From: Methylotenera sp. RIFCSPLOWO2_02_FULL_45_14 | Lineage (GTDB): Bacteria; Pseudomonadota; Gammaproteobacteria; Burkholderiales; Methylophilaceae | NCBI GenBank assembly: GCA_001803395.1 | Contig: MHBU01000023.1 | Location: forward strand, 1-49,730 | DNA: 49,730 bases | Reading direction: 5' to 3' | In this document: piece by piece, positions 1 to 49,730 of the stretch | Numbering within the stretch: the first letter of the stretch is position 1 | Layout of the letters: every line of letters starts with the position of its first letter | Program-made: the position numbers and the translations under genes | Notes under the pieces: model-generated | What the model saw: the letters and a program-made list of their open reading frames with translations, nothing else | The model's database searches: none | What the model was told of the DNA's origin: nothing

Positions 1-180
1 AGTTTTTCAACACAATAGGTCGTTTTGAGACCGTCAAAAATTCGCAAAACAAATTATTAATTGACTTCGTGGTAAAGAGTATTGACTATGTGCTGTTATA
101 TAAGTAATGTCATTTAGACTCTGTCCGCGAATATGGCTTTCGGTGTGCGATTGGTGCACATCAATGGATTGCCTGGCATA

Positions 181-515
181 CTTTTGATGCTCAACTTTAT
201 CGTTGTCGCTAGCAGGTCAAACTATTTTTTTAATGGATTAAACAGCATCTGCGTATCAAGGCATTCTACGGCACCACCGAGAATGCGGTGAAGACGCAAA
301 TCTGGATCGCGATTACTGTCTATGTCTTGGTCGCCATCGTAAAGAAACGCCTCAAGATTGAAGCTTCACTCTACACCATCCTACAGATCATGAGCCTGAC
401 ACTACTTGAGAAAACATCACTAGATCAACTACTTAAAAATACGGAAATGCAAACAACCATGTCGGAAAATGATATCCAACTGAATCTATTCAACTAAATC
501 TCCGGACACTACTGA
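181..515 (+). pseudogene. IS4-family transposase C-terminal remnant
   Basis: Reading in the frame of the GTG at 288, the translation runs through KQHLRIKAFYGTTENAVKTQ and on to a terminal QLNLFN before the stop at 497. This is the C-terminal end of an IS4-type DDE transposase, including the region around the catalytic glutamate. Upstream in the same frame two codons are now stops: TAG at 210, where Trp is expected before Gln-Val, and TAA at 231, where Lys is expected before Trp-Ile-Lys. The N-terminal two thirds are not recognisable. The sequence just after the stop (about 502-515, ccggacactactg) looks like the outer end of such an element. It is therefore a dead fragment, and it marks the left edge of the G+C-rich pqq-type operon. 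Confidence 0.75.
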
Positions 516-830
516 GCTAGATTATCTCTTCACTAAAATTGTGTCATTCAGCAACCTTTGTGATTACGATTTCCCTGCCATTTACTTCTATAAGTCCAGC
601 ATTGCTCAGCCTGAGCATCACGCGTAAAAACATTTCTGGCGTTATTTGAGCATAAAAGCTATAGGCTGAAAACTTTATGGACTTCACTCGTTTCTCGACA
701 GCTCTCCTTTAAACGCTAACTATAATCATAGTATCCTCAATACCGCTTAAACCGGAAACGCTAACAGCTAGAATTTTGATTTTTCAGCCCAAAGTATCTA
801 GCTCCTAACGCCATTTTTTAGCTAAATACC
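516..830. other. Intergenic, no gene recognised
   Basis: This is A+T-rich, unconserved-looking sequence between the IS remnant and the FNR-like site. I see no open frame with a plausible start and no RNA gene. Short inverted words occur (for example around 598-625, cctgagcatcacgcg), but none is convincing. Confidence 0.4.
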
Positions 831-844
831 TTGACCTAGATCAA
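831..844. promoter_or_regulatory. FNR/ANR-like binding site upstream of pqqA
   Basis: TTGACCTAGATCAA matches the FNR/ANR consensus TTGAT-N4-ATCAA with one mismatch. It is followed at 861-866 by taaaat, a possible -10 element, which puts the site near the usual activating distance from a start at about 873-883. The pqqA start codon is about 225 bp downstream. The match is visible in the sequence. Anaerobic activation is inferred from the known behaviour of FNR sites. Confidence 0.55.
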
Positions 845-903
845 GAAAATATTCATGCCATAAAATGGCAGAAAATCATGACATCCTTTTAATTAAATTG
901 CGC

Positions 904-991
904 ATGCAACGACCAGTATTTTAAGCATGTCCCCACCTAGGCCATGCCGTATATTAGCGTTGCATGGTCGTTTCTACTATGCAACGCTAAT
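904..991 (+). promoter_or_regulatory. Structured leader with competing hairpins before pqqA
   Basis: A perfect 13-bp stem is formed by 953-965 (attagcgttgcat) and 979-991 (atgcaacgctaat), with a 13-nt loop. An upstream segment at 904-915 (atgcaacgacca) repeats part of the right arm, so it can pair with the left arm (cgttgcat, 958-965) or with the loop (tggtcgtt, 965-972). The pairings exclude one another, as in an attenuator or riboswitch. A T-rich run (cttttttattt) follows about 10 nt after the stem. No known riboswitch class is recognised. Confidence 0.45.
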
Positions 992-1068
992 CGCGATGGT
1001 GCTTTTTTATTTACGCTTCTCCCATCGCTTGCGGCACCAACTTCAACTAACGTCTTTAGGAGATAAAA

Positions 1069-1143
1069 ATGCAATGGATTGAACCTGATTTTTGTGATCT
1101 ACGTCTTGGCTTTGAAGTAACCGCCTACGTGTACGTGCGCTAG
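1069..1143 (+). CDS. pqqA: PqqA-type precursor peptide (24 aa)
   Basis: This 24-residue peptide begins MQWIEPDF and carries the core DLRLGFEVTAY. Glu16 and Tyr20 have the E-x3-Y spacing that PqqE crosslinks in PQQ precursor peptides. The core closely resembles the Klebsiella-type PqqA. Oddities are a cysteine at position 9 and an additional tyrosine at position 22. A good ribosome site (taggag, 1057-1062) precedes the ATG. The stop at 1143 is followed by a hairpin and then pqqD, the usual arrangement in which pqqA is expressed above the enzymes. The identity rests on the core motif and on pqqD/pqqE directly downstream. Confidence 0.93.
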   Translation: MQWIEPDFCDLRLGFEVTAYVYVR

Positions 1144-1151
1144 GTAATACA

Positions 1152-1174
1152 GGGCGCGGCGTTTTGCCGCGTCC
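1152..1174 (+). terminator. Hairpin between pqqA and pqqD (partial terminator or mRNA stabiliser)
   Basis: A 9-bp G+C-rich stem (gggcgcggc, 1152-1160, with gccgcgtcc, 1166-1174; one G-T pair) encloses a 5-nt loop and is not followed by a strong T-run. Such hairpins after pqqA are typical where the precursor peptide must be made in excess of the modifying enzymes. Confidence 0.55.
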
Positions 1175-1198
1175 ATAATTAAAATAAGGAAGTCTTTT

Positions 1199-1483
1199 AT
1201 GTCTGGAGATTTTCATTTTCAGCCCGAAGATCGCCCGCGACTAGATTCCAAGTATCTGCTTCGTTGGGAGAAATCGCAGGATGCCTACGTGCTGCTCTAC
1301 CCTGAAGGCGTCATCAAACTCAACGCTACTGCCGCGGAAATTCTAAAGCGCTGCACGGGCGAAACTACTGCCGCTAATATCGCTGCCGAACTCAAAGCGC
1401 TGTTTGTCGATAACGCAGATATAGAAAACAGTATTTACAAATTTTTGGAGGTAACCCATGGCAAAGGATGGATCCGCCGTTAG
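1199..1483 (+). CDS. pqqD: PQQ peptide chaperone PqqD
   Basis: The 94-aa product has the usual PqqD size and belongs to the winged-helix RiPP recognition element family that binds PqqA and presents it to PqqE. Recognisable parts are the N-terminal RPRLDSKYLLRWEKSQDAYV strand region and the VIKLNATAAEIL segment that leads into the helices. A ribosome site aagg sits at 1186-1189. The 3' end overlaps the start of pqqE by 26 nt, so the two are translationally coupled, consistent with a 1:1 PqqD-PqqE complex. Confidence 0.93.
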   Translation: MSGDFHFQPEDRPRLDSKYLLRWEKSQDAYVLLYPEGVIKLNATAAEILKRCTGETTAANIAAELKALFVDNADIENSIYKFLEVTHGKGWIRR

Positions 1484-2606
1484 TCTGGACGGGCAAGGCA
1501 AACCGATGTGGCTTGTGCTTGAGCTTACCTACCGTTGCCCGCTCAAGTGTGTCTGGTGCAACAACCCGCTGGATTTCGATCAGTATGGCAAGAAAGAATT
1601 GAGTACCGAGGAATGGAAACGGATACTCCGTGAGGGACGCGAGCTTGGCGCCCTGCAACTCGGATTCTCCGGCGGCGAACCCATGCTGCGCGATGACCTC
1701 GAAGAGTTGGTGGAGGAAGCTGAACGCCTTGGCTATTATACTAATCTGATTACTTCTGGTGTAGGCCTCACGCCGGAACGACTGAAAGCGCTGAAACAGG
1801 CCGGCCTCAAGCAGATTCAGCTGAGCCTGCAGTCTGCAAACCGCAGCCTGACCGACGAACTGGTCGGTGCGCGGGCGCACGACCTGAAAATAGAGGTAGC
1901 GCGCATGATCAAGGCAGAAGGTTTCCCTATGGTACTCAATGTACCGGTATTCCGCCAGAATATTGACCAAGTGGATGAAATCCTGGCGCTGGCTGAAGAC
2001 ATCGGTGTAGATTATCTTGAACTCGCCAACATTCAGTATTACAACTGGGCGCTGCTCAACCGCGATGAACTGCTGCCGACACGCGAGCAGATCGAGCGCG
2101 CAGAAGCTGCCGTCATCGCTGCGCGCCAACGTCCCGGCCAGCAGATGACCATCTATTTCGTCATTCCGGATTATTACGAAACACGCCCTAAGGCATGCAT
2201 GAACGGCTGGGGCACTATTCACCTCACCATTGCGCCGGACGGAGCTGCATTGCCTTGTCAGGAAGTCCGTGTGATCGAGGGCTTGGAATTCCCTACCGTA
2301 CGCGAGCATAGTCTGGACTGGCTGTGGAATGACTCACCGCTGTTCAAAAAATTCCGTGGTGACGAGTGGATGAAGGAGCCTTGCCGCACCTGCGATGAGA
2401 AAGAGAAGGATTTTGGTGGCTGTCGCTGTCAGGCGTTTCTGCTGACCGGCGATGCGACGAATACTGATCCGGCCTGCGCTAAATCGCCACATCACCATGT
2501 GATTGAAATGGCAGTTAACAAAGCGCGCGAGAAGCATCACGTGCCGCGTCCGCTGGTCAGGCGACAGATTGGTGCAGTCACGACTGTATTTATGGAGCAC
2601 AAATGA
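1458..2606 (+). CDS. pqqE: PqqA peptide cyclase PqqE (radical SAM, SPASM)
   Basis: This is a 382-aa radical SAM enzyme that makes the carbon-carbon bond between Glu and Tyr of PqqA, the first committed step. The SAM cluster cysteines are C27, C31 and C34 in ELTYRCPLKCVWCNNP. FSGGEP follows, and the last 110 residues form a SPASM domain with many cysteines (CMNGWG, LPCQE, CRTCDEKEKDFGGCRCQ) for the auxiliary clusters. Spacing and flanking residues follow PqqE closely. One difference from the enterobacterial type is LPCQ where I recall LPCH. The ATG at 1458 follows ggaggt at 1447-1452. The stop overlaps the next start in ATGA. Confidence 0.95.
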   Translation: MAKDGSAVSLDGQGKPMWLVLELTYRCPLKCVWCNNPLDFDQYGKKELSTEEWKRILREGRELGALQLGFSGGEPMLRDDLEELVEEAERLGYYTNLITSGVGLTPERLKALKQAGLKQIQLSLQSANRSLTDELVGARAHDLKIEVARMIKAEGFPMVLNVPVFRQNIDQVDEILALAEDIGVDYLELANIQYYNWALLNRDELLPTREQIERAEAAVIAARQRPGQQMTIYFVIPDYYETRPKACMNGWGTIHLTIAPDGAALPCQEVRVIEGLEFPTVREHSLDWLWNDSPLFKKFRGDEWMKEPCRTCDEKEKDFGGCRCQAFLLTGDATNTDPACAKSPHHHVIEMAVNKAREKHHVPRPLVRRQIGAVTTVFMEHK

Positions 2607-2704
2607 AAACGCCTTTCGATACTGCCACTGGCACTATCGCGCTCGGCATGTTACTCACGCTAGTGTTGTTTCTAATCGCCCGTTGGCTGGTGTTGGGAGG
2701 GTAA
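2603..2704 (+). CDS. 33-aa single-span membrane peptide
   Basis: The ATG overlaps the pqqE stop codon (ATGA), and the frame ends at TAA 2702-2704. The product begins MKTPFDTATG and has one hydrophobic helix (about residues 12-32: TIALGMLLTLVLFLIARWLV) ending in Leu-Gly-Gly. It matches no family I know. The coupled start and its position between pqqE and a polytopic membrane protein argue that it is real. It resembles the tiny subunits of respiratory membrane complexes in size and shape, which suggests an accessory to the next gene product. That role is inference. Confidence 0.6.
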   Translation: MKTPFDTATGTIALGMLLTLVLFLIARWLVLGG

Positions 2705-2710
2705 TGCACG

Positions 2711-3214
2711 ATGGATCAGATTATCGACTTCTTACTGCGCTGGGTACATTTTTTCGGCGGTATCATCTGGGTGGGACATAACTATGCCAGCATGATACAA
2801 CGTCCGGCTTTTCGGCCGCCCAGCCGTGAGGATTTGGGCGACGAGCAAAGCCCAGTCTACATGACGCTGCTGGGACGTGAACACGGAACTTTTCGTTATG
2901 CCGCGATCGTCACTTGGCTGACCGGAGTCGGCATGCTGTGGCAGCGCGGCGTGCTGCTTGATGCGGTGTCGCTGAACGGCTATCAGGCCGTTATCGGTAT
3001 CGGCTTCTGGATAGGCACACTGATGCTGGCTAATCTCTGGCTGGTATTGTGGCCAAACCAGAAGAAGGTACTCGGTTTCGCTCCTGCGCCACTGGAAGAG
3101 CGCGTGCGTTGTGCCCGCATCACCTTCCTCTCCTCACGCACCAATACCATGCTCTCCATTCCATTGCTGTTCTTCATGGCTGCCAGCCAGCATGGGACTG
3201 CCCTGTTTGTCTGA
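2711..3214 (+). CDS. PuuD/urate-oxidase-N-like membrane protein, short form
   Basis: This 167-aa protein has about four hydrophobic segments (near residues 4-25, 62-78, 90-112 and 145-160). The opening LLRWVHFFGGIIWVGHNY, the later WPNQKK and the end NTMLSIPLLFFMAASQH match the membrane domain of PuuD-type cytochrome urate oxidases (the Urate_ox_N family). Conserved histidines in the first helix could be haem ligands. It is much shorter than PuuD and lacks the C-terminal cytochrome c domain. No purine genes are nearby, so urate oxidation is unlikely. The context suggests a membrane electron-transfer or anchoring role for the PqqDE pathway. The family call is fairly firm; the role is a guess. 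Confidence 0.7.
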   Translation: MDQIIDFLLRWVHFFGGIIWVGHNYASMIQRPAFRPPSREDLGDEQSPVYMTLLGREHGTFRYAAIVTWLTGVGMLWQRGVLLDAVSLNGYQAVIGIGFWIGTLMLANLWLVLWPNQKKVLGFAPAPLEERVRCARITFLSSRTNTMLSIPLLFFMAASQHGTALFV

Positions 3215-4295
3215 GGTTTTCAATTTTGCTGCCGGCCCTGGCGTCATGCCAGCCGCCGTGCTGGCACAAGCGCAGCAGGAGTTTTTAAACTGGAACGGCA
3301 GCGGCCTCTCGATGCTGGAAACACCGTTTACCGGTGAGGCGTTCAAGGCGGTGCTGCGGCAGGCGCGCGACGACCTGCGGGCACTACTGAATATCCCGGA
3401 CAATTATCATATTCTATTTATGCATGGCGGCGCTTCGGCGCAGTTCTCGCTGGTGCCGCTCAATCTGCTCGGCGGGGTCGACCGGGCCGACTATGTAGAA
3501 ACTGGCTACTGGTCACGCAAGAACATGCGCGAAGCCAGCCGTTACTGTAACGTCAATATCGCCGCCAGCAGCAGCGTCACCAACTTTGACCGTATGCCGG
3601 AAGCCTGGCGGCTTGATCCAGACGCCGCCTATTGCCACATCACCAGTAACGAGACCGCCAACGGCGTACAGTTCTACGATATTCCCGCTAGCGGTGACTT
3701 GCCGCTGGTGGCGGACATGACCTCGGACTTTCTCAGCCGGCCTCTTGATGTGCAGCGCTACGGCTTGATTTACGCCGGTGCACAGAAGAATATCGGCCCG
3801 GCTGGACTTACCATCGTCATCGTGCGTGACGACCTGCTCGGGCGCGCCCATCCCGCAACTCCGGCGGTATTCAATTATCAGACGCAGGTTGAGGCAGACT
3901 CCATGCTCAACACGCCACTTACCTACGCCGTCTATCTGACCGGACTAGTATTCCGCTGGATTGCCGAGACGGGCGGCGTCACAGTGATGGCACGCAACAG
4001 TGAGCAGCGCAGCGCACGTCTGTATCACGCCATTGATAACAGCGATGGATTTTATCATTGTTCGGTGCAACCAGCGTACCGGTCACGCATGAATGTCTGC
4101 TTCACGCTCACTCACGACGCGCTTACGCCGTTGTTTCTGAGCGCCGCTGCCGCAGAAGGTCTGCTCAACCTGAAGGGGCACCCCATGGCGGGCGGCGTCC
4201 GTGCCAGCCTCTACAATGCCATGCCAGAAACGGGTGTGGCGGCACTGGTCAACTTCATGCAGCATTTCACAGAGGAGCATCGTCACCATGTATAG
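3192..4295 (+). CDS. SerC-like class V aminotransferase with altered substrate site
   Basis: The 367-aa product has the overall PSAT sequence: VFNFAAGPGVMP, YVETGYWSRKN, the PLP lysine in YAGAQKNIGPAG near residue 200, and GGVRASLYNAMP near the end. Residues that hold the phosphate of phosphoserine differ. The Ser-His-Arg of E. coli SerC is Pro-Phe-Thr (residues 45-47), and Gly-His-Arg near the C-terminus is Gly-His-Pro. The PLP site seems intact, so it should be an active PLP enzyme on another substrate. The ATG at 3192 overlaps the previous gene by 23 nt; a TTG at 3207 (MSEVFNF) is an alternative that matches SerC length better. It overlaps the next gene by 8 nt. It is probably part of the PqqA-modifying pathway. 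Confidence 0.85.
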   Translation: MGLPCLSEVFNFAAGPGVMPAAVLAQAQQEFLNWNGSGLSMLETPFTGEAFKAVLRQARDDLRALLNIPDNYHILFMHGGASAQFSLVPLNLLGGVDRADYVETGYWSRKNMREASRYCNVNIAASSSVTNFDRMPEAWRLDPDAAYCHITSNETANGVQFYDIPASGDLPLVADMTSDFLSRPLDVQRYGLIYAGAQKNIGPAGLTIVIVRDDLLGRAHPATPAVFNYQTQVEADSMLNTPLTYAVYLTGLVFRWIAETGGVTVMARNSEQRSARLYHAIDNSDGFYHCSVQPAYRSRMNVCFTLTHDALTPLFLSAAAAEGLLNLKGHPMAGGVRASLYNAMPETGVAALVNFMQHFTEEHRHHV

Positions 4296-5184
4296 CTGGT
4301 TATCGGCTACCGTATCCAGACGGGGTGTGCCGCATGCCCGCAAGCTGGCCGCGTATGCCATCAGGCTGGCTGCCATCGCCGTCCCGGCAGCGTTGCCGCA
4401 AAACCTGCAACACCAGGTTATGGGATTATCGTTCCCGGGGCCGCTCGGGTTGGCTGCCGGATTCGACAAGCACGGCACGCTTTATCACGCTTTGCCATCG
4501 CTGGGGTTCGGTTTCGCCGAGATCGGTTCGGTCATTCCGTTGGCCGAGGAACAGCGCAGCCTGGGGCTGAATGCTGTTATCGCCATCCTGTCCCGATATC
4601 CCAGGCCTCATGCGATTCCGCTTGGTATGAGTATCAGCATGAACCGGGCAACGCCGCCCGCGCAAATGGCCGACGATTATCTGGTCTGCATGGAAAAGCT
4701 CTGGAAATACGCCGACTACATCACACTCAATCTCGGTGTGCGCGCTGGTCCAGATCTGCATCTGCCGGAGCATCGTGCCACGCTGTACAGCGTGCTGGCA
4801 GCGACCAAGAGTAAGCAGGTACGCATGATGACTGAAAGTGGACGAGGTTGTCCTATCGTTGTGAAAATAGATCAAGATCGTGGAGATACGAACAATCTAC
4901 TGGCTTGCGTTCGTGACTATGCTTTTGATGGGTTAATTCTGAGCGGTGGTGCGCACATAAATGAAGGGAAAATGATGCTTGCCAATTTGCAACACGTGTC
5001 AAACAAGATGAGCGACACTATGCCGATTATCTCAGTGGGTGGCATCCGCACCCCACAGGATGTTGCTGACCGGTTATCTGCTGGCGCTTCGCTGGTGCAG
5101 ATTTACAGCGGCATCGTCGAGTCAGGGCCACTACTGCCGAGGCGCATCAATACACACCTGTCGACTTTAGCTACCGCTTGCTGA
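4288..5184 (+). CDS. PyrD-like flavoprotein (class 2 DHODH paralogue) lacking catalytic residues
   Basis: The 298-aa product resembles quinone-dependent dihydroorotate dehydrogenase. It has an N-terminal helical extension (1-45), GLAAGFDKHG (54-63), LGFGFAEIGSV, DDYLVCMEKLWKYADYITLN and the C-terminal FMN phosphate site (SVGGIRTP, GASLVQIYSG). The orotate pocket is not kept. The NxSSPNTPGL loop carrying the catalytic serine is NLGVRAGPDL (148-157), so Ser becomes Val151 and Asn becomes Ala153. The MGFNN loop is gone, and the NTT segment reads SGG. It probably still binds FMN and may reduce quinone, with a different substrate. The ATG at 4288 follows agaggag and overlaps the SerC-like stop. 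Base composition turns A+T-richer after about 4830. Confidence 0.85.
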   Translation: MYSWLSATVSRRGVPHARKLAAYAIRLAAIAVPAALPQNLQHQVMGLSFPGPLGLAAGFDKHGTLYHALPSLGFGFAEIGSVIPLAEEQRSLGLNAVIAILSRYPRPHAIPLGMSISMNRATPPAQMADDYLVCMEKLWKYADYITLNLGVRAGPDLHLPEHRATLYSVLAATKSKQVRMMTESGRGCPIVVKIDQDRGDTNNLLACVRDYAFDGLILSGGAHINEGKMMLANLQHVSNKMSDTMPIISVGGIRTPQDVADRLSAGASLVQIYSGIVESGPLLPRRINTHLSTLATAC

Positions 5185-5217
5185 TACAAAAACTACTCTT
5201 CACTAATTTCAAATACT

Positions 5218-5235
5218 TTCTAACTTAAGTTAGAA
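5218..5235. repeat. 18-bp perfect palindrome
   Basis: ttctaacttaagttagaa is its own reverse complement. It sits in the spacer between two convergent genes, 34 bp after the PyrD-like stop. It is A+T-rich, so it is a poor terminator, and it may be an operator or just chance. Nothing else is recognised in 5185-5395. Confidence 0.35.
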
Positions 5236-5395
5236 TTTTAAGGTGAAACTTGTGTTAATCGAATGGATCATGGTGGAAGCACGAAATCCATATTGAGGAG
5301 CTGTCGCATTAGAAGATTTGGTTGAACCTTGCGCGATATATGCCCCACCTAGCGGATTTATATATTACATATCGAGCAAGTTCTCAACAACCATA

Positions 5396-5899
5396 TCAAC
5401 GGGATTTAATAACATCCAAACTCCAACCGGTGTGCTGAAAATACTTACCATAATTGTGTAATGTCTGCAGCACACCTAAAGCTCCAACTCGCTGCGCTTG
5501 AACGTTCTGTGATGTTCGCATAAACTCCACACCCCCCATTAAATCGACTAATACAACAGCATGAAAAGCCTTATCTGCATTCTGTGAGAGTCTGCATTTT
5601 TTTACAATTTCAGCAACGTTCTTATCGATCACATTCGCAATTCGTTGATAGTCCTGAGTACTAAGACGCCCTTTAATTATGTCATCTTGGCTAGCAGAAA
5701 CCGCTTGACGGATATTATCCATACCTAGCCGCACCACCTCATCTGTTTCCCATTTTTCACCTGGTTTAAGTGTGTGTTCAGTGGCTTGCCCGCTTGGCTT
5801 GTGGGCATGTTCATCCGCGTAAACTAGCATTGTAGTAAATATCAATCCTATTGCGCCTAATGCTTTAAGGCCTCTCAATCGAAATGCTGCAATCATCAT
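5396..5899 (-). CDS. Exported protein of unknown function
   Basis: The 167-aa product starts with a signal peptide (about residues 1-28, GLKALGAIGLIFTTMLVYADEH). The mature part has GEKWETDEVVRLGMDNIRQA, a central helix with KKCRLSQNAD, and ends LHNYGKYFQHTGWSLD. I recall the GxKWxTDxxxRxGM...CxL...NYGxxFxHPGW pattern from small periplasmic proteins of Burkholderiales and relatives, some labelled DnrO, but I cannot give a biochemical function. It has one cysteine and several histidines. It stands alone, convergent with the pqq-type operon and 112 bp downstream of ubiD on the same strand. Start codons at 5899 and 5896 are both possible. Confidence 0.75.
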   Translation of the reverse strand: MMIAAFRLRGLKALGAIGLIFTTMLVYADEHAHKPSGQATEHTLKPGEKWETDEVVRLGMDNIRQAVSASQDDIIKGRLSTQDYQRIANVIDKNVAEIVKKCRLSQNADKAFHAVVLVDLMGGVEFMRTSQNVQAQRVGALGVLQTLHNYGKYFQHTGWSLDVIKSR

Positions 5900-6011
5900 C
5901 TTCCTTTAAAAAAACTATATTTATAATACTGATAATTATTATTAAGAAAACTTAAGGTTTGCTTAATACAAATCCAAAGGCTGGTTATCAGCTGTTTTGC
6001 ACCGACTACCA

Positions 6012-7505
6012 TCAAAATCCCAGCGTTTGCCAAATCTCATCGACTTTGATTTTCACTTCAGCGGGCATCACAATAGGCCGACCCCATTCACGGTTTGTTT
6101 CGCCAGGCCATTTATTGGTCGCATCCATGCCCATTTTACTGCCAAGGCCGCTGACTGGAGACGCAAAATCTAGATAGTCAATCGGAGTGTTATCTACCAA
6201 CAAGGTATCACGTACCGGGTCAACCCGGGTAGTGATAGCCCAGATCACTTCCTGCCAGTTGCGGATATTGACATCTTGGTCCACCACCACGATGAACTTG
6301 GTGTACATGAATTGACGTAAAAAACTCCAGATGCCGAACATAACGCGCTTGGCGTGACCCGGGTAAGATTTTTTCATCTGCACCACCGCCATGCGATAGC
6401 TACAACCCTCAGGTGGAAGATAAAAATCGGTGATTTCCGGAAACTGCTTTTGCAGCAACGGGATGAATAATTCGTTGAGGGCCAGCCCCAAAATCGCCGG
6501 CTCGTCGGGTGGTTTGCCGGTATAGGTAGAGTGGTAAATCGGATCACGCCGCATCGTGATGCGATCAATAGTGAAAACCGGGAACCAGTCCTGCTCGTTG
6601 TAATAACCGGTGTGGTCACCGAACGGCCCCTCCAGCGCATGCTCATAGCCTGTGGCGTGTGACTCGTCCGGGTAGATATGCCCTTCCAGCACGATCTCGG
6701 CCGAAGCGGGGATGCGCAAGTTGCTGCCGATGGCTTTAACTAGTTCGGTGCGGCTACCGCGCAGCAGGCCAGCGAATTGATATTCCGACAGGCTATCGGG
6801 TACCGGCGTAACGGCGCCTAAGATAGTGGCAGGGTCTGCTCCCAAGGCGACCGCCACCGGATAGGGCTGGCCTTGATGGAGCGCACAGTGTTCACGAAAA
6901 TCCAGTGCGCCACCGCGTTGAGCCAACCAACGCATGATGACTTTGTTGCGACCCAGCACTTGCTGGCGGTAGACCCCTAAATTCTGGCGCTCCTTATGCG
7001 GTCCTTTTGTGATCACCAGTCCCCAGGTGATCAAGGGTGCGATATCGCCTGGCCAGCAATGCTGAATTGGCAGTCGAGCCAAGTCAGCATCATTGCCTTC
7101 CCACACGATGTCCTGGCATGGTGCTGAGCGTAACTCCTTGGGTGTCATGTTCCATAATGATTTCACCTGTGAGCGCAGTCCCAGCATATCCTTGAATCCC
7201 TTGGGTGGCTCGGGGTCCTTCAGCATAGCCAGCACATGGCCGTAGTTCCGTAGCTCGCTCACGTCCGTAGCACCCATGCCGAGTGCGACGCGCCGGGGAG
7301 TGCCAAAAAGATTGCCAAGCACCGGGATGCTATGGCCCACGGGGTTTTCGAACATCAGTGCCGGACCACCAGAGCGCAGGGTACGGTCGCACAGTTCAGT
7401 CATCTCCAGATGCGGGGAGACGGGGGACGTTATACGCTTTAACTCGCCCAGCTTTTCCAGCTGGGCCATGAAGTCTCGCAAATCGCGGTAGGCCAAGTCA
7501 GCCAC
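6012..7505 (-). CDS. ubiD: 4-hydroxy-3-polyprenylbenzoate decarboxylase UbiD
   Basis: UbiD decarboxylates the polyprenylated ring in ubiquinone synthesis using the prenylated FMN made by UbiX. The sequence opens with [20 protein letters not shown] and contains [30 protein letters not shown] and [20 protein letters not shown], all standard for the family. A GTG at 7505 gives 497 aa, the same as the E. coli enzyme, and overlaps ubiX by 8 nt. An ATG at 7541 would add 12 residues with no UbiD counterpart, so I prefer the GTG. It is the last gene of the operon that starts at yhcC. Confidence 0.95.
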
Positions 7506-8106
7506 CCGCCAGATCGGTATAACCTGCTGCCGGAAGTCCATCCCAGCGTGGCGCCAGCGTGTTCGGTATATCCAATAAATCGATGACGCGGCTGACGGTG
7601 TGATCGATCATGTCGGCAATGGTTTGTGGGCGGTGATAGAAACATGGCAGCGGCGGGTAAATAATGCCGCCCATTTCGGTGACGCTGGTCATGTTGCGCA
7701 AATGGGCCAGATTGAGCGGTGTTTCGCGCGCCATCAGGATCAGGCGGCGGCGCTCCTTGAGCATGACATCGGCGGCACGCGTAATCAGGTTATCTGCTAG
7801 GCCATGTGCCACCGCGGCCAATGTCCTCATCGAACACGGGGTAACGACCATGCCGTATGACTGAAATGAGCCGCTGGCAATTGCTGCGCCGACATCGTGC
7901 ACATGGTATGCGACATCGGCCAGTGCTTCGAGCTGTATGCGGTTCATGTCCAGTTCCTGCTGCAAATTCAACAGCCCGGAATCAGATACCACCAGATGCG
8001 TTTCGATATTCGGTATTTCGCGCAGCACTTGCAGCAGACGCACGCCGTACGAAGCGCCAGTGGCGCCGGTGATGGCGATGATCAGTCGTTTAGGAGCGGC
8101 AATCAT
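7498..8106 (-). CDS. ubiX: Flavin prenyltransferase UbiX
   Basis: The 202-aa product transfers a dimethylallyl group to FMN to make the cofactor of UbiD. It shows the flavodoxin-like start [19 protein letters not shown], the segment [24 protein letters not shown] that binds flavin and prenyl phosphate, and the C-terminal [20 protein letters not shown]. Length and motifs are normal. Its start overlaps the stop of the DGC-domain gene (ATGA) and its end overlaps ubiD, so enzyme and cofactor maker are co-translated. Confidence 0.96.
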
Positions 8107-8507
8107 GAGGGTAGGGAACGATATCCCTCTTCAATTCTGGCAAGCACACGTGCCATAACAGTTTGCGCCTGGACGGGGTCAAAATCAGTGTGGTAGCTTT
8201 TTTTCACACCATACCGGTTGAGCTGATGGTAGCTGTCCGGCTCAATGCCGTGGCGTGCCAGGCAAGCCTTGGTGCAAGCGAGCGGACAACCATCGAGCGC
8301 GACAATGAGCCGGCCAGAGCGCGCGGTTTTCAGCAGATGAGGGACATCGCCGCCGACACCTGCGATACAGGACATTTCTGCCACTCCCAGTTTGTCTAGC
8401 TGTAGCGCGATGTAGTTTGCCATTTGCGCCACGTTTGAACAGCCGGAACAGGAGTACACAATAGGCAGATTCGCATTTTTTTTACTCATAGGAGAAGCTA
8501 CTTTCAT
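8103..8507 (-). CDS. DGC-domain putative zinc-binding protein
   Basis: The 134-aa protein has the cysteine pairs YSCSGCSNVAQMAN near the start and ALDGCPLACTKACL in the middle, the Asp-Gly-Cys motif that names the DGC family. The cysteines could bind zinc or an Fe-S cluster. No function is established that I know of. Family members often occur near anaerobic or nitrogen-oxide metabolism genes. Here it lies inside the ubiquinone operon, overlapping ubiX by 4 nt and 35 bp after ubiT. This suggests service to UbiU/UbiV Fe-S clusters or redox sensing, which is inference. ATG at 8507 or 8489. Confidence 0.8.
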   Translation of the reverse strand: MKVASPMSKKNANLPIVYSCSGCSNVAQMANYIALQLDKLGVAEMSCIAGVGGDVPHLLKTARSGRLIVALDGCPLACTKACLARHGIEPDSYHQLNRYGVKKSYHTDFDPVQAQTVMARVLARIEEGYRSLPS

Positions 8508-8542
8508 TCAAGTAAGTTCAAAAATAAAGCCCTCAATCGCCA

Positions 8543-9013
8543 TCACACCCATAACCTTGCCTTCATTCGCGCTAGCAAATGTCTGGGAAATATTCGTTCA
8601 AGCTCCAGCATAGGATGCTCAATAGCATCTAACGTGTTCTTAGCCACCAACCCCAGCTCTGTATCTCCCTCCACCACTAGTCGTCGATTGAAAAACAACG
8701 TGTCCGGGTCTTCCCTGCGCATCGCCAGCAGATAAAAATCATACGCGCTGGCGCTAATGGCAAGATCAGCTTCCACATTGCCGGCGGCGGCCGAAAAACC
8801 AGTGGGCAGCACGGTGAAATGCAGGTGCAGCCCGGCATCAGTGACATGAATGCTAATACGCTTGCCATATAGGGCCTGCAGGTCGCGGCGGCGGATAACC
8901 TGGCGTAGCGCCAGATTGAGAATACGGGTAAAGGCGAAGGATGGCGGCCATGCCGGCAGGTGTTCGATCAGCTGACCCAGCGGGCGTGGAAAAGTAAATG
9001 CAGGTTGGCTCAC
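8543..9013 (-). CDS. ubiT: Anaerobic ubiquinone accessory factor UbiT (SCP2 domain)
   Basis: The 156-aa protein has a C-terminal SCP2/sterol-carrier fold: LQALYGKRISIHVTDAGLHL, then ISASAYDFYLLAMRREDPDT, LFFNRRLVVEGDTELGLVAK and NTLDAIEHP. UbiT is the lipid-binding factor of the O2-independent ubiquinone pathway and replaces UbiJ. It starts at a GTG whose GTGA overlaps the ubiV stop. The order UbiU-UbiV-UbiT is the canonical trio, which makes the call firm. Confidence 0.93.
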   Translation of the reverse strand: MSQPAFTFPRPLGQLIEHLPAWPPSFAFTRILNLALRQVIRRRDLQALYGKRISIHVTDAGLHLHFTVLPTGFSAAAGNVEADLAISASAYDFYLLAMRREDPDTLFFNRRLVVEGDTELGLVAKNTLDAIEHPMLELERIFPRHLLARMKARLWV

Positions 9014-9906
9014 GTCAGCATCTCCTTCGATTGTTCAATACCAGATCGTCCATGCCAGTAGCCGTCACAGGGTGCATCAAACAGATAGGGTGCAAGCTCA
9101 ACACTCGCTTCGGTGGCACTCATTGCTCCGTCAATTGCAGCCCGAAACATCGATACCACTTCGCCAGTATGCGTGGATTGAGGACTAATGCGGACAATAT
9201 CCACGCCAAGCTGCCGCATATCGTTTATTTCACCGATCAGGTTGTGGATGCTGGCGGATTGGGTCTGCGTACCGTTTAGCGCCAGAAAAGGCTGCCCCTC
9301 GCGCGTTTTGAGCGTCATGCCGCACGGATGCTGCAGACACATAAAATGGCAATCATCCTTGGGTAGGTTGTATCGCCGCGCGGTGAAGCAGCGCGAAGAA
9401 AAAGCCAGCGGCAAGCGACCATAAACGAACACCTCGGTTTCCATGTCTTGAGGTTTTTTCGCCAACAGTTCAGCCAGCATATGGCGCGACAATTCCACCG
9501 GCATCACCCAGCGCGTTGCGCCCTGTTCTGCCAGTACCTCCAGAGTCTCGCCGTTGTAGGTATTGATATGCGGTCCGATAACAAAAGATTGACCTGTCGC
9601 CAGACGCACCGCACCCATATCGTTGGCTTCGATGGCGAACAGACCGTTGCCGGCGAGTCGGCGCAGCATCTTGAGGTCGGACTCGGATTCGATCAACGCC
9701 TGCGTGGACAACACCACTTCTTTGCCGGCAACCGCCAGCTTACTGGCCACGTCCAGCCAGTCGTCGAAGCGCATCTCGTGGCGGCGCGAGCACACAACTT
9801 CGCCCAAATAGACGATATCCACCGGCCAGCCTGCGACCTGATCGTAGAAGTCGCGTACGCTATCGCGAGTCCAGTAGTAAAGAATGGGGCCTAGAGAAAT
9901 TTTCAT
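9010..9906 (-). CDS. ubiV: O2-independent ubiquinone hydroxylase subunit UbiV (U32 family)
   Basis: The 298-aa U32-family protein works with UbiU as a [4Fe-4S] heterodimer that hydroxylates ubiquinone precursors without oxygen. The likely cluster cysteines are visible: one in GEVVCSRRHEMRFDDW near residue 39, then SRCFTARRYN and DDCHFMCLQHPCGM near residues 175-195. It ends just upstream of ubiT, and the ubiU stop is 4 bp before its start. It was once annotated as a peptidase, but no protease residues are evident. Confidence 0.95.
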   Translation of the reverse strand: MKISLGPILYYWTRDSVRDFYDQVAGWPVDIVYLGEVVCSRRHEMRFDDWLDVASKLAVAGKEVVLSTQALIESESDLKMLRRLAGNGLFAIEANDMGAVRLATGQSFVIGPHINTYNGETLEVLAEQGATRWVMPVELSRHMLAELLAKKPQDMETEVFVYGRLPLAFSSRCFTARRYNLPKDDCHFMCLQHPCGMTLKTREGQPFLALNGTQTQSASIHNLIGEINDMRQLGVDIVRISPQSTHTGEVVSMFRAAIDGAMSATEASVELAPYLFDAPCDGYWHGRSGIEQSKEMLT

Positions 9907-9910
9907 AGTG

Positions 9911-10912
9911 TCATTTCCATGGTCGGTAATAGGCGCCCAGCGTATGCTGCTGCCCCTCGGAGAGCTTGCCTAGCTGCGCCATCCAGTCTGGGGTGACAGC
10001 ATAGTACGCTGCGTCGCGCTTGGCCGCATCGATAGCGGCGCGCCATACACGCGTCACCTGTTCGACATAAATCGGACTACGCTGGCGGCCTTCGATCTTG
10101 ATGGCACTGATACCCATGCGTAACATGTCCGGGATCAGTGCCAGCGTGTTAAGGCTGGTCGGTTCCTCCAGCGCGTAGTAGGTTTCGTCCTCAACCTCGA
10201 AGCGACCTTTGCACAGCGTAGGATAGCCGGCGTTCTCGTCGGCGCCGTAACGGTCCAGCAGCACACCGTTCAGGCGCGATTCCAACCCTTTGGGGGTCTG
10301 CTGCCAGCGCACCGCTTTGGCCGGAGAGCATACCCCAGCGGTATTGGGCGATTCGCCGGTAGCGTAGGAAGACAGTATGCAACGCCCCTCCACCATCACG
10401 CACAAGCCGCCGAAGCCGAACAGCTCGATTTCCACCGGCGTATGTTTGACCACATTTTCCACCTGCGCCAGCGACAGCACACGCGGCAACACTGCGCGCT
10501 GAATGCCGAAATGCTCATGGTAGAAATTGATCGCCTCATAATTAGTCGCCGATCCCTGCACTGAAAGATGCAAACGCAGATTGGGATAGGTGCGGCTGGC
10601 GTAGCGCATCAGGCCGAGATCCGCCAGGATCAGCGCATCAACACCCAGTTCTACCGCATCGTCTACTGCCTGCCGCCAAATGTGCCATTGTGCAGTTTGC
10701 GGAAAGGTGTTGAGCGCCAGCAATACTTTGCACCCGCGCTCACGGGCGTAGCGGATGCCTTGTTTGGCGGTTTCGCTATCGAAATTCAATCCGGCGAAGG
10801 CGCGTGCGTTGGTACTGTTGCGAAAGCCGAAATAAACGCAGTCGGCGCCGTTATCCACGGCGGCCTTGAGCGCGGGCAGGTTGCCGGCCGGACAGACCAG
10901 TTCAAGCGACAT
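9911..10912 (-). CDS. ubiU: O2-independent ubiquinone hydroxylase subunit UbiU (U32 family)
   Basis: The 333-aa partner of UbiV begins MSLELVCPAGNLPALKAAVD, aligned with the E. coli start. GGLCVMVEGRCILSSYATGE and GVCSPAKAVRW carry cluster cysteines, and KIEGRQRSPIYVEQVTRVWR closes the family signature. I chose the ATG at 10912 because gaggag lies 7 nt upstream and the length matches E. coli (331 aa). An in-frame start at 10948 would add an unrelated N-terminus. It overlaps the yhcC stop by 11 nt. Confidence 0.95.
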   Translation of the reverse strand: MSLELVCPAGNLPALKAAVDNGADCVYFGFRNSTNARAFAGLNFDSETAKQGIRYARERGCKVLLALNTFPQTAQWHIWRQAVDDAVELGVDALILADLGLMRYASRTYPNLRLHLSVQGSATNYEAINFYHEHFGIQRAVLPRVLSLAQVENVVKHTPVEIELFGFGGLCVMVEGRCILSSYATGESPNTAGVCSPAKAVRWQQTPKGLESRLNGVLLDRYGADENAGYPTLCKGRFEVEDETYYALEEPTSLNTLALIPDMLRMGISAIKIEGRQRSPIYVEQVTRVWRAAIDAAKRDAAYYAVTPDWMAQLGKLSEGQQHTLGAYYRPWK

Positions 10913-11855
10913 GTTGCAGCTCCTCGATGATATGGGTTTCGCTGGCACGGCTACCTTGGCGGGTGCCGCGTTGACGCAGCTCCTGCTCGATGCCGTTCAG
11001 CACATTCCACTTCTGCGAGCACCATACAGGTGCCAGCAAAATATCTTTCGATGCCGTGGCAGTGACACGGTGAAATACGATATGTTGCGGCGTGCGTTCG
11101 ATCAGGTCGGCGGCGATGCGGATGTAGTCGGCCTGCGTAAGCGGCTGATAGCCACCGCGCCGCCACTGGTAGGCCAGCATGGTGTGCTTGACTACATGCA
11201 GTGGGTGCAACTTGAGGCCATCAACGCCAATATCAAGTACGGTGTCGAGCGTGGCGTGATAGTGGTACTCATCCTCGCCTGGTAAGCCAATGATCAGATG
11301 GGTGCATAACGGAATGCCGCGCGCGCGCGCTGCTAGTGCAGTATCGCGGGACTCGGCGAGGGTGTGGCCGCGGGTGACGCGCTCCAGTGTGGCGTCGAAT
11401 GCCGATTGCAGGCCGAGCTCCAGCCATACTTCCAGACCCTCGCTGCGCAGGATGTCGAGCAGGTCGAGCACAGCCGACGAAACGCAGTCCGGGCGGGTGC
11501 CAACTGCGATGCCGATCACGTCCGGTTGCGCTAGTGCCTCACGGTAAAGGGCTTCGAGCTCGGCGATGTCGGCGTAGGTGTTGGTATAGGCCTGAAAATA
11601 AGCAATGAAATGACGGGCACGCGTGCGTTTAGCAATCGCGGCTCTAGCCTTGGTGATCTGCCCCGGTACATTGAGACGGGAGCCGGCAGCCGGGCTGAAA
11701 GAAACATTGTTGCAGAACGTACAGCCGCCAGTGCCTTTGGTGCCGTCGCGATTGGGGCAGGTAAAACCGGCGTCGAGCGCGATTTTGTGCACGCGCATAC
11801 CGTAGCGTTTCAGCAGATCCTGCCCATAAGTATTTACCCTGTTAGACAGAATCAT
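10902..11855 (-). CDS. yhcC: Radical SAM protein YhcC (TIGR01212 family)
   Basis: The 317-aa product has the family layout RYGMRVHKIALDAGFTCPNR, the SAM cluster motif in GGCTFCNN, FIAYFQAYTNTYADI, GTRPDCV, WLELGLQSAFD and GLKLHPLHVVKHT. The substrate is unknown. In E. coli it is needed under some anaerobic conditions, and its gene is found near ubiUV in several proteobacteria. Here it is the promoter-proximal gene of the ubiU-V-T-DGC-ubiX-ubiD operon, with an FNR-like site about 320 bp upstream of its ATG. Confidence 0.9.
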   Translation of the reverse strand: MILSNRVNTYGQDLLKRYGMRVHKIALDAGFTCPNRDGTKGTGGCTFCNNVSFSPAAGSRLNVPGQITKARAAIAKRTRARHFIAYFQAYTNTYADIAELEALYREALAQPDVIGIAVGTRPDCVSSAVLDLLDILRSEGLEVWLELGLQSAFDATLERVTRGHTLAESRDTALAARARGIPLCTHLIIGLPGEDEYHYHATLDTVLDIGVDGLKLHPLHVVKHTMLAYQWRRGGYQPLTQADYIRIAADLIERTPQHIVFHRVTATASKDILLAPVWCSQKWNVLNGIEQELRQRGTRQGSRASETHIIEELQHVA

Positions 11856-12171
11856 GCTGACCCCATAAAAATATATCTGCGCCAGAGTTTCTTTTGCAAT
11901 ACTTTAGAGAGAAGCACATCATATTTCTTTGAAACATCTGCAAACATTCATTCATTTAGTGTCCGATTCTTTGTATCATTAGACTGAATCTAGCTACGTC
12001 AAAAATTCCCTCTATTCGCTGAAATTGGTAGCCGATAAAAAATATGATGTAACTGCTTAAACACCAGTAAATGACACACTTATGTAAATCAACGCTGGTG
12101 AATATAACTTCAAAGAAGTGACCATCTCTTTTTTAAATCGATAATTTTAGTGTACTCTCACTAAAATTATC

Positions 12172-12185
12172 TTGATGTAGCTCAA
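12172..12185. promoter_or_regulatory. FNR/ANR-like binding site upstream of yhcC-ubi operon
   Basis: TTGATGTAGCTCAA has a perfect left half site (TTGAT), N4 spacing and one mismatch in the right half (CTCAA for ATCAA). It lies about midway between the yhcC start (11855) and the exported-protein start (12515). Oxygen-responsive control of yhcC-ubiUVT would fit their anaerobic role. The direction of control cannot be read from sequence alone. Confidence 0.5.
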
Positions 12186-12434
12186 GATCGAAGATTTAAA
12201 TCAAACGAGCACTAGCCTACTATTTAACATTGAAGTAATGTTCGTTTATGTTAAAAACTTATAATTTGAAGCTAATAGCCCGTTACTCTCATTAAAAATT
12301 AAATTACCTTCAGCAAAGTGAGTTAGTTGCTCTTTAAAATGGGGGATTACCGTTTAAACTTTACGATTGATAATTAAAGCTTGTTAGTTATGAATATATT
12401 CTGGCAAAATGCTTTTCTTAATTCTTAAGTAATG

Positions 12435-12468
12435 ACGAAAAATGGTCGCTTATGCGGTCATTTTTCGT
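12435..12468. terminator. Long hairpin, possible leader attenuator
   Basis: A 15-bp stem with two G-T pairs (12435-12449 with 12454-12468, arms acgaaaaatggtcgc and gcggtcatttttcgt) closes on a 4-nt loop. It lies 47 bp upstream of the exported-protein start. It could terminate leader transcripts or simply insulate the divergent units. Confidence 0.45.
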
Positions 12469-12514
12469 TTAACTTTGCAAAATCTATCCATAAAAATCTG
12501 TTAAAATCCGATTC

Positions 12515-12844
12515 ATGTTGCAACGTTTAGCCGTTCATATCACCTTAGTTTTTTTATTTGCCTTCACGCAAATGGGCGTTGCTACGCATGAAATCAGCCA
12601 TTTAACCAATAGTGCTAAACATAGCCAGCAAGACCAAAAAACGCAATCTAAACACACTGCTGCTGAGCAATGCGAGCAATGTATTAGCTATGCTAAAGTA
12701 GCAAGCGGACTGCAATTACCTGCTTTTGTGATGCCTGCAATCACTGCAGGTTCAGCAAAAACAGCCAATGATTATTTTAGCGTTCAATCTTACTCCACCA
12801 CCGCTTACACAGCTCGCGGCCCACCTCAAAAACTAAGCATCTAA
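12515..12844 (+). CDS. Small exported CxxC protein preceding TonB receptor
   Basis: The 109-aa product has an N-terminal hydrophobic signal (residues 1-24, ITLVFLFAFTQMGVATHEIS), a His-rich polar linker and EQCEQCISYAKVASGLQ, then YTARGPPQ near the end. Similar short proteins with a His-containing start and C-x-x-C often precede metal-related TonB receptors in betaproteobacteria (DUF2946-like; I am not certain of the family). The Cys and His residues could bind a metal ion. The receptor follows after 70 bp, so the two are probably one transcript. Confidence 0.65.
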   Translation: MLQRLAVHITLVFLFAFTQMGVATHEISHLTNSAKHSQQDQKTQSKHTAAEQCEQCISYAKVASGLQLPAFVMPAITAGSAKTANDYFSVQSYSTTAYTARGPPQKLSI

Positions 12845-12914
12845 TCTCACTATTCCAGCAATTTTTTGTAGCACTTTTGCTGGCTATTTGCTTTTATTTT
12901 TTGAGGTCACTCAC

Positions 12915-14939
12915 ATGAATTACGCCAAAAATCCACAAATGCTTGAAGCATTTGCGCTTAAACCTATGTTAATCATTTTGGCAACATCATTTGCCAGTCA
13001 CGCACTTGCCCAAGAGCCAAATACGGCGATAGATTTACCTTCCGTGGCAGTTACTGGCAACCCACTCGGCGTGGGCTCTGATGAACTGGTCGTCCCGGTG
13101 TCTATTTTAAGCGGTCGTGAATTATCACTAAAACGTGAAAGCACATTAGGCGATACGCTTAATGGCATTCCTGGCGTTGCGGCTACCCACTTCGGCCCTA
13201 ATGCTTCACGCCCAGTAATCCGTGGCTTAGACGCCGAACGCGTTCGCATTATGCAAAACGGCATCGGTATTTTAGATGCCTCTAGTTTGAGTTTTGACCA
13301 TGCAGTAGGCGTTGACCCAATCGTTATTGAACAAATTGACGTAGTGCGTGGTCCAGCGGCTCTGCTTTATGGTGGTAGTGCCGTCGGCGGCGTAGTCAAT
13401 GTCATTGATCACCGCATTCCTAAAGAAAAATTAGAAGGCATTACAGGCCGTGGCGAGGTACGCTTTGGCGGGGCGGAAAGCCAGCGCAATGGTGCAGCTG
13501 TTGTAGATGTCGGCAACGGTCAGTTTGCTATTCATGGCGATGCGTATAGCCGCAAAACTAGCGATCTAGATATTCCAGGGTTTTCCGTATCCAAACGTAA
13601 AAATCAGGCAGATGGCACGCTACGCGAAAATCGCGGTATGCTGGTCAACAGCAGCGCGGAAAGCGACGGTGGTGCACTAGGTGCATCGCTCACTTTTGAT
13701 AATGGTTATGTAGGTACGTCATACTCCACGCTCAACAACAACTATGGCACAGTGGCTGAAGAAGCTGTACGCATAGACATGAAGAGCGACCGCTGGGATT
13801 TTGCCTCTGAATTTAGCGATTTAGGCAACATTATCAATCGTGCGAAACTCCGCCTAGCGCATACCGATTACCAACACCAAGAACTTGAAAATGGCGAAGT
13901 CGGCACTACTTTCAAGAACCGTGGTATAGAGGGTAGCGTTGAAGTTGGGCATGCAAAAATCGGCAATATTACTGGTGTCGTTGGTTTTCAATTCAATAAC
14001 ACCAACTTTGAGGCCTTGGGAGATGAGGCTTTTGTTCCAGGCGTAAACACGCAGAACAAAGCAATTTATGTGTACGAAGAGCTACCTATCAACCAGCATA
14101 AAATCACTTTTGGTGGACGCATAGGTCACACTTCTGTTGATTCTAAAACGGATGCTAAATTTGGTGCAGGTCAAAGCAATAACTTTAACCCCAACAGCTA
14201 TGCGCTTGGCGGGCTTTATAGATTCAACCCTAACTGGTCGCTCGCCAGCAACCTCTCACACAATGAGCGTGCGCCTAGCTACTTTGAGCTTTACGCCAAC
14301 GGCGCGCACCTCGCCACCGGGCAGTTTGAAGTGGGCAACAGCAATTTTGATAAAGAGCGCTCTAACGGATTAGACGCACAGATTCGCTGGAAAGATGGCA
14401 AAAATTCATTTAATTTTGGCGCTTATTACACTCGCTTCAGCAATTTTATTGGCTTGCTGGATACTGGCAACATAGACGCAGATTCAGGTTTACCAGTAGC
14501 ACAATTTAGCGCGTTCGCAGCAACTTTCAAAGGCTTTGAGGCAGAAGGCAGGTTTAACGTTGATGACAATCTAGACTTAACCTTACGCGGCGATTATGTG
14601 CGTGCAACTAATCATGATAATCGTGATGCCCTTCCACGCATTACACCGTTACGTTTAGGCGCTGGCTTACATTATCAAAAAAATAATTGGGGTGCGCGCA
14701 TTGATGTATTACGTGCTTTTAATCAAAGCCGCACTGCCCCCAATGAACTGACAACGGATGGCTATACCGATGTAAGCGCCTTGGTCACCTACAAACTGCC
14801 GACTAAGGTCAATCTGGAACTTTTTGCCAAGGCCAACAACCTGCTTAATCAGGAAATTCGTGAGCATGCGTCATTCTTGAAAGATCTTTCACCGGCAGGA
14901 GAAAGATCTGCACTACTAGGTTTACGGGCTGATTTTTAA
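12915..14939 (+). CDS. TonB-dependent receptor, ZnuD-like
   Basis: This is a 674-aa outer-membrane receptor. The signal peptide ends ASHALAQ, followed by the TonB-box region LPSVAVTGNP. The plug domain has LGDTLNGIPGVAATHFGPNA, RPVIRGLDAERVRIMQNG and VVRGPAALLYGGSAVGGVVN, and a beta-barrel ends in the outer-membrane signature GLRADF with terminal Phe. The plug wording is that of the ZnuD group (zinc, sometimes haem uptake) rather than siderophore receptors. The preceding CxxC protein fits a metal substrate. ATG 12915 follows gaggt; a TTG at 12888 would spoil the signal peptide. Confidence 0.85.
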   Translation: MNYAKNPQMLEAFALKPMLIILATSFASHALAQEPNTAIDLPSVAVTGNPLGVGSDELVVPVSILSGRELSLKRESTLGDTLNGIPGVAATHFGPNASRPVIRGLDAERVRIMQNGIGILDASSLSFDHAVGVDPIVIEQIDVVRGPAALLYGGSAVGGVVNVIDHRIPKEKLEGITGRGEVRFGGAESQRNGAAVVDVGNGQFAIHGDAYSRKTSDLDIPGFSVSKRKNQADGTLRENRGMLVNSSAESDGGALGASLTFDNGYVGTSYSTLNNNYGTVAEEAVRIDMKSDRWDFASEFSDLGNIINRAKLRLAHTDYQHQELENGEVGTTFKNRGIEGSVEVGHAKIGNITGVVGFQFNNTNFEALGDEAFVPGVNTQNKAIYVYEELPINQHKITFGGRIGHTSVDSKTDAKFGAGQSNNFNPNSYALGGLYRFNPNWSLASNLSHNERAPSYFELYANGAHLATGQFEVGNSNFDKERSNGLDAQIRWKDGKNSFNFGAYYTRFSNFIGLLDTGNIDADSGLPVAQFSAFAATFKGFEAEGRFNVDDNLDLTLRGDYVRATNHDNRDALPRITPLRLGAGLHYQKNNWGARIDVLRAFNQSRTAPNELTTDGYTDVSALVTYKLPTKVNLELFAKANNLLNQEIREHASFLKDLSPAGERSALLGLRADF

Positions 14940-14952
14940 CTAAGCGATATTA

Positions 14953-15201
14953 GTTAGGCGCGCAATTTATTAGCAGCACTTGCCGGTTTAGCGGCTTAGT
15001 GCTGGTTATCAGTTTTCCCTGATGCAGCACTTGCCGGTTTACCGGCTTATCACACTTAACTTGCCCATTCATGGGCTTAGTTAATTGGGGATGACCTTTC
15101 ACACTTTGCTTGCCACTTTAGTGGCGAAGCCAAATTGGGGAAGCCAAATACTGGCTTACGGTTAGTGCTGGTTATCAGTTTTCTCTGATTGCGCGCCTAA
15201 C
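14953..15201. repeat. 249-bp hairpin-rich repeat with 13-bp terminal inverted repeats
   Basis: The ends gttaggcgcgcaa (14953-14965) and ttgcgcgcctaac (15189-15201) are perfect inverted repeats. Inside are four short hairpins of one design, cttgcc-N-ggc (14979-14998, 15030-15049, 15060-15079, 15109-15128), and a 26-bp direct repeat (14998-15023 and 15164-15189, one mismatch). The arm sequences differ but stay complementary. A fifth hairpin of the same design, with about 60 bp of shared flank, is at 42630-42689. It is not a known IS or CRISPR; it resembles a composite intergenic (MITE- or REP-like) element. Confidence 0.65.
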
Positions 15202-15207
15202 ATCCCG

Positions 15208-15642
15208 CTAACCCAGCAGCACAAAACCCCAAACCACAGCCACAATCACCAATGCAATAAACACGGCTGAGCTTCCTATATCTTTTGCTTGTTTCGCCAG
15301 CGCATGGTGCTCTGTTGAAGTATGATCTACCGCTGCCTCAATCGCAGAATTCAATAATTCCACAATCAATACCAACAGCACACTTGCAATCATCAACGCT
15401 TGCTCAATAGGGCTGTTGCCTAAATAAATCGCAAGTGGAATCAGCACAACCGCCAAAAATACCTCTTGTCGAAAAGCATCTTCATGCACAAATGCCGCTT
15501 TAAACCCTTCTATTGAATATCCAAAGGCGTTAATTAAACGACGGATACCCGTTTTACCTTTAAAAGGACTCACCCCAATATGCTTTGAGGCGGGTGAAGG
15601 TTGAGAACTTTTTGGTGATTCATTTTGAGGAGTTTGCATCAT
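15208..15642 (-). CDS. dgkA: Diacylglycerol kinase DgkA
   Basis: The 144-aa small integral-membrane kinase recycles diacylglycerol to phosphatidic acid. After a 25-aa polar extension the family core appears: RLINAFGYSIEGFKAAFVHE, DAFRQEV, and ELLNSAIEAAVDHTSTEHH with KQAKDIGSSAVF, containing the catalytic Glu and ATP-binding residues. There are three membrane helices. Start at 15642 or 15639 (two adjacent ATG codons). The gene is alone, reading away from the repeat at its 3' end. Confidence 0.95.
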   Translation of the reverse strand: MMQTPQNESPKSSQPSPASKHIGVSPFKGKTGIRRLINAFGYSIEGFKAAFVHEDAFRQEVFLAVVLIPLAIYLGNSPIEQALMIASVLLVLIVELLNSAIEAAVDHTSTEHHALAKQAKDIGSSAVFIALVIVAVVWGFVLLG

Positions 15643-15786
15643 GGACTTTCTAAGTAATGAGTAGTGCCAGATTTAATTTCTAGATTTAATTTCCAAGTTT
15701 AATTTCTAGGTTTATCTTTTAAATTTTAACATGCGTTATCATAACGTTTTAGAGTAACAACTCGCAGATTAAATTAAAGGTTAACC

Positions 15787-16059
15787 ATGGCACGCACAGT
15801 CAATTGTATTAAATTAGGCAAAGAAGCCGACGGCTTGGACTTTCCTCCATACCCAGGCGAGCTTGGCAAACGCATTTATTTGCACGTTTCAAAAGAGGCT
15901 TGGGCAGCATGGCTTAAACAACAAACCATGCTGGTTAATGAAAATCGCCTGAGCTTAGCTGATCCTTCAGCGCGTAAATACCTGAGTGAACAAACTGAAA
16001 AATACTTTTTTGGTGACGGTGCCGATACCGCAAGCGGATATGTGCCGCCAAAGGATTAA
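15787..16059 (+). CDS. yggX: Fe(2+)-trafficking protein YggX
   Basis: The 90-aa product matches YggX end to end: [48 protein letters not shown] and the [16 protein letters not shown] end. It protects Fe-S proteins from oxidative damage and affects iron handling. Ribosome site aaagg precedes the ATG. A strong terminator follows. Confidence 0.95.
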
Positions 16060-16072
16060 CTAATCCGACCAT

Positions 16073-16102
16073 AAAAAAAGCGCCTGCATCGGCGCTTTTT
16101 TT
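16073..16102. terminator. Bidirectional terminator between yggX and phoU
   Basis: The 12-bp stem aaaaaaagcgcc (16073-16084) / ggcgcttttttt (16091-16102) with loop tgcatc has A and T runs on both flanks, so it serves both converging genes. Confidence 0.92.
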
Positions 16103-16122
16103 ATGTCAATCAGAAACCAAGA

Positions 16123-16824
16123 CTACAACGTCTCGCGCTCCATCTCTTGCACTGAAATATGGCGCACATCTTTGCCCTTAACCATATACACCACATATTC
16201 TGCGATATTTTTGGCATGGTCACCAATGCGTTCAATGGCTTTTGCCACAAACAATACTTCGAGCGACATTGAAATAGTACGAGGGTCCTCTAACATAAAC
16301 GTAATGAGCTGACGCGTTGCGGCACGGAATTGCTCATCCACTTGCTCATCCTGCTTAGCCACTTCAACCGTTTTACTGACATCTAACCGTGCAAAACCGT
16401 CTAAAGCCGTGCGTAGCATTTCACGCACCAAAGCCACCATGGCTTTAATCTCATTAAAGCGTGGCTTGTACATGCGGTCTTCTTCAAAGATTTTTTGTGC
16501 AGTACGCGCAATTTTAGTCGCTTCATCACCGATACGCTCTAGATCTGTAATGGTTTTCACCATCATCATCACCATGCGTAAATCGCCAGCTGCGGGCTGG
16601 CGACGCGCAATAATGTGGCTACAATCTTCATCGATTTGCACTTCTAGTGCATTCACGCGATGATCGTTTGCCATCACCTCTTTAGCTAAATTTATATCCA
16701 GCTTTACCAGCGCCTCTAGTGCTTGTACAATTTGCTGCTCAACCAAGCCGCCCATTTCAAGCACTTTTCCACGCACCGCTTCTAACTCAGCATCATATTG
16801 CTTAAAAGTATGTTCAGATTGCAT
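16123..16824 (-). CDS. phoU: Phosphate transport regulator PhoU
   Basis: The 233-aa product is made of two three-helix PhoU repeats: DAELEAVRGKVLEMGGLVEQQ, the first metal-binding ExxxD stretch around ALEVQIDEDC and RRQPAAGDLRMVMMMVKTIT, then the second with AIERIGDHAKNIAEYV. It restrains PstSCAB-PhoR signalling, but the pst genes are not in the window. I take ATG 16824 with ggaaa upstream; a TTG 12 nt earlier is possible. Confidence 0.94.
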   Translation of the reverse strand: MQSEHTFKQYDAELEAVRGKVLEMGGLVEQQIVQALEALVKLDINLAKEVMANDHRVNALEVQIDEDCSHIIARRQPAAGDLRMVMMMVKTITDLERIGDEATKIARTAQKIFEEDRMYKPRFNEIKAMVALVREMLRTALDGFARLDVSKTVEVAKQDEQVDEQFRAATRQLITFMLEDPRTISMSLEVLFVAKAIERIGDHAKNIAEYVVYMVKGKDVRHISVQEMERETL

Positions 16825-16900
16825 ATTGATTTCCAATGTTATTCAACGCTTATATTAGCCACACAATATGACAAAATTATTACAACGAATGATTAAGTCA

Positions 16901-17575
16901 TTATTTTTTATAAGTCTTTACACCATCTGCTGTCGCCAGCAACAGCACATTAGCCGGACGGGCAGCAAACAAGCCGTTAGTCACCACGCCGACTATTTGG
17001 TTGATTTTAGCTTCCATTGCTACGGGGTCGCTAATCGTTAAGCCATGCACGTCTAAAATCAAGTTGCCGTTGTCGGTCGTAAAATCACGCAGTTGCGGCT
17101 GACCGCCTAATTTCACTAACTCGCGTGCCACATAGCTTTTTGCCATAGGCAATACTTCAACTGGTAGTGGAAATTTACCAAGTACCGGCACATATTTAGT
17201 GGCATCGCAAATGCAGATAAACTGTTTAGCAACTGCCGCAACGATTTTTTCACGCGTTAACGCACCGCCGCCGCCTTTAAGCATGTGCAGGTGCTCGGTA
17301 ATTTCATCGGCACCATCCACATAAATATCCAGACTATCAACGCTGTTAAGATCAAACACTTCAATACCATGGCTACGCAAACGTTGTGCTGTCGCTTCTG
17401 AGCTTGCTACCGCGCCGTCAATTTTATGCTTTACTTTGGCTAGCTCTTCAATAAAAAAGTTGGCCGTTGACCCAGTACCTACGCCAATAATGCCGCTTTT
17501 TACATATTCAACTGCTGCTTTTGCAACTTGTTGTTTTAATTCGTCTTGCGATAACTTATTTTCGTTTCCTAGCAT
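16901..17575 (-). CDS. rpiA: Ribose-5-phosphate isomerase A
   Basis: The 224-aa product interconverts ribose-5-phosphate and ribulose-5-phosphate. Signature parts are [36 protein letters not shown], the active-site DGADEI ([20 protein letters not shown]) and GKFPLPVEV. The ATG at 17575 gives a length close to E. coli RpiA (219 aa). An in-frame TTG at 17614 would add 13 residues not found in the family. In a ribulose-monophosphate methylotroph it also serves the formaldehyde cycle. Confidence 0.95.
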
Positions 17576-17665
17576 TTTGCCTAAATCCTCTACAAATTCT
17601 TTATAATGTAACAATTATAACCAATTCAACACTATACACCGCACAGGCATTTTAAAAAATAACGC

Positions 17666-19195
17666 ATGACGACAAACTACACACAAAACAGCAATTACAA
17701 ACATAAAATTGAACATTCACACGTTTATGACGTTGCTAAAATCACCCCCTTAGAATTGCAAACCAGTTTATCTAAGCGCATACAAAATAATGTGCTACTA
17801 AAACGTGAAGATATGCAGCCCGTATTCTCATTTAAGTTACGTGGTGCTTACAACAAAATGGCGAGTTTACCAGCCGCCTTACTGGCAAAAGGTGTCATTG
17901 CAGCCTCGGCGGGCAATCATGCACAAGGCGTTGCACTCAGCGCACAAAAACTAAAATGCCGTGCCGTCATCGTCATGCCTACCACTACGCCGCTGATTAA
18001 AATCAACGCTGTTAAAGCTAGAGGTGCCGAGGTCGTGTTATTTGGCGATAGTTATTCTGATGCCTACACGCGCGCGCTAGAACTTGAACAAACTGAAGGC
18101 CTTACTTTTGTTCACCCTTACGATGACCCAGAGGTTATCGCAGGGCAAGGCACGATTGCCATGGAAATTTTGAATGCGCACCCCGAGCCTATTCACGCGA
18201 TATTCTGCAGTGTTGGCGGCGGCGGTTTGCTGGCTGGCATTGCGGCTTACGTCAAAGCCTTACGCCCTGAAATTAAAATCATTGGTGTTGAAGCTAAAGA
18301 CGCCGAGGCCATGACCGAGTCGCTAAAAAAAGGCGAGCGCGTCACGCTTGAGCAAGTTGGTTTATTTGCCGATGGCGCTGCGGTTAAACAAGTGGGTGAG
18401 CATACATTTGCGCTGTGCCAGCAATATGTGGACGAAATGATTGTGGTGGATAACGATGCCATATGCGCTGCCATTAAAGACGTATTTGAAGATACACGCA
18501 GCATTTTAGAGCCTGCTGGCGCACTCGCTGTTGCGGGACTAAAAGCCTATGCCAAACGTGAAAACCTGCATGATAAAACCTTGGTTGCCATTGCCTCTGG
18601 CGCCAATATGAATTTTGACCGCTTGCGTTTTATTGCCGAGCGCGCTGAAATCGGTGAAAAGCGCGAGGCTGTATTGGCGGTAACTATCCCCGAAAAACCA
18701 GGTGCGTTTAAAGCATTTTGTCGTCTGTTAGGTGACCGCAACATTACCGAATTTAATTATCGATATTCTGACCCAAAAAATGCACATATCTTTGTCGGCG
18801 TTGCCATTTCAGACCCAACAGAATCTGAAAAATTAGTAAATGCCCTAGAAAAACAAGGTTTGCCGACCATAGATTTAACTGATAATGAAGTCGCCAAGCT
18901 TCATTTACGCCACTTGGTGGGCGGCCATGCCCCACAAGCTGAGAATGAAATGGTGTTTAGATTTGAATTCCCTGAAAAACCAGGCGCACTGATGAAGTTT
19001 TTAGATACCATGGGACATGATTGGAATATCAGCTTGTTCCATTATCGCAATCACGGCGCAGATTTTGGTCGCGTATTGGTGGGCATGCAAGTTCCACCAG
19101 AAGATGCAGCTGAATTTAAGTTATTTTTAAATAATTTAGGCTACCCGTATTGGGATGAAACTGAAAATCCTGCTTACAAGTTGTTTTTAGGTTAA
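17666..19195 (+). CDS. ilvA: Threonine ammonia-lyase, biosynthetic
   Basis: The 509-aa PLP enzyme makes 2-oxobutanoate for isoleucine. The PLP lysine is in VFSFKLRGAYNKM, the phosphate cradle in SVGGGGLLAGIAAY, and AASAGNHAQGVALSA is intact. The last 170 residues hold two ACT-like regulatory repeats, each containing EKPGA (near residues 340 and 435), so it is the isoleucine-inhibited long form. It is divergent from rpiA with a 90-bp spacer. Confidence 0.96.
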   Translation: MTTNYTQNSNYKHKIEHSHVYDVAKITPLELQTSLSKRIQNNVLLKREDMQPVFSFKLRGAYNKMASLPAALLAKGVIAASAGNHAQGVALSAQKLKCRAVIVMPTTTPLIKINAVKARGAEVVLFGDSYSDAYTRALELEQTEGLTFVHPYDDPEVIAGQGTIAMEILNAHPEPIHAIFCSVGGGGLLAGIAAYVKALRPEIKIIGVEAKDAEAMTESLKKGERVTLEQVGLFADGAAVKQVGEHTFALCQQYVDEMIVVDNDAICAAIKDVFEDTRSILEPAGALAVAGLKAYAKRENLHDKTLVAIASGANMNFDRLRFIAERAEIGEKREAVLAVTIPEKPGAFKAFCRLLGDRNITEFNYRYSDPKNAHIFVGVAISDPTESEKLVNALEKQGLPTIDLTDNEVAKLHLRHLVGGHAPQAENEMVFRFEFPEKPGALMKFLDTMGHDWNISLFHYRNHGADFGRVLVGMQVPPEDAAEFKLFLNNLGYPYWDETENPAYKLFLG

Positions 19196-19442
19196 TTGTG
19201 CCAAAACAGCCAAACTGGTGGCTGTATTCAGCTAAAAATAATTGGCCATAAAAATAACTTCATGTTTTATAACTAACAATTTATAAGAATGATTCTTGCT
19301 TAATATCTGCTTAAGCTATGTTTTATTTGTTGGATCAATTGAAATATACAATGCCGCTGAACCTTATTAAGGTAATGTGGCTCAAATAAACTGAATAAAA
19401 CATGATGACAAATCATAAAAACACACCATCTGGAGATTAAAT

Positions 19443-20510
19443 ATGAAGTTAAAGCACCTAATAATTACCCTGGCAGTCGGCCTCACGTTTAGCATCAATG
19501 CTAACGCCGCTGATCGTGGTAAAGCCTATGTTTCAAATCAAGATGGTGGCGTTTCAATCATCGACATTAATACCTTATCAACCATTGGTAATATCGATGT
19601 TAAAGGCGAAGGCCCGCGCGGATTAGCAGTCACCGATGATGGAAAACTGCTCGTTGTGGCAACGCGTGAAAACGGCAGCGTTTCCATTATTGATACCGCT
19701 ACCAATGAAGTCATCAAACAAATTCCAGTTGGGAAAAACCCGGAATTTGTAAGAGTGCGTGGTAATTTTGCTTTTGTGTCTTATGAGCCAAGTGCAAAAG
19801 GTGGCCCACCGCCAGTGCCAGGTTCTGCTGCGGCAAAAGAAGCAGAAAAAGCCGCAAAGGACGATGATGAAGAGCCGGCACGCATTGGTATTATTGATTT
19901 GAATCTAGGTAAAAAGGTGCGTGAAATTATTGGCGGCCCTGAAACTGAAGGCATTGAATTTAGTGCCGATGGCAAACAGCTTGTGATTACAAATGAAGCG
20001 GACAACACGGTAACTGTTCATAATCTAAAAACTGGCAAACTCATTAAAACCATCAAAACCCACAAATATGGCGATCGCCCACGTGGCGTTAAAGTTTCTC
20101 CCGATGGCAAAACCTATGTAGTCACATTAGAGTACGGCAACAAATTTTTAGTGCTCAATAAAAACTTCAAAGTATTACGTACCGTTGACACTGGCGCCAC
20201 GCCTTATGGCATAGCCTATGACCGCAAAGGTGAGCGCATTTTTGTAGCGGCTAACAAAGCCAAAACATTAGAAGTGTTTGATGCCAAAACCTATGCAAAA
20301 ATTAAAGAAGTAGCTACAGGCAACCGTTGCTGGCACTTTAGCTTTACCCCCGATGACAAAGAAATTTTACTGGCTTGCGGTAAATCAGATGCGATATACG
20401 TGATTGATGCAGAAAAACTAGAAGTCACTCAGCAAATTGAAAATAAGAAAATGCCTTGGGGTGTCGTGACTTATCCTAAATCAGCCGGAAGTTTAGATAA
20501 GCCGTTGTAA
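19443..20510 (+). CDS. Periplasmic YVTN beta-propeller protein
   Basis: The 355-aa product has a signal peptide (1-22, ending INANAAD) and repeated blades of the YVTN/YncE type: AYVSNQDGGVSIIDINTL, VSIIDTATNEVIKQIPVGKN, VTNEADNTVTVHNL, IFVAANKAKTLEVFDAKT, AIYVIDAEKLEV. A loop of about 40 residues rich in Pro, Ala, Lys and Asp/Glu (residues 115-145) interrupts the third blade. It resembles the PQQ-catabolism-associated beta-propeller group (TIGR03866), common in bacteria with periplasmic quinoprotein dehydrogenases. Function is not established. ctggag is the ribosome site. A terminator follows. Confidence 0.82.
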   Translation: MKLKHLIITLAVGLTFSINANAADRGKAYVSNQDGGVSIIDINTLSTIGNIDVKGEGPRGLAVTDDGKLLVVATRENGSVSIIDTATNEVIKQIPVGKNPEFVRVRGNFAFVSYEPSAKGGPPPVPGSAAAKEAEKAAKDDDEEPARIGIIDLNLGKKVREIIGGPETEGIEFSADGKQLVITNEADNTVTVHNLKTGKLIKTIKTHKYGDRPRGVKVSPDGKTYVVTLEYGNKFLVLNKNFKVLRTVDTGATPYGIAYDRKGERIFVAANKAKTLEVFDAKTYAKIKEVATGNRCWHFSFTPDDKEILLACGKSDAIYVIDAEKLEVTQQIENKKMPWGVVTYPKSAGSLDKPL

Positions 20511-20538
20511 TTTATTGCCAAGACTTGATTGACAGCAT

Positions 20539-20565
20539 ACAAAGCCCCCAACTGTGGGGCTTTGT
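20539..20565. terminator. Bidirectional terminator
   Basis: Perfect 10-bp stem acaaagcccc (20539-20548) / ggggctttgt (20556-20565), followed by tatttta on the plus strand, lies between converging genes. Confidence 0.9.
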
Positions 20566-21023
20566 TATTTTAATTTGTCTAAAATAATCTGCCAGTCTTT
20601 GGGGTCAACAGGCGTAATGGATAATCGGTTACCACGCTGCAATATACGCATATTCGCCAACTCAGGCGTTTCACGTAACTCTTTCAAACTTAGCAAGCGC
20701 GTTTTACGCACCAGCTTCACATCGACATTAAGCCAGCGTGGGTTTTCAGGTGTTGATTTAGGGTCAAAATACTTGTGATCTTTTATAAACTGCAATCGAT
20801 CTGGATAAGCCAGCGTACTCACTTCGGCAATGCCGGCAATGCCAGGCACGTCGCAATTAGAATGGTAAAATAGCACGCCATCACCCACCTGCATTTGGTC
20901 GCGCATAAAGTTTCTTGCCTGATAATTACGCACACCGTACCAATCAACCGTTTGATTTACAAAACCTGCTAAATCATCAATAGAAACGTCTGACGGCTCA
21001 GATTTCATTAGCCAATAGCGCAT
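20565..21023 (-). CDS. EVE-domain protein (thymocyte nuclear protein 1-like)
   Basis: The 152-aa single-domain EVE protein starts MRYWLMKSEPSDVSIDDL and contains WYGVRNYQARNFMRDQMQVG and GVLFYHSNCDVPGIAGIAEV, the PUA-like pocket that reads modified bases. Its cellular role in bacteria is not settled. It is a frequent neighbour of zapA and 6S RNA in betaproteobacteria, as here. Confidence 0.93.
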   Translation of the reverse strand: MRYWLMKSEPSDVSIDDLAGFVNQTVDWYGVRNYQARNFMRDQMQVGDGVLFYHSNCDVPGIAGIAEVSTLAYPDRLQFIKDHKYFDPKSTPENPRWLNVDVKLVRKTRLLSLKELRETPELANMRILQRGNRLSITPVDPKDWQIILDKLK

Positions 21024-21102
21024 AGGTTTACCCTGTTAAAAATGATTGCTTATGATAATCTATAACCAAATGATCAATACTGAATTTTAACAAAGAGACA
21101 TC

Positions 21103-21474
21103 ATGGCAAAACCACAAGAAAAAAACGTACTGGGCACGGCATTACAAGTGTGCAGCCTGGATCCCATCACAGGATTTACCCGAACGGGTTGTTGCGAAAC
21201 TGGCTTGGAGGATAAAGCCAGTCATACGGTTTGCGCGCAGATGACTGAAGAATTTTTAGCTTTTTCAATTTCGCGAGGCAACGACTTAAGTACGCCCCGC
21301 CTGGAATCTGGTTTTGAAGGCTTACAAGCGGGAGACCGCTGGTGCCTATGTGCAAGTCGCTGGCTAGAGGCCTCAGAATCAGGCTTCGCGCCGCCTGTTA
21401 TTTTAGAAGCATGCCATGAAAAGTGCTTGGCGATTGTAAGTTTGGCTGATTTAAAATATCACGAATTAAGATGA
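21103..21474 (+). CDS. DUF2237 family protein
   Basis: The 123-aa product has the DUF2237 pattern: NVLGTALQVCSLDPITGFTR, GCCETG, HTVCAQMTEEFLAFS, GNDLSTPRLESGFEGLQAGD and RWCLCASRWLEA, ending in EACHEKCL. Seven conserved cysteines suggest metal binding. Function is unknown. It is monocistronic between divergent EVE and convergent 6S RNA. Confidence 0.92.
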   Translation: MAKPQEKNVLGTALQVCSLDPITGFTRTGCCETGLEDKASHTVCAQMTEEFLAFSISRGNDLSTPRLESGFEGLQAGDRWCLCASRWLEASESGFAPPVILEACHEKCLAIVSLADLKYHELR

Positions 21475-21519
21475 TTTTAGAAAAACAGTTGTTCACGAAA
21501 ATAAATTAAAACTGAAATG

Positions 21520-21727
21520 GGGAGTTCTCTACGGATAAAGCCTAAGCCAGCATCCTGAACCAAAAAGGCTCAAGTGGTAATAGCCTAGAGCGCATTAGGT
21601 ACACCCGCCAAGAGGTTCTTAAAAGAACACTCAATTTAGAGCGCGCACACAACAACTCGAATGACCAAAACCGGTGCTATAAACTAGTTCAAGGAATTAT
21701 TAGCCTAAACCGCACCGCAGAGAACAA
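21520..21727 (-). ncRNA. ssrS: 6S RNA
   Basis: On the minus strand the region opens with gttctctgcgg (21725-21715) and ends with ccgtagagaac (21534-21524), which form the closing stem. Internal ccttgaac and ggttcagg arms form the second conserved stem, leaving the large open central bulge that mimics an open promoter. It lies immediately downstream of zapA, as in most proteobacteria. 6S RNA holds sigma-70 RNA polymerase in stationary phase. The exact ends are estimates. Confidence 0.88.
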
Positions 21728-21816
21728 ACTTTAAAACTAGACGTTTTATCATTACGATAAAACCATTGAAATAATTCTACGCTATCTTACTCATACTTGT
21801 TGTGACGCTTAGATAT

Positions 21817-22110
21817 TTATTTTTCGGCACAGGCTTGATCAATTTGATCTTGCATCAAAGTGATTCTACGTTTTATGTCACCGACATCAACATTACCGCT
21901 TTTGCTATTGAGCAGCTCGTGCGACAAATTAAGCGCTGTCATAATTGCAATACGCTCAACGCCGATGACTTTGCCGCTATCACGAATATCACGCATTTTT
22001 TTATCTAAAAAATTAACCGCGTTAATTAAGCCAGGACGTTCTTCATCTGTACACGACACTGTGAAGTCACGCCCCATGATACTGACATCTACGCCTTTAA
22101 TTTCACTCAT
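21817..22110 (-). CDS. zapA: Cell division protein ZapA
   Basis: The 97-aa product crosslinks FtsZ filaments. It shows VDVSIMGRDFTVSCTDEERP, GLINAVNFLDKKMRDIRDSG and IAIMTALNLSHELLNSK, then a C-terminal coiled coil. ATG 22110 is chosen over a TTG at 22125. It is the partner of the small coiled-coil gene just upstream, and the 6S gene follows. Confidence 0.94.
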   Translation of the reverse strand: MSEIKGVDVSIMGRDFTVSCTDEERPGLINAVNFLDKKMRDIRDSGKVIGVERIAIMTALNLSHELLNSKSGNVDVGDIKRRITLMQDQIDQACAEK

Positions 22111-22160
22111 TAGCTTTGTACTCAAAGTTTTATACTCAAAATCTGATATTCAGCCACGCC

Positions 22161-22349
22161 TTAAGGCAGGCTTTGCATCAACGCTTCGATACGCTCACTG
22201 GCTTGCGCCATATTGGCTTTTAATAATGCAGTGTCAGATTCCATTGCACCCAAATTAAGACGCAGCTGCGCGTTTTCATGGCGCAACTCACCACACAGTG
22301 AAATTAAGTGTGACAGTTTTTCTTCTAACGCTTTTAAGTCTGCATCCAT
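22161..22349 (-). CDS. TIGR02449 small coiled-coil protein (ZapB-like)
   Basis: The 62-aa protein is almost all coiled coil: MDADLKALEEKLSHLISLCG, ENAQLRLNL, MAQASERIEALMQSLP. It matches the TIGR02449 family that precedes zapA in beta- and gammaproteobacteria and is thought to act in division like ZapB. ATG 22349 is preferred over an in-frame TTG at 22385. Confidence 0.88.
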   Translation of the reverse strand: MDADLKALEEKLSHLISLCGELRHENAQLRLNLGAMESDTALLKANMAQASERIEALMQSLP

Positions 22350-22447
22350 GCTGTCACTATAATTGAAAAAATTGATTATAGTCAATAGTTAACGTGGATT
22401 TTTCAAAGTATTACAATACATTACAAAATTAGTTCGTATAAAAATAG

Positions 22448-22478
22448 TTGCTATAGCCAGAAATTTAAACGTTATAAT
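22448..22478 (+). promoter_or_regulatory. Probable sigma-70 promoter for btuB operon
   Basis: TTGCTA (22448-22453) and a perfect TATAAT (22473-22478) with 19-bp spacing place the transcript start just before the cobalamin riboswitch. Confidence 0.55.
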
Positions 22479-22490
22479 GCGAACTTGTTG

Positions 22491-22705
22491 TCAGGTGCCA
22501 TGTTTGTTTTCTTTCAAACAAGGTGAAACTGGGAAATAGGTGCGTTAACGCTTTAATTATTTAAAGTAAGAAACAAACCCTATGCTGCCCCCGCAACGGT
22601 AAGTGAGTGTAGTTTTGCAATATGTCACTGAGTCAAAGCCTTGAATAAGGCAAGATTTGGGAAGGCGCAAAACATCTCCTCACAAGCCCGGAGACCGGCC
22701 TCGCA
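22491..22705 (+). promoter_or_regulatory. Cobalamin riboswitch
   Basis: Canonical aptamer elements occur in order: aggtgcc at 22493, gtgaaactgggaa at 22523, ctatgctgcccccgcaacgg near 22580-22599, a B12-box-like gtcactgagtc at 22624, gggaaggc at 22659, and agcccggagaccggcct at 22685-22701. Coenzyme B12 binding should reduce expression of btuB and the genes behind it. The segment gccttgaataaggc (22638-22651) is nearly complementary to gccttatttcaaggc in the downstream platform (22711-22725), offering an alternative fold. Confidence 0.96.
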
Positions 22706-22866
22706 ACAACGCCTTATTTCAAGGCACGCTAGGAAATACCGCGGGGTGACGGTAAACAAAGGCTGCGCTTTTGCGTCGTTAGCTCGACCGCGCTTTCTTT
22801 TTTTATTTCATTCTTCCGCATTCTCTAGCTCTATAAATCCGCATGCGGGGTCGCATGCAACTTAGG
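22706..22866 (+). promoter_or_regulatory. Riboswitch expression platform
   Basis: This stretch holds the hairpin gccttatttcaaggc (22711-22725), the ccgcggggtg element near 22740, a pyrimidine-rich run after gaccgcgc (22788-22812) and the inverted pair gcatgc-ggggtc-gcatgc (22841-22858), right before the ribosome site aggg. The last hairpin could mask the ribosome site, so control is probably translational, perhaps with termination. Confidence 0.5.
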
Positions 22867-22876
22867 GAAAAATGTA

Positions 22877-24775
22877 ATGAAAAAATCCACCATTGCCAGC
22901 TTAATCAGCTTGGCATTTACCTCACCTGTTTTTGCGGCTGAAAATATCAATTTAGAAGATGTAGTCGTTACTGCTAGCCGTACTCAACAAGCGCGCACCA
23001 GCGTGGTGGGTGATGTTACAGTGATTGATCGTGAAGAAATCGAACGCGCAGGCGCGGGCTCCATCACCGACCTGTTGCGTGCGCAACCAGGGGTGCAAAT
23101 TAACGCTAACGGCGGTGCAGGCACAGGCAGTAGCGTATATTTGCGCGGCACCAATGCTGACCATGTGGTGGTGTTAGTCGATGGCTTACGCATCAACTCT
23201 GCCACGCTAGGCACAACTTCTTTTGAAAACATTCCACTCGCGCAAATTGAAAGAATTGAAATTCTGCGCGGCCCAGCCTCTAGCCTTTATGGCGCAGATG
23301 CGATTGGCGGCGTGATTCAAATTCTTACACGCAAAGCTGAGGCTGGCAAACCGCTTATTCATGCCGCAGTTGGGCTAGGCAGTTACGACACTAAGACCGC
23401 AGAAGCGGGCATCAACGGTAGCGTTAATGCACTTAAATATGGCATCAATGTAAGCAGTTTTGATACCGACAGCTTTTCTGCCAAACGCATACGCACGGGC
23501 AAAGATGCAGACGATGACAGTTATCGCAATTTAAGTTCCTCAGCTTTTTTAGAACTAGCATTAGTCCAAGGTCATACTTGGGGATTGCAATTTTTTGAAA
23601 GCAAAGGACACGCCGAGTTTGACAACAATTATGAAAATTTTGGTGAGCAGACCCTACAAAGCTATGCTTTTACCAGCAAAAACCAGTTTACTGATATTTG
23701 GCACAGCACTTTCAAACTAGGCATGGGCGTGGATGACTCTGAAAGTCACGCCAAGCCAAACCTAACCAAGACAAGCGCTAGCTATAACCCGAAAGGTATT
23801 AGCCAATACCGCACAGAGCAACAACAACTGACGTGGCAAAATGATTTTAACTTGCCATTAGGCACACTCACTTTAGCTTATGACCGACTAGAGCAAGACG
23901 TGAATGGCCAAAGCAACGTCAAAACTAAATTCAAAAAAGAACGTAAGAACGATAGCTTTTTAGCTGGCTATGTCGTAGACATTGGCAATCATGCTTTACA
24001 ACTCTCATTGCGCGAAGACCATAATACACAATTCGGCAGTTACACCACAGGCGGCGCTGGCTATGGTTATCGCTTTACACCTGAGTGGCGCGTCACTACA
24101 AGTTATGGCAAAGCTTTCAAGGCGCCTACCTTTAACCAACTGTATTTTCCAAACTTTGGCGACCCGGGCTTAAGCCCAGAAAAGTCAGACAACGTCGAAG
24201 CCAGTGTTAAATATACCGGGCAACAATGGAATGCGGGGCTAACGGTTTTTGAAAATAAAATAAGAAACTTAATCGCATCAGTTGGCCCTGCCACTAGCGG
24301 ATGTACATTCGCTGGTTTTTGCCCTGTCAATATTGGTAAAGCCAAAATACAAGGAGCAACCATTGATGGCAGCTGGAATATCACTGACTCACTTTTATTG
24401 AGCGGTAATTTGACTATACAGTCTCCCCGTGAGAAGGAAACCGACAATCTAGCTCCGCGCCGTGGCAATCGTTATGGCACAGTTAATCTATTACACACTT
24501 GGGGAGATTTGCAATGGGGTGCTGAAGTCACGGGGGCATCTACTCGTTACAATGACCTCGCCAATCAATTTAAGATGAGCGGCTATGCCTTAGTGAATTT
24601 GACCGCAAATTATCGTATGACGCCAGAATGGAAACTGGAAATGCGTGCTAACAATGTGTTGGATAAGAACTATGTGCTTAGCACCACCAAAAGTAGCTTT
24701 TCTCCAAACGGCCCTGACTACAACACCGCTGGCGGTAATATATTTGTAGGTTTACGTTATGACATGAAGCATTGA
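22877..24775 (+). CDS. btuB: TonB-dependent cobalamin receptor BtuB
   Basis: This is a 632-aa outer-membrane B12 receptor. Signal peptide 1-20 ends PVFAAEN, followed by TonB box EDVVVTASR. The plug has LLRAQPGVQINANGGAGTGS and EILRGPASSLYGADAIGGVI. The barrel carries FKAPTFNQLYFPNFGDPGLS, typical of BtuB, and ends GLRYDMKH. The riboswitch upstream confirms the substrate. A hairpin (ggcgagt...actcgcc, 24793-24810) follows the stop. Confidence 0.95.
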   Translation: MKKSTIASLISLAFTSPVFAAENINLEDVVVTASRTQQARTSVVGDVTVIDREEIERAGAGSITDLLRAQPGVQINANGGAGTGSSVYLRGTNADHVVVLVDGLRINSATLGTTSFENIPLAQIERIEILRGPASSLYGADAIGGVIQILTRKAEAGKPLIHAAVGLGSYDTKTAEAGINGSVNALKYGINVSSFDTDSFSAKRIRTGKDADDDSYRNLSSSAFLELALVQGHTWGLQFFESKGHAEFDNNYENFGEQTLQSYAFTSKNQFTDIWHSTFKLGMGVDDSESHAKPNLTKTSASYNPKGISQYRTEQQQLTWQNDFNLPLGTLTLAYDRLEQDVNGQSNVKTKFKKERKNDSFLAGYVVDIGNHALQLSLREDHNTQFGSYTTGGAGYGYRFTPEWRVTTSYGKAFKAPTFNQLYFPNFGDPGLSPEKSDNVEASVKYTGQQWNAGLTVFENKIRNLIASVGPATSGCTFAGFCPVNIGKAKIQGATIDGSWNITDSLLLSGNLTIQSPREKETDNLAPRRGNRYGTVNLLHTWGDLQWGAEVTGASTRYNDLANQFKMSGYALVNLTANYRMTPEWKLEMRANNVLDKNYVLSTTKSSFSPNGPDYNTAGGNIFVGLRYDMKH

Positions 24776-24902
24776 TTTTAGTATTAATCGGTGGCGAGTG
24801 AAAACTCGCCAAAATAAAATACTTAAGCAAAAGACATTTACGCTAAAATCACACTCAACAATTTTTGAATAATTTATGAACCGACTGGAGGCTACACCTA
24901 CC

Positions 24903-25472
24903 ATGCTAACACTTTCTAAAACCAACCAGATTATCATAGGTGCTGTACTTGCGGGGCTAGTCATTGCCACGCGCGGGCACCACTTTGCTTCAATTAATGC
25001 ACTACCGAGTGCGTCACTTGCGGTATTTTTCTTAGCTGGATTATATTTGCGTCCAACATGGATATTCCCTGCCTTACTCGCTTTGTGTGCAGGTTTAGAC
25101 TTTTCTGCGATTACTTATGGTGGCGTTAGCAATTTTTGTGTCACTCCAGCTTATGCCTTTTTACTGCCAGCTTACGGCGTGATGTGGTTAGCAGGTCGCT
25201 GGTTTGCTAAGCGTGTCAGCTTTAGCATAAATGCGCTTTTACCTTTAGTCGGCAGTGTGGCAATCGCGGCAACGGTCAGCGAATTATTTTCCAGTGGCGG
25301 TTTTTATTTCTTTGGTGGCCGTTATGCTGACCCTACTTTCGCCGAGTTTGGCACACGTTTAGTTAAATACTTTCCGCATCAGTTAGAAAGTATCGCGTTT
25401 TGGCTAGGTACTGCATTGGTGGTACATGTGATTTTTGCTTTAGCAAGTGCTGCCAATCGCGCCAAAGTTTAA
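24903..25472 (+). CDS. btuM: Cobalamin transporter BtuM (solitary ECF S-component-like)
   Basis: The 189-aa protein has about six hydrophobic segments, with the motif YGGVSNFCVTPAYAF placing a cysteine at residue 79. This matches BtuM, the inner-membrane B12 transporter of Thiobacillus denitrificans, in which Cys80 ligands the cobalt and removes cyanide. It works without an obvious ECF energising module; none is in the window. The choice of ATG 24903 rests on ggag at 24887-24890 and gives the cysteine its expected position. ATG 24876 is the alternative. It lies after btuB and before cobO, under the riboswitch. Confidence 0.85.
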   Translation: MLTLSKTNQIIIGAVLAGLVIATRGHHFASINALPSASLAVFFLAGLYLRPTWIFPALLALCAGLDFSAITYGGVSNFCVTPAYAFLLPAYGVMWLAGRWFAKRVSFSINALLPLVGSVAIAATVSELFSSGGFYFFGGRYADPTFAEFGTRLVKYFPHQLESIAFWLGTALVVHVIFALASAANRAKV

Positions 25473-25474
25473 TT

Positions 25475-26080
25475 TTGAGCGATAGCGACAAAGTCACCCG
25501 CCACAATGCGCGCATGCAGCGTAAAAAGGCGGTTGTTGATGCCAAGATAGAATCTGCCAGCATTGCCAAAGGCTTGCTGTTAATCCACACCGGTAACGGC
25601 AAAGGTAAATCAACCGCCGCTTTTGGCCTACTCGCCCGCGCGCTAGGCCACGGCATGAAGGCCGCCGTGGTGCAGTTTATCAAGGGCCGTTCTGACACTG
25701 GTGAAGAAGCATTTTTTCAAGGCAACCCGAATCTTACTTGGCATGTGATGGGGGATGGCTTCACCTGGGAAACGCAAGATGCCGCACGCGATTTAGCTTC
25801 TGCGCGAAAAGCTTGGGAACTGGTGTGCGGCTATTTGCAAGATAAAACCATTAACGTAGTGATTTTGGATGAATTTACCTACACACTCAAATATGGCTGG
25901 CTAACGATAGAAGAAATATGTGCTGCATTACAAGCCCGCCCGCCCATGCAACATGTGGTGATTACCGGACGTGGTGCGCCTGAAGGCTTAATTGAAATAG
26001 CTGATACGGTAAGCGAAATCAATTTGGTGAAGCATGCTTTTAAAGACGGTGTGCAAGCCATGCCTGGTGTTGAGTGGTAA
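25475..26080 (+). CDS. cobO: Cob(I)alamin adenosyltransferase CobO/BtuR
   Basis: The 201-aa P-loop protein adenosylates corrinoids. It has LLLIHTGNGKGKSTAAFGLL (Walker A), AAVVQFIKGRSDTGEE, GDGFTWETQD, VVILDEFTYTLKYGWL and VITGRGAPEGLIEIADTVSE. No ATG fits the family start. TTG at 25475, 2 bp after the btuM stop, gives MSDSDKVTRHNARMQ, which aligns with BtuR. Confidence 0.93.
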   Translation: MSDSDKVTRHNARMQRKKAVVDAKIESASIAKGLLLIHTGNGKGKSTAAFGLLARALGHGMKAAVVQFIKGRSDTGEEAFFQGNPNLTWHVMGDGFTWETQDAARDLASARKAWELVCGYLQDKTINVVILDEFTYTLKYGWLTIEEICAALQARPPMQHVVITGRGAPEGLIEIADTVSEINLVKHAFKDGVQAMPGVEW

Positions 26081-26095
26081 TTAAATCACCCCGTA

Positions 26096-26202
26096 TGGTG
26101 AGTCCTTCGACCTTGCTCAGGAGAGCCTTGTCGAACCATATTAGCTTTATATTTTAATTAATCATTAAATTACGATCGCCCTTCGACAAGCTCAGGGGAT
26201 GC
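26096..26202. repeat. Intergenic inverted repeats of the cccttcgacaagctcagg type
   Basis: gtccttcgac...gctcaggag...gtcgaa (26102-26135) and cccttcgacaagctcagggg (26181-26200) are copies of the widespread palindromic intergenic repeat seen in many proteobacteria. They lie between cobO and cbiA with no coding content. A degraded relative may be present at 29770-29810. Confidence 0.6.
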
Positions 26203-26233
26203 GTGAAATTAAATTGGCATTTCCCTAAACACA

Positions 26234-27505
26234 ATGAACACTATTACATGCCCCGCCGTCCTCGTTTCTGCCCCAGCTTCTGGTCAAGGCAAAACACTGG
26301 CAACCGCAGCGCTGGCCAGGGCTTGGAAAAATCGCGGGCTTAACGTTCGCGCCTTCAAATGCGGGCCTGACTTTCTTGACCCCATGGTGTTAGAAAAGGC
26401 CACTGGACAACCCGTTTACAACTTAGACCTAGGTATGTGTGGCGAGCAAGATGGTTTGGCGCGTTTATATAGCGCGGCACAAACTGCCGATGTGATTATC
26501 GTTGAAGGTGTCATGGGTTTATATGACGGCACGCCTTCTAGCGCAGATATTGCAGTGCGCTTTGGTTTACCTGTCATGGTCACCATTGATGCCAGCGGTA
26601 TGGCGCAGACTTTTGGCGCGATTGCTTCAGGGCTGCTAGCCTATCAACCAAAGCTAACGCCGGCAGGCGTGTTGGCCAATAAAGTCGGCAGTATTGGCCA
26701 TGCCAACATGCTGCGTGAAAGTTTGCCAGCCCATTTAAGCTGGTTTGGAGCACTGCAAAGAGATGAGGCAATTGCATTGCCAGAACGTCACTTAGGTTTA
26801 TTTCGCGCCAATGAAATTGATGACTTGGAAGCCAGAGTTGAAGCTGCCGCGATTATATTAGCCAATTCTGGTGAGCTGCCTTTGCCGCCACAGGTGACAT
26901 TCAATGCGCCATTAGCTTCAACCACGCCAGCGTTATTAGCAGGCAAAACCATTGCCATTGCGCGTGATGAAGCCTTTTGTTTTATTTACCCTGCCAATTT
27001 AGATTATTTGAGTGCATTGGGCGCAACCGTTAAATTTTTCTCACCGCTCCACGATAAAATGCTGCCAGAAGCCGATGCTTACTGGCTACCAGGCGGCTAC
27101 CCTGAGTTGCACCTCAAACAAATAAATGAAAACAGCGCAATGCGCGCGGCTCTGCACGCGGCTTTTAATGCAAACAAACCTATTCTTGCCGAGTGCGGCG
27201 GCATGATGGCGTTATCAGAATCAATTAACGGCGCATCTACTTTCGGCTTGCTGACAGGAAATTGTCAAATTGAAGCACGCTTTCAGGGCTTGGGCACTCA
27301 GCATGTTACGCTGCCAAAAGGCGAAATTGGCGCGCATACCTTTCATTATGGCTCATTCACCACGGCGCTTGCGGTTGCTTTTCAAGCAGAAGCCAAGCGA
27401 GGTAAAGGTGAGGCTGTTTATCAACATGGCAGTATCACCGCGAGCTTTTTACACTTTTACTTTGCCTCTAACCCGCAAGCTACTGCAAGCTTGTTTTTGC
27501 CATGA
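26234..27505 (+). CDS. cobB: Cobyrinate a,c-diamide synthase
   Basis: The 423-aa CbiA/CobB amidates the a and c carboxylates of cobyrinate. The N-terminal dethiobiotin-synthetase-like ATPase has VLVSAPASGQGKTLATAALA and FKCGPDFLDP. The C-terminal glutaminase has YWLPGGYPELH, the catalytic cysteine in ILAECGGMMALSES, and FHYGSF. It overlaps bluB by 4 nt. It is the earliest pathway step found here. Confidence 0.95.
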   Translation: MNTITCPAVLVSAPASGQGKTLATAALARAWKNRGLNVRAFKCGPDFLDPMVLEKATGQPVYNLDLGMCGEQDGLARLYSAAQTADVIIVEGVMGLYDGTPSSADIAVRFGLPVMVTIDASGMAQTFGAIASGLLAYQPKLTPAGVLANKVGSIGHANMLRESLPAHLSWFGALQRDEAIALPERHLGLFRANEIDDLEARVEAAAIILANSGELPLPPQVTFNAPLASTTPALLAGKTIAIARDEAFCFIYPANLDYLSALGATVKFFSPLHDKMLPEADAYWLPGGYPELHLKQINENSAMRAALHAAFNANKPILAECGGMMALSESINGASTFGLLTGNCQIEARFQGLGTQHVTLPKGEIGAHTFHYGSFTTALAVAFQAEAKRGKGEAVYQHGSITASFLHFYFASNPQATASLFLP

Positions 27506-28179
27506 GTGAAATGTTACGCCCGCACCGCTATTCGGATGCTGAAATAGCCGCTGTCTATCGTGTGATTGCCGAACGACGCGATATGCGGCACTTTTTACCA
27601 ACACCTGTAGCACCTGAATTACTGGCTAAAATTTTGCAAGCAGCGCATCAAGCGCCTAGCGTGGGCTTAATGCAGCCTTGGCGCTTTATTAGAATTACCG
27701 ATACCAATACGCGTAAAAACATACACCAACTGGTGGATGCCGAACGTGCTATAACTGCACAAGCGATTGGTGAAGTTGAAAATACCGCGCGCATGGCGGA
27801 ATTTTTACAGCTTAAAGTAGAAGGTATTTTAGACTGTGGTGAGTTATTAGTCGCAGCATTGTGTAATGACCGCGAGCGCCACGTTTTTGGGCGCAGAACC
27901 TTACCAGAAATGGACTTAGCCTCTGTCAGTTGTGCCATTCAAAACATGTGGCTGGCAGCACGGGCTGAAGGCCTGGGCATGGGTTGGGTTTCAATTTTCG
28001 ACCCTGTTGCATTAGGGCAATTACTCAATATGCCAAGTGATGCCAAGCCCATCGCCGTATTGTGTTTAGGGCATGTCAATAACTTTTACAAAGAACCCAT
28101 GTTGGTGGAAACTGGCTGGAAAACGGCAAAGCCATTGGCCGATATGGTGATGGAAAATAGCTGGGATACTTTTAAATGA
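27502..28179 (+). CDS. bluB: 5,6-dimethylbenzimidazole synthase BluB
   Basis: The 225-aa flavin-destructase of the nitroreductase fold turns FMNH2 and O2 into the lower ligand of B12. Signature stretches are VIAERRDMRHFLPTPVA, AAHQAPSVGLMQPWRFI, GRRTLPEMDLASVSCAIQN and AEGLGMGWVSIFDP. The oxygen need means this branch works only aerobically. Start ATGA overlaps the cobB stop, and its end overlaps the next start by 4 nt. Confidence 0.95.
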   Translation: MSEMLRPHRYSDAEIAAVYRVIAERRDMRHFLPTPVAPELLAKILQAAHQAPSVGLMQPWRFIRITDTNTRKNIHQLVDAERAITAQAIGEVENTARMAEFLQLKVEGILDCGELLVAALCNDRERHVFGRRTLPEMDLASVSCAIQNMWLAARAEGLGMGWVSIFDPVALGQLLNMPSDAKPIAVLCLGHVNNFYKEPMLVETGWKTAKPLADMVMENSWDTFK

Positions 28180-28991
28180 GATATCCCCAACGCATTGTCT
28201 GCCTAACCACCGAACCTACAGAAGTACTTTACCTGCTTGGTGAGCAAGATCGTATTGTGGGCATTTCAGGTTTTACCACACGCCCTGCCATCGCACGCCG
28301 CGAGAAACCAAAAGTTGCAGCTTTTACCAGCGCAAAAATTGATAAAATTCTAGAATTAAAGCCAGACTTAGTCATTGGCTTCTCAAATTTACAGGCCGAT
28401 ATAGCAGCAGCGCTCATCCGCGCAGGGGTTGAAGTGCATATCTTTAATCAACGATCTATTGCACAAGTGTTAAACATGATTGCCACAGTGGGCAGCCTGG
28501 TAGGCTCATCAAATAAGGCTGCCAAGCTGATTGCCGAATTGGAAGATACCATGAGCCAAGCGCGTGAAACGGCGCGCCATTTAATTACAAAACCAAAAAT
28601 ATATTTTGAAGAATGGGATGAACCCATCATTTGCAGTATCCGCTGGGCGATGGAGTTAATTGAGATTGCAGGTGGCGTGGATTGTTTTCCTGAACTTAGC
28701 CATTTTCACAGCGCAAAAGATCGCGTCATACAAGCCAATCAAGTCATAGCGCGGCAACCAGACATCATTATCGGCTCGTGGTGCGGCAAAAAATTTCAAC
28801 CTGGCCAAGTGATGGCTCGTGAAGGTTGGGCAGACATCCCTGCGGTTAAAAATGGTTTTGTACGTGAAATAAAATCGGCTGATATTTTGCAACCTGGGCC
28901 ATCACTTATTACGCATGGCTTAAAGCAAGTGCAAGCGATTATTCAAGAGTGGAGCGCGACACAAACACATAGAAAAATAGGAGTAATATAA
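28176..28991 (+). CDS. BtuF-like cobalamin-binding protein without signal peptide
   Basis: The 271-aa protein belongs to the BtuF-type helical-backbone binding family: RIVCLTTEPTEVLYLLGEQD, IDKILELKPDLVIGFSNLQA, PKIYFEEWDEPIICSIRW, RQPDIIIGSWCGKKF. The N-terminus is MRYPQRIVCLTTE with no hydrophobic signal, and the start is fixed by the ATGA overlap with bluB, so it appears cytoplasmic. No btuC or btuD is in the window. It may deliver or buffer corrinoids inside the cell. Its end abuts cobU. Confidence 0.85.
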   Translation: MRYPQRIVCLTTEPTEVLYLLGEQDRIVGISGFTTRPAIARREKPKVAAFTSAKIDKILELKPDLVIGFSNLQADIAAALIRAGVEVHIFNQRSIAQVLNMIATVGSLVGSSNKAAKLIAELEDTMSQARETARHLITKPKIYFEEWDEPIICSIRWAMELIEIAGGVDCFPELSHFHSAKDRVIQANQVIARQPDIIIGSWCGKKFQPGQVMAREGWADIPAVKNGFVREIKSADILQPGPSLITHGLKQVQAIIQEWSATQTHRKIGVI

Positions 28992-29519
28992 ATGGCTACA
29001 CACTTAATTTTAGGTGGTGCGCGCTCTGGAAAAAGTGCATTTGCGGAGAAACTAGCCATAGAGAATAGCTTAAACGTTACTTATATTGCTACCGCACAAA
29101 TTTATGATGCAGAATTTGGCAAACGTGTAGAGCATCACAAAGTTCGTCGCCCTGAGCACTGGCAAACCATCGAACAACCATTTAACTTGGCTGAAACATT
29201 GCAAACTTATGCCAAAGCTGACAAATGTGTGATTGTAGATTGCCTCACACTTTGGCTAGCACAGTGCATTTGCCCCGATTGTGCACCACCAGAAGGCGTA
29301 AATTGGGCGCAAGAGCGCGCCGCTTTATTAGAAACATTGCCAACACTAGCGGGCACAATTCTACTAGTAAGTAATGAAGTGGGCATGGGCATTGTGCCGC
29401 TGGGCGAAATCAACCGCCAATTTCAAGATGAACAAGGCAGACTAAACCAAGCGCTGGCACAGTTAGCTGATAAAGTAAGTTTTATTGCAGCAGGGTTACC
29501 TCTCACACTTAAAGGATAA
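28992..29519 (+). CDS. cobU: Adenosylcobinamide kinase/phosphate guanylyltransferase
   Basis: The 175-aa bifunctional CobU/CobP phosphorylates adenosylcobinamide and attaches GMP. P-loop LILGGARSGKSAFAEKLA, the GTP/His region EHHKVRRPEHW, IVDCLTLWLAQ and VSNEVGMGIVPLGEINRQF are all present. Its position matches the nucleotide-loop branch completed by CobS and CobT downstream. ATG directly follows the btuF-like stop. Confidence 0.95.
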   Translation: MATHLILGGARSGKSAFAEKLAIENSLNVTYIATAQIYDAEFGKRVEHHKVRRPEHWQTIEQPFNLAETLQTYAKADKCVIVDCLTLWLAQCICPDCAPPEGVNWAQERAALLETLPTLAGTILLVSNEVGMGIVPLGEINRQFQDEQGRLNQALAQLADKVSFIAAGLPLTLKG

Positions 29520-29521
29520 AT

Positions 29522-29740
29522 ATGGACACAACAACATTACCACTCAAAGGTGAATTTATCGCCCTATGTGACTTACTTAAATTAGTCGGCATCGCAGATA
29601 GTGGTGGACGTGGCAAACAGATGGTAGCAGACGGCATCGTGCTAGTTGACGGCCAAATAGAGACTCGAAAAACTGCAAAAATACGTGCAGGTCAAGTGGT
29701 AACATGCCTAGGGCAAAGCGTAGAAGTGGTTAACAGCTAG
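29522..29740 (+). CDS. S4-domain RNA-binding protein (YbcJ-like)
   Basis: The 72-aa S4 domain alone: LCDLLKLVGIADSGGRGKQM, VADGIVLVDGQIETRKTAKI, RAGQVV. It is similar to E. coli YbcJ and probably binds structured RNA. It starts 2 bp after cobU and seems to be a hitch-hiker in the operon rather than a B12 gene. Confidence 0.9.
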   Translation: MDTTTLPLKGEFIALCDLLKLVGIADSGGRGKQMVADGIVLVDGQIETRKTAKIRAGQVVTCLGQSVEVVNS

Positions 29741-29832
29741 AGGAGTCATGCCGATTTTCCAGTATTCCTGACATTCCTTCACTGTGGGCAAGGTCGAAAG
29801 GCTCACCACAAATGGACTAAATCGGTATTTCT

Positions 29833-31296
29833 CTAAAGATATTGGGCTAAACTCTTCCAATCTAAATGTTGTTCCACACAATCAGCCAGTCGGTCTAGCT
29901 CAGACTCTCTAAATGTTACATAGTCGAATGGCTGTTGCATTTGTAATCCCGCCCATTGCAACCAGGCAGCGCTAGATTCTGCTTGATCAAATAAACCATG
30001 CACATAAGTGCCTGCAATTTGATTGTCCTGCGAAATTGCGCCCTCGCCCTTGCCGTTTATTATCAACGCGGGCTTAACTAACGCTACACCAGTGCTGATA
30101 CCCATGTGGATTTCATACCCCGTTACGCTAACATCCGCAAACGTGAGCGTGCCAGATACTTGTTTGAGCTGTTTGGTCTGTTCTAAGGTGGTTTCCATAT
30201 TGAGCCAAGCAAACCCCGCACTTGAACCCGTCTCACCTTCTATTGCGTGCGGGTCATGTATCGCCTTGCCTAACATTTGAAAACCACCGCAAATGCCTAA
30301 TATTTTTCCACCATAACGCAGGTGTTTAGTGAGCGCTTGCTCCCAGCCATTCGCCCGCAAATGCTCAAGATCTCTGCGTACATTTTTACTGCCAGGCATA
30401 ATAATCAAATCTGCTGAAGGGATGGTTTCGCCCATTTTAACAAATTGAAAATCCACTTGTGGATGTAAGCGCAATGCATCGAAGTCAGTGTGGTTGGATA
30501 TGTGCGGTAACACAGGAACAATAATTTTTAGCATATCGCTCCTCACCCCAATCTCTCTGCCGAATGAGGGACTTAAAGGCACCGCATCTTCAGCTTCAAT
30601 GTGCAAGTTATGCAAATAAGGCAATACCCCTAACACAGGTTTACCTGTTTCTTGTTCTAGCCAATCTAAACCCGATTGCAACAGGGCAATATCACCACGG
30701 AAACGGTTAATGACGAAACCGATTACGCGCGCCCTTTCGCTTTCAGAAAGTAACGCCAGCGTACCCACAATATGTGCAAACACGCCACCTTTATCAATGT
30801 CAGCGATTAAAATCACGGGGCAATCTACCGCCTCAGCAAAGCCCATATTGGCAATGTCGTTGTCACGCAAATTGATTTCTGCGGGGCTACCTGCGCCTTC
30901 TACAATCACGCAATCATATTGCATTGTTAAACGTTGCCAAGAATCCAACACCGCGCGCATTGCAGTAGGTTTGTAGGCATGGTAGCTCATTGCTTCTAAA
31001 TTACAGACTGCCTTACCGTGAATAATGACTTGGCACCCAGTATCTGAATTGGGTTTGAGTAATACAGGGTTCATATCAGTATGCGGCAGCAAACCACTCG
31101 CTTGTGCTTGCACCGCCTGCGCGCGACCGATTTCGCCGCCATCGACCGTAACAGCAGAATTTAACGCCATATTTTGTGGCTTAAACGGGGCAACGCACAC
31201 GCCTCTGCGATACAATACACGGCACAACGCCGCAACAAGGGTGCTTTTGCCCGCATCAGACGTCGTACCCTGAACCATAAGTGATGTAAATGCCAT
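29833..31296 (-). CDS. cobQ: Cobyric acid synthase
   Basis: The 487-aa CbiP/CobQ amidates four side chains of adenosylcobyrinate diamide. ATPase motifs [19 protein letters not shown] and [11 protein letters not shown], then [17 protein letters not shown]; the glutaminase part has [17 protein letters not shown] and the catalytic cysteine in [14 protein letters not shown], then TYVHGLFD. It runs opposite to its neighbours, and its start codon overlaps the start of cbiB by 7 bp on the other strand. Confidence 0.95.
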
Positions 31297-32267
31297 TTAA
31301 CTATTATCCCATCTTAAGCACTTGTAGCACAGCCTTGAGCGCATACAGCACAGCTTTAACGATCATTGCCGCAGTGTTACTAGATGTACTACTTGGCGAA
31401 CCAAAACGCTGGCATCCCTTAGTAGGCTTTGGCTGGCTGGCAAATTGGATAGAGCGCAGGTTAAATCGGCACACGCAACCGCTTGCCGCACGCATTATCG
31501 GGCTGTTCTCCTGGTTGCTATTGTTAGCGCCATTTGTTGCAATCAGCTATTTTGCAACGCACGGTATTTTAGGCTGGTTAGCAGATGTATTATTACTCTA
31601 TTTTGCCATCGGCGCTTGCAGCCTTATGCAACATGCGCAGCAAATTTACGTACCATTATCACAGCACAATCTTGAAGAAGCTCGCCATGCGATTAGCATG
31701 ATAGTCAGCCGCGACACTTCGCAACTAAATGAAACTGAAATTGCTACCGCTACTGTTGAATCAGTGCTTGAGAACGGCAATGATGCCATTTTTGGGGCGA
31801 TATTCTGGTTTATGCTGTTAGGTGGCGCTGGTGCATTGATGTTTAGATTAGCCAACACCTTAGATGCGATGTGGGGTTACCGCACACCACGCTTTATATA
31901 CTTTGGCTGGGCAGCGGCACGCTTGGACGATTTACTCAATTTAATTCCCGCACGATTAACCGCTTTAAGTTATGCGCTCTGTGGAAACACACGAAACGCC
32001 ATAAAATGCTGGGCTACACAAGCTGGCACATGGTACAGCCCTAATGCCGGACCTGTGATGGCAGCTGGCGCAGGGGCGCTGCAAGTAAAACTAGGTGGTA
32101 CGGCCATTTATCACGGCACAACAAAACAGCGCCCTACACTAGGCATGGGTAAACTTGCCAATGCCAGCCACATTTTGAGTGCAATAAACTTGGTGAAACG
32201 CAGCACACTGTTATGGTGTGCGGTGATTACCGTCGCAACAATTTTAAGGAACACTTACTTTGCTTGA
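31290..32267 (+). CDS. cbiB: Adenosylcobinamide-phosphate synthase CbiB
   Basis: This 325-aa membrane enzyme (about 5 helices) attaches (R)-1-aminopropanol phosphate to adenosylcobyrate. Markers are [59 protein letters not shown] and [21 protein letters not shown] 31290 overlaps the divergent cobQ start and gives about 20 extra N-terminal residues. A TTG at 31335 ([14 protein letters not shown]) may be the true start, leaving room for a promoter. Confidence 0.93.
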
Positions 32268-33234
32268 ACACGGCGGAAATTTAAGCTTAGCGGCGGCGCA
32301 ATACGGCATTCCGCTTCAAGACTGGCTAGATTTATCTACCGGTATCAATCCAAACAATTATCCTATTGCAGAAATCCCAGCCGGTGTATGGCAAAAACTG
32401 CCCCGTGATGACGATGGCCTGATTGAGGCTGCGTGTGATTACTATGATTGCCAGTTTGCGCTCCCCACGGCAGGTTCACAGGCTGCATTGCAGATTTTGC
32501 CTAAACTTAGGCCACCTTGCAAAGTAGCGATGCTAGACCCCATGTATAAAGAGCACGCTAATGCTTGGCAACGGCATGGTCATCAAGTGAATACTTTTAC
32601 TAACCTAGAAGATGAGGAAGCAATCAACGCTGCTGACGTAGTGCTGCTTTGCAATCCTAACAATCCGACCGCGACACAATTTTCACCGCAAGCTTTACTG
32701 AACTTACACGCCAAACTCGCAAGCCGTGGCGGTTGGTTAGTAGTAGATGAAGCCTTTATGGATGCAACACCAGAACACAGCATTGCACAATATACACATT
32801 TAGATGGGTTATTTGTACTGCGCTCTTTGGGCAAGTTCTTTGGTTTAGCTGGTGCAAGAGTGGGTTTTTTACTTAGCAAGCAAACACAGCTTAACAAAAT
32901 ACAGGAGGAACTTGGGCCTTGGACAATCACCGGTGCAAGTCGCTTTATTGCCAAACAAGCCTTAAACGATAAAACCTGGCAACAAAATACACGCAAACAG
33001 CTCGCAGAAAATAGTCGGCGCCTAGCGGAATTACTGGACCACTACGGCTTAATCCCGCAAGCAGGCACAGCATTATTTCAATATGTGCCGACAAATGCAG
33101 CTGAGACTTGGCAACAACATTTAGCCAAACAAGGCATTTGGGTAAGGTTATTTCCTGAAATCCAAGCGTTGAGATTTGGCCTACCGCCAGATGATGGCTG
33201 GGTGAAACTAGAAAATGCACTTAAAACATTTTAG
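32260..33234 (+). CDS. cobC: Threonine-phosphate decarboxylase (PLP)
   Basis: The 324-aa class I aminotransferase-fold enzyme makes aminopropanol phosphate for CbiB (called CobD in enterics, CobC in Pseudomonas). Seen are [52 protein letters not shown] and the PLP lysine in VLRSLGKFFGLAGARVGF. It starts at TTG 32260 inside the end of cbiB, with aagga upstream. The last gene of the plus-strand group, it converges on the phosphatase gene. Confidence 0.93.
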   Translation: MLEHGGNLSLAAAQYGIPLQDWLDLSTGINPNNYPIAEIPAGVWQKLPRDDDGLIEAACDYYDCQFALPTAGSQAALQILPKLRPPCKVAMLDPMYKEHANAWQRHGHQVNTFTNLEDEEAINAADVVLLCNPNNPTATQFSPQALLNLHAKLASRGGWLVVDEAFMDATPEHSIAQYTHLDGLFVLRSLGKFFGLAGARVGFLLSKQTQLNKIQEELGPWTITGASRFIAKQALNDKTWQQNTRKQLAENSRRLAELLDHYGLIPQAGTALFQYVPTNAAETWQQHLAKQGIWVRLFPEIQALRFGLPPDDGWVKLENALKTF

Positions 33235-33280
33235 TACGGAAAACTAAGTCAATAACGTAATTTTAGCTTTATCAGTGAAA

Positions 33281-33847
33281 TCACCGATTCACAAAGTGTA
33301 CTCTAGGTACTGCTGCATCAAACGAAATCTGCGTCACGCTCGCATGATCAATAACTATTCTAAACAAACCTTTGAGTGGCATATTAAGCACCTCTGCCAG
33401 CATGGCGCGAATAACTCCACCATGCGTTACTACGGCAATGTTTTTGCCATGTGAGTGCTTACTTACCTCTGCCACAAACCCTTTAGTACGCTCATGCAGC
33501 TGTGAAAAGCTTTCACCATTGGGTGGCGATAAATTGGCGTAATCATTTGCCCAAATATCAAATACATCGCGCGGAATGCTATCCCAGGCTTGCATTTCCC
33601 AATCGCCAAAATGCAGTTCTTTGAGCCGCTCATCGGTCTGTGTTTTACCCAAGTTAAGTGTGTGTGCTAATTTGGTACAACGCCGCAGCGGACTCGCATA
33701 CACGGCATCGAATTGAATAAGCGCCAGCTTTTTTGCCAAGACATTACACTCGATATCAAAGTCCAATGAAACATCTACATCACTTTGCCCGTAACAAATG
33801 CCTGATGGAATACTTAATGAAGTGTGGCGAATCAGATGTAAGTTCAT
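33281..33847 (-). CDS. Alpha-ribazole phosphatase (histidine phosphatase)
   Basis: The 188-aa histidine-phosphatase-superfamily protein has the phospho-histidine motif in LHLIRHTSLS, YASPLRRCTKLAHTL, the second active-site part KELHFGDWEMQAWDSIP and VVTHGGVIRAML. In this setting it should be CobC of enterics, removing the phosphate of alpha-ribazole phosphate or cobalamin phosphate. ATG 33847 overlaps the cobS stop by 4 nt. Confidence 0.9.
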   Translation of the reverse strand: MNLHLIRHTSLSIPSGICYGQSDVDVSLDFDIECNVLAKKLALIQFDAVYASPLRRCTKLAHTLNLGKTQTDERLKELHFGDWEMQAWDSIPRDVFDIWANDYANLSPPNGESFSQLHERTKGFVAEVSKHSHGKNIAVVTHGGVIRAMLAEVLNMPLKGLFRIVIDHASVTQISFDAAVPRVHFVNR

Positions 33848-34650
33848 AGCTGCTGATACCACGCTAACAAGCCAAAATAAAACACCAGTTCTGTGATTTG
33901 CTGCATAGCGCCTAAACAATCCCCCGTATAGCCGCCTAGCCAATGTTTGATTTTATTGCGCCACCAAATCCAAACTACGGCAACGGGAAGCAAGCAATAT
34001 ACGCCTAGCCATATCCAATCATTCACATTCAATATAAACGGTGAAAAATTCCAATAAATAAGTGAAATGGGCAAAATACCAAATAAAGTTGCAACCGTTA
34101 AATCTGTTGCATCAACCTTTGTCGCTAACGGTTTAGCTTTACCACTCGCCTTAACATAGCTTAAATCTGCCATCACATACAGTGCACACAAACGGCTAAA
34201 TGCGTGACCAATTATTAAGATGAACGGTAAAAAATAAGTGGGGAGCGCATTCAATACTTGAAACTTTGCGAACAACATCAGAAATAATGCGACGGCACCA
34301 TAAGTGCCAAGTCGTGAATCCTGCATAATAGTGAGTATTCGCTCTCTATCGTACCCTCCACCCAAGCCATCTGCACTGTCAGCCAAGCCATCTTCATGGA
34401 ATGCACCAGTGATGTAAATAGTGGTCGCCATACTGACTAATATCGCAATACTACTTGGTAACACCTTGGCAGCAAGTATAAAAGCACCTGCCCCCACCAT
34501 GCCGACAATAACCCCTACTAAGGGAAAATATTTGGCAGAATAATTAAGATCGTCATCATGGAAATCAGTAAAACTCGGTACTGGCAATCGTGTAAAAAAA
34601 CCCACGGCTAACAAAAAGTAGCGCTGCTCACGGCGCAGGTAATTCAGCAT
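33844..34650 (-). CDS. cobS: Cobalamin synthase
   Basis: The 268-aa membrane enzyme joins adenosyl-GDP-cobinamide and alpha-ribazole. Motifs are FFTRLPVPSFTDFHDDDLNY, KYFPLVGVIVG, the metal-site stretch GAFHEDGLADSADGLGGGYD and RILTIMQDSRLGTYGAVAL. About six membrane helices. It overlaps cobT by 7 nt upstream. Confidence 0.95.
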   Translation of the reverse strand: MLNYLRREQRYFLLAVGFFTRLPVPSFTDFHDDDLNYSAKYFPLVGVIVGMVGAGAFILAAKVLPSSIAILVSMATTIYITGAFHEDGLADSADGLGGGYDRERILTIMQDSRLGTYGAVALFLMLFAKFQVLNALPTYFLPFILIIGHAFSRLCALYVMADLSYVKASGKAKPLATKVDATDLTVATLFGILPISLIYWNFSPFILNVNDWIWLGVYCLLPVAVVWIWWRNKIKHWLGGYTGDCLGAMQQITELVFYFGLLAWYQQL

Positions 34651-35714
34651 GCTGTATCCGCCCTAGCGCTCACACCAGCACTTTCAAACGAGGCCATATC
34701 GTTTAAAAAATTAACCGCAGCCAGCACCAAGGGGTAGGCTAAAACTGCACCAGTGCCTTCACCCAAGCGCAACCCAATATCTAGCAAAGGAGTTACCCCT
34801 AGATGCTCTAATAACTGACGATGCCCCGCTTCGCCAGAGCAATGCGTAAACACGCAATATTGCAATATATTAGGCTGCAACTTGTAAGCCACTAATAGAG
34901 CAGCAGTCGCAATAAAACCATCAATCAACAATACTGACTTTTGTTCTGCGGCGCCGAGCATTGCGCCCACCATCATCGCAATTTCAAAACCACCAAAAGT
35001 GGTTAGCACTTGTAATGCATCCTCTCTATTCACTTGATGAAAATTGAGTGCCTGAGTTAAAACAGTTATTTTTTGAGCTAAGCCGGCATCATCTAAACCT
35101 GTACCACGCCCTACACACTCCTCTATGGGAAATTGACATAACACGCTCATTAAACAACTGGCAGAGGAGGTATTACCAATACCCATCTCACCAAAACCAA
35201 ATACATTGGCGCCCGCATTAATTTCTTTGCAACTAATTGCAGCACCAGCAACAAGTGCTTGCTCGCATTGTGCTAACGACATCGCAGGTTCGGTCAAAAA
35301 GTTACGTGTACCCAACTCTACTTTGGCATGCGTTAAGTCTGGATGCGCTTCAAAATGATAATTCACCCCAGCATCCACCACACGCAGCTGCATATTGTTT
35401 TGACGTGCAAATACGTTAATTGCCGCACCGCCTTGCAAAAAATTGAGCACCATCTGCGCGGTCACCGCTTGCGGATAAGGGCTAACGCCCGCCTCTACAA
35501 TACCGTGGTCCCCTGCAAACACGAGCATGGTCGGCTGACTTAAGCGCGGGCTTAGCGTTTGCTGTATCAGGCCAATCTGTAATGCGATAGCTTCCAAATG
35601 TCCCAAAGATCCTAAAGGTTTAGTTTTAGTGTTAATTTTATTGAGCAGTGCACTTTCAAGTGCCAAGTTATGTGGCGTGGAGTTTGGCTGAGAGATATTA
35701 AATTTCATAGCCAT
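34644..35714 (-). CDS. cobT: Nicotinate-nucleotide–dimethylbenzimidazole phosphoribosyltransferase
   Basis: The 356-aa CobT activates the DMB made by BluB to alpha-ribazole phosphate. The sequence includes KTKPLGSLGHLEAIALQIGL, VFAGDHGIVEAGVSPYPQAV, the catalytic-region FGFGEMGIGNTSSAS, CVGRGTGLDDAGLAQK and LGEGTGAVLAYPL. ATG 35714 or 35708. It is first in a cobT-cobS-phosphatase operon reading away from the tRNA gene. Confidence 0.95.
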   Translation of the reverse strand: MAMKFNISQPNSTPHNLALESALLNKINTKTKPLGSLGHLEAIALQIGLIQQTLSPRLSQPTMLVFAGDHGIVEAGVSPYPQAVTAQMVLNFLQGGAAINVFARQNNMQLRVVDAGVNYHFEAHPDLTHAKVELGTRNFLTEPAMSLAQCEQALVAGAAISCKEINAGANVFGFGEMGIGNTSSASCLMSVLCQFPIEECVGRGTGLDDAGLAQKITVLTQALNFHQVNREDALQVLTTFGGFEIAMMVGAMLGAAEQKSVLLIDGFIATAALLVAYKLQPNILQYCVFTHCSGEAGHRQLLEHLGVTPLLDIGLRLGEGTGAVLAYPLVLAAVNFLNDMASFESAGVSARADTAC

Positions 35715-35796
35715 AGATTTTACATCAGAGCGGCTTACTTAACACTAGTGCCCACTACATACTTCATCTGCATTAGTTAAAATATGAGAAATATTT

Positions 35797-35826
35797 TTGT
35801 CAGATTGTTATGAAGTTTGCTATAAT
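35797..35826 (+). promoter_or_regulatory. Promoter of tRNA-Phe
   Basis: TTGTCA (35797-35802) and TATAAT (35821-35826) with 18-bp spacing are followed by a G+C-rich gcgcgg discriminator, typical of stringently controlled stable RNA genes. Confidence 0.75.
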
Positions 35827-35872
35827 GCGCGGCTTGCAAACATTTACCGACGTTTGCGCAAGTTGATTTAAT

Positions 35873-35948
35873 GGCCGAGTAGCTCAGTCGGTAGAGCAGC
35901 GGATTGAAAATCCGCGTGTCACTGGTTCGATTCCAGTCTCGGCCACCA
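35873..35948 (+). tRNA. tRNA-Phe (GAA)
   Basis: A 76-nt cloverleaf: acceptor GGCCGAG pairs with CTCGGCC, CCA is encoded, the anticodon stem loop is GCGGA-TTGAAAA-TCCGC with anticodon GAA at 35906-35908, and the T loop is GGTTCGATTCC. All stems pair. Confidence 0.98.
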
Positions 35949-36094
35949 GTTTTGTGAATTTATCAAAACCATTAATTCAACGCCATCCCCTTGTTGTTGC
36001 CACACCTCAGCTGTTACATTTCTTTATACTTCAAGTAGTGCAGTATTCGTACATAATTGCTATTATTTGCATTGATTAATTTAGGTTTATTTTA

Positions 36095-36409
36095 ATGAGC
36101 ACTTATAGTGAAATTCAAGCGCATGACTTATTTACCATGATGACATCACGCCCACTATTATTAGTGGACGTTCGTAATGATGATGAAGTGGCACGCGGCA
36201 TTATCCAAGGCGCCGTACACATTCCGTTGGCCATGCTTCCTGTGCAGTATGAAGCGCTGACTAAAGTTGAAAATATTGTGTTTTATTGCCATAGTGGTAT
36301 GCGTTCTGCACATGCCGCCGCCTTTGCGTCCAACAAGGGCTGTAAAAACGTTTATAACTTGGCTGGTGGCGTTTTAGCCTGGAGTAAAGCGGGCTTTTCT
36401 TTTGTGTAA
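36095..36409 (+). CDS. Rhodanese-domain sulfurtransferase
   Basis: The 104-aa single-domain rhodanese has LLLVDVRNDDEVARGII, GAVHIPLAMLP and the active loop FYCHSGMRSAHAA with the persulfide cysteine. tusA begins 40 bp downstream, so the pair probably relays sulfur to tRNA thiolation or molybdopterin synthesis. Confidence 0.93.
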   Translation: MSTYSEIQAHDLFTMMTSRPLLLVDVRNDDEVARGIIQGAVHIPLAMLPVQYEALTKVENIVFYCHSGMRSAHAAAFASNKGCKNVYNLAGGVLAWSKAGFSFV

Positions 36410-36449
36410 CATAGCCACACGCAAAAAAATAAAGGGTAATATAGAAATA

Positions 36450-36683
36450 ATGGAATTTGATAAAGAAGTTGATGCCACTGGCCTTAATTGCCCACTGCCT
36501 ATTTTGCGTTGCAAAAAAGGTTTGAGTGACATGGGGCCTGCACAAGTGTTAAAAATCATCTCTACCGACCCTGGCTCAGTCAAAGATTTCAACGCTTTTT
36601 GTGTGCAAACGGGTCACGCGCTTTTACAATTAGATCAAGATGACACGTCTTTCACGTTTTACATTAAAAAACGTGCAAGCTAG
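36450..36683 (+). CDS. tusA: Sulfur carrier TusA
   Basis: The 77-aa product contains DATGLNCPLPILRCKKGLSD with the catalytic CPxP cysteine, then the two-strand end VLKIISTDPGSVKDFNAFC. ATG 36450 gives the normal TusA length. It is probably co-transcribed with the rhodanese. Confidence 0.94.
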   Translation: MEFDKEVDATGLNCPLPILRCKKGLSDMGPAQVLKIISTDPGSVKDFNAFCVQTGHALLQLDQDDTSFTFYIKKRAS

Positions 36684-36713
36684 CATAAGTGTGTTTTACA
36701 TAAGCGACACACA

Positions 36714-36745
36714 GTAAAAAAGGTGCTGAAAAGCACCTTTTTTAC
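36714..36745 (+). terminator. Terminator after tusA
   Basis: Perfect 14-bp stem gtaaaaaaggtgct (36714-36727) / agcaccttttttac (36732-36745), loop gaaa, with A and T runs. It can also serve valS, which converges from the right. Confidence 0.93.
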
Positions 36746-36807
36746 TTACGGTTACCTTCTTATACTACATAATGGGTTTTTTTAGCTTTATAAGCTTGAA
36801 CCTTTAT

Positions 36808-39681
36808 TTACTTTAACTTAGCCAACTGACTTTGCAGCTTCCCTAAGCTGCCACTAAATTCCGCCACGCGCGCTTTTTCTTGTTCAACAACCACTGCTGG
36901 TGCGCGCGCTACAAAGCTTTCATTATTAAGTTTTGCATTGGCTTTGTTAATTTCATTTTCTAAACGCGCTATTTCTTTACCTAAGCGCTCTTTTTCAGCC
37001 GCAACGTCAATTTCAACTTTTAACATGAGCTTAAAGTCATCCACTAGCATCACGGGTGCATCGGCTTCTGGCAGTTCAGCCACAATCGCGACATCTTCTA
37101 ACTTAGCCAAGGCTTTCAAATACGGCGCATAAAGGGCTAATTTTTCAGCATCGCCTGATGCGATTAAGGGCACGCGTGCGGCTGGCGAAATACTCATTTC
37201 ACCACGCAGGCTACGGCAGGCATCTACCATTTGCTTTAATTGTGCCACCCAGGCTTCAGCGACTTCATCAAGCTTATCAGACTGTGCGCTTGGGTAAGCC
37301 TCCAGCATGATGCTGGCACCATGCTTCTCGGTCATCGGCGCAATGGTTTGCCAAATTTCCTCGGTAATAAATGGCATGATTGGGTGTGCTAAACGTAAAA
37401 TGGTTTCCAGAACCCTTAACAAAGTACGGCGAGTCGCGCGCCTCTCTGCATCGCTTCCGTTCTGAATTTGTACTTTGGCTAACTCTAAATACCAATCGCA
37501 GTATTCATCCCACACAAACTCATAAATCGCTTTTGCCGCTAAGTCAAAGCGGTAATCTGCAAATGCGCGCTCCACTTCAGCTTCTGTGCGTTGCAATTTA
37601 CTTACAATCCAGCGATCCGCTTGTGAGAACTTGCGCCCGCCTTCACCACAGCTGGCCGCATCAAAACCATTGTCTTGCCCTTCAGTGTTCATCAGCACAA
37701 AGCGCGTGGCATTCCATAATTTATTGCAGAAATTTCGGTAGCCATCGCAGCGCTGTAAGTCAAACTTGATGTCACGTCCAGGTGAAGCAAGTGCAGCAAA
37801 AGTAAATCTGAGCGCGTCAGTCCCGTAAGCGTTAATGCCATCGGGGAATTCTTTACGCGTGTGCTTCTCGATTTTTGGCGCATCTTTCGGGTTCATTAAG
37901 CCTGTGGTGCGTTTTTTGATTAAATCATCAAGCGAAATGCCGTCAATCAAATCAATCGGATCCAGCACATTACCTTTAGATTTACTCATCTTGTGGCCTT
38001 CGGCATCGCGAATCAAGCCGTGTACATACACATGCTTAAACGGAATTTTGCCTGTGATGTGCGTGGTCATCATCACCATACGCGCCACCCAAAAGAAGAT
38101 GATGTCAAAACCTGTCACCAACACGCTGGACGGCAGGTACTGTTGCAAGGCGACATTGGCAGCATCTTTAGCCTCATCGCCCGTCCAATCCAGGGTTGAA
38201 AACGGCCATAATGCAGAGGAGTACCAAGTATCTAATACATCATCGTCACGTTTCAAATTGCCGGCATAGCCATCCTTGGCCGCCAAGACTTTAGCTTCAG
38301 CCTCATCATGTGCAACGTAAACTTTAGCGTGCCCATTTTCATCTTGGCCATACCAGGCAGGGATTTGATGGCCCCACCACAATTGGCGTGAAATACACCA
38401 GTCCTGAATGTTATTGAGCCACTGGTTATAAGTATTGACCCAGTTTTCGGGGTAGAACTTGATTTCACCGCTCGCGACAACATCCAGCGCTTTTTGCGTA
38501 ATACTTTTGCCATCAGCGGCTGGCTTGCTCATGGCAACAAACCACTGATCGGTCAGCATAGGTTCAATCACCACGCCGGTACGGTCACCACGCGGCACTT
38601 TAAGTTTGTGTTTATCGGTTTTTACTAAATAGCCTTGGGCCTCTAAATCAGCCACTACTTGTTTACGTGCTGCGAAGCGCTCTAGACCTTGGTATTGCAC
38701 CGGTGCGGCGTCATTCACAAAACCTTGTAAATTTAAGATTCCAATCATCGGCAAGTGATGACGTTGCCCAACCGCATAGTCATTAAAATCATGCGCTGGC
38801 GTCACTTTTACCACGCCCGTGCCAAATTCCTTATCAACATAGTCATCGGCAATAATCGGAATTTCACGGTCGCACAATGGCAACTTTACCTGCTGACCAA
38901 TCAAATGTGCATAACGCTCATCTTCAGGATGCACCATTACCGCTACGTCACCCAGCATGGTTTCTGGGCGAGTTGTGGCAACGGTTAAGCACCCTTCGCC
39001 ACTAGCTAAAGGATAGTTGATGTGCCACATAAAGCCATCTTCTTCTTCCTGCACCACTTCCAGGTCAGATACAGCTGTACCTAATTTCACGTCCCAATTC
39101 ACCAGGCGTTTGCCACGGTAAATCAAACCTTCGTTATACAAACGGACAAAGGTTTCTGTTACAACTTTGTTTAAGCCTGCATCCATGGTAAAGCGCTCAC
39201 GCGACCAATCAGGCGAAGTACCCAATCGGCGCATTTGGCGGGTGATAGTAGAGCCGGAATGCTCTTTCCACTCCCACACTTTTTCTAAGAACTTTTCACG
39301 GCCAAGCTCATGGCGCGACACGCCCTGCGCGTCGAGCTGGCGCTCCACTACAATTTGCGTCGCAATGCCGGCATGGTCTGTGCCCGGCTGCCATAGCGTG
39401 TTATCACCACGCATGCGGTGGTAGCGTGTTAACGCATCCATCAAGGTTTGGTTAAAGCCGTGCCCCATGTGCAGCGTACCGGTGACGTTAGGCGGCGGCA
39501 GTAAAATACAGAAATTGTCTTTGATTTCAGGGTTTAAATCTGTAGGCTGGCTAAAACCAGCGGCGTAATAGCCTTTGCCCTCCCAAAATTCGTACCATTT
39601 GCTTTCGATGGTTTTGGGGTCAAAGGATTTGGCTAGCGCTTTAATTTCAGGCATGTTTTTAGAAGAATGTTCAGTTGTCAT
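36808..39681 (-). CDS. valS: Valyl-tRNA synthetase
   Basis: The 957-aa class I synthetase has the HIGH motif as LHMGHGF in [15 protein letters not shown], the KMSKS motif in [16 protein letters not shown], the editing domain with [18 protein letters not shown], and a C-terminal coiled coil ([20 protein letters not shown]) that is typical of ValRS. ATG 39681 fits the family; a GTG at 39699 would add 6 residues. Confidence 0.97.
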
Positions 39682-39781
39682 AGCCCAGCATTTTAACACA
39701 TGCCATGCGCTGTGTTATGTCGCCGAATAGCTCATCGTCAATGAAAGCACAACCGCCGCTTCGTTACTGGAAAATGCAGTA

Positions 39782-41002
39782 TTAAGAGCCCAACACTAAA
39801 GGGCCCACTTTCTCCCAATAGCGTGAAAAACGTTTTAACCGTTTAGTGCTAATTTTCACATCCACTAATTGAGCTTCTGGCTGCCATTTAGGTGCAAATG
39901 GCGCTAATAATGCTTTGATTTTTCTATTGGGCGTATCCTGCGTAATCACTTGCCCCACACCGCGGCTCATCAACACCTCACAAGTATCGCCCAGCCACAC
40001 TTCAACGCCATCCATTTCACTCAAACAATCTGCTACAAACTGCAATCTGTTAAGTGACCAATGCCCATAAAGTTGCGGATCAAACACAAAGAATTTAGGG
40101 AACGGCCTTTTAAATAAATCGTGCGCGGCAGATAACATTTCATCATGCACATAAATAGCAATCGTTTTAAAACTGGAAGGCGCCCTCATGGGTAAAAGTT
40201 TAATTGGGTATTGTTTTGCATTAGGCGCTAGTGTTTGATTAAACAAGCGCTCACTTAAAGCTTCATAGCTGTCATCAAACGGGCATATTGCCTTGCAGTT
40301 TGCACAATACCTTTCACCGGTATATCGGCCTAAATTTTCTTTGTTAAAATAATAAGGTTTGGAGCTAAACGTTGACGCCACCCACTGCCAAGACAGATGA
40401 TTGCTCGCAATATCACCATCCAATAAATGATGTTCAAACCAATCTGCCGCGGCACGCCAATCCATTTTTAAATGATGCACAATATAGCTGGCAAGCCACA
40501 TACGTGCATGGTGATGAACATAGCCCGTAGTAAGTAAATCGTTAACAAAAGCATCCATACAAGGCAAACCTGTTTTGCCCTGCACAATGGCATCACTTAA
40601 CGGCGCATAGCCAATGGCAACTTTTGGCGGCTCTATTTCGCTATAAATTGCATCGCCTTTTTCATACCAAACTTGCCGCCAATAGTCTCGCCAGGCCAGC
40701 GCTGTTAAAAGCGTTTCAGCCTCTAAACCAAAGCGATTTTTAATTGAAGAGAATGCCTCATTTAAGCTCAGGCAGCCATGGCGTAAATACGGCGATAGAT
40801 GTGTAACCGCGCCATTGAGAAAATTATGGTTTCTTGCGTAGGCTACAACATCAATACTATTGAGTTTTTTTTGCGCACTCAGCCGCCCACCTGCCCACTC
40901 AGGCCCTAAGCCAGCACCTTGAGCGTCAGAAAATATGCGTTTAATATAGTGTAATCGTTCAACACGATCACTGGGAATATGTAATCTTTGTGCAGGGCTC
41001 AT
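39782..41002 (-). CDS. Photolyase/cryptochrome-like FAD protein with domains in reversed order
   Basis: Residues 1-230 of this 406-aa protein are the FAD-binding half of a photolyase: LTALAWRDYWRQVWY (100-114), TTGYVHHHARMWLASYIVHH (158-177) and LLDGDIASNHLSWQWVAST (193-211), which contains the Asp and Asn that hold FAD. The alpha/beta antenna-type domain, normally N-terminal, seems to be at the C-terminus: FKTIAIYVHDEM (278-289), FFVFDPQLYGHWSLNRLQFV (304-323) and EVWLGDTCEVL (334-344). A CxxCxxxC cluster (233-240) sits at the junction. Repair or signalling role is unknown. The start has aggaga upstream. It is alone between valS and nfeD. Confidence 0.8.
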   Translation of the reverse strand: MSPAQRLHIPSDRVERLHYIKRIFSDAQGAGLGPEWAGGRLSAQKKLNSIDVVAYARNHNFLNGAVTHLSPYLRHGCLSLNEAFSSIKNRFGLEAETLLTALAWRDYWRQVWYEKGDAIYSEIEPPKVAIGYAPLSDAIVQGKTGLPCMDAFVNDLLTTGYVHHHARMWLASYIVHHLKMDWRAAADWFEHHLLDGDIASNHLSWQWVASTFSSKPYYFNKENLGRYTGERYCANCKAICPFDDSYEALSERLFNQTLAPNAKQYPIKLLPMRAPSSFKTIAIYVHDEMLSAAHDLFKRPFPKFFVFDPQLYGHWSLNRLQFVADCLSEMDGVEVWLGDTCEVLMSRGVGQVITQDTPNRKIKALLAPFAPKWQPEAQLVDVKISTKRLKRFSRYWEKVGPLVLGS

Positions 41003-41163
41003 ACGTCAATTCTCCTACATTTTTAGTTAGTGTACTATTTTTTAACCACGGTGCGTGGGATATTTACCCATGAGATTATTGTCCAAAAACATCTAAATAA
41101 CGTGCCATAATAAGCCCTCAAATTGAGTGTTGAATTCAGACTAAATTTTCGTAAAGGAAAATA

Positions 41164-41610
41164 ATGATAGATCCAATGTGGGCGTGGGGTGCCATTGGCC
41201 TAATACTGTTTGCAATTGAAATGACCACAGCAACCTTTTACGCCATGTGGTTTGGTATTTCTGCTTTTTGTGTGGCCATTACCATGTGGCTATGGCCTAA
41301 TACGCCAGTTGGCATCCAGTTTGCTATGTTTGCCGTATTGTCTTTATGCGCCTTGGCGATTTGGCGATTCAACTACAAAAAAACAGAAACACACTCGCGC
41401 GTTGGGCAAGCGCAGGGGGAAGAAATTGGTCGAACAGGCATCGTGATTGAAGCAACCAGCCCGACACAAAACGGTATTATTCACTTCACACAAGGCTTAA
41501 TGGGTAGCCGTGAGTGGGCGGCGGTGTCAGATGAAACCATTGAGGCTGGAAGCCATGCAACCGTGATTGCAGTTGAAGGCAATGCCCTAAGAATTTCAAA
41601 ATCCAGTTGA
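41164..41610 (+). CDS. NfeD-like membrane protein
   Basis: The 148-aa protein has two or three N-terminal membrane helices (IGLILFAIEMTTATFYAMWF, VAITMWLWP) and a C-terminal OB-fold (GRTGIVIEATSPTQNGIIHF, WAAVSDETIEAGSHATVIAV). Short NfeD proteins work with the SPFH protein encoded next to them, as here, in membrane microdomain upkeep. The end of the gene is part of an 18-bp tandem repeat. Confidence 0.93.
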   Translation: MIDPMWAWGAIGLILFAIEMTTATFYAMWFGISAFCVAITMWLWPNTPVGIQFAMFAVLSLCALAIWRFNYKKTETHSRVGQAQGEEIGRTGIVIEATSPTQNGIIHFTQGLMGSREWAAVSDETIEAGSHATVIAVEGNALRISKSS

Positions 41611-41644
41611 ATTTCAAAATCAAGTTGAATTTCAAAAAATAGTT
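41591..41644. repeat. Three tandem 18-bp units across the nfeD stop codon
   Basis: gaatttcaaaatccagtt, gaatttcaaaatcaagtt and gaatttcaaaaaatagtt follow each other without gaps at 41591-41608, 41609-41626 and 41627-41644. The TGA stop spans the first junction. The unit is six codons long, so gain or loss of copies leaves the encoded end unchanged but alters the spacing to the SPFH gene. Confidence 0.85.
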
Positions 41645-41677
41645 AATGTTTTAACATCATATAAAAGGAAATAGAAA

Positions 41678-42520
41678 ATGACCGAATTTAGTTTCGTACT
41701 GATATTTTTGGTAATCGTCGCCATTATCAAAGGCGTGCGCATTGTGCCGCAGGGTGAAGAATGGGTGGTAGAACGCCTAGGTAAATTTGCTGGCGTACTC
41801 ACACCAGGCTTGCACGTGATTAACCCGATTTTCACCAAAGTAAGCTACAAAGTCACCACCAAAGACATTATTTTAGATGTGCCAGAGCAAGAAGTGATTA
41901 CCCGTGACAACGCAGTAATTTTAGCTAACGCCATTGCATTCATTAAAGTTTCAAACATTGAGCGTGCAGTGTATGGCATTGAAAACTTCCGCGAGGCGAT
42001 GCGTAATATGGTGCAAACCAGTTTGCGTTCCATCATTGGCGGCATGGATTTAAACCAAGCGCTTACCTCACGCGACCGTATTAAGGCAGAGCTTAAAACC
42101 GCGATTGCAGACGAAGCACTCGACTGGGGCTTAACTGTTAAGTCAGTTGAGATTCAAGACATCAAACCATCGCCTAATATGCAAGATGCGATGGAAAGAC
42201 AAGCTGCTGCTGAGCGTGAGCGCGTAGCCGTAGTAACCGAAGCAGAAGGCGCCAAACAATCACTCATATTGAATGCAGAAGCGCGTTTAGAAGCCGCTCG
42301 CAAAGATGCAGAAGCACAAATGGTAGCAGCAAAAGCCTCAGCGGAATCTATTAAATTTATTACCGAAGCCGTTAAAGAGAACAATGCATCGGCCATGTTC
42401 CTGCTAGGCGACCGCTACATTACCGCATTGCAGAAAATATCAGCTTCTGAAAACAGTAAAATTGTCATGATGCCTGGTGATTTAGTAGGTGCGGTAAAAA
42501 GTTTAGTCGGCGGGAAATAA
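41678..42520 (+). CDS. SPFH/stomatin-like membrane protease adaptor (QmcA-type)
   Basis: The 280-aa protein has one N-terminal membrane helix (FSFVLIFLVIVAIIKGVRIV), then the SPFH domain (VPQGEEWVVERLGKFAGVLT, PGLHVINPI, NAIAFIKVSNIERAVYGIEN) and a coiled coil of AERERVAVVTEAEGAKQSLI. It matches paraslipin/QmcA proteins that scaffold membrane proteases. The partner nfeD is immediately upstream. Confidence 0.94.
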   Translation: MTEFSFVLIFLVIVAIIKGVRIVPQGEEWVVERLGKFAGVLTPGLHVINPIFTKVSYKVTTKDIILDVPEQEVITRDNAVILANAIAFIKVSNIERAVYGIENFREAMRNMVQTSLRSIIGGMDLNQALTSRDRIKAELKTAIADEALDWGLTVKSVEIQDIKPSPNMQDAMERQAAAERERVAVVTEAEGAKQSLILNAEARLEAARKDAEAQMVAAKASAESIKFITEAVKENNASAMFLLGDRYITALQKISASENSKIVMMPGDLVGAVKSLVGGK

Positions 42521-42629
42521 GCACTTTTTATTTCCTCCCCATTTCACGGGTTGCCAGTACTTGGCATCTCCGTGGAATACATGCGCTAAAACCGTAAAGA
42601 TCTTGCAGATACATCGCTAAAGCAGATTA

Positions 42630-42689
42630 TTTCACACTTTACTTGCCAGTTTACTGGCGAAGTCAAATTGGGGAAGCCAAATACTGGCT
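42630..42689. repeat. Second copy of hairpin repeat
   Basis: About 60 bp closely match 15097-15158: tttcacactttacttgcc, then aaattggggaagccaaatac. The central hairpin is gccagt-tt-actggc here and gccact-tt-agtggc there, a paired base change that keeps the stem. Confidence 0.8.
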
Positions 42690-42752
42690 CATGCGTAATA
42701 GGATTAAAAATCCGCCTAATGGAAAATCCGGGTTCCATACTAGCAAAATCTA

Positions 42753-42937
42753 ATTGAGAGCTTTGCACGAAGCTGTTTTATTGCTAATCAGAAAATTGAT
42801 AAGCAATACTAAGCCAGCAAGCTGACAAGTATTGCTAAAAACGTTAATTTTGTCATTCTTCGCTACGCTCAGAATGACGGGGTTTGATATTTTGGTTAAA
42901 AATAGTGCTATTTTTAGTTTCGTGCAAAGCTCTCAAT
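42753..42937. repeat. 185-bp element bounded by 19-bp inverted repeats
   Basis: attgagagctttgcacgaa at 42753-42771 and its exact reverse complement at 42919-42937 enclose A+T-rich sequence with two further hairpins. There is no coding content. It may be a MITE-like element or a large cruciform. Confidence 0.65.
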
Positions 42938-43270
42938 ATACAACTCCAACAGGAATGTTGTCGTCTGAAGTTCACGCCAATCTGGCACACTCTGAGTCGT
43001 TGCTATCAATATCAATCATTGAGCACAATGATTTTGGTAAAGGTAAAGATCGCAGCCATACATCCGTACTTTAAGTGAAGTACATGACTTTTGTGCCTGA
43101 TGAAATACGCTACGCAGTTAAGTTCTAATGGAAACCATAGGGTAATTTAAATCATACGGGCGTTTTGCTATGAGTATATCCTGCGTTCGGCAAACTTATT
43201 GATACATCAAGTTTTTCAAGTTATAGTGATGTTGCTTTCAGTGATTATCTAATAAAAAAAGGGTTTGTGA

Positions 43271-44695
43271 ATGACTGCATTACGTCCTGTATTGATGATT
43301 ATTGATGATGACCCTTTAATCACCGATACCCTGCATTTTGTGTTGAGTAAGTATTTTGAGGTGTGTGTGGCTGAGTCACATGCGCAGTTAAAAAGCTTGT
43401 TACAACAATTGGATAGCCCACCGGCTTTGGCTTTGGTGGATTTAGGGTTGCCCCCCAACCCGCATACGCCTGAAGAAGGCTTTAAGGTCATTAGCGCCTT
43501 ACTCACGCACTCTCCCACCATCAAAATACACGTGCTTTCTGGACAAAGTGACGATGCTAATGTGAAGCGCGCACTTTCATTAGGCGCGGTTGACTTTATT
43601 GCCAAACCTTGCGATGTCGATAAACTAAAAGACATGCTGTTAAATGCACTTAAAGTGCAAAATGTAGAGCTTAATGAAGTCAAATCAGATCAAGTGCATG
43701 GCGGCTTATTAGGTGAAAGTTTACCTATCCAAGCGTTGCGGATGCAAATTCAACAGTTTGCAGATTCGCCCTTTCCAGTATTGATTGAAGGCGAATCAGG
43801 CAGCGGTAAAGAGCTGGTTGCCAGTAGTTTTCATTATGCAAGCCAACGATTATTGCAGCCTTATTTGTCAATCAATTGCGCGGCGGTTTCTCCATTATTG
43901 GCAGAATCCATCCTGTTTGGGCATGCAAAAGGCGCGTTTACAGGCGCGGTGGCAGCCCATGCCGGCTATTTTGAGGATGCAGGTGAAGGCACGCTATTTT
44001 TGGATGAAATTGGTGAATTGCCTTTGGAGCTTCAAGCCAAGCTGTTGCGCGTGTTAGAAAATGGCGAATATCAACGCATAGGCGAAACACAAACACGCAA
44101 AAGCCGTGCGCGTATTGTGGCGGCCACTAATCGTGATTTACGCGCCGAGGTGCGCGCGGGTAAGTTTAGGTCAGATTTGTACCACCGCTTAAGCGTTTTT
44201 ACTGTACATGTGCCATCGTTGCGCGAGTTGGGCGATGATAAGCATTTGTTGCGTGAGCACTTTATTGATTTTTATTCTAAACAGATTAGTAAAGCACCCT
44301 TTGTGTTGGATGCCGCTGCGCAGGCGCGCTGGCTGGAATATGATTTTCCGGGCAACGTGCGTGAGCTTAGAAACATAGTGATTCGCTTAATCGCTAAATA
44401 CGCGGGTAAAACCATTAAAGAAAAAGAATTGGTTGCCGAGTTTGATTTAACACAACCAGAGGCATCAGGTGACCAATTCAACTTTAATGATGAAGCTGGA
44501 ATGACCGTTCAAGCGCAGCGCCATTTGCAACGTCAAACGAATGTAAGTTTAGATTCTGTGCTTAAAACATGGGAGCGCGCTTACATTGAGGCAGCGATGA
44601 AAATAACTCATGGCAATTTAAGCCAGGCGGCCAAATTGCTCAGTGTGAATCGCACCACATTATATAGTCGCATGAATACTTCAGAAGATAGCTAA
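43271..44695 (+). CDS. Sigma-54-dependent response regulator (PrsR/NtrC type)
   Basis: The 474-aa product has a receiver domain with acidic pocket IIDDDP (11-15), phospho-acceptor Asp57 in ALVDLGLP and Lys in IAKPC. The AAA+ domain has Walker A GESGSGKE, KGAFTGA (the sigma-54 contact) and LFLDEIGELP. A Fis-type helix-turn-helix closes the protein (NLSQAAKLLSVNRTTLYSRM). It resembles the PEP-CTERM/exopolysaccharide regulator PrsR. No histidine kinase is in the window. It is followed at 12 bp by mshM, so it may control the msh genes with RpoN. Confidence 0.88.
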   Translation: MTALRPVLMIIDDDPLITDTLHFVLSKYFEVCVAESHAQLKSLLQQLDSPPALALVDLGLPPNPHTPEEGFKVISALLTHSPTIKIHVLSGQSDDANVKRALSLGAVDFIAKPCDVDKLKDMLLNALKVQNVELNEVKSDQVHGGLLGESLPIQALRMQIQQFADSPFPVLIEGESGSGKELVASSFHYASQRLLQPYLSINCAAVSPLLAESILFGHAKGAFTGAVAAHAGYFEDAGEGTLFLDEIGELPLELQAKLLRVLENGEYQRIGETQTRKSRARIVAATNRDLRAEVRAGKFRSDLYHRLSVFTVHVPSLRELGDDKHLLREHFIDFYSKQISKAPFVLDAAAQARWLEYDFPGNVRELRNIVIRLIAKYAGKTIKEKELVAEFDLTQPEASGDQFNFNDEAGMTVQAQRHLQRQTNVSLDSVLKTWERAYIEAAMKITHGNLSQAAKLLSVNRTTLYSRMNTSEDS

Positions 44696-44707
44696 CAGGA
44701 ACACCCT

Positions 44708-46165
44708 TTGTATTACCCACATTTCGGCTTAAAACAGCCCCCATTCAAAATCACCCCGAACACGGATTTTTTCTTCTCGGGCGGCAATCGTGGCGCGGTG
44801 TTAGATGCCCTAGTGTATGCCATTACCAATGGCGAAGGCATTATCAAAGTGGTGGGTGAAGTGGGCAGCGGCAAAACCATGCTTTGCCGCATGCTGCAAA
44901 TCATACTCCCCGAACAAATTGAAAGCATTTACTTGGCTAACCCAAGTGTTGCACCAGAAGACGTATTACACGCCATAGCCTTTGAGCTACAGCTCAAATT
45001 ACCCAAGAATGCAGATCGCTTGAAAGTCATGCAAGCGCTACAGGCGCATTTATTAAGCCGTCATGCAGAAGGTCGCCAAGTAGTGATATTTGTAGAAGAA
45101 GCGCAAGGCATGCCACTGGCGACTTTAGAAGAAATCAGGTTGCTTTCAAATTTAGAAACCAAGCAAGATAAGTTGCTGCAAATTGTATTATTTGGTCAGC
45201 CAGAACTGGATGACAACTTAAACCAAACGCATATTCGGCAATTGCGTGAACGCATCACGCATAGTTTTCATTTAGGTCCTTTGCAAACCAAGGATATCGG
45301 TGAGTATTTGATCTTTCGCTTACGTGCGGCCGGCTACCATGGGCCGCATTTATTTTCTGAAGCGGCCATCAAAAAGTTATCCGATGCTGCGCAAGGTTTA
45401 GTGCGTCGCGTAAATATACTCGCCGACAAAGCCTTGCTGGCGGCTTTTGCGGAGAATGTGTTTCAAGTAACGCCCAAGCACGTAACAGCAGCGATTCAAG
45501 ATAGTGAATTTGGCGTTAAAGCCAGGCCAGTTAAAAAGTTTTTTGTATGGGCAACACTGTTGCTCATCATGTTAGGTGCGGGGGTTTTAACGGCGCGAAT
45601 GCTCAATGAATGGCCTGGCAATTCATTGGTGACTAATGTTGATCGCAACGCTGAAAATAAGCCAGCTAATGAAGTTGATGCACAGAAACCAGATTTAAGT
45701 GCTGTCAGTTCAGCACCTGTCAAAGAGCCCGCCACCGTTACTTCTCAGCTTGTTATAGCTGAGGTTGAAAGTGCCGTAGATGCAAAGCAGCAATTGGTGA
45801 ATCAGCGTTTAAAAGTGACTCAGCAATTATTAGCAACCGCTCAGCCTGAAACAGTGACTTTGCAGATTCAGTCCGTGCCTGGCAGATTGCCCATGGGAGC
45901 ACAGTTGGCGAGTGGGCAACCCGCAGCAGAGGCGCAGTTAAAAGCGGCACTAGAGAAGCTTAGCCAGCAATTGGAAATAGACAATATTTATCTGTACCGC
46001 ACACATCAAAATGGCGAAATTTATACCGTAATTCTGTATGGCGCATTTGCACAGCGAGCAGAAGCATTGACTGCTCTTAAAGGTCTGCCAGACACCATCA
46101 GAAACAATCATCCTTATTTACGCACTTTTGCAGGCGTTAAAAAAGATATTGCGCAGGAAGAGTAA
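44708..46165 (+). CDS. mshM: MshM/ExeA-like AAA ATPase
   Basis: The 485-aa product starts at TTG (MYYPHFGLKQPPFKITPNTD) with agga upstream. The ATPase domain has VVGEVGSGKTMLCRML (Walker A), VIFVEEAQGMP (Walker B) and RQLRERITHSFHLGPL (sensor). One membrane helix (about 278-298, FFVWATLLLIMLGAGVLTAR) leads to a periplasmic part ending in a SPOR-like region. It is like MSHA MshM or ExeA/GspA, which help the secretin assemble through peptidoglycan. The secretin gene follows. Confidence 0.85.
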   Translation: MYYPHFGLKQPPFKITPNTDFFFSGGNRGAVLDALVYAITNGEGIIKVVGEVGSGKTMLCRMLQIILPEQIESIYLANPSVAPEDVLHAIAFELQLKLPKNADRLKVMQALQAHLLSRHAEGRQVVIFVEEAQGMPLATLEEIRLLSNLETKQDKLLQIVLFGQPELDDNLNQTHIRQLRERITHSFHLGPLQTKDIGEYLIFRLRAAGYHGPHLFSEAAIKKLSDAAQGLVRRVNILADKALLAAFAENVFQVTPKHVTAAIQDSEFGVKARPVKKFFVWATLLLIMLGAGVLTARMLNEWPGNSLVTNVDRNAENKPANEVDAQKPDLSAVSSAPVKEPATVTSQLVIAEVESAVDAKQQLVNQRLKVTQQLLATAQPETVTLQIQSVPGRLPMGAQLASGQPAAEAQLKAALEKLSQQLEIDNIYLYRTHQNGEIYTVILYGAFAQRAEALTALKGLPDTIRNNHPYLRTFAGVKKDIAQEE

Positions 46166-46273
46166 AAAGCCTTGTAACTTATTGTTGCTATTTGTAATTT
46201 TTTGCATATTGTACGGTATTATAGAAAATAAGTAATCCGAAGTGAAAAAGCAATAAATTAGGGGTAATAAGCC

Positions 46274-48136
46274 ATGGCAACCAATAAAAAGATATTATTA
46301 CTGCTGTGCATAATCTTGGCGCTGGGCATGGCATCATGTGCGCATCAATCAAAAGTGCAGCCATCAAAAGGCCATATCGATGGCCAAAATGCACCTAATA
46401 ATCCCGTAGCAAGCAACTCAGCTTCAGATGTAAGCGCAACCGCTACTTCAAGCACTATCCCGAAACCGGTCACTAGCAATACTTATCTACCGCCACCCAA
46501 GCCAAAAGCCAAAGAGCCTGTTTACAGCATTGTGGTGTATGACACGCCAGTAAAAGAGGTGCTGTTTGCCATTGCGCGAGATAGTAAACTGAATGTCGAT
46601 ATTCACCCGTCGATTCAAGGACGTGTAACATTGAATGCTGTGGATCAAACCTTACCTGCGATTTTAGAGCGCCTGTCTAGGCAAGTGGATTTGACTTACA
46701 AGATAGAAAATAACGTACTTGGTATCACACCAGATCAGCCAGTTTTGCGGACTTATAAGGTTGATTACGTTAATATTAACCGTGATACGAAAGGCTTTAT
46801 TGGCGCTGCAGCAGAGATTTCCAGTACGGGTCAGGCAGCAAGTACAGGGGCAGGTGGAAGCACTACCACCACTAGCACTGCAGGTAATGGGGTTAATAAT
46901 AGCTCACGTACATCTGTAACAAGTGAAGCTAAAAACCATTTATGGGAATCGCTTATTCAAAACATTAAAGAGTTGTTAGCAGAAACAGATAAAGAAGTGA
47001 TTGTGACGCGTTTTGGGAGCTTGGGGAGTGCAGATGATAAAACCTCTAAGGACAAAACCACAAACGAAAAATCAAATACTGAAACTGGTAAAGCTGATAA
47101 AGAACTCAGAGATGAACAACGTTCTGAATACAAAACGTTGTTTGCTGCGAAGGTGATTGCCAACCCAGAAACAGGTGTAATCAGCGTTCGCGCTACTAAT
47201 AAACAGCATGAAAAAATCCAGGAATTCTTAAACAAAGTGTTATCAAGCGCAAAAAAACAAGTGCTGATTGAAGCAACGATAGTTGAAGTGCGCCTAAGTG
47301 ATAGTTTTCAGGCAGGAATTGATTGGAGAAGACTGGGGCGAGCAGGAGCTGGAAGCGGATTTACTCTTAGTCAAACATTAAATGCTGATAATTTTACACC
47401 TGGAAATTTGACAACTAGAGGGGATGGCTTGGGTTTGGTTGCAGGATATTTTAATCCTATCAGCCCTCTTGGTGATATAGCTGCATCTATAAATTTACTT
47501 AAGCAGTTTGGCGATACAAAAGTACTTTCAAGTCCTAAACTGATGGTGCTTAACAATCAAACAGCAGTGCTTAAAGTAGTAGATAACTTAGTTTATTTTA
47601 CAGTACAAGCGCAACAAACGCCTGGCACTGTAAGTAGTCAACCATTTACTACAATTACCACGACCCCAAATACAGTGCCTGTGGGCGTAGTGATGAGTGT
47701 AACGCCACAAATAAGCGATTCAAATTTAGTTAATGTGAATGTACGCCCCACGATTTCTAGAGCTGTAGGTAAAGGTGTGCGAGATCCCAATCCTTCGCTA
47801 AACGAGGCAGTTCCAAGTTTTATCCCGCAAATACAAGTGCGTGAAATGGAGTCAATTTTACAAATAAATAGCGGGAGTACAGCCGTACTTGGTGGGTTAA
47901 TGCAAGATGAAATACAGCGCAATTCTGACAAAGTGCCAGGATTGTCCGATGTACCAGGTGTCGGCAAGGTGTTTGCTGGTAAGGACGATGCTAACAGCAA
48001 GACCGAGCTAGTAATTTTCTTGCGCCCAACCGTAATTACTAATGCCAGCCTAGAAAGCGACGAATTGGCATCTTACAAACAATATCTCCCCTCACAGCAG
48101 TTAGAAAAAACACTAGAAGCTGACAATGAGAGGTAA
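46274..48136 (+). CDS. mshL: Secretin MshL (lipoprotein)
   Basis: The 620-aa product starts with a lipoprotein signal (IILALGMASCAHQSK, lipid-anchored Cys22). The secretin N-domain follows (YSIVVYDTPVKEVLFAIARD, LNVDIHPSIQGRVTLNAVDQ), then a polar Ser/Thr/Gly- and Lys/Asp-rich stretch (about 175-285), then the secretin core (LIEATIVEVRLSDSFQAGID, KVLSSPKLMVLNNQTAVLKV, INSGSTAVLGGLMQDE, PGLSDVPGVGKVF). It forms the outer-membrane pore of an MSHA-type pilus. A 108-bp gap before it has a possible promoter (tattat near 46213). Confidence 0.9.
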   Translation: MATNKKILLLLCIILALGMASCAHQSKVQPSKGHIDGQNAPNNPVASNSASDVSATATSSTIPKPVTSNTYLPPPKPKAKEPVYSIVVYDTPVKEVLFAIARDSKLNVDIHPSIQGRVTLNAVDQTLPAILERLSRQVDLTYKIENNVLGITPDQPVLRTYKVDYVNINRDTKGFIGAAAEISSTGQAASTGAGGSTTTTSTAGNGVNNSSRTSVTSEAKNHLWESLIQNIKELLAETDKEVIVTRFGSLGSADDKTSKDKTTNEKSNTETGKADKELRDEQRSEYKTLFAAKVIANPETGVISVRATNKQHEKIQEFLNKVLSSAKKQVLIEATIVEVRLSDSFQAGIDWRRLGRAGAGSGFTLSQTLNADNFTPGNLTTRGDGLGLVAGYFNPISPLGDIAASINLLKQFGDTKVLSSPKLMVLNNQTAVLKVVDNLVYFTVQAQQTPGTVSSQPFTTITTTPNTVPVGVVMSVTPQISDSNLVNVNVRPTISRAVGKGVRDPNPSLNEAVPSFIPQIQVREMESILQINSGSTAVLGGLMQDEIQRNSDKVPGLSDVPGVGKVFAGKDDANSKTELVIFLRPTVITNASLESDELASYKQYLPSQQLEKTLEADNER

Positions 48137-48143
48137 GTGTTAG

Positions 48144-49691
48144 ATGAGTTTGCTGATTAAAGCCTTGGCGAGTGCTGAAAAAGACAAGCAGGTTGAGCTC
48201 AATAAAAAGTCACGCAATGAGCATTCTGTTGATGCCAGTCCCGCTCTTGAATTAGCGTCAGTCGAGGTGAATGCTCAAGTTGAAACAACTCAGCCAGTAG
48301 CCAGTAACGTTACTGAAAAATCTCAAGTAAAATCTGATGAATCTTCTGAGTTAAGCTTGGCGCCTGATGCATTGGCTGATAGCGGTTTATCACTGGCAGA
48401 CGAAGCAGGTTTGAGTGCGCCAATGATGGCTTCTAAAACGAAAGCCAGCACCAATAAAGCTAAAACTAAAGCAGGCGGGTTTACAAGCCAGTCGCAAAGT
48501 ATGGTGGCTGATTCGGTAGCGCCAGCCGCAACTTTAGCCTCGCATGCTGCACCAGTAAATAATAATCAGCAGAAAGTAGCCGCCAGTGTGTTTGTGGCGA
48601 ACCAAGCGGTTAAAACACCAAGTTCAAAATCGACGTTGGTGGCACTGGGCATTGCTGGGGCACTGATGATTTGGCTTGGATTGCAGGGCTATCAGTACAT
48701 TCGCACTTTAACCGTGCCAGAGGTTGTGGTTGTAAACCCTGCACTACCAGCACCTCAAGCGGTGGATATGCCTATCAACGTAAGTTCTGCAGAGTCAGTT
48801 GCGTCAGCAGTAGATCAAGATGGTACGGCAGATAAAAATTTAACCATTGCCACTGTTGAAGCCGCGCAAACGCAGCATCAAAACACACCTCAAGCCGATG
48901 TTGTACGCCCAGTAGAAACAGAAGCTGTATTTTCAGTGAGTGATAATGCGATTGTTGCCATGCGCGCGCGGGCTAAAAAAATACCAAATCAGCAATCAAA
49001 AAACACTGAACGATCTAATAATAACTATGCAAACAATGCAGGTGATGAAGCGCAATTACAGGGTTATTCACAGGGTGGCGCGTCGCGTGCGCCAATGAAA
49101 CTTGTGAGCAGAACGCCTGCTGCGGGCGTTGACCCAATCTTGCTGGCGGCTTATCAGGCGTTTAGCCGGGGTGAGGATGCTAGTGCGCAACAGCAATATC
49201 GGCAGGTGTTGCAGCGCGACGTGCGCAATGTTGACGCTTTATTAGGCATGGCGGCCATCGCGCAACGCCAGGGGCGTGATGCAGACGCCATGGGCTGGTA
49301 CCAAAAAGTGTTGGAAATTGAGCCGAGAAATACCATTGCGCAATCCGCAGTGGTCAGTCTACAAGTAAATACAGATGTTATCGGGTCGGAAAGCCGCATT
49401 AAAAACATGTTGGCGCAGCAGCCGGAATCAGCAAACTTACATGCTGCATTAGGTAATTTGTATGCGGAGCAAAACCAATGGGCATTGGCACAAGCGGCTT
49501 ATTTTAATGCCAGCCGTTTTGCACCAAACAGTGCAGATTATGCGTTTAACCTGGCGATTAGTTTAGATCAACTAGGGAAATCTAACCTTGCTTTAGCGCA
49601 ATACCAGCGTGCGCTGGAGTTGTTGAATAGTTCGGGCGGAGCAAGCCCTGATAGGGCACAGTTAGAGGACAGAATCCGTGCGTTACGATAG
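48144..49691 (+). CDS. mshN: MshN-like TPR protein
   Basis: The 515-aa product starts MSLLIKALASAEKDKQVELN, the usual MshN opening. One membrane helix (about 165-185, STLVALGIAGALMIWLGLQG) separates a disordered cytoplasmic stretch from a periplasmic part. TPR repeats fill the last 170 residues (DPILLAAYQAFSRGEDASAQ, NVDALLGMAAIAQRQGRDAD, NLHAALGNLYAEQNQWALAQ, YAFNLAISLDQLGKSNLALA). It starts 7 bp after mshL. Further msh genes are expected beyond the window. Confidence 0.88.
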   Translation: MSLLIKALASAEKDKQVELNKKSRNEHSVDASPALELASVEVNAQVETTQPVASNVTEKSQVKSDESSELSLAPDALADSGLSLADEAGLSAPMMASKTKASTNKAKTKAGGFTSQSQSMVADSVAPAATLASHAAPVNNNQQKVAASVFVANQAVKTPSSKSTLVALGIAGALMIWLGLQGYQYIRTLTVPEVVVVNPALPAPQAVDMPINVSSAESVASAVDQDGTADKNLTIATVEAAQTQHQNTPQADVVRPVETEAVFSVSDNAIVAMRARAKKIPNQQSKNTERSNNNYANNAGDEAQLQGYSQGGASRAPMKLVSRTPAAGVDPILLAAYQAFSRGEDASAQQQYRQVLQRDVRNVDALLGMAAIAQRQGRDADAMGWYQKVLEIEPRNTIAQSAVVSLQVNTDVIGSESRIKNMLAQQPESANLHAALGNLYAEQNQWALAQAAYFNASRFAPNSADYAFNLAISLDQLGKSNLALAQYQRALELLNSSGGASPDRAQLEDRIRALR

Positions 49692-49701
49692 CCATGTAGG
49701 A

Positions 49702-49716
49702 GCGACGACCCGTCGC
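49702..49716. repeat. Short palindromic intergenic unit
   Basis: gcgacg-acc-cgtcgc, in the context gtaggagcgacgacccgtcgcg, is a common intergenic palindrome of proteobacteria (REP-like). It lies 10 bp after mshN and may end or stabilise its transcript. Confidence 0.5.
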
Positions 49717-49730
49717 GATTTGTGTTGGAG

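Follow-up and report, generated by a model that had tools for sequence, protein, structure and literature searches.

Analysis of a 49,730-nt stretch of DNA from Methylotenera sp. RIFCSPLOWO2_02_FULL_45_14 (hereafter, the window) revealed an operon in which pqqA, pqqD, and pqqE are joined by four unusual partners. We consider it probable (roughly 0.63) that this operon represents a horizontally mobile module under FNR control through which PQQ is synthesized without O2, beside the aerobic pqqABCDE route, during nitrate respiration. The features of the window on which this proposal draws are as follows:

831..844, (+) strand: FNR/ANR-type box TTGACCTAGATCAA, beginning 238 nt 5′ of pqqA
845..1068, (+) strand: leader of ~220 nt from the FNR box to pqqA, for which no Rfam family came close to its gathering score
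1069..1143, (+) strand: pqqA2, 24-aa precursor whose E-x3-Y comprises Glu16 and Tyr20 (TIGR02107, 33 bits; cut-off 20)
1199..1483, (+) strand: pqqD2, peptide chaperone (TIGR03859, 86 bits; cut-off 46)
1458..2606, (+) strand: pqqE2, by family a radical SAM/SPASM Glu-Tyr crosslinking enzyme (TIGR02109, 508 bits; cut-off 381)
2603..2704, (+) strand: 33-aa single-helix membrane peptide, no family
2711..3214, (+) strand: PuuD-like membrane protein (Pfam Urate_ox_N, 49 bits; cut-off 27)
3207..4295, (+) strand: serC2 (TTG start assumed), PLP aminotransferase that lacks the phosphate site for phosphoserine
4288..5184, (+) strand: pyrD2, DHODH-like, without the orotate-binding segments
6012..10948, (−) strand: ubiD, ubiX, ubiT, ubiV, and ubiU, context outside the operon, all five above NCBIfam cut-offs

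A sequence-only reading of the window had described pqqADE and four partners behind an FNR-like box, and every element that it named was found where it had been placed. From pqqD on, the genes overlap by 26, 4, 8, and 8 nt with a single gap of 6 nt, while 55 nt separate pqqA from pqqD. The PqqA, PqqD, and PqqE proteins of the operon pass the PQQ family cut-offs (TIGR02107, TIGR03859, and TIGR02109), with PqqD2 falling below the cut-off of a second PqqD model (NF002535, 91 versus 101). The ubiX and ubiT genes are separated by an unnamed ORF.

The same reading had noted that pqqB and pqqC are lacking, which holds for the operon, where neither is found among the encoded proteins, but not for the genome, since a complete canonical pqqABCDE set is located on another contig (C11). 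A genome devoid of pqqB and pqqC was therefore rejected, and the operon is a second, dedicated set that adds to the aerobic route and does not replace it. Complete canonical pqqABCDE sets were also found in all nine carriers of the family, and canonical pqq genes occur at the locus L048, where pqqE1 runs past the end of the stretch examined. The two sets are distinguishable: in a tree of 10 + 10 sequences, PqqE2 and PqqE1 form separate groups (support 100/98), and PqqA2 and PqqA1 each show good conservation within their own set, with differences between the two outside the E-x3-Y region. Specifically, LGFEVTAYVYVR is identical across the 12 members of PqqA2 having that part, and E-x3-Y is kept in 12/12.

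We identified 13 instances of the cluster, all in one gene order (one is cut by a contig end and one lacks the 33-aa peptide), so that the linkage, proposed beforehand as a check, recurs in other genomes and exceeds chance. In each of the 12 instances that no contig end interrupts, the puuD-like gene, serC2, and pyrD2 are linked to pqqADE2. Carriers comprise 9 of 187 genomes of the family, an additional MAG, a genome from a different order, and two alphaproteobacteria that bear the cluster on plasmids, one of these plasmids being typed as mobilizable. Outside the family, a PyrD2 profile at an E-value of 1e-60 matched no genome but the window's own in samples of 369 genomes of the class and 399 of the order. 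This threshold proved too strict, as the genome G348, which was in a sample searched in this way, carries a cluster detected only with the PuuD-like profile; the counts outside the family are thus lower bounds.

The FNR-like box is both present in the window and conserved among members. Two perfect copies of TTGAYNNNNRTCAA occur in the 49,730 bases (0.24 expected), a number reached in 4 of 100 shuffles. All 10 positions of the box are matched in eight of nine Methylophilaceae-type members, at −223 to −242, and in one of the other three members, with the remaining two matching 9/10. We count the degenerate box of one member (L020) against an FNR-controlled PQQ pathway. None of the 10 canonical loci examined, out of 10, has a 10-of-10 box upstream of pqqA. 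In the leader, the sole Rfam match fell far below its gathering score, and an inverted repeat (957-965/979-987), considered as a conserved leader element, is not kept in distant members.

The company of the cluster also points to anoxic growth. The O2-independent ubiquinone genes noted nearby by the earlier reading proved to be a regular neighbor: UbiV is found in 9/9 family carriers versus 4/178 non-carriers, and ubiV always lies within 7 kb of pyrD2 in these carriers. The association has a hypergeometric probability of 1e-12 over genomes and 0.005 over genera, the carriers being related and the counts hence not independent. NarG scored above its cut-off in 10/10 carriers searched, versus 6/20 hand-chosen non-carriers, and also on pHY1, and narGHJI and the cluster share the same Methylovirgula plasmid; the genes of the carriers thus indicate nitrogen-oxide respiration. 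Three genus members have NarG but neither ubiV nor the cluster. A correlation with NO reductase was rejected, as the qNorB query matched 14 of 187 genomes, including just two of nine carriers and not the window's genome; the cluster is therefore linked with nitrate respiration rather than with complete denitrification. PQQ alcohol dehydrogenase family matches (E-value of 1e-60) were found in 10/10 carriers, 8 of them above the cut-off.

The PuuD-like protein (167 aa) matches Urate_ox_N in part and shows four helices in a low-confidence structure model (models from three-sequence alignments were poor, with mean pLDDT of 63.5 and 58.3). The cytochrome c motif CXXCH is absent in 12/12 members, and the protein lacks the eight-helix domain plus cytochrome c domain by which a PuuD urate oxidase is recognized, and its three-sequence profile found no match among solved structures. 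At a threshold of 1e-20, the PuuD-like profile matched 67 of 398 phylum genomes besides two carriers; most open frames of these relatives are near 200 aa, and no pqq genes lie within ~6 kb in the 5 of the 67 inspected. The 33-aa peptide, present in 11/12 members and absent from pHY1, is possibly the detached first helix of the single-chain ~200-aa Urate_ox_N relatives. This is suggestive only: against a profile built from 12 of 18 loci, the window's peptide scored 6.7 bits, a value reached by 24 of 2,000 shuffles, and the peptides of the members scored 2.5 to 14.6 bits, versus ≤4.7 bits for other helices. Between them, the PuuD-like protein and the peptide carry four conserved histidines.

SerC2 and PyrD2 were considered as sole housekeeping copies parked in the operon, an idea rejected by another serC on contig C11 and another pyrD on contig C7. 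SerC2 scores above the SerC family cut-offs (TIGR01364, 460 bits versus 443.6; NF003764, 487.5 versus 253) and keeps the PLP lysine motif QKN in 13/13. However, the residues equivalent to E. coli His41-Arg42 and Arg329, which we take to be phosphate binding and which SerC1 retains, are replaced in 13/13, by Phe-Thr/Ser/Gly and by Pro/Ala/Ser/Val, respectively. PyrD2 falls under the class-2 DHODH cut-offs (TIGR01036, 152 bits versus 200; NF003652, 176.5 versus 267), and the NRxGFNN and NISSPNT motifs and the TNTT loop, presumably orotate binding, are absent from the window's protein; the PyrD2 proteins of the two plasmids have NLSSP and NLSGP. Judged by its sequence, PyrD2 is not a dihydroorotate dehydrogenase. 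The class-2 N-terminal part is kept in only 10/13 PyrD2 proteins, which weakens the earlier idea of a quinone-linked flavoprotein. As the other three are shorter, lacking both this part and the GFDK lysine, a common redox role among the members of this fast-evolving protein is uncertain.

Based on these data, we propose that PqqD2 would present PqqA2 to PqqE2, which, as its family membership suggests, would crosslink Glu16 and Tyr20, and that the crosslinked pair would be freed by a protease encoded outside the operon. By analogy with PuuD, the PuuD-like protein and its 33-aa helper may oxidize the tyrosine ring in the membrane in place of PqqB, passing electrons to the respiratory chain and drawing oxygen atoms from water. 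SerC2 would then carry out PLP chemistry on an amino-acid arm of the intermediate, PyrD2 would dehydrogenate the rings with a flavin in place of PqqC, and the PQQ product would reach the carriers' quinoprotein alcohol dehydrogenases. For such anaerobic chemistry, already suggested by the earlier reading, the conserved linkage, the FNR box, the ubiV and NarG company, and the lost housekeeping residues are circumstantial support; the aerobic route, however, is not replaced.

Several observations count against this proposal, namely, the variability of PyrD2, the loss of the peptide in pHY1, the lack of a protease gene in the window's operon, and a transaminase in a nitrogen-keeping pathway. The known PQQ route keeps both nitrogens, and a transaminase has no place in it. 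This last point, together with the PLP motif kept in SerC2 beside a lost phosphate site with Phe for His41 and with the separate conservation of PqqA2 and PqqA1, would suit a different redox cofactor or metabolite made from the same crosslinked Glu-Tyr, e.g., a PQQ analogue, used only in anoxia, in which SerC2 has turned an amino into an oxo group. We regard this as unlikely, since, in the loci examined, neither a novel quinoprotein nor a gene for a dedicated user accompanies the cluster, and at L048 the cluster lies back to back with canonical pqq genes on one side and directly adjoins an ordinary PQQ alcohol dehydrogenase on the other. A more specific proposal, which we hold to be quite unlikely, is a second natural PqqA-derived quinone, a relative of PQQ with a nitrogen pattern altered by the SerC-like transaminase. 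A PuuD-type membrane dehydrogenase in split form would make it wholly without O2, taking the oxygen from water, and it would serve quinoproteins only in nitrate respiration.

The retention of pqqB and pqqC in 9/9 family carriers would also fit an operon that merely boosts PqqA, PqqD, and PqqE at low O2, with the synthesis completed by canonical PqqB and PqqC on trace O2 and with some other role for the remaining four genes. This is very unlikely given that puuD-like, serC2, and pyrD2 stay with pqqADE2 in every uncut instance and that the FNR-like box and ubiV point to true anoxia. Finally, the combination of a PqqA-like peptide and a radical SAM enzyme follows a RiPP layout, and another RiPP-type system, cbpAB, sits beside the cluster on pHY1; a modified peptide or a signal that has nothing to do with redox cofactors is nevertheless highly improbable, as PqqA2, PqqD2, and PqqE2 score above equivalog cut-offs specific to PQQ and the window's cluster has no exporter gene.

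There are methylotrophs that use methanol while respiring nitrogen oxides, and the Methylophilaceae are known for methylotrophy. According to a published account, PQQ synthesis otherwise requires O2, and for this reason PQQ-dependent methanol dehydrogenases are considered to have restricted value under strictly anoxic conditions (PMC11102522). O2-free PQQ synthesis, if true, would explain PQQ enzyme use during nitrate respiration in such bacteria, provide a radical-SAM-derived cofactor route needing no O2 in a compact seven-gene module, and make PQQ production in anaerobic hosts possible; a second quinone would amount to a novel redox cofactor, disseminated partly by plasmids.

Neither the cluster type nor the O2-independent PQQ hypothesis is new. 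A pqqAED-puuD-serC-pyrD cluster has been described in Hyphomicrobium denitrificans (Hden_0548-0553), with the same type in Halomonas, Stutzerimonas, Methylophaga, and Azoarcus strains, and O2-independent PQQ synthesis was proposed for it as speculation (Li et al. 2025, PMC12423496, section 2.9). A literature search found no measurement of the cluster's product. The six genes are the same as ours, matched by description rather than sequence, and both clusters occur in addition to canonical pqqABCDE (here, in the family carriers and L048). The carriers of Li et al. are denitrifiers, and the H. denitrificans cluster is not far from O2-independent ubiquinone genes; mutants of this species are published in the same paper. 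In contrast to the sHdrR/SoxR control reported there, an FNR-like box is found here, and our carriers are Methylophilaceae-type genomes together with an additional MAG, a genome from a different order, and two plasmids. What we add are these members, the conserved FNR box, the active-site losses, the 33-aa peptide, and the ubiV/narG association; the peptide, the losses, and the family-wide ubiV linkage go unmentioned in section 2.9 of PMC12423496, and the window supplies a short, testable gene list that includes this small peptide.

Compared with the canonical pqqABCDE of contig C11, the operon shares a PqqA with E-x3-Y, PqqD, and PqqE but differs in lacking PqqB and PqqC and in having four other genes, an FNR-like box, and a PqqE of a separate group. 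SerC2 and PyrD2 resemble SerC and class-2 PyrD at the family level, with PLP-lysine and FMN-phosphate motifs in common, but have lost substrate-binding residues. PuuD, in the passages of Doniselli et al. 2015 (PMC4562309) that describe it, is a cytochrome c urate oxidase with short four-helix forms; the operon protein shares its Urate_ox_N/DUF989 core but corresponds to half of the membrane domain, without the cytochrome c motif and with one helix possibly encoded apart. With UbiUVT, which performs O2-independent ubiquinone hydroxylation, the operon would share the logic of an anaerobic set beside an aerobic one, whereas the proteins and the chemistry are unrelated.

The genome that holds the window, as its contig C23, is 2.13 Mb in 35 contigs and 98% complete. 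The window operon (suffix 2 for its copies, suffix 1 for those of the canonical locus) consists of the following genes:

1069-1143, (+) strand, pqqA2
1199-1483, (+) strand, pqqD2
1458-2606, (+) strand, pqqE2
2603-2704, (+) strand, 33-aa peptide gene
2711-3214, (+) strand, PuuD-like protein gene
3207-4295, (+) strand, serC2
4288-5184, (+) strand, pyrD2

The sequence-only reading described a pqqADE operon without pqqB and pqqC, which holds for the gene list of the operon but not for the genome: another contig, C11, carries both within a full pqqA1-B-C-D-E set, preceded by serC1 and two ORFs that by eye resemble pheA and hisC. SerC2 and SerC1 share 53% identity, and a further pyrD lies on contig C7. 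A complete pqqABCDE was present in all nine Methylophilaceae genomes with the cluster (carriers), and PqqC was found in 171 of 187 family genomes, with two matches each in G144, G146 and G148 of the genus.

A profile built from three PyrD2 proteins found 9 of the 187 family genomes, spread over 3 of 24 genera. Outside this set, the cluster occurs in a MAG named Gammaproteobacteria bacterium (locus L010), in a genome of another order (G348, locus L048), on plasmid pHY1 of Methylovirgula sp. HY1 and on an Acidibrevibacterium fodinaquatile plasmid typed as mobilizable; these two plasmids were the only matches to the PuuD-like protein among 72,556 plasmid records. This gives 13 instances, with L009 and G146 (the same record) counted once and G110 and G121 nearly identical across the cluster. 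Apart from the G131 instance, which ends inside the PuuD-like gene at a contig end, the order was pqqA-D-E-[peptide]-puuD-serC-pyrD in all 12, bearing out the proposed linkage of the SerC-like and PyrD-like genes to pqqDE; the 33-aa peptide was missing only from pHY1 (present in 11/12). The PqqA2 end LGFEVTAYVYVR was identical in 12/12, and this despite a PyrD2 in L048 that is only 29% identical to that of the window. In a tree of 10 sequences each, PqqE2 and PqqE1 were separated by a branch with 100/98 support, the two G348 rows being long branches and one of them partial. Downstream of the cluster in L010 (5648-6727), transposition- or integration-like ORFs were seen by eye, in keeping with mobility of the cluster.

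In each of the nine family carriers, ubiV is a neighbour of the cluster, at a distance of 1.2-6.9 kb from pyrD2, and more than one arrangement occurs. UbiV was found in 13 of the 187 family genomes, comprising 9/9 carriers and 4/178 non-carriers, counts that are not independent because the genomes are related; at the genus level, it occurred in 3/3 carrier genera versus 5/24 genera overall (P = 0.005). NarG exceeded the cut-off in 10/10 carriers versus 6/20 non-carriers chosen by hand, namely three of the four that have UbiV and three of the 16 that lack it (mostly complete genus members), and narGHJI is also present on pHY1. A qNorB query matched 2/9 carriers, i.e., showed no correlation with the cluster. 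Within the window, a secreted-looking 167-aa ORF (5396-5899, (−) strand) converges on pyrD2; in L021 and L022 the cluster is followed by an ORF of 173 aa that by eye is similar to it. A 134-aa ORF with SCSGCSN (8103-8507, (−) strand) separates ubiX from ubiT, and L025, L026 and L027 have ORFs close to the cluster that by eye resemble it. An NCBIfam search at 1e-10 returned no family for either window ORF. A beta-propeller protein at 19443-20510 has under-cut-off matches to TIGR03866 (PQQ-catabolism-associated) and lactonase-type NosZ.

Among the nine members from the family and L010 with upstream DNA, eight matched the FNR-like box TTGAY-N4-RTCAA at 10/10 positions, 223-242 nt upstream of pqqA2, and the ninth (L020) at 8/10. 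Dinucleotide shuffles of the same 55-nt slot gave a 10/10 box in 0-2 of 1000 cases and equalled the L020 score in 92 of 1000. Boxes were also found on the Acidibrevibacterium plasmid (10/10, at −108), on pHY1 (9/10, at −97, behind a Crp/Fnr gene) and in L048 (9/10, at −169). In 10 regions upstream of canonical pqqA, no box reached 10/10, and two of these regions had one at 9/10. The pqqA2 leader in the window contains an inverted repeat, GCGTTGCAT/ATGCAACGC (957-965 and 979-987), which is absent from distant members. A second perfect box, TTGATTATAGTCAA, lies at 22372-22385; ~490 nt downstream of it, at 22877, is an ORF of 632 aa that by eye resembles an outer-membrane receptor.

Residue and motif changes indicate that SerC2, PyrD2 and the PuuD-like protein are no longer in housekeeping roles. 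SerC2 passes the SerC cut-offs, so that score alone would name it SerC, and it retains the QKN lysine motif and the Arg of GGxR. In E. coli SerC, the His41-Arg42 pair and Arg329 bind the phosphate of phosphoserine; in SerC2, these positions are Phe-Thr/Ser/Gly and Pro/Ala/Ser/Val in 13/13. PyrD2 reaches the cut-off of none of the DHODH models listed and lacks the NRxGFNN segment and the TNTT loop, with NLGVRAGP at the NISSPNT position (NLSSP and NLSGP in the plasmid proteins); VGG[IV], a motif of the FMN-phosphate site, is kept in 13/13. The PyrD2 proteins of L048 and both plasmids are shorter and lack both the N-terminal part and the Lys of GFDK, which argues against conservation of a quinone site. 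The PuuD-like protein matches a portion of the Urate_ox_N domain; Doniselli et al. (PMC4562309) mention short forms with four helices. Equivalents of His13, His23, His58 and His161 are present in 12/12 members, and CXXCH in 0/12. Single-chain relatives of ~200 aa have an extra N-terminal helix resembling the 33-aa peptide, a likeness that is only suggestive; the peptide and the PuuD-like protein together may represent these relatives in split form.

PqqE with PqqD crosslinks Glu and Tyr of PqqA, and the known later steps need O2 (PMC12423496, section 2.9; PMC11102522). In the proposed route, the PuuD-like membrane protein would oxidize the ring, using water and the respiratory chain, PyrD2 would catalyze dehydrogenations, and SerC2 would act in some amino-acid step. 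The product is probably PQQ rather than a relative, given the preserved E-x3-Y, PQQ alcohol-dehydrogenase family matches in 10/10 carriers (8/10 over the cut-off), and the layout of L048, where canonical pqq genes and a PQQ alcohol dehydrogenase flank the cluster. On the Acidibrevibacterium plasmid (L063), an M48 metalloprotease gene follows the cluster (11411-12589) and may encode the PqqA-cutting protease that the operon lacks; on pHY1 (L062), the neighbourhood of the cluster includes a cbpA/cbpB modified-peptide radical SAM pair (3980-5559).

Clusters of the type pqqAED-puuD-serC-pyrD were reported in Hyphomicrobium, Halomonas, Stutzerimonas, Methylophaga and Azoarcus by Li et al. 2025 (PMC12423496), who suggested O2-independent PQQ synthesis for them; among the open-access matches listed, we found no experimental follow-up or other mention beyond that study. 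In light of this precedent, the window cluster, a putative O2-independent PQQ module, represents an added member of, and fresh supporting evidence for, a kind of cluster that has already been proposed.
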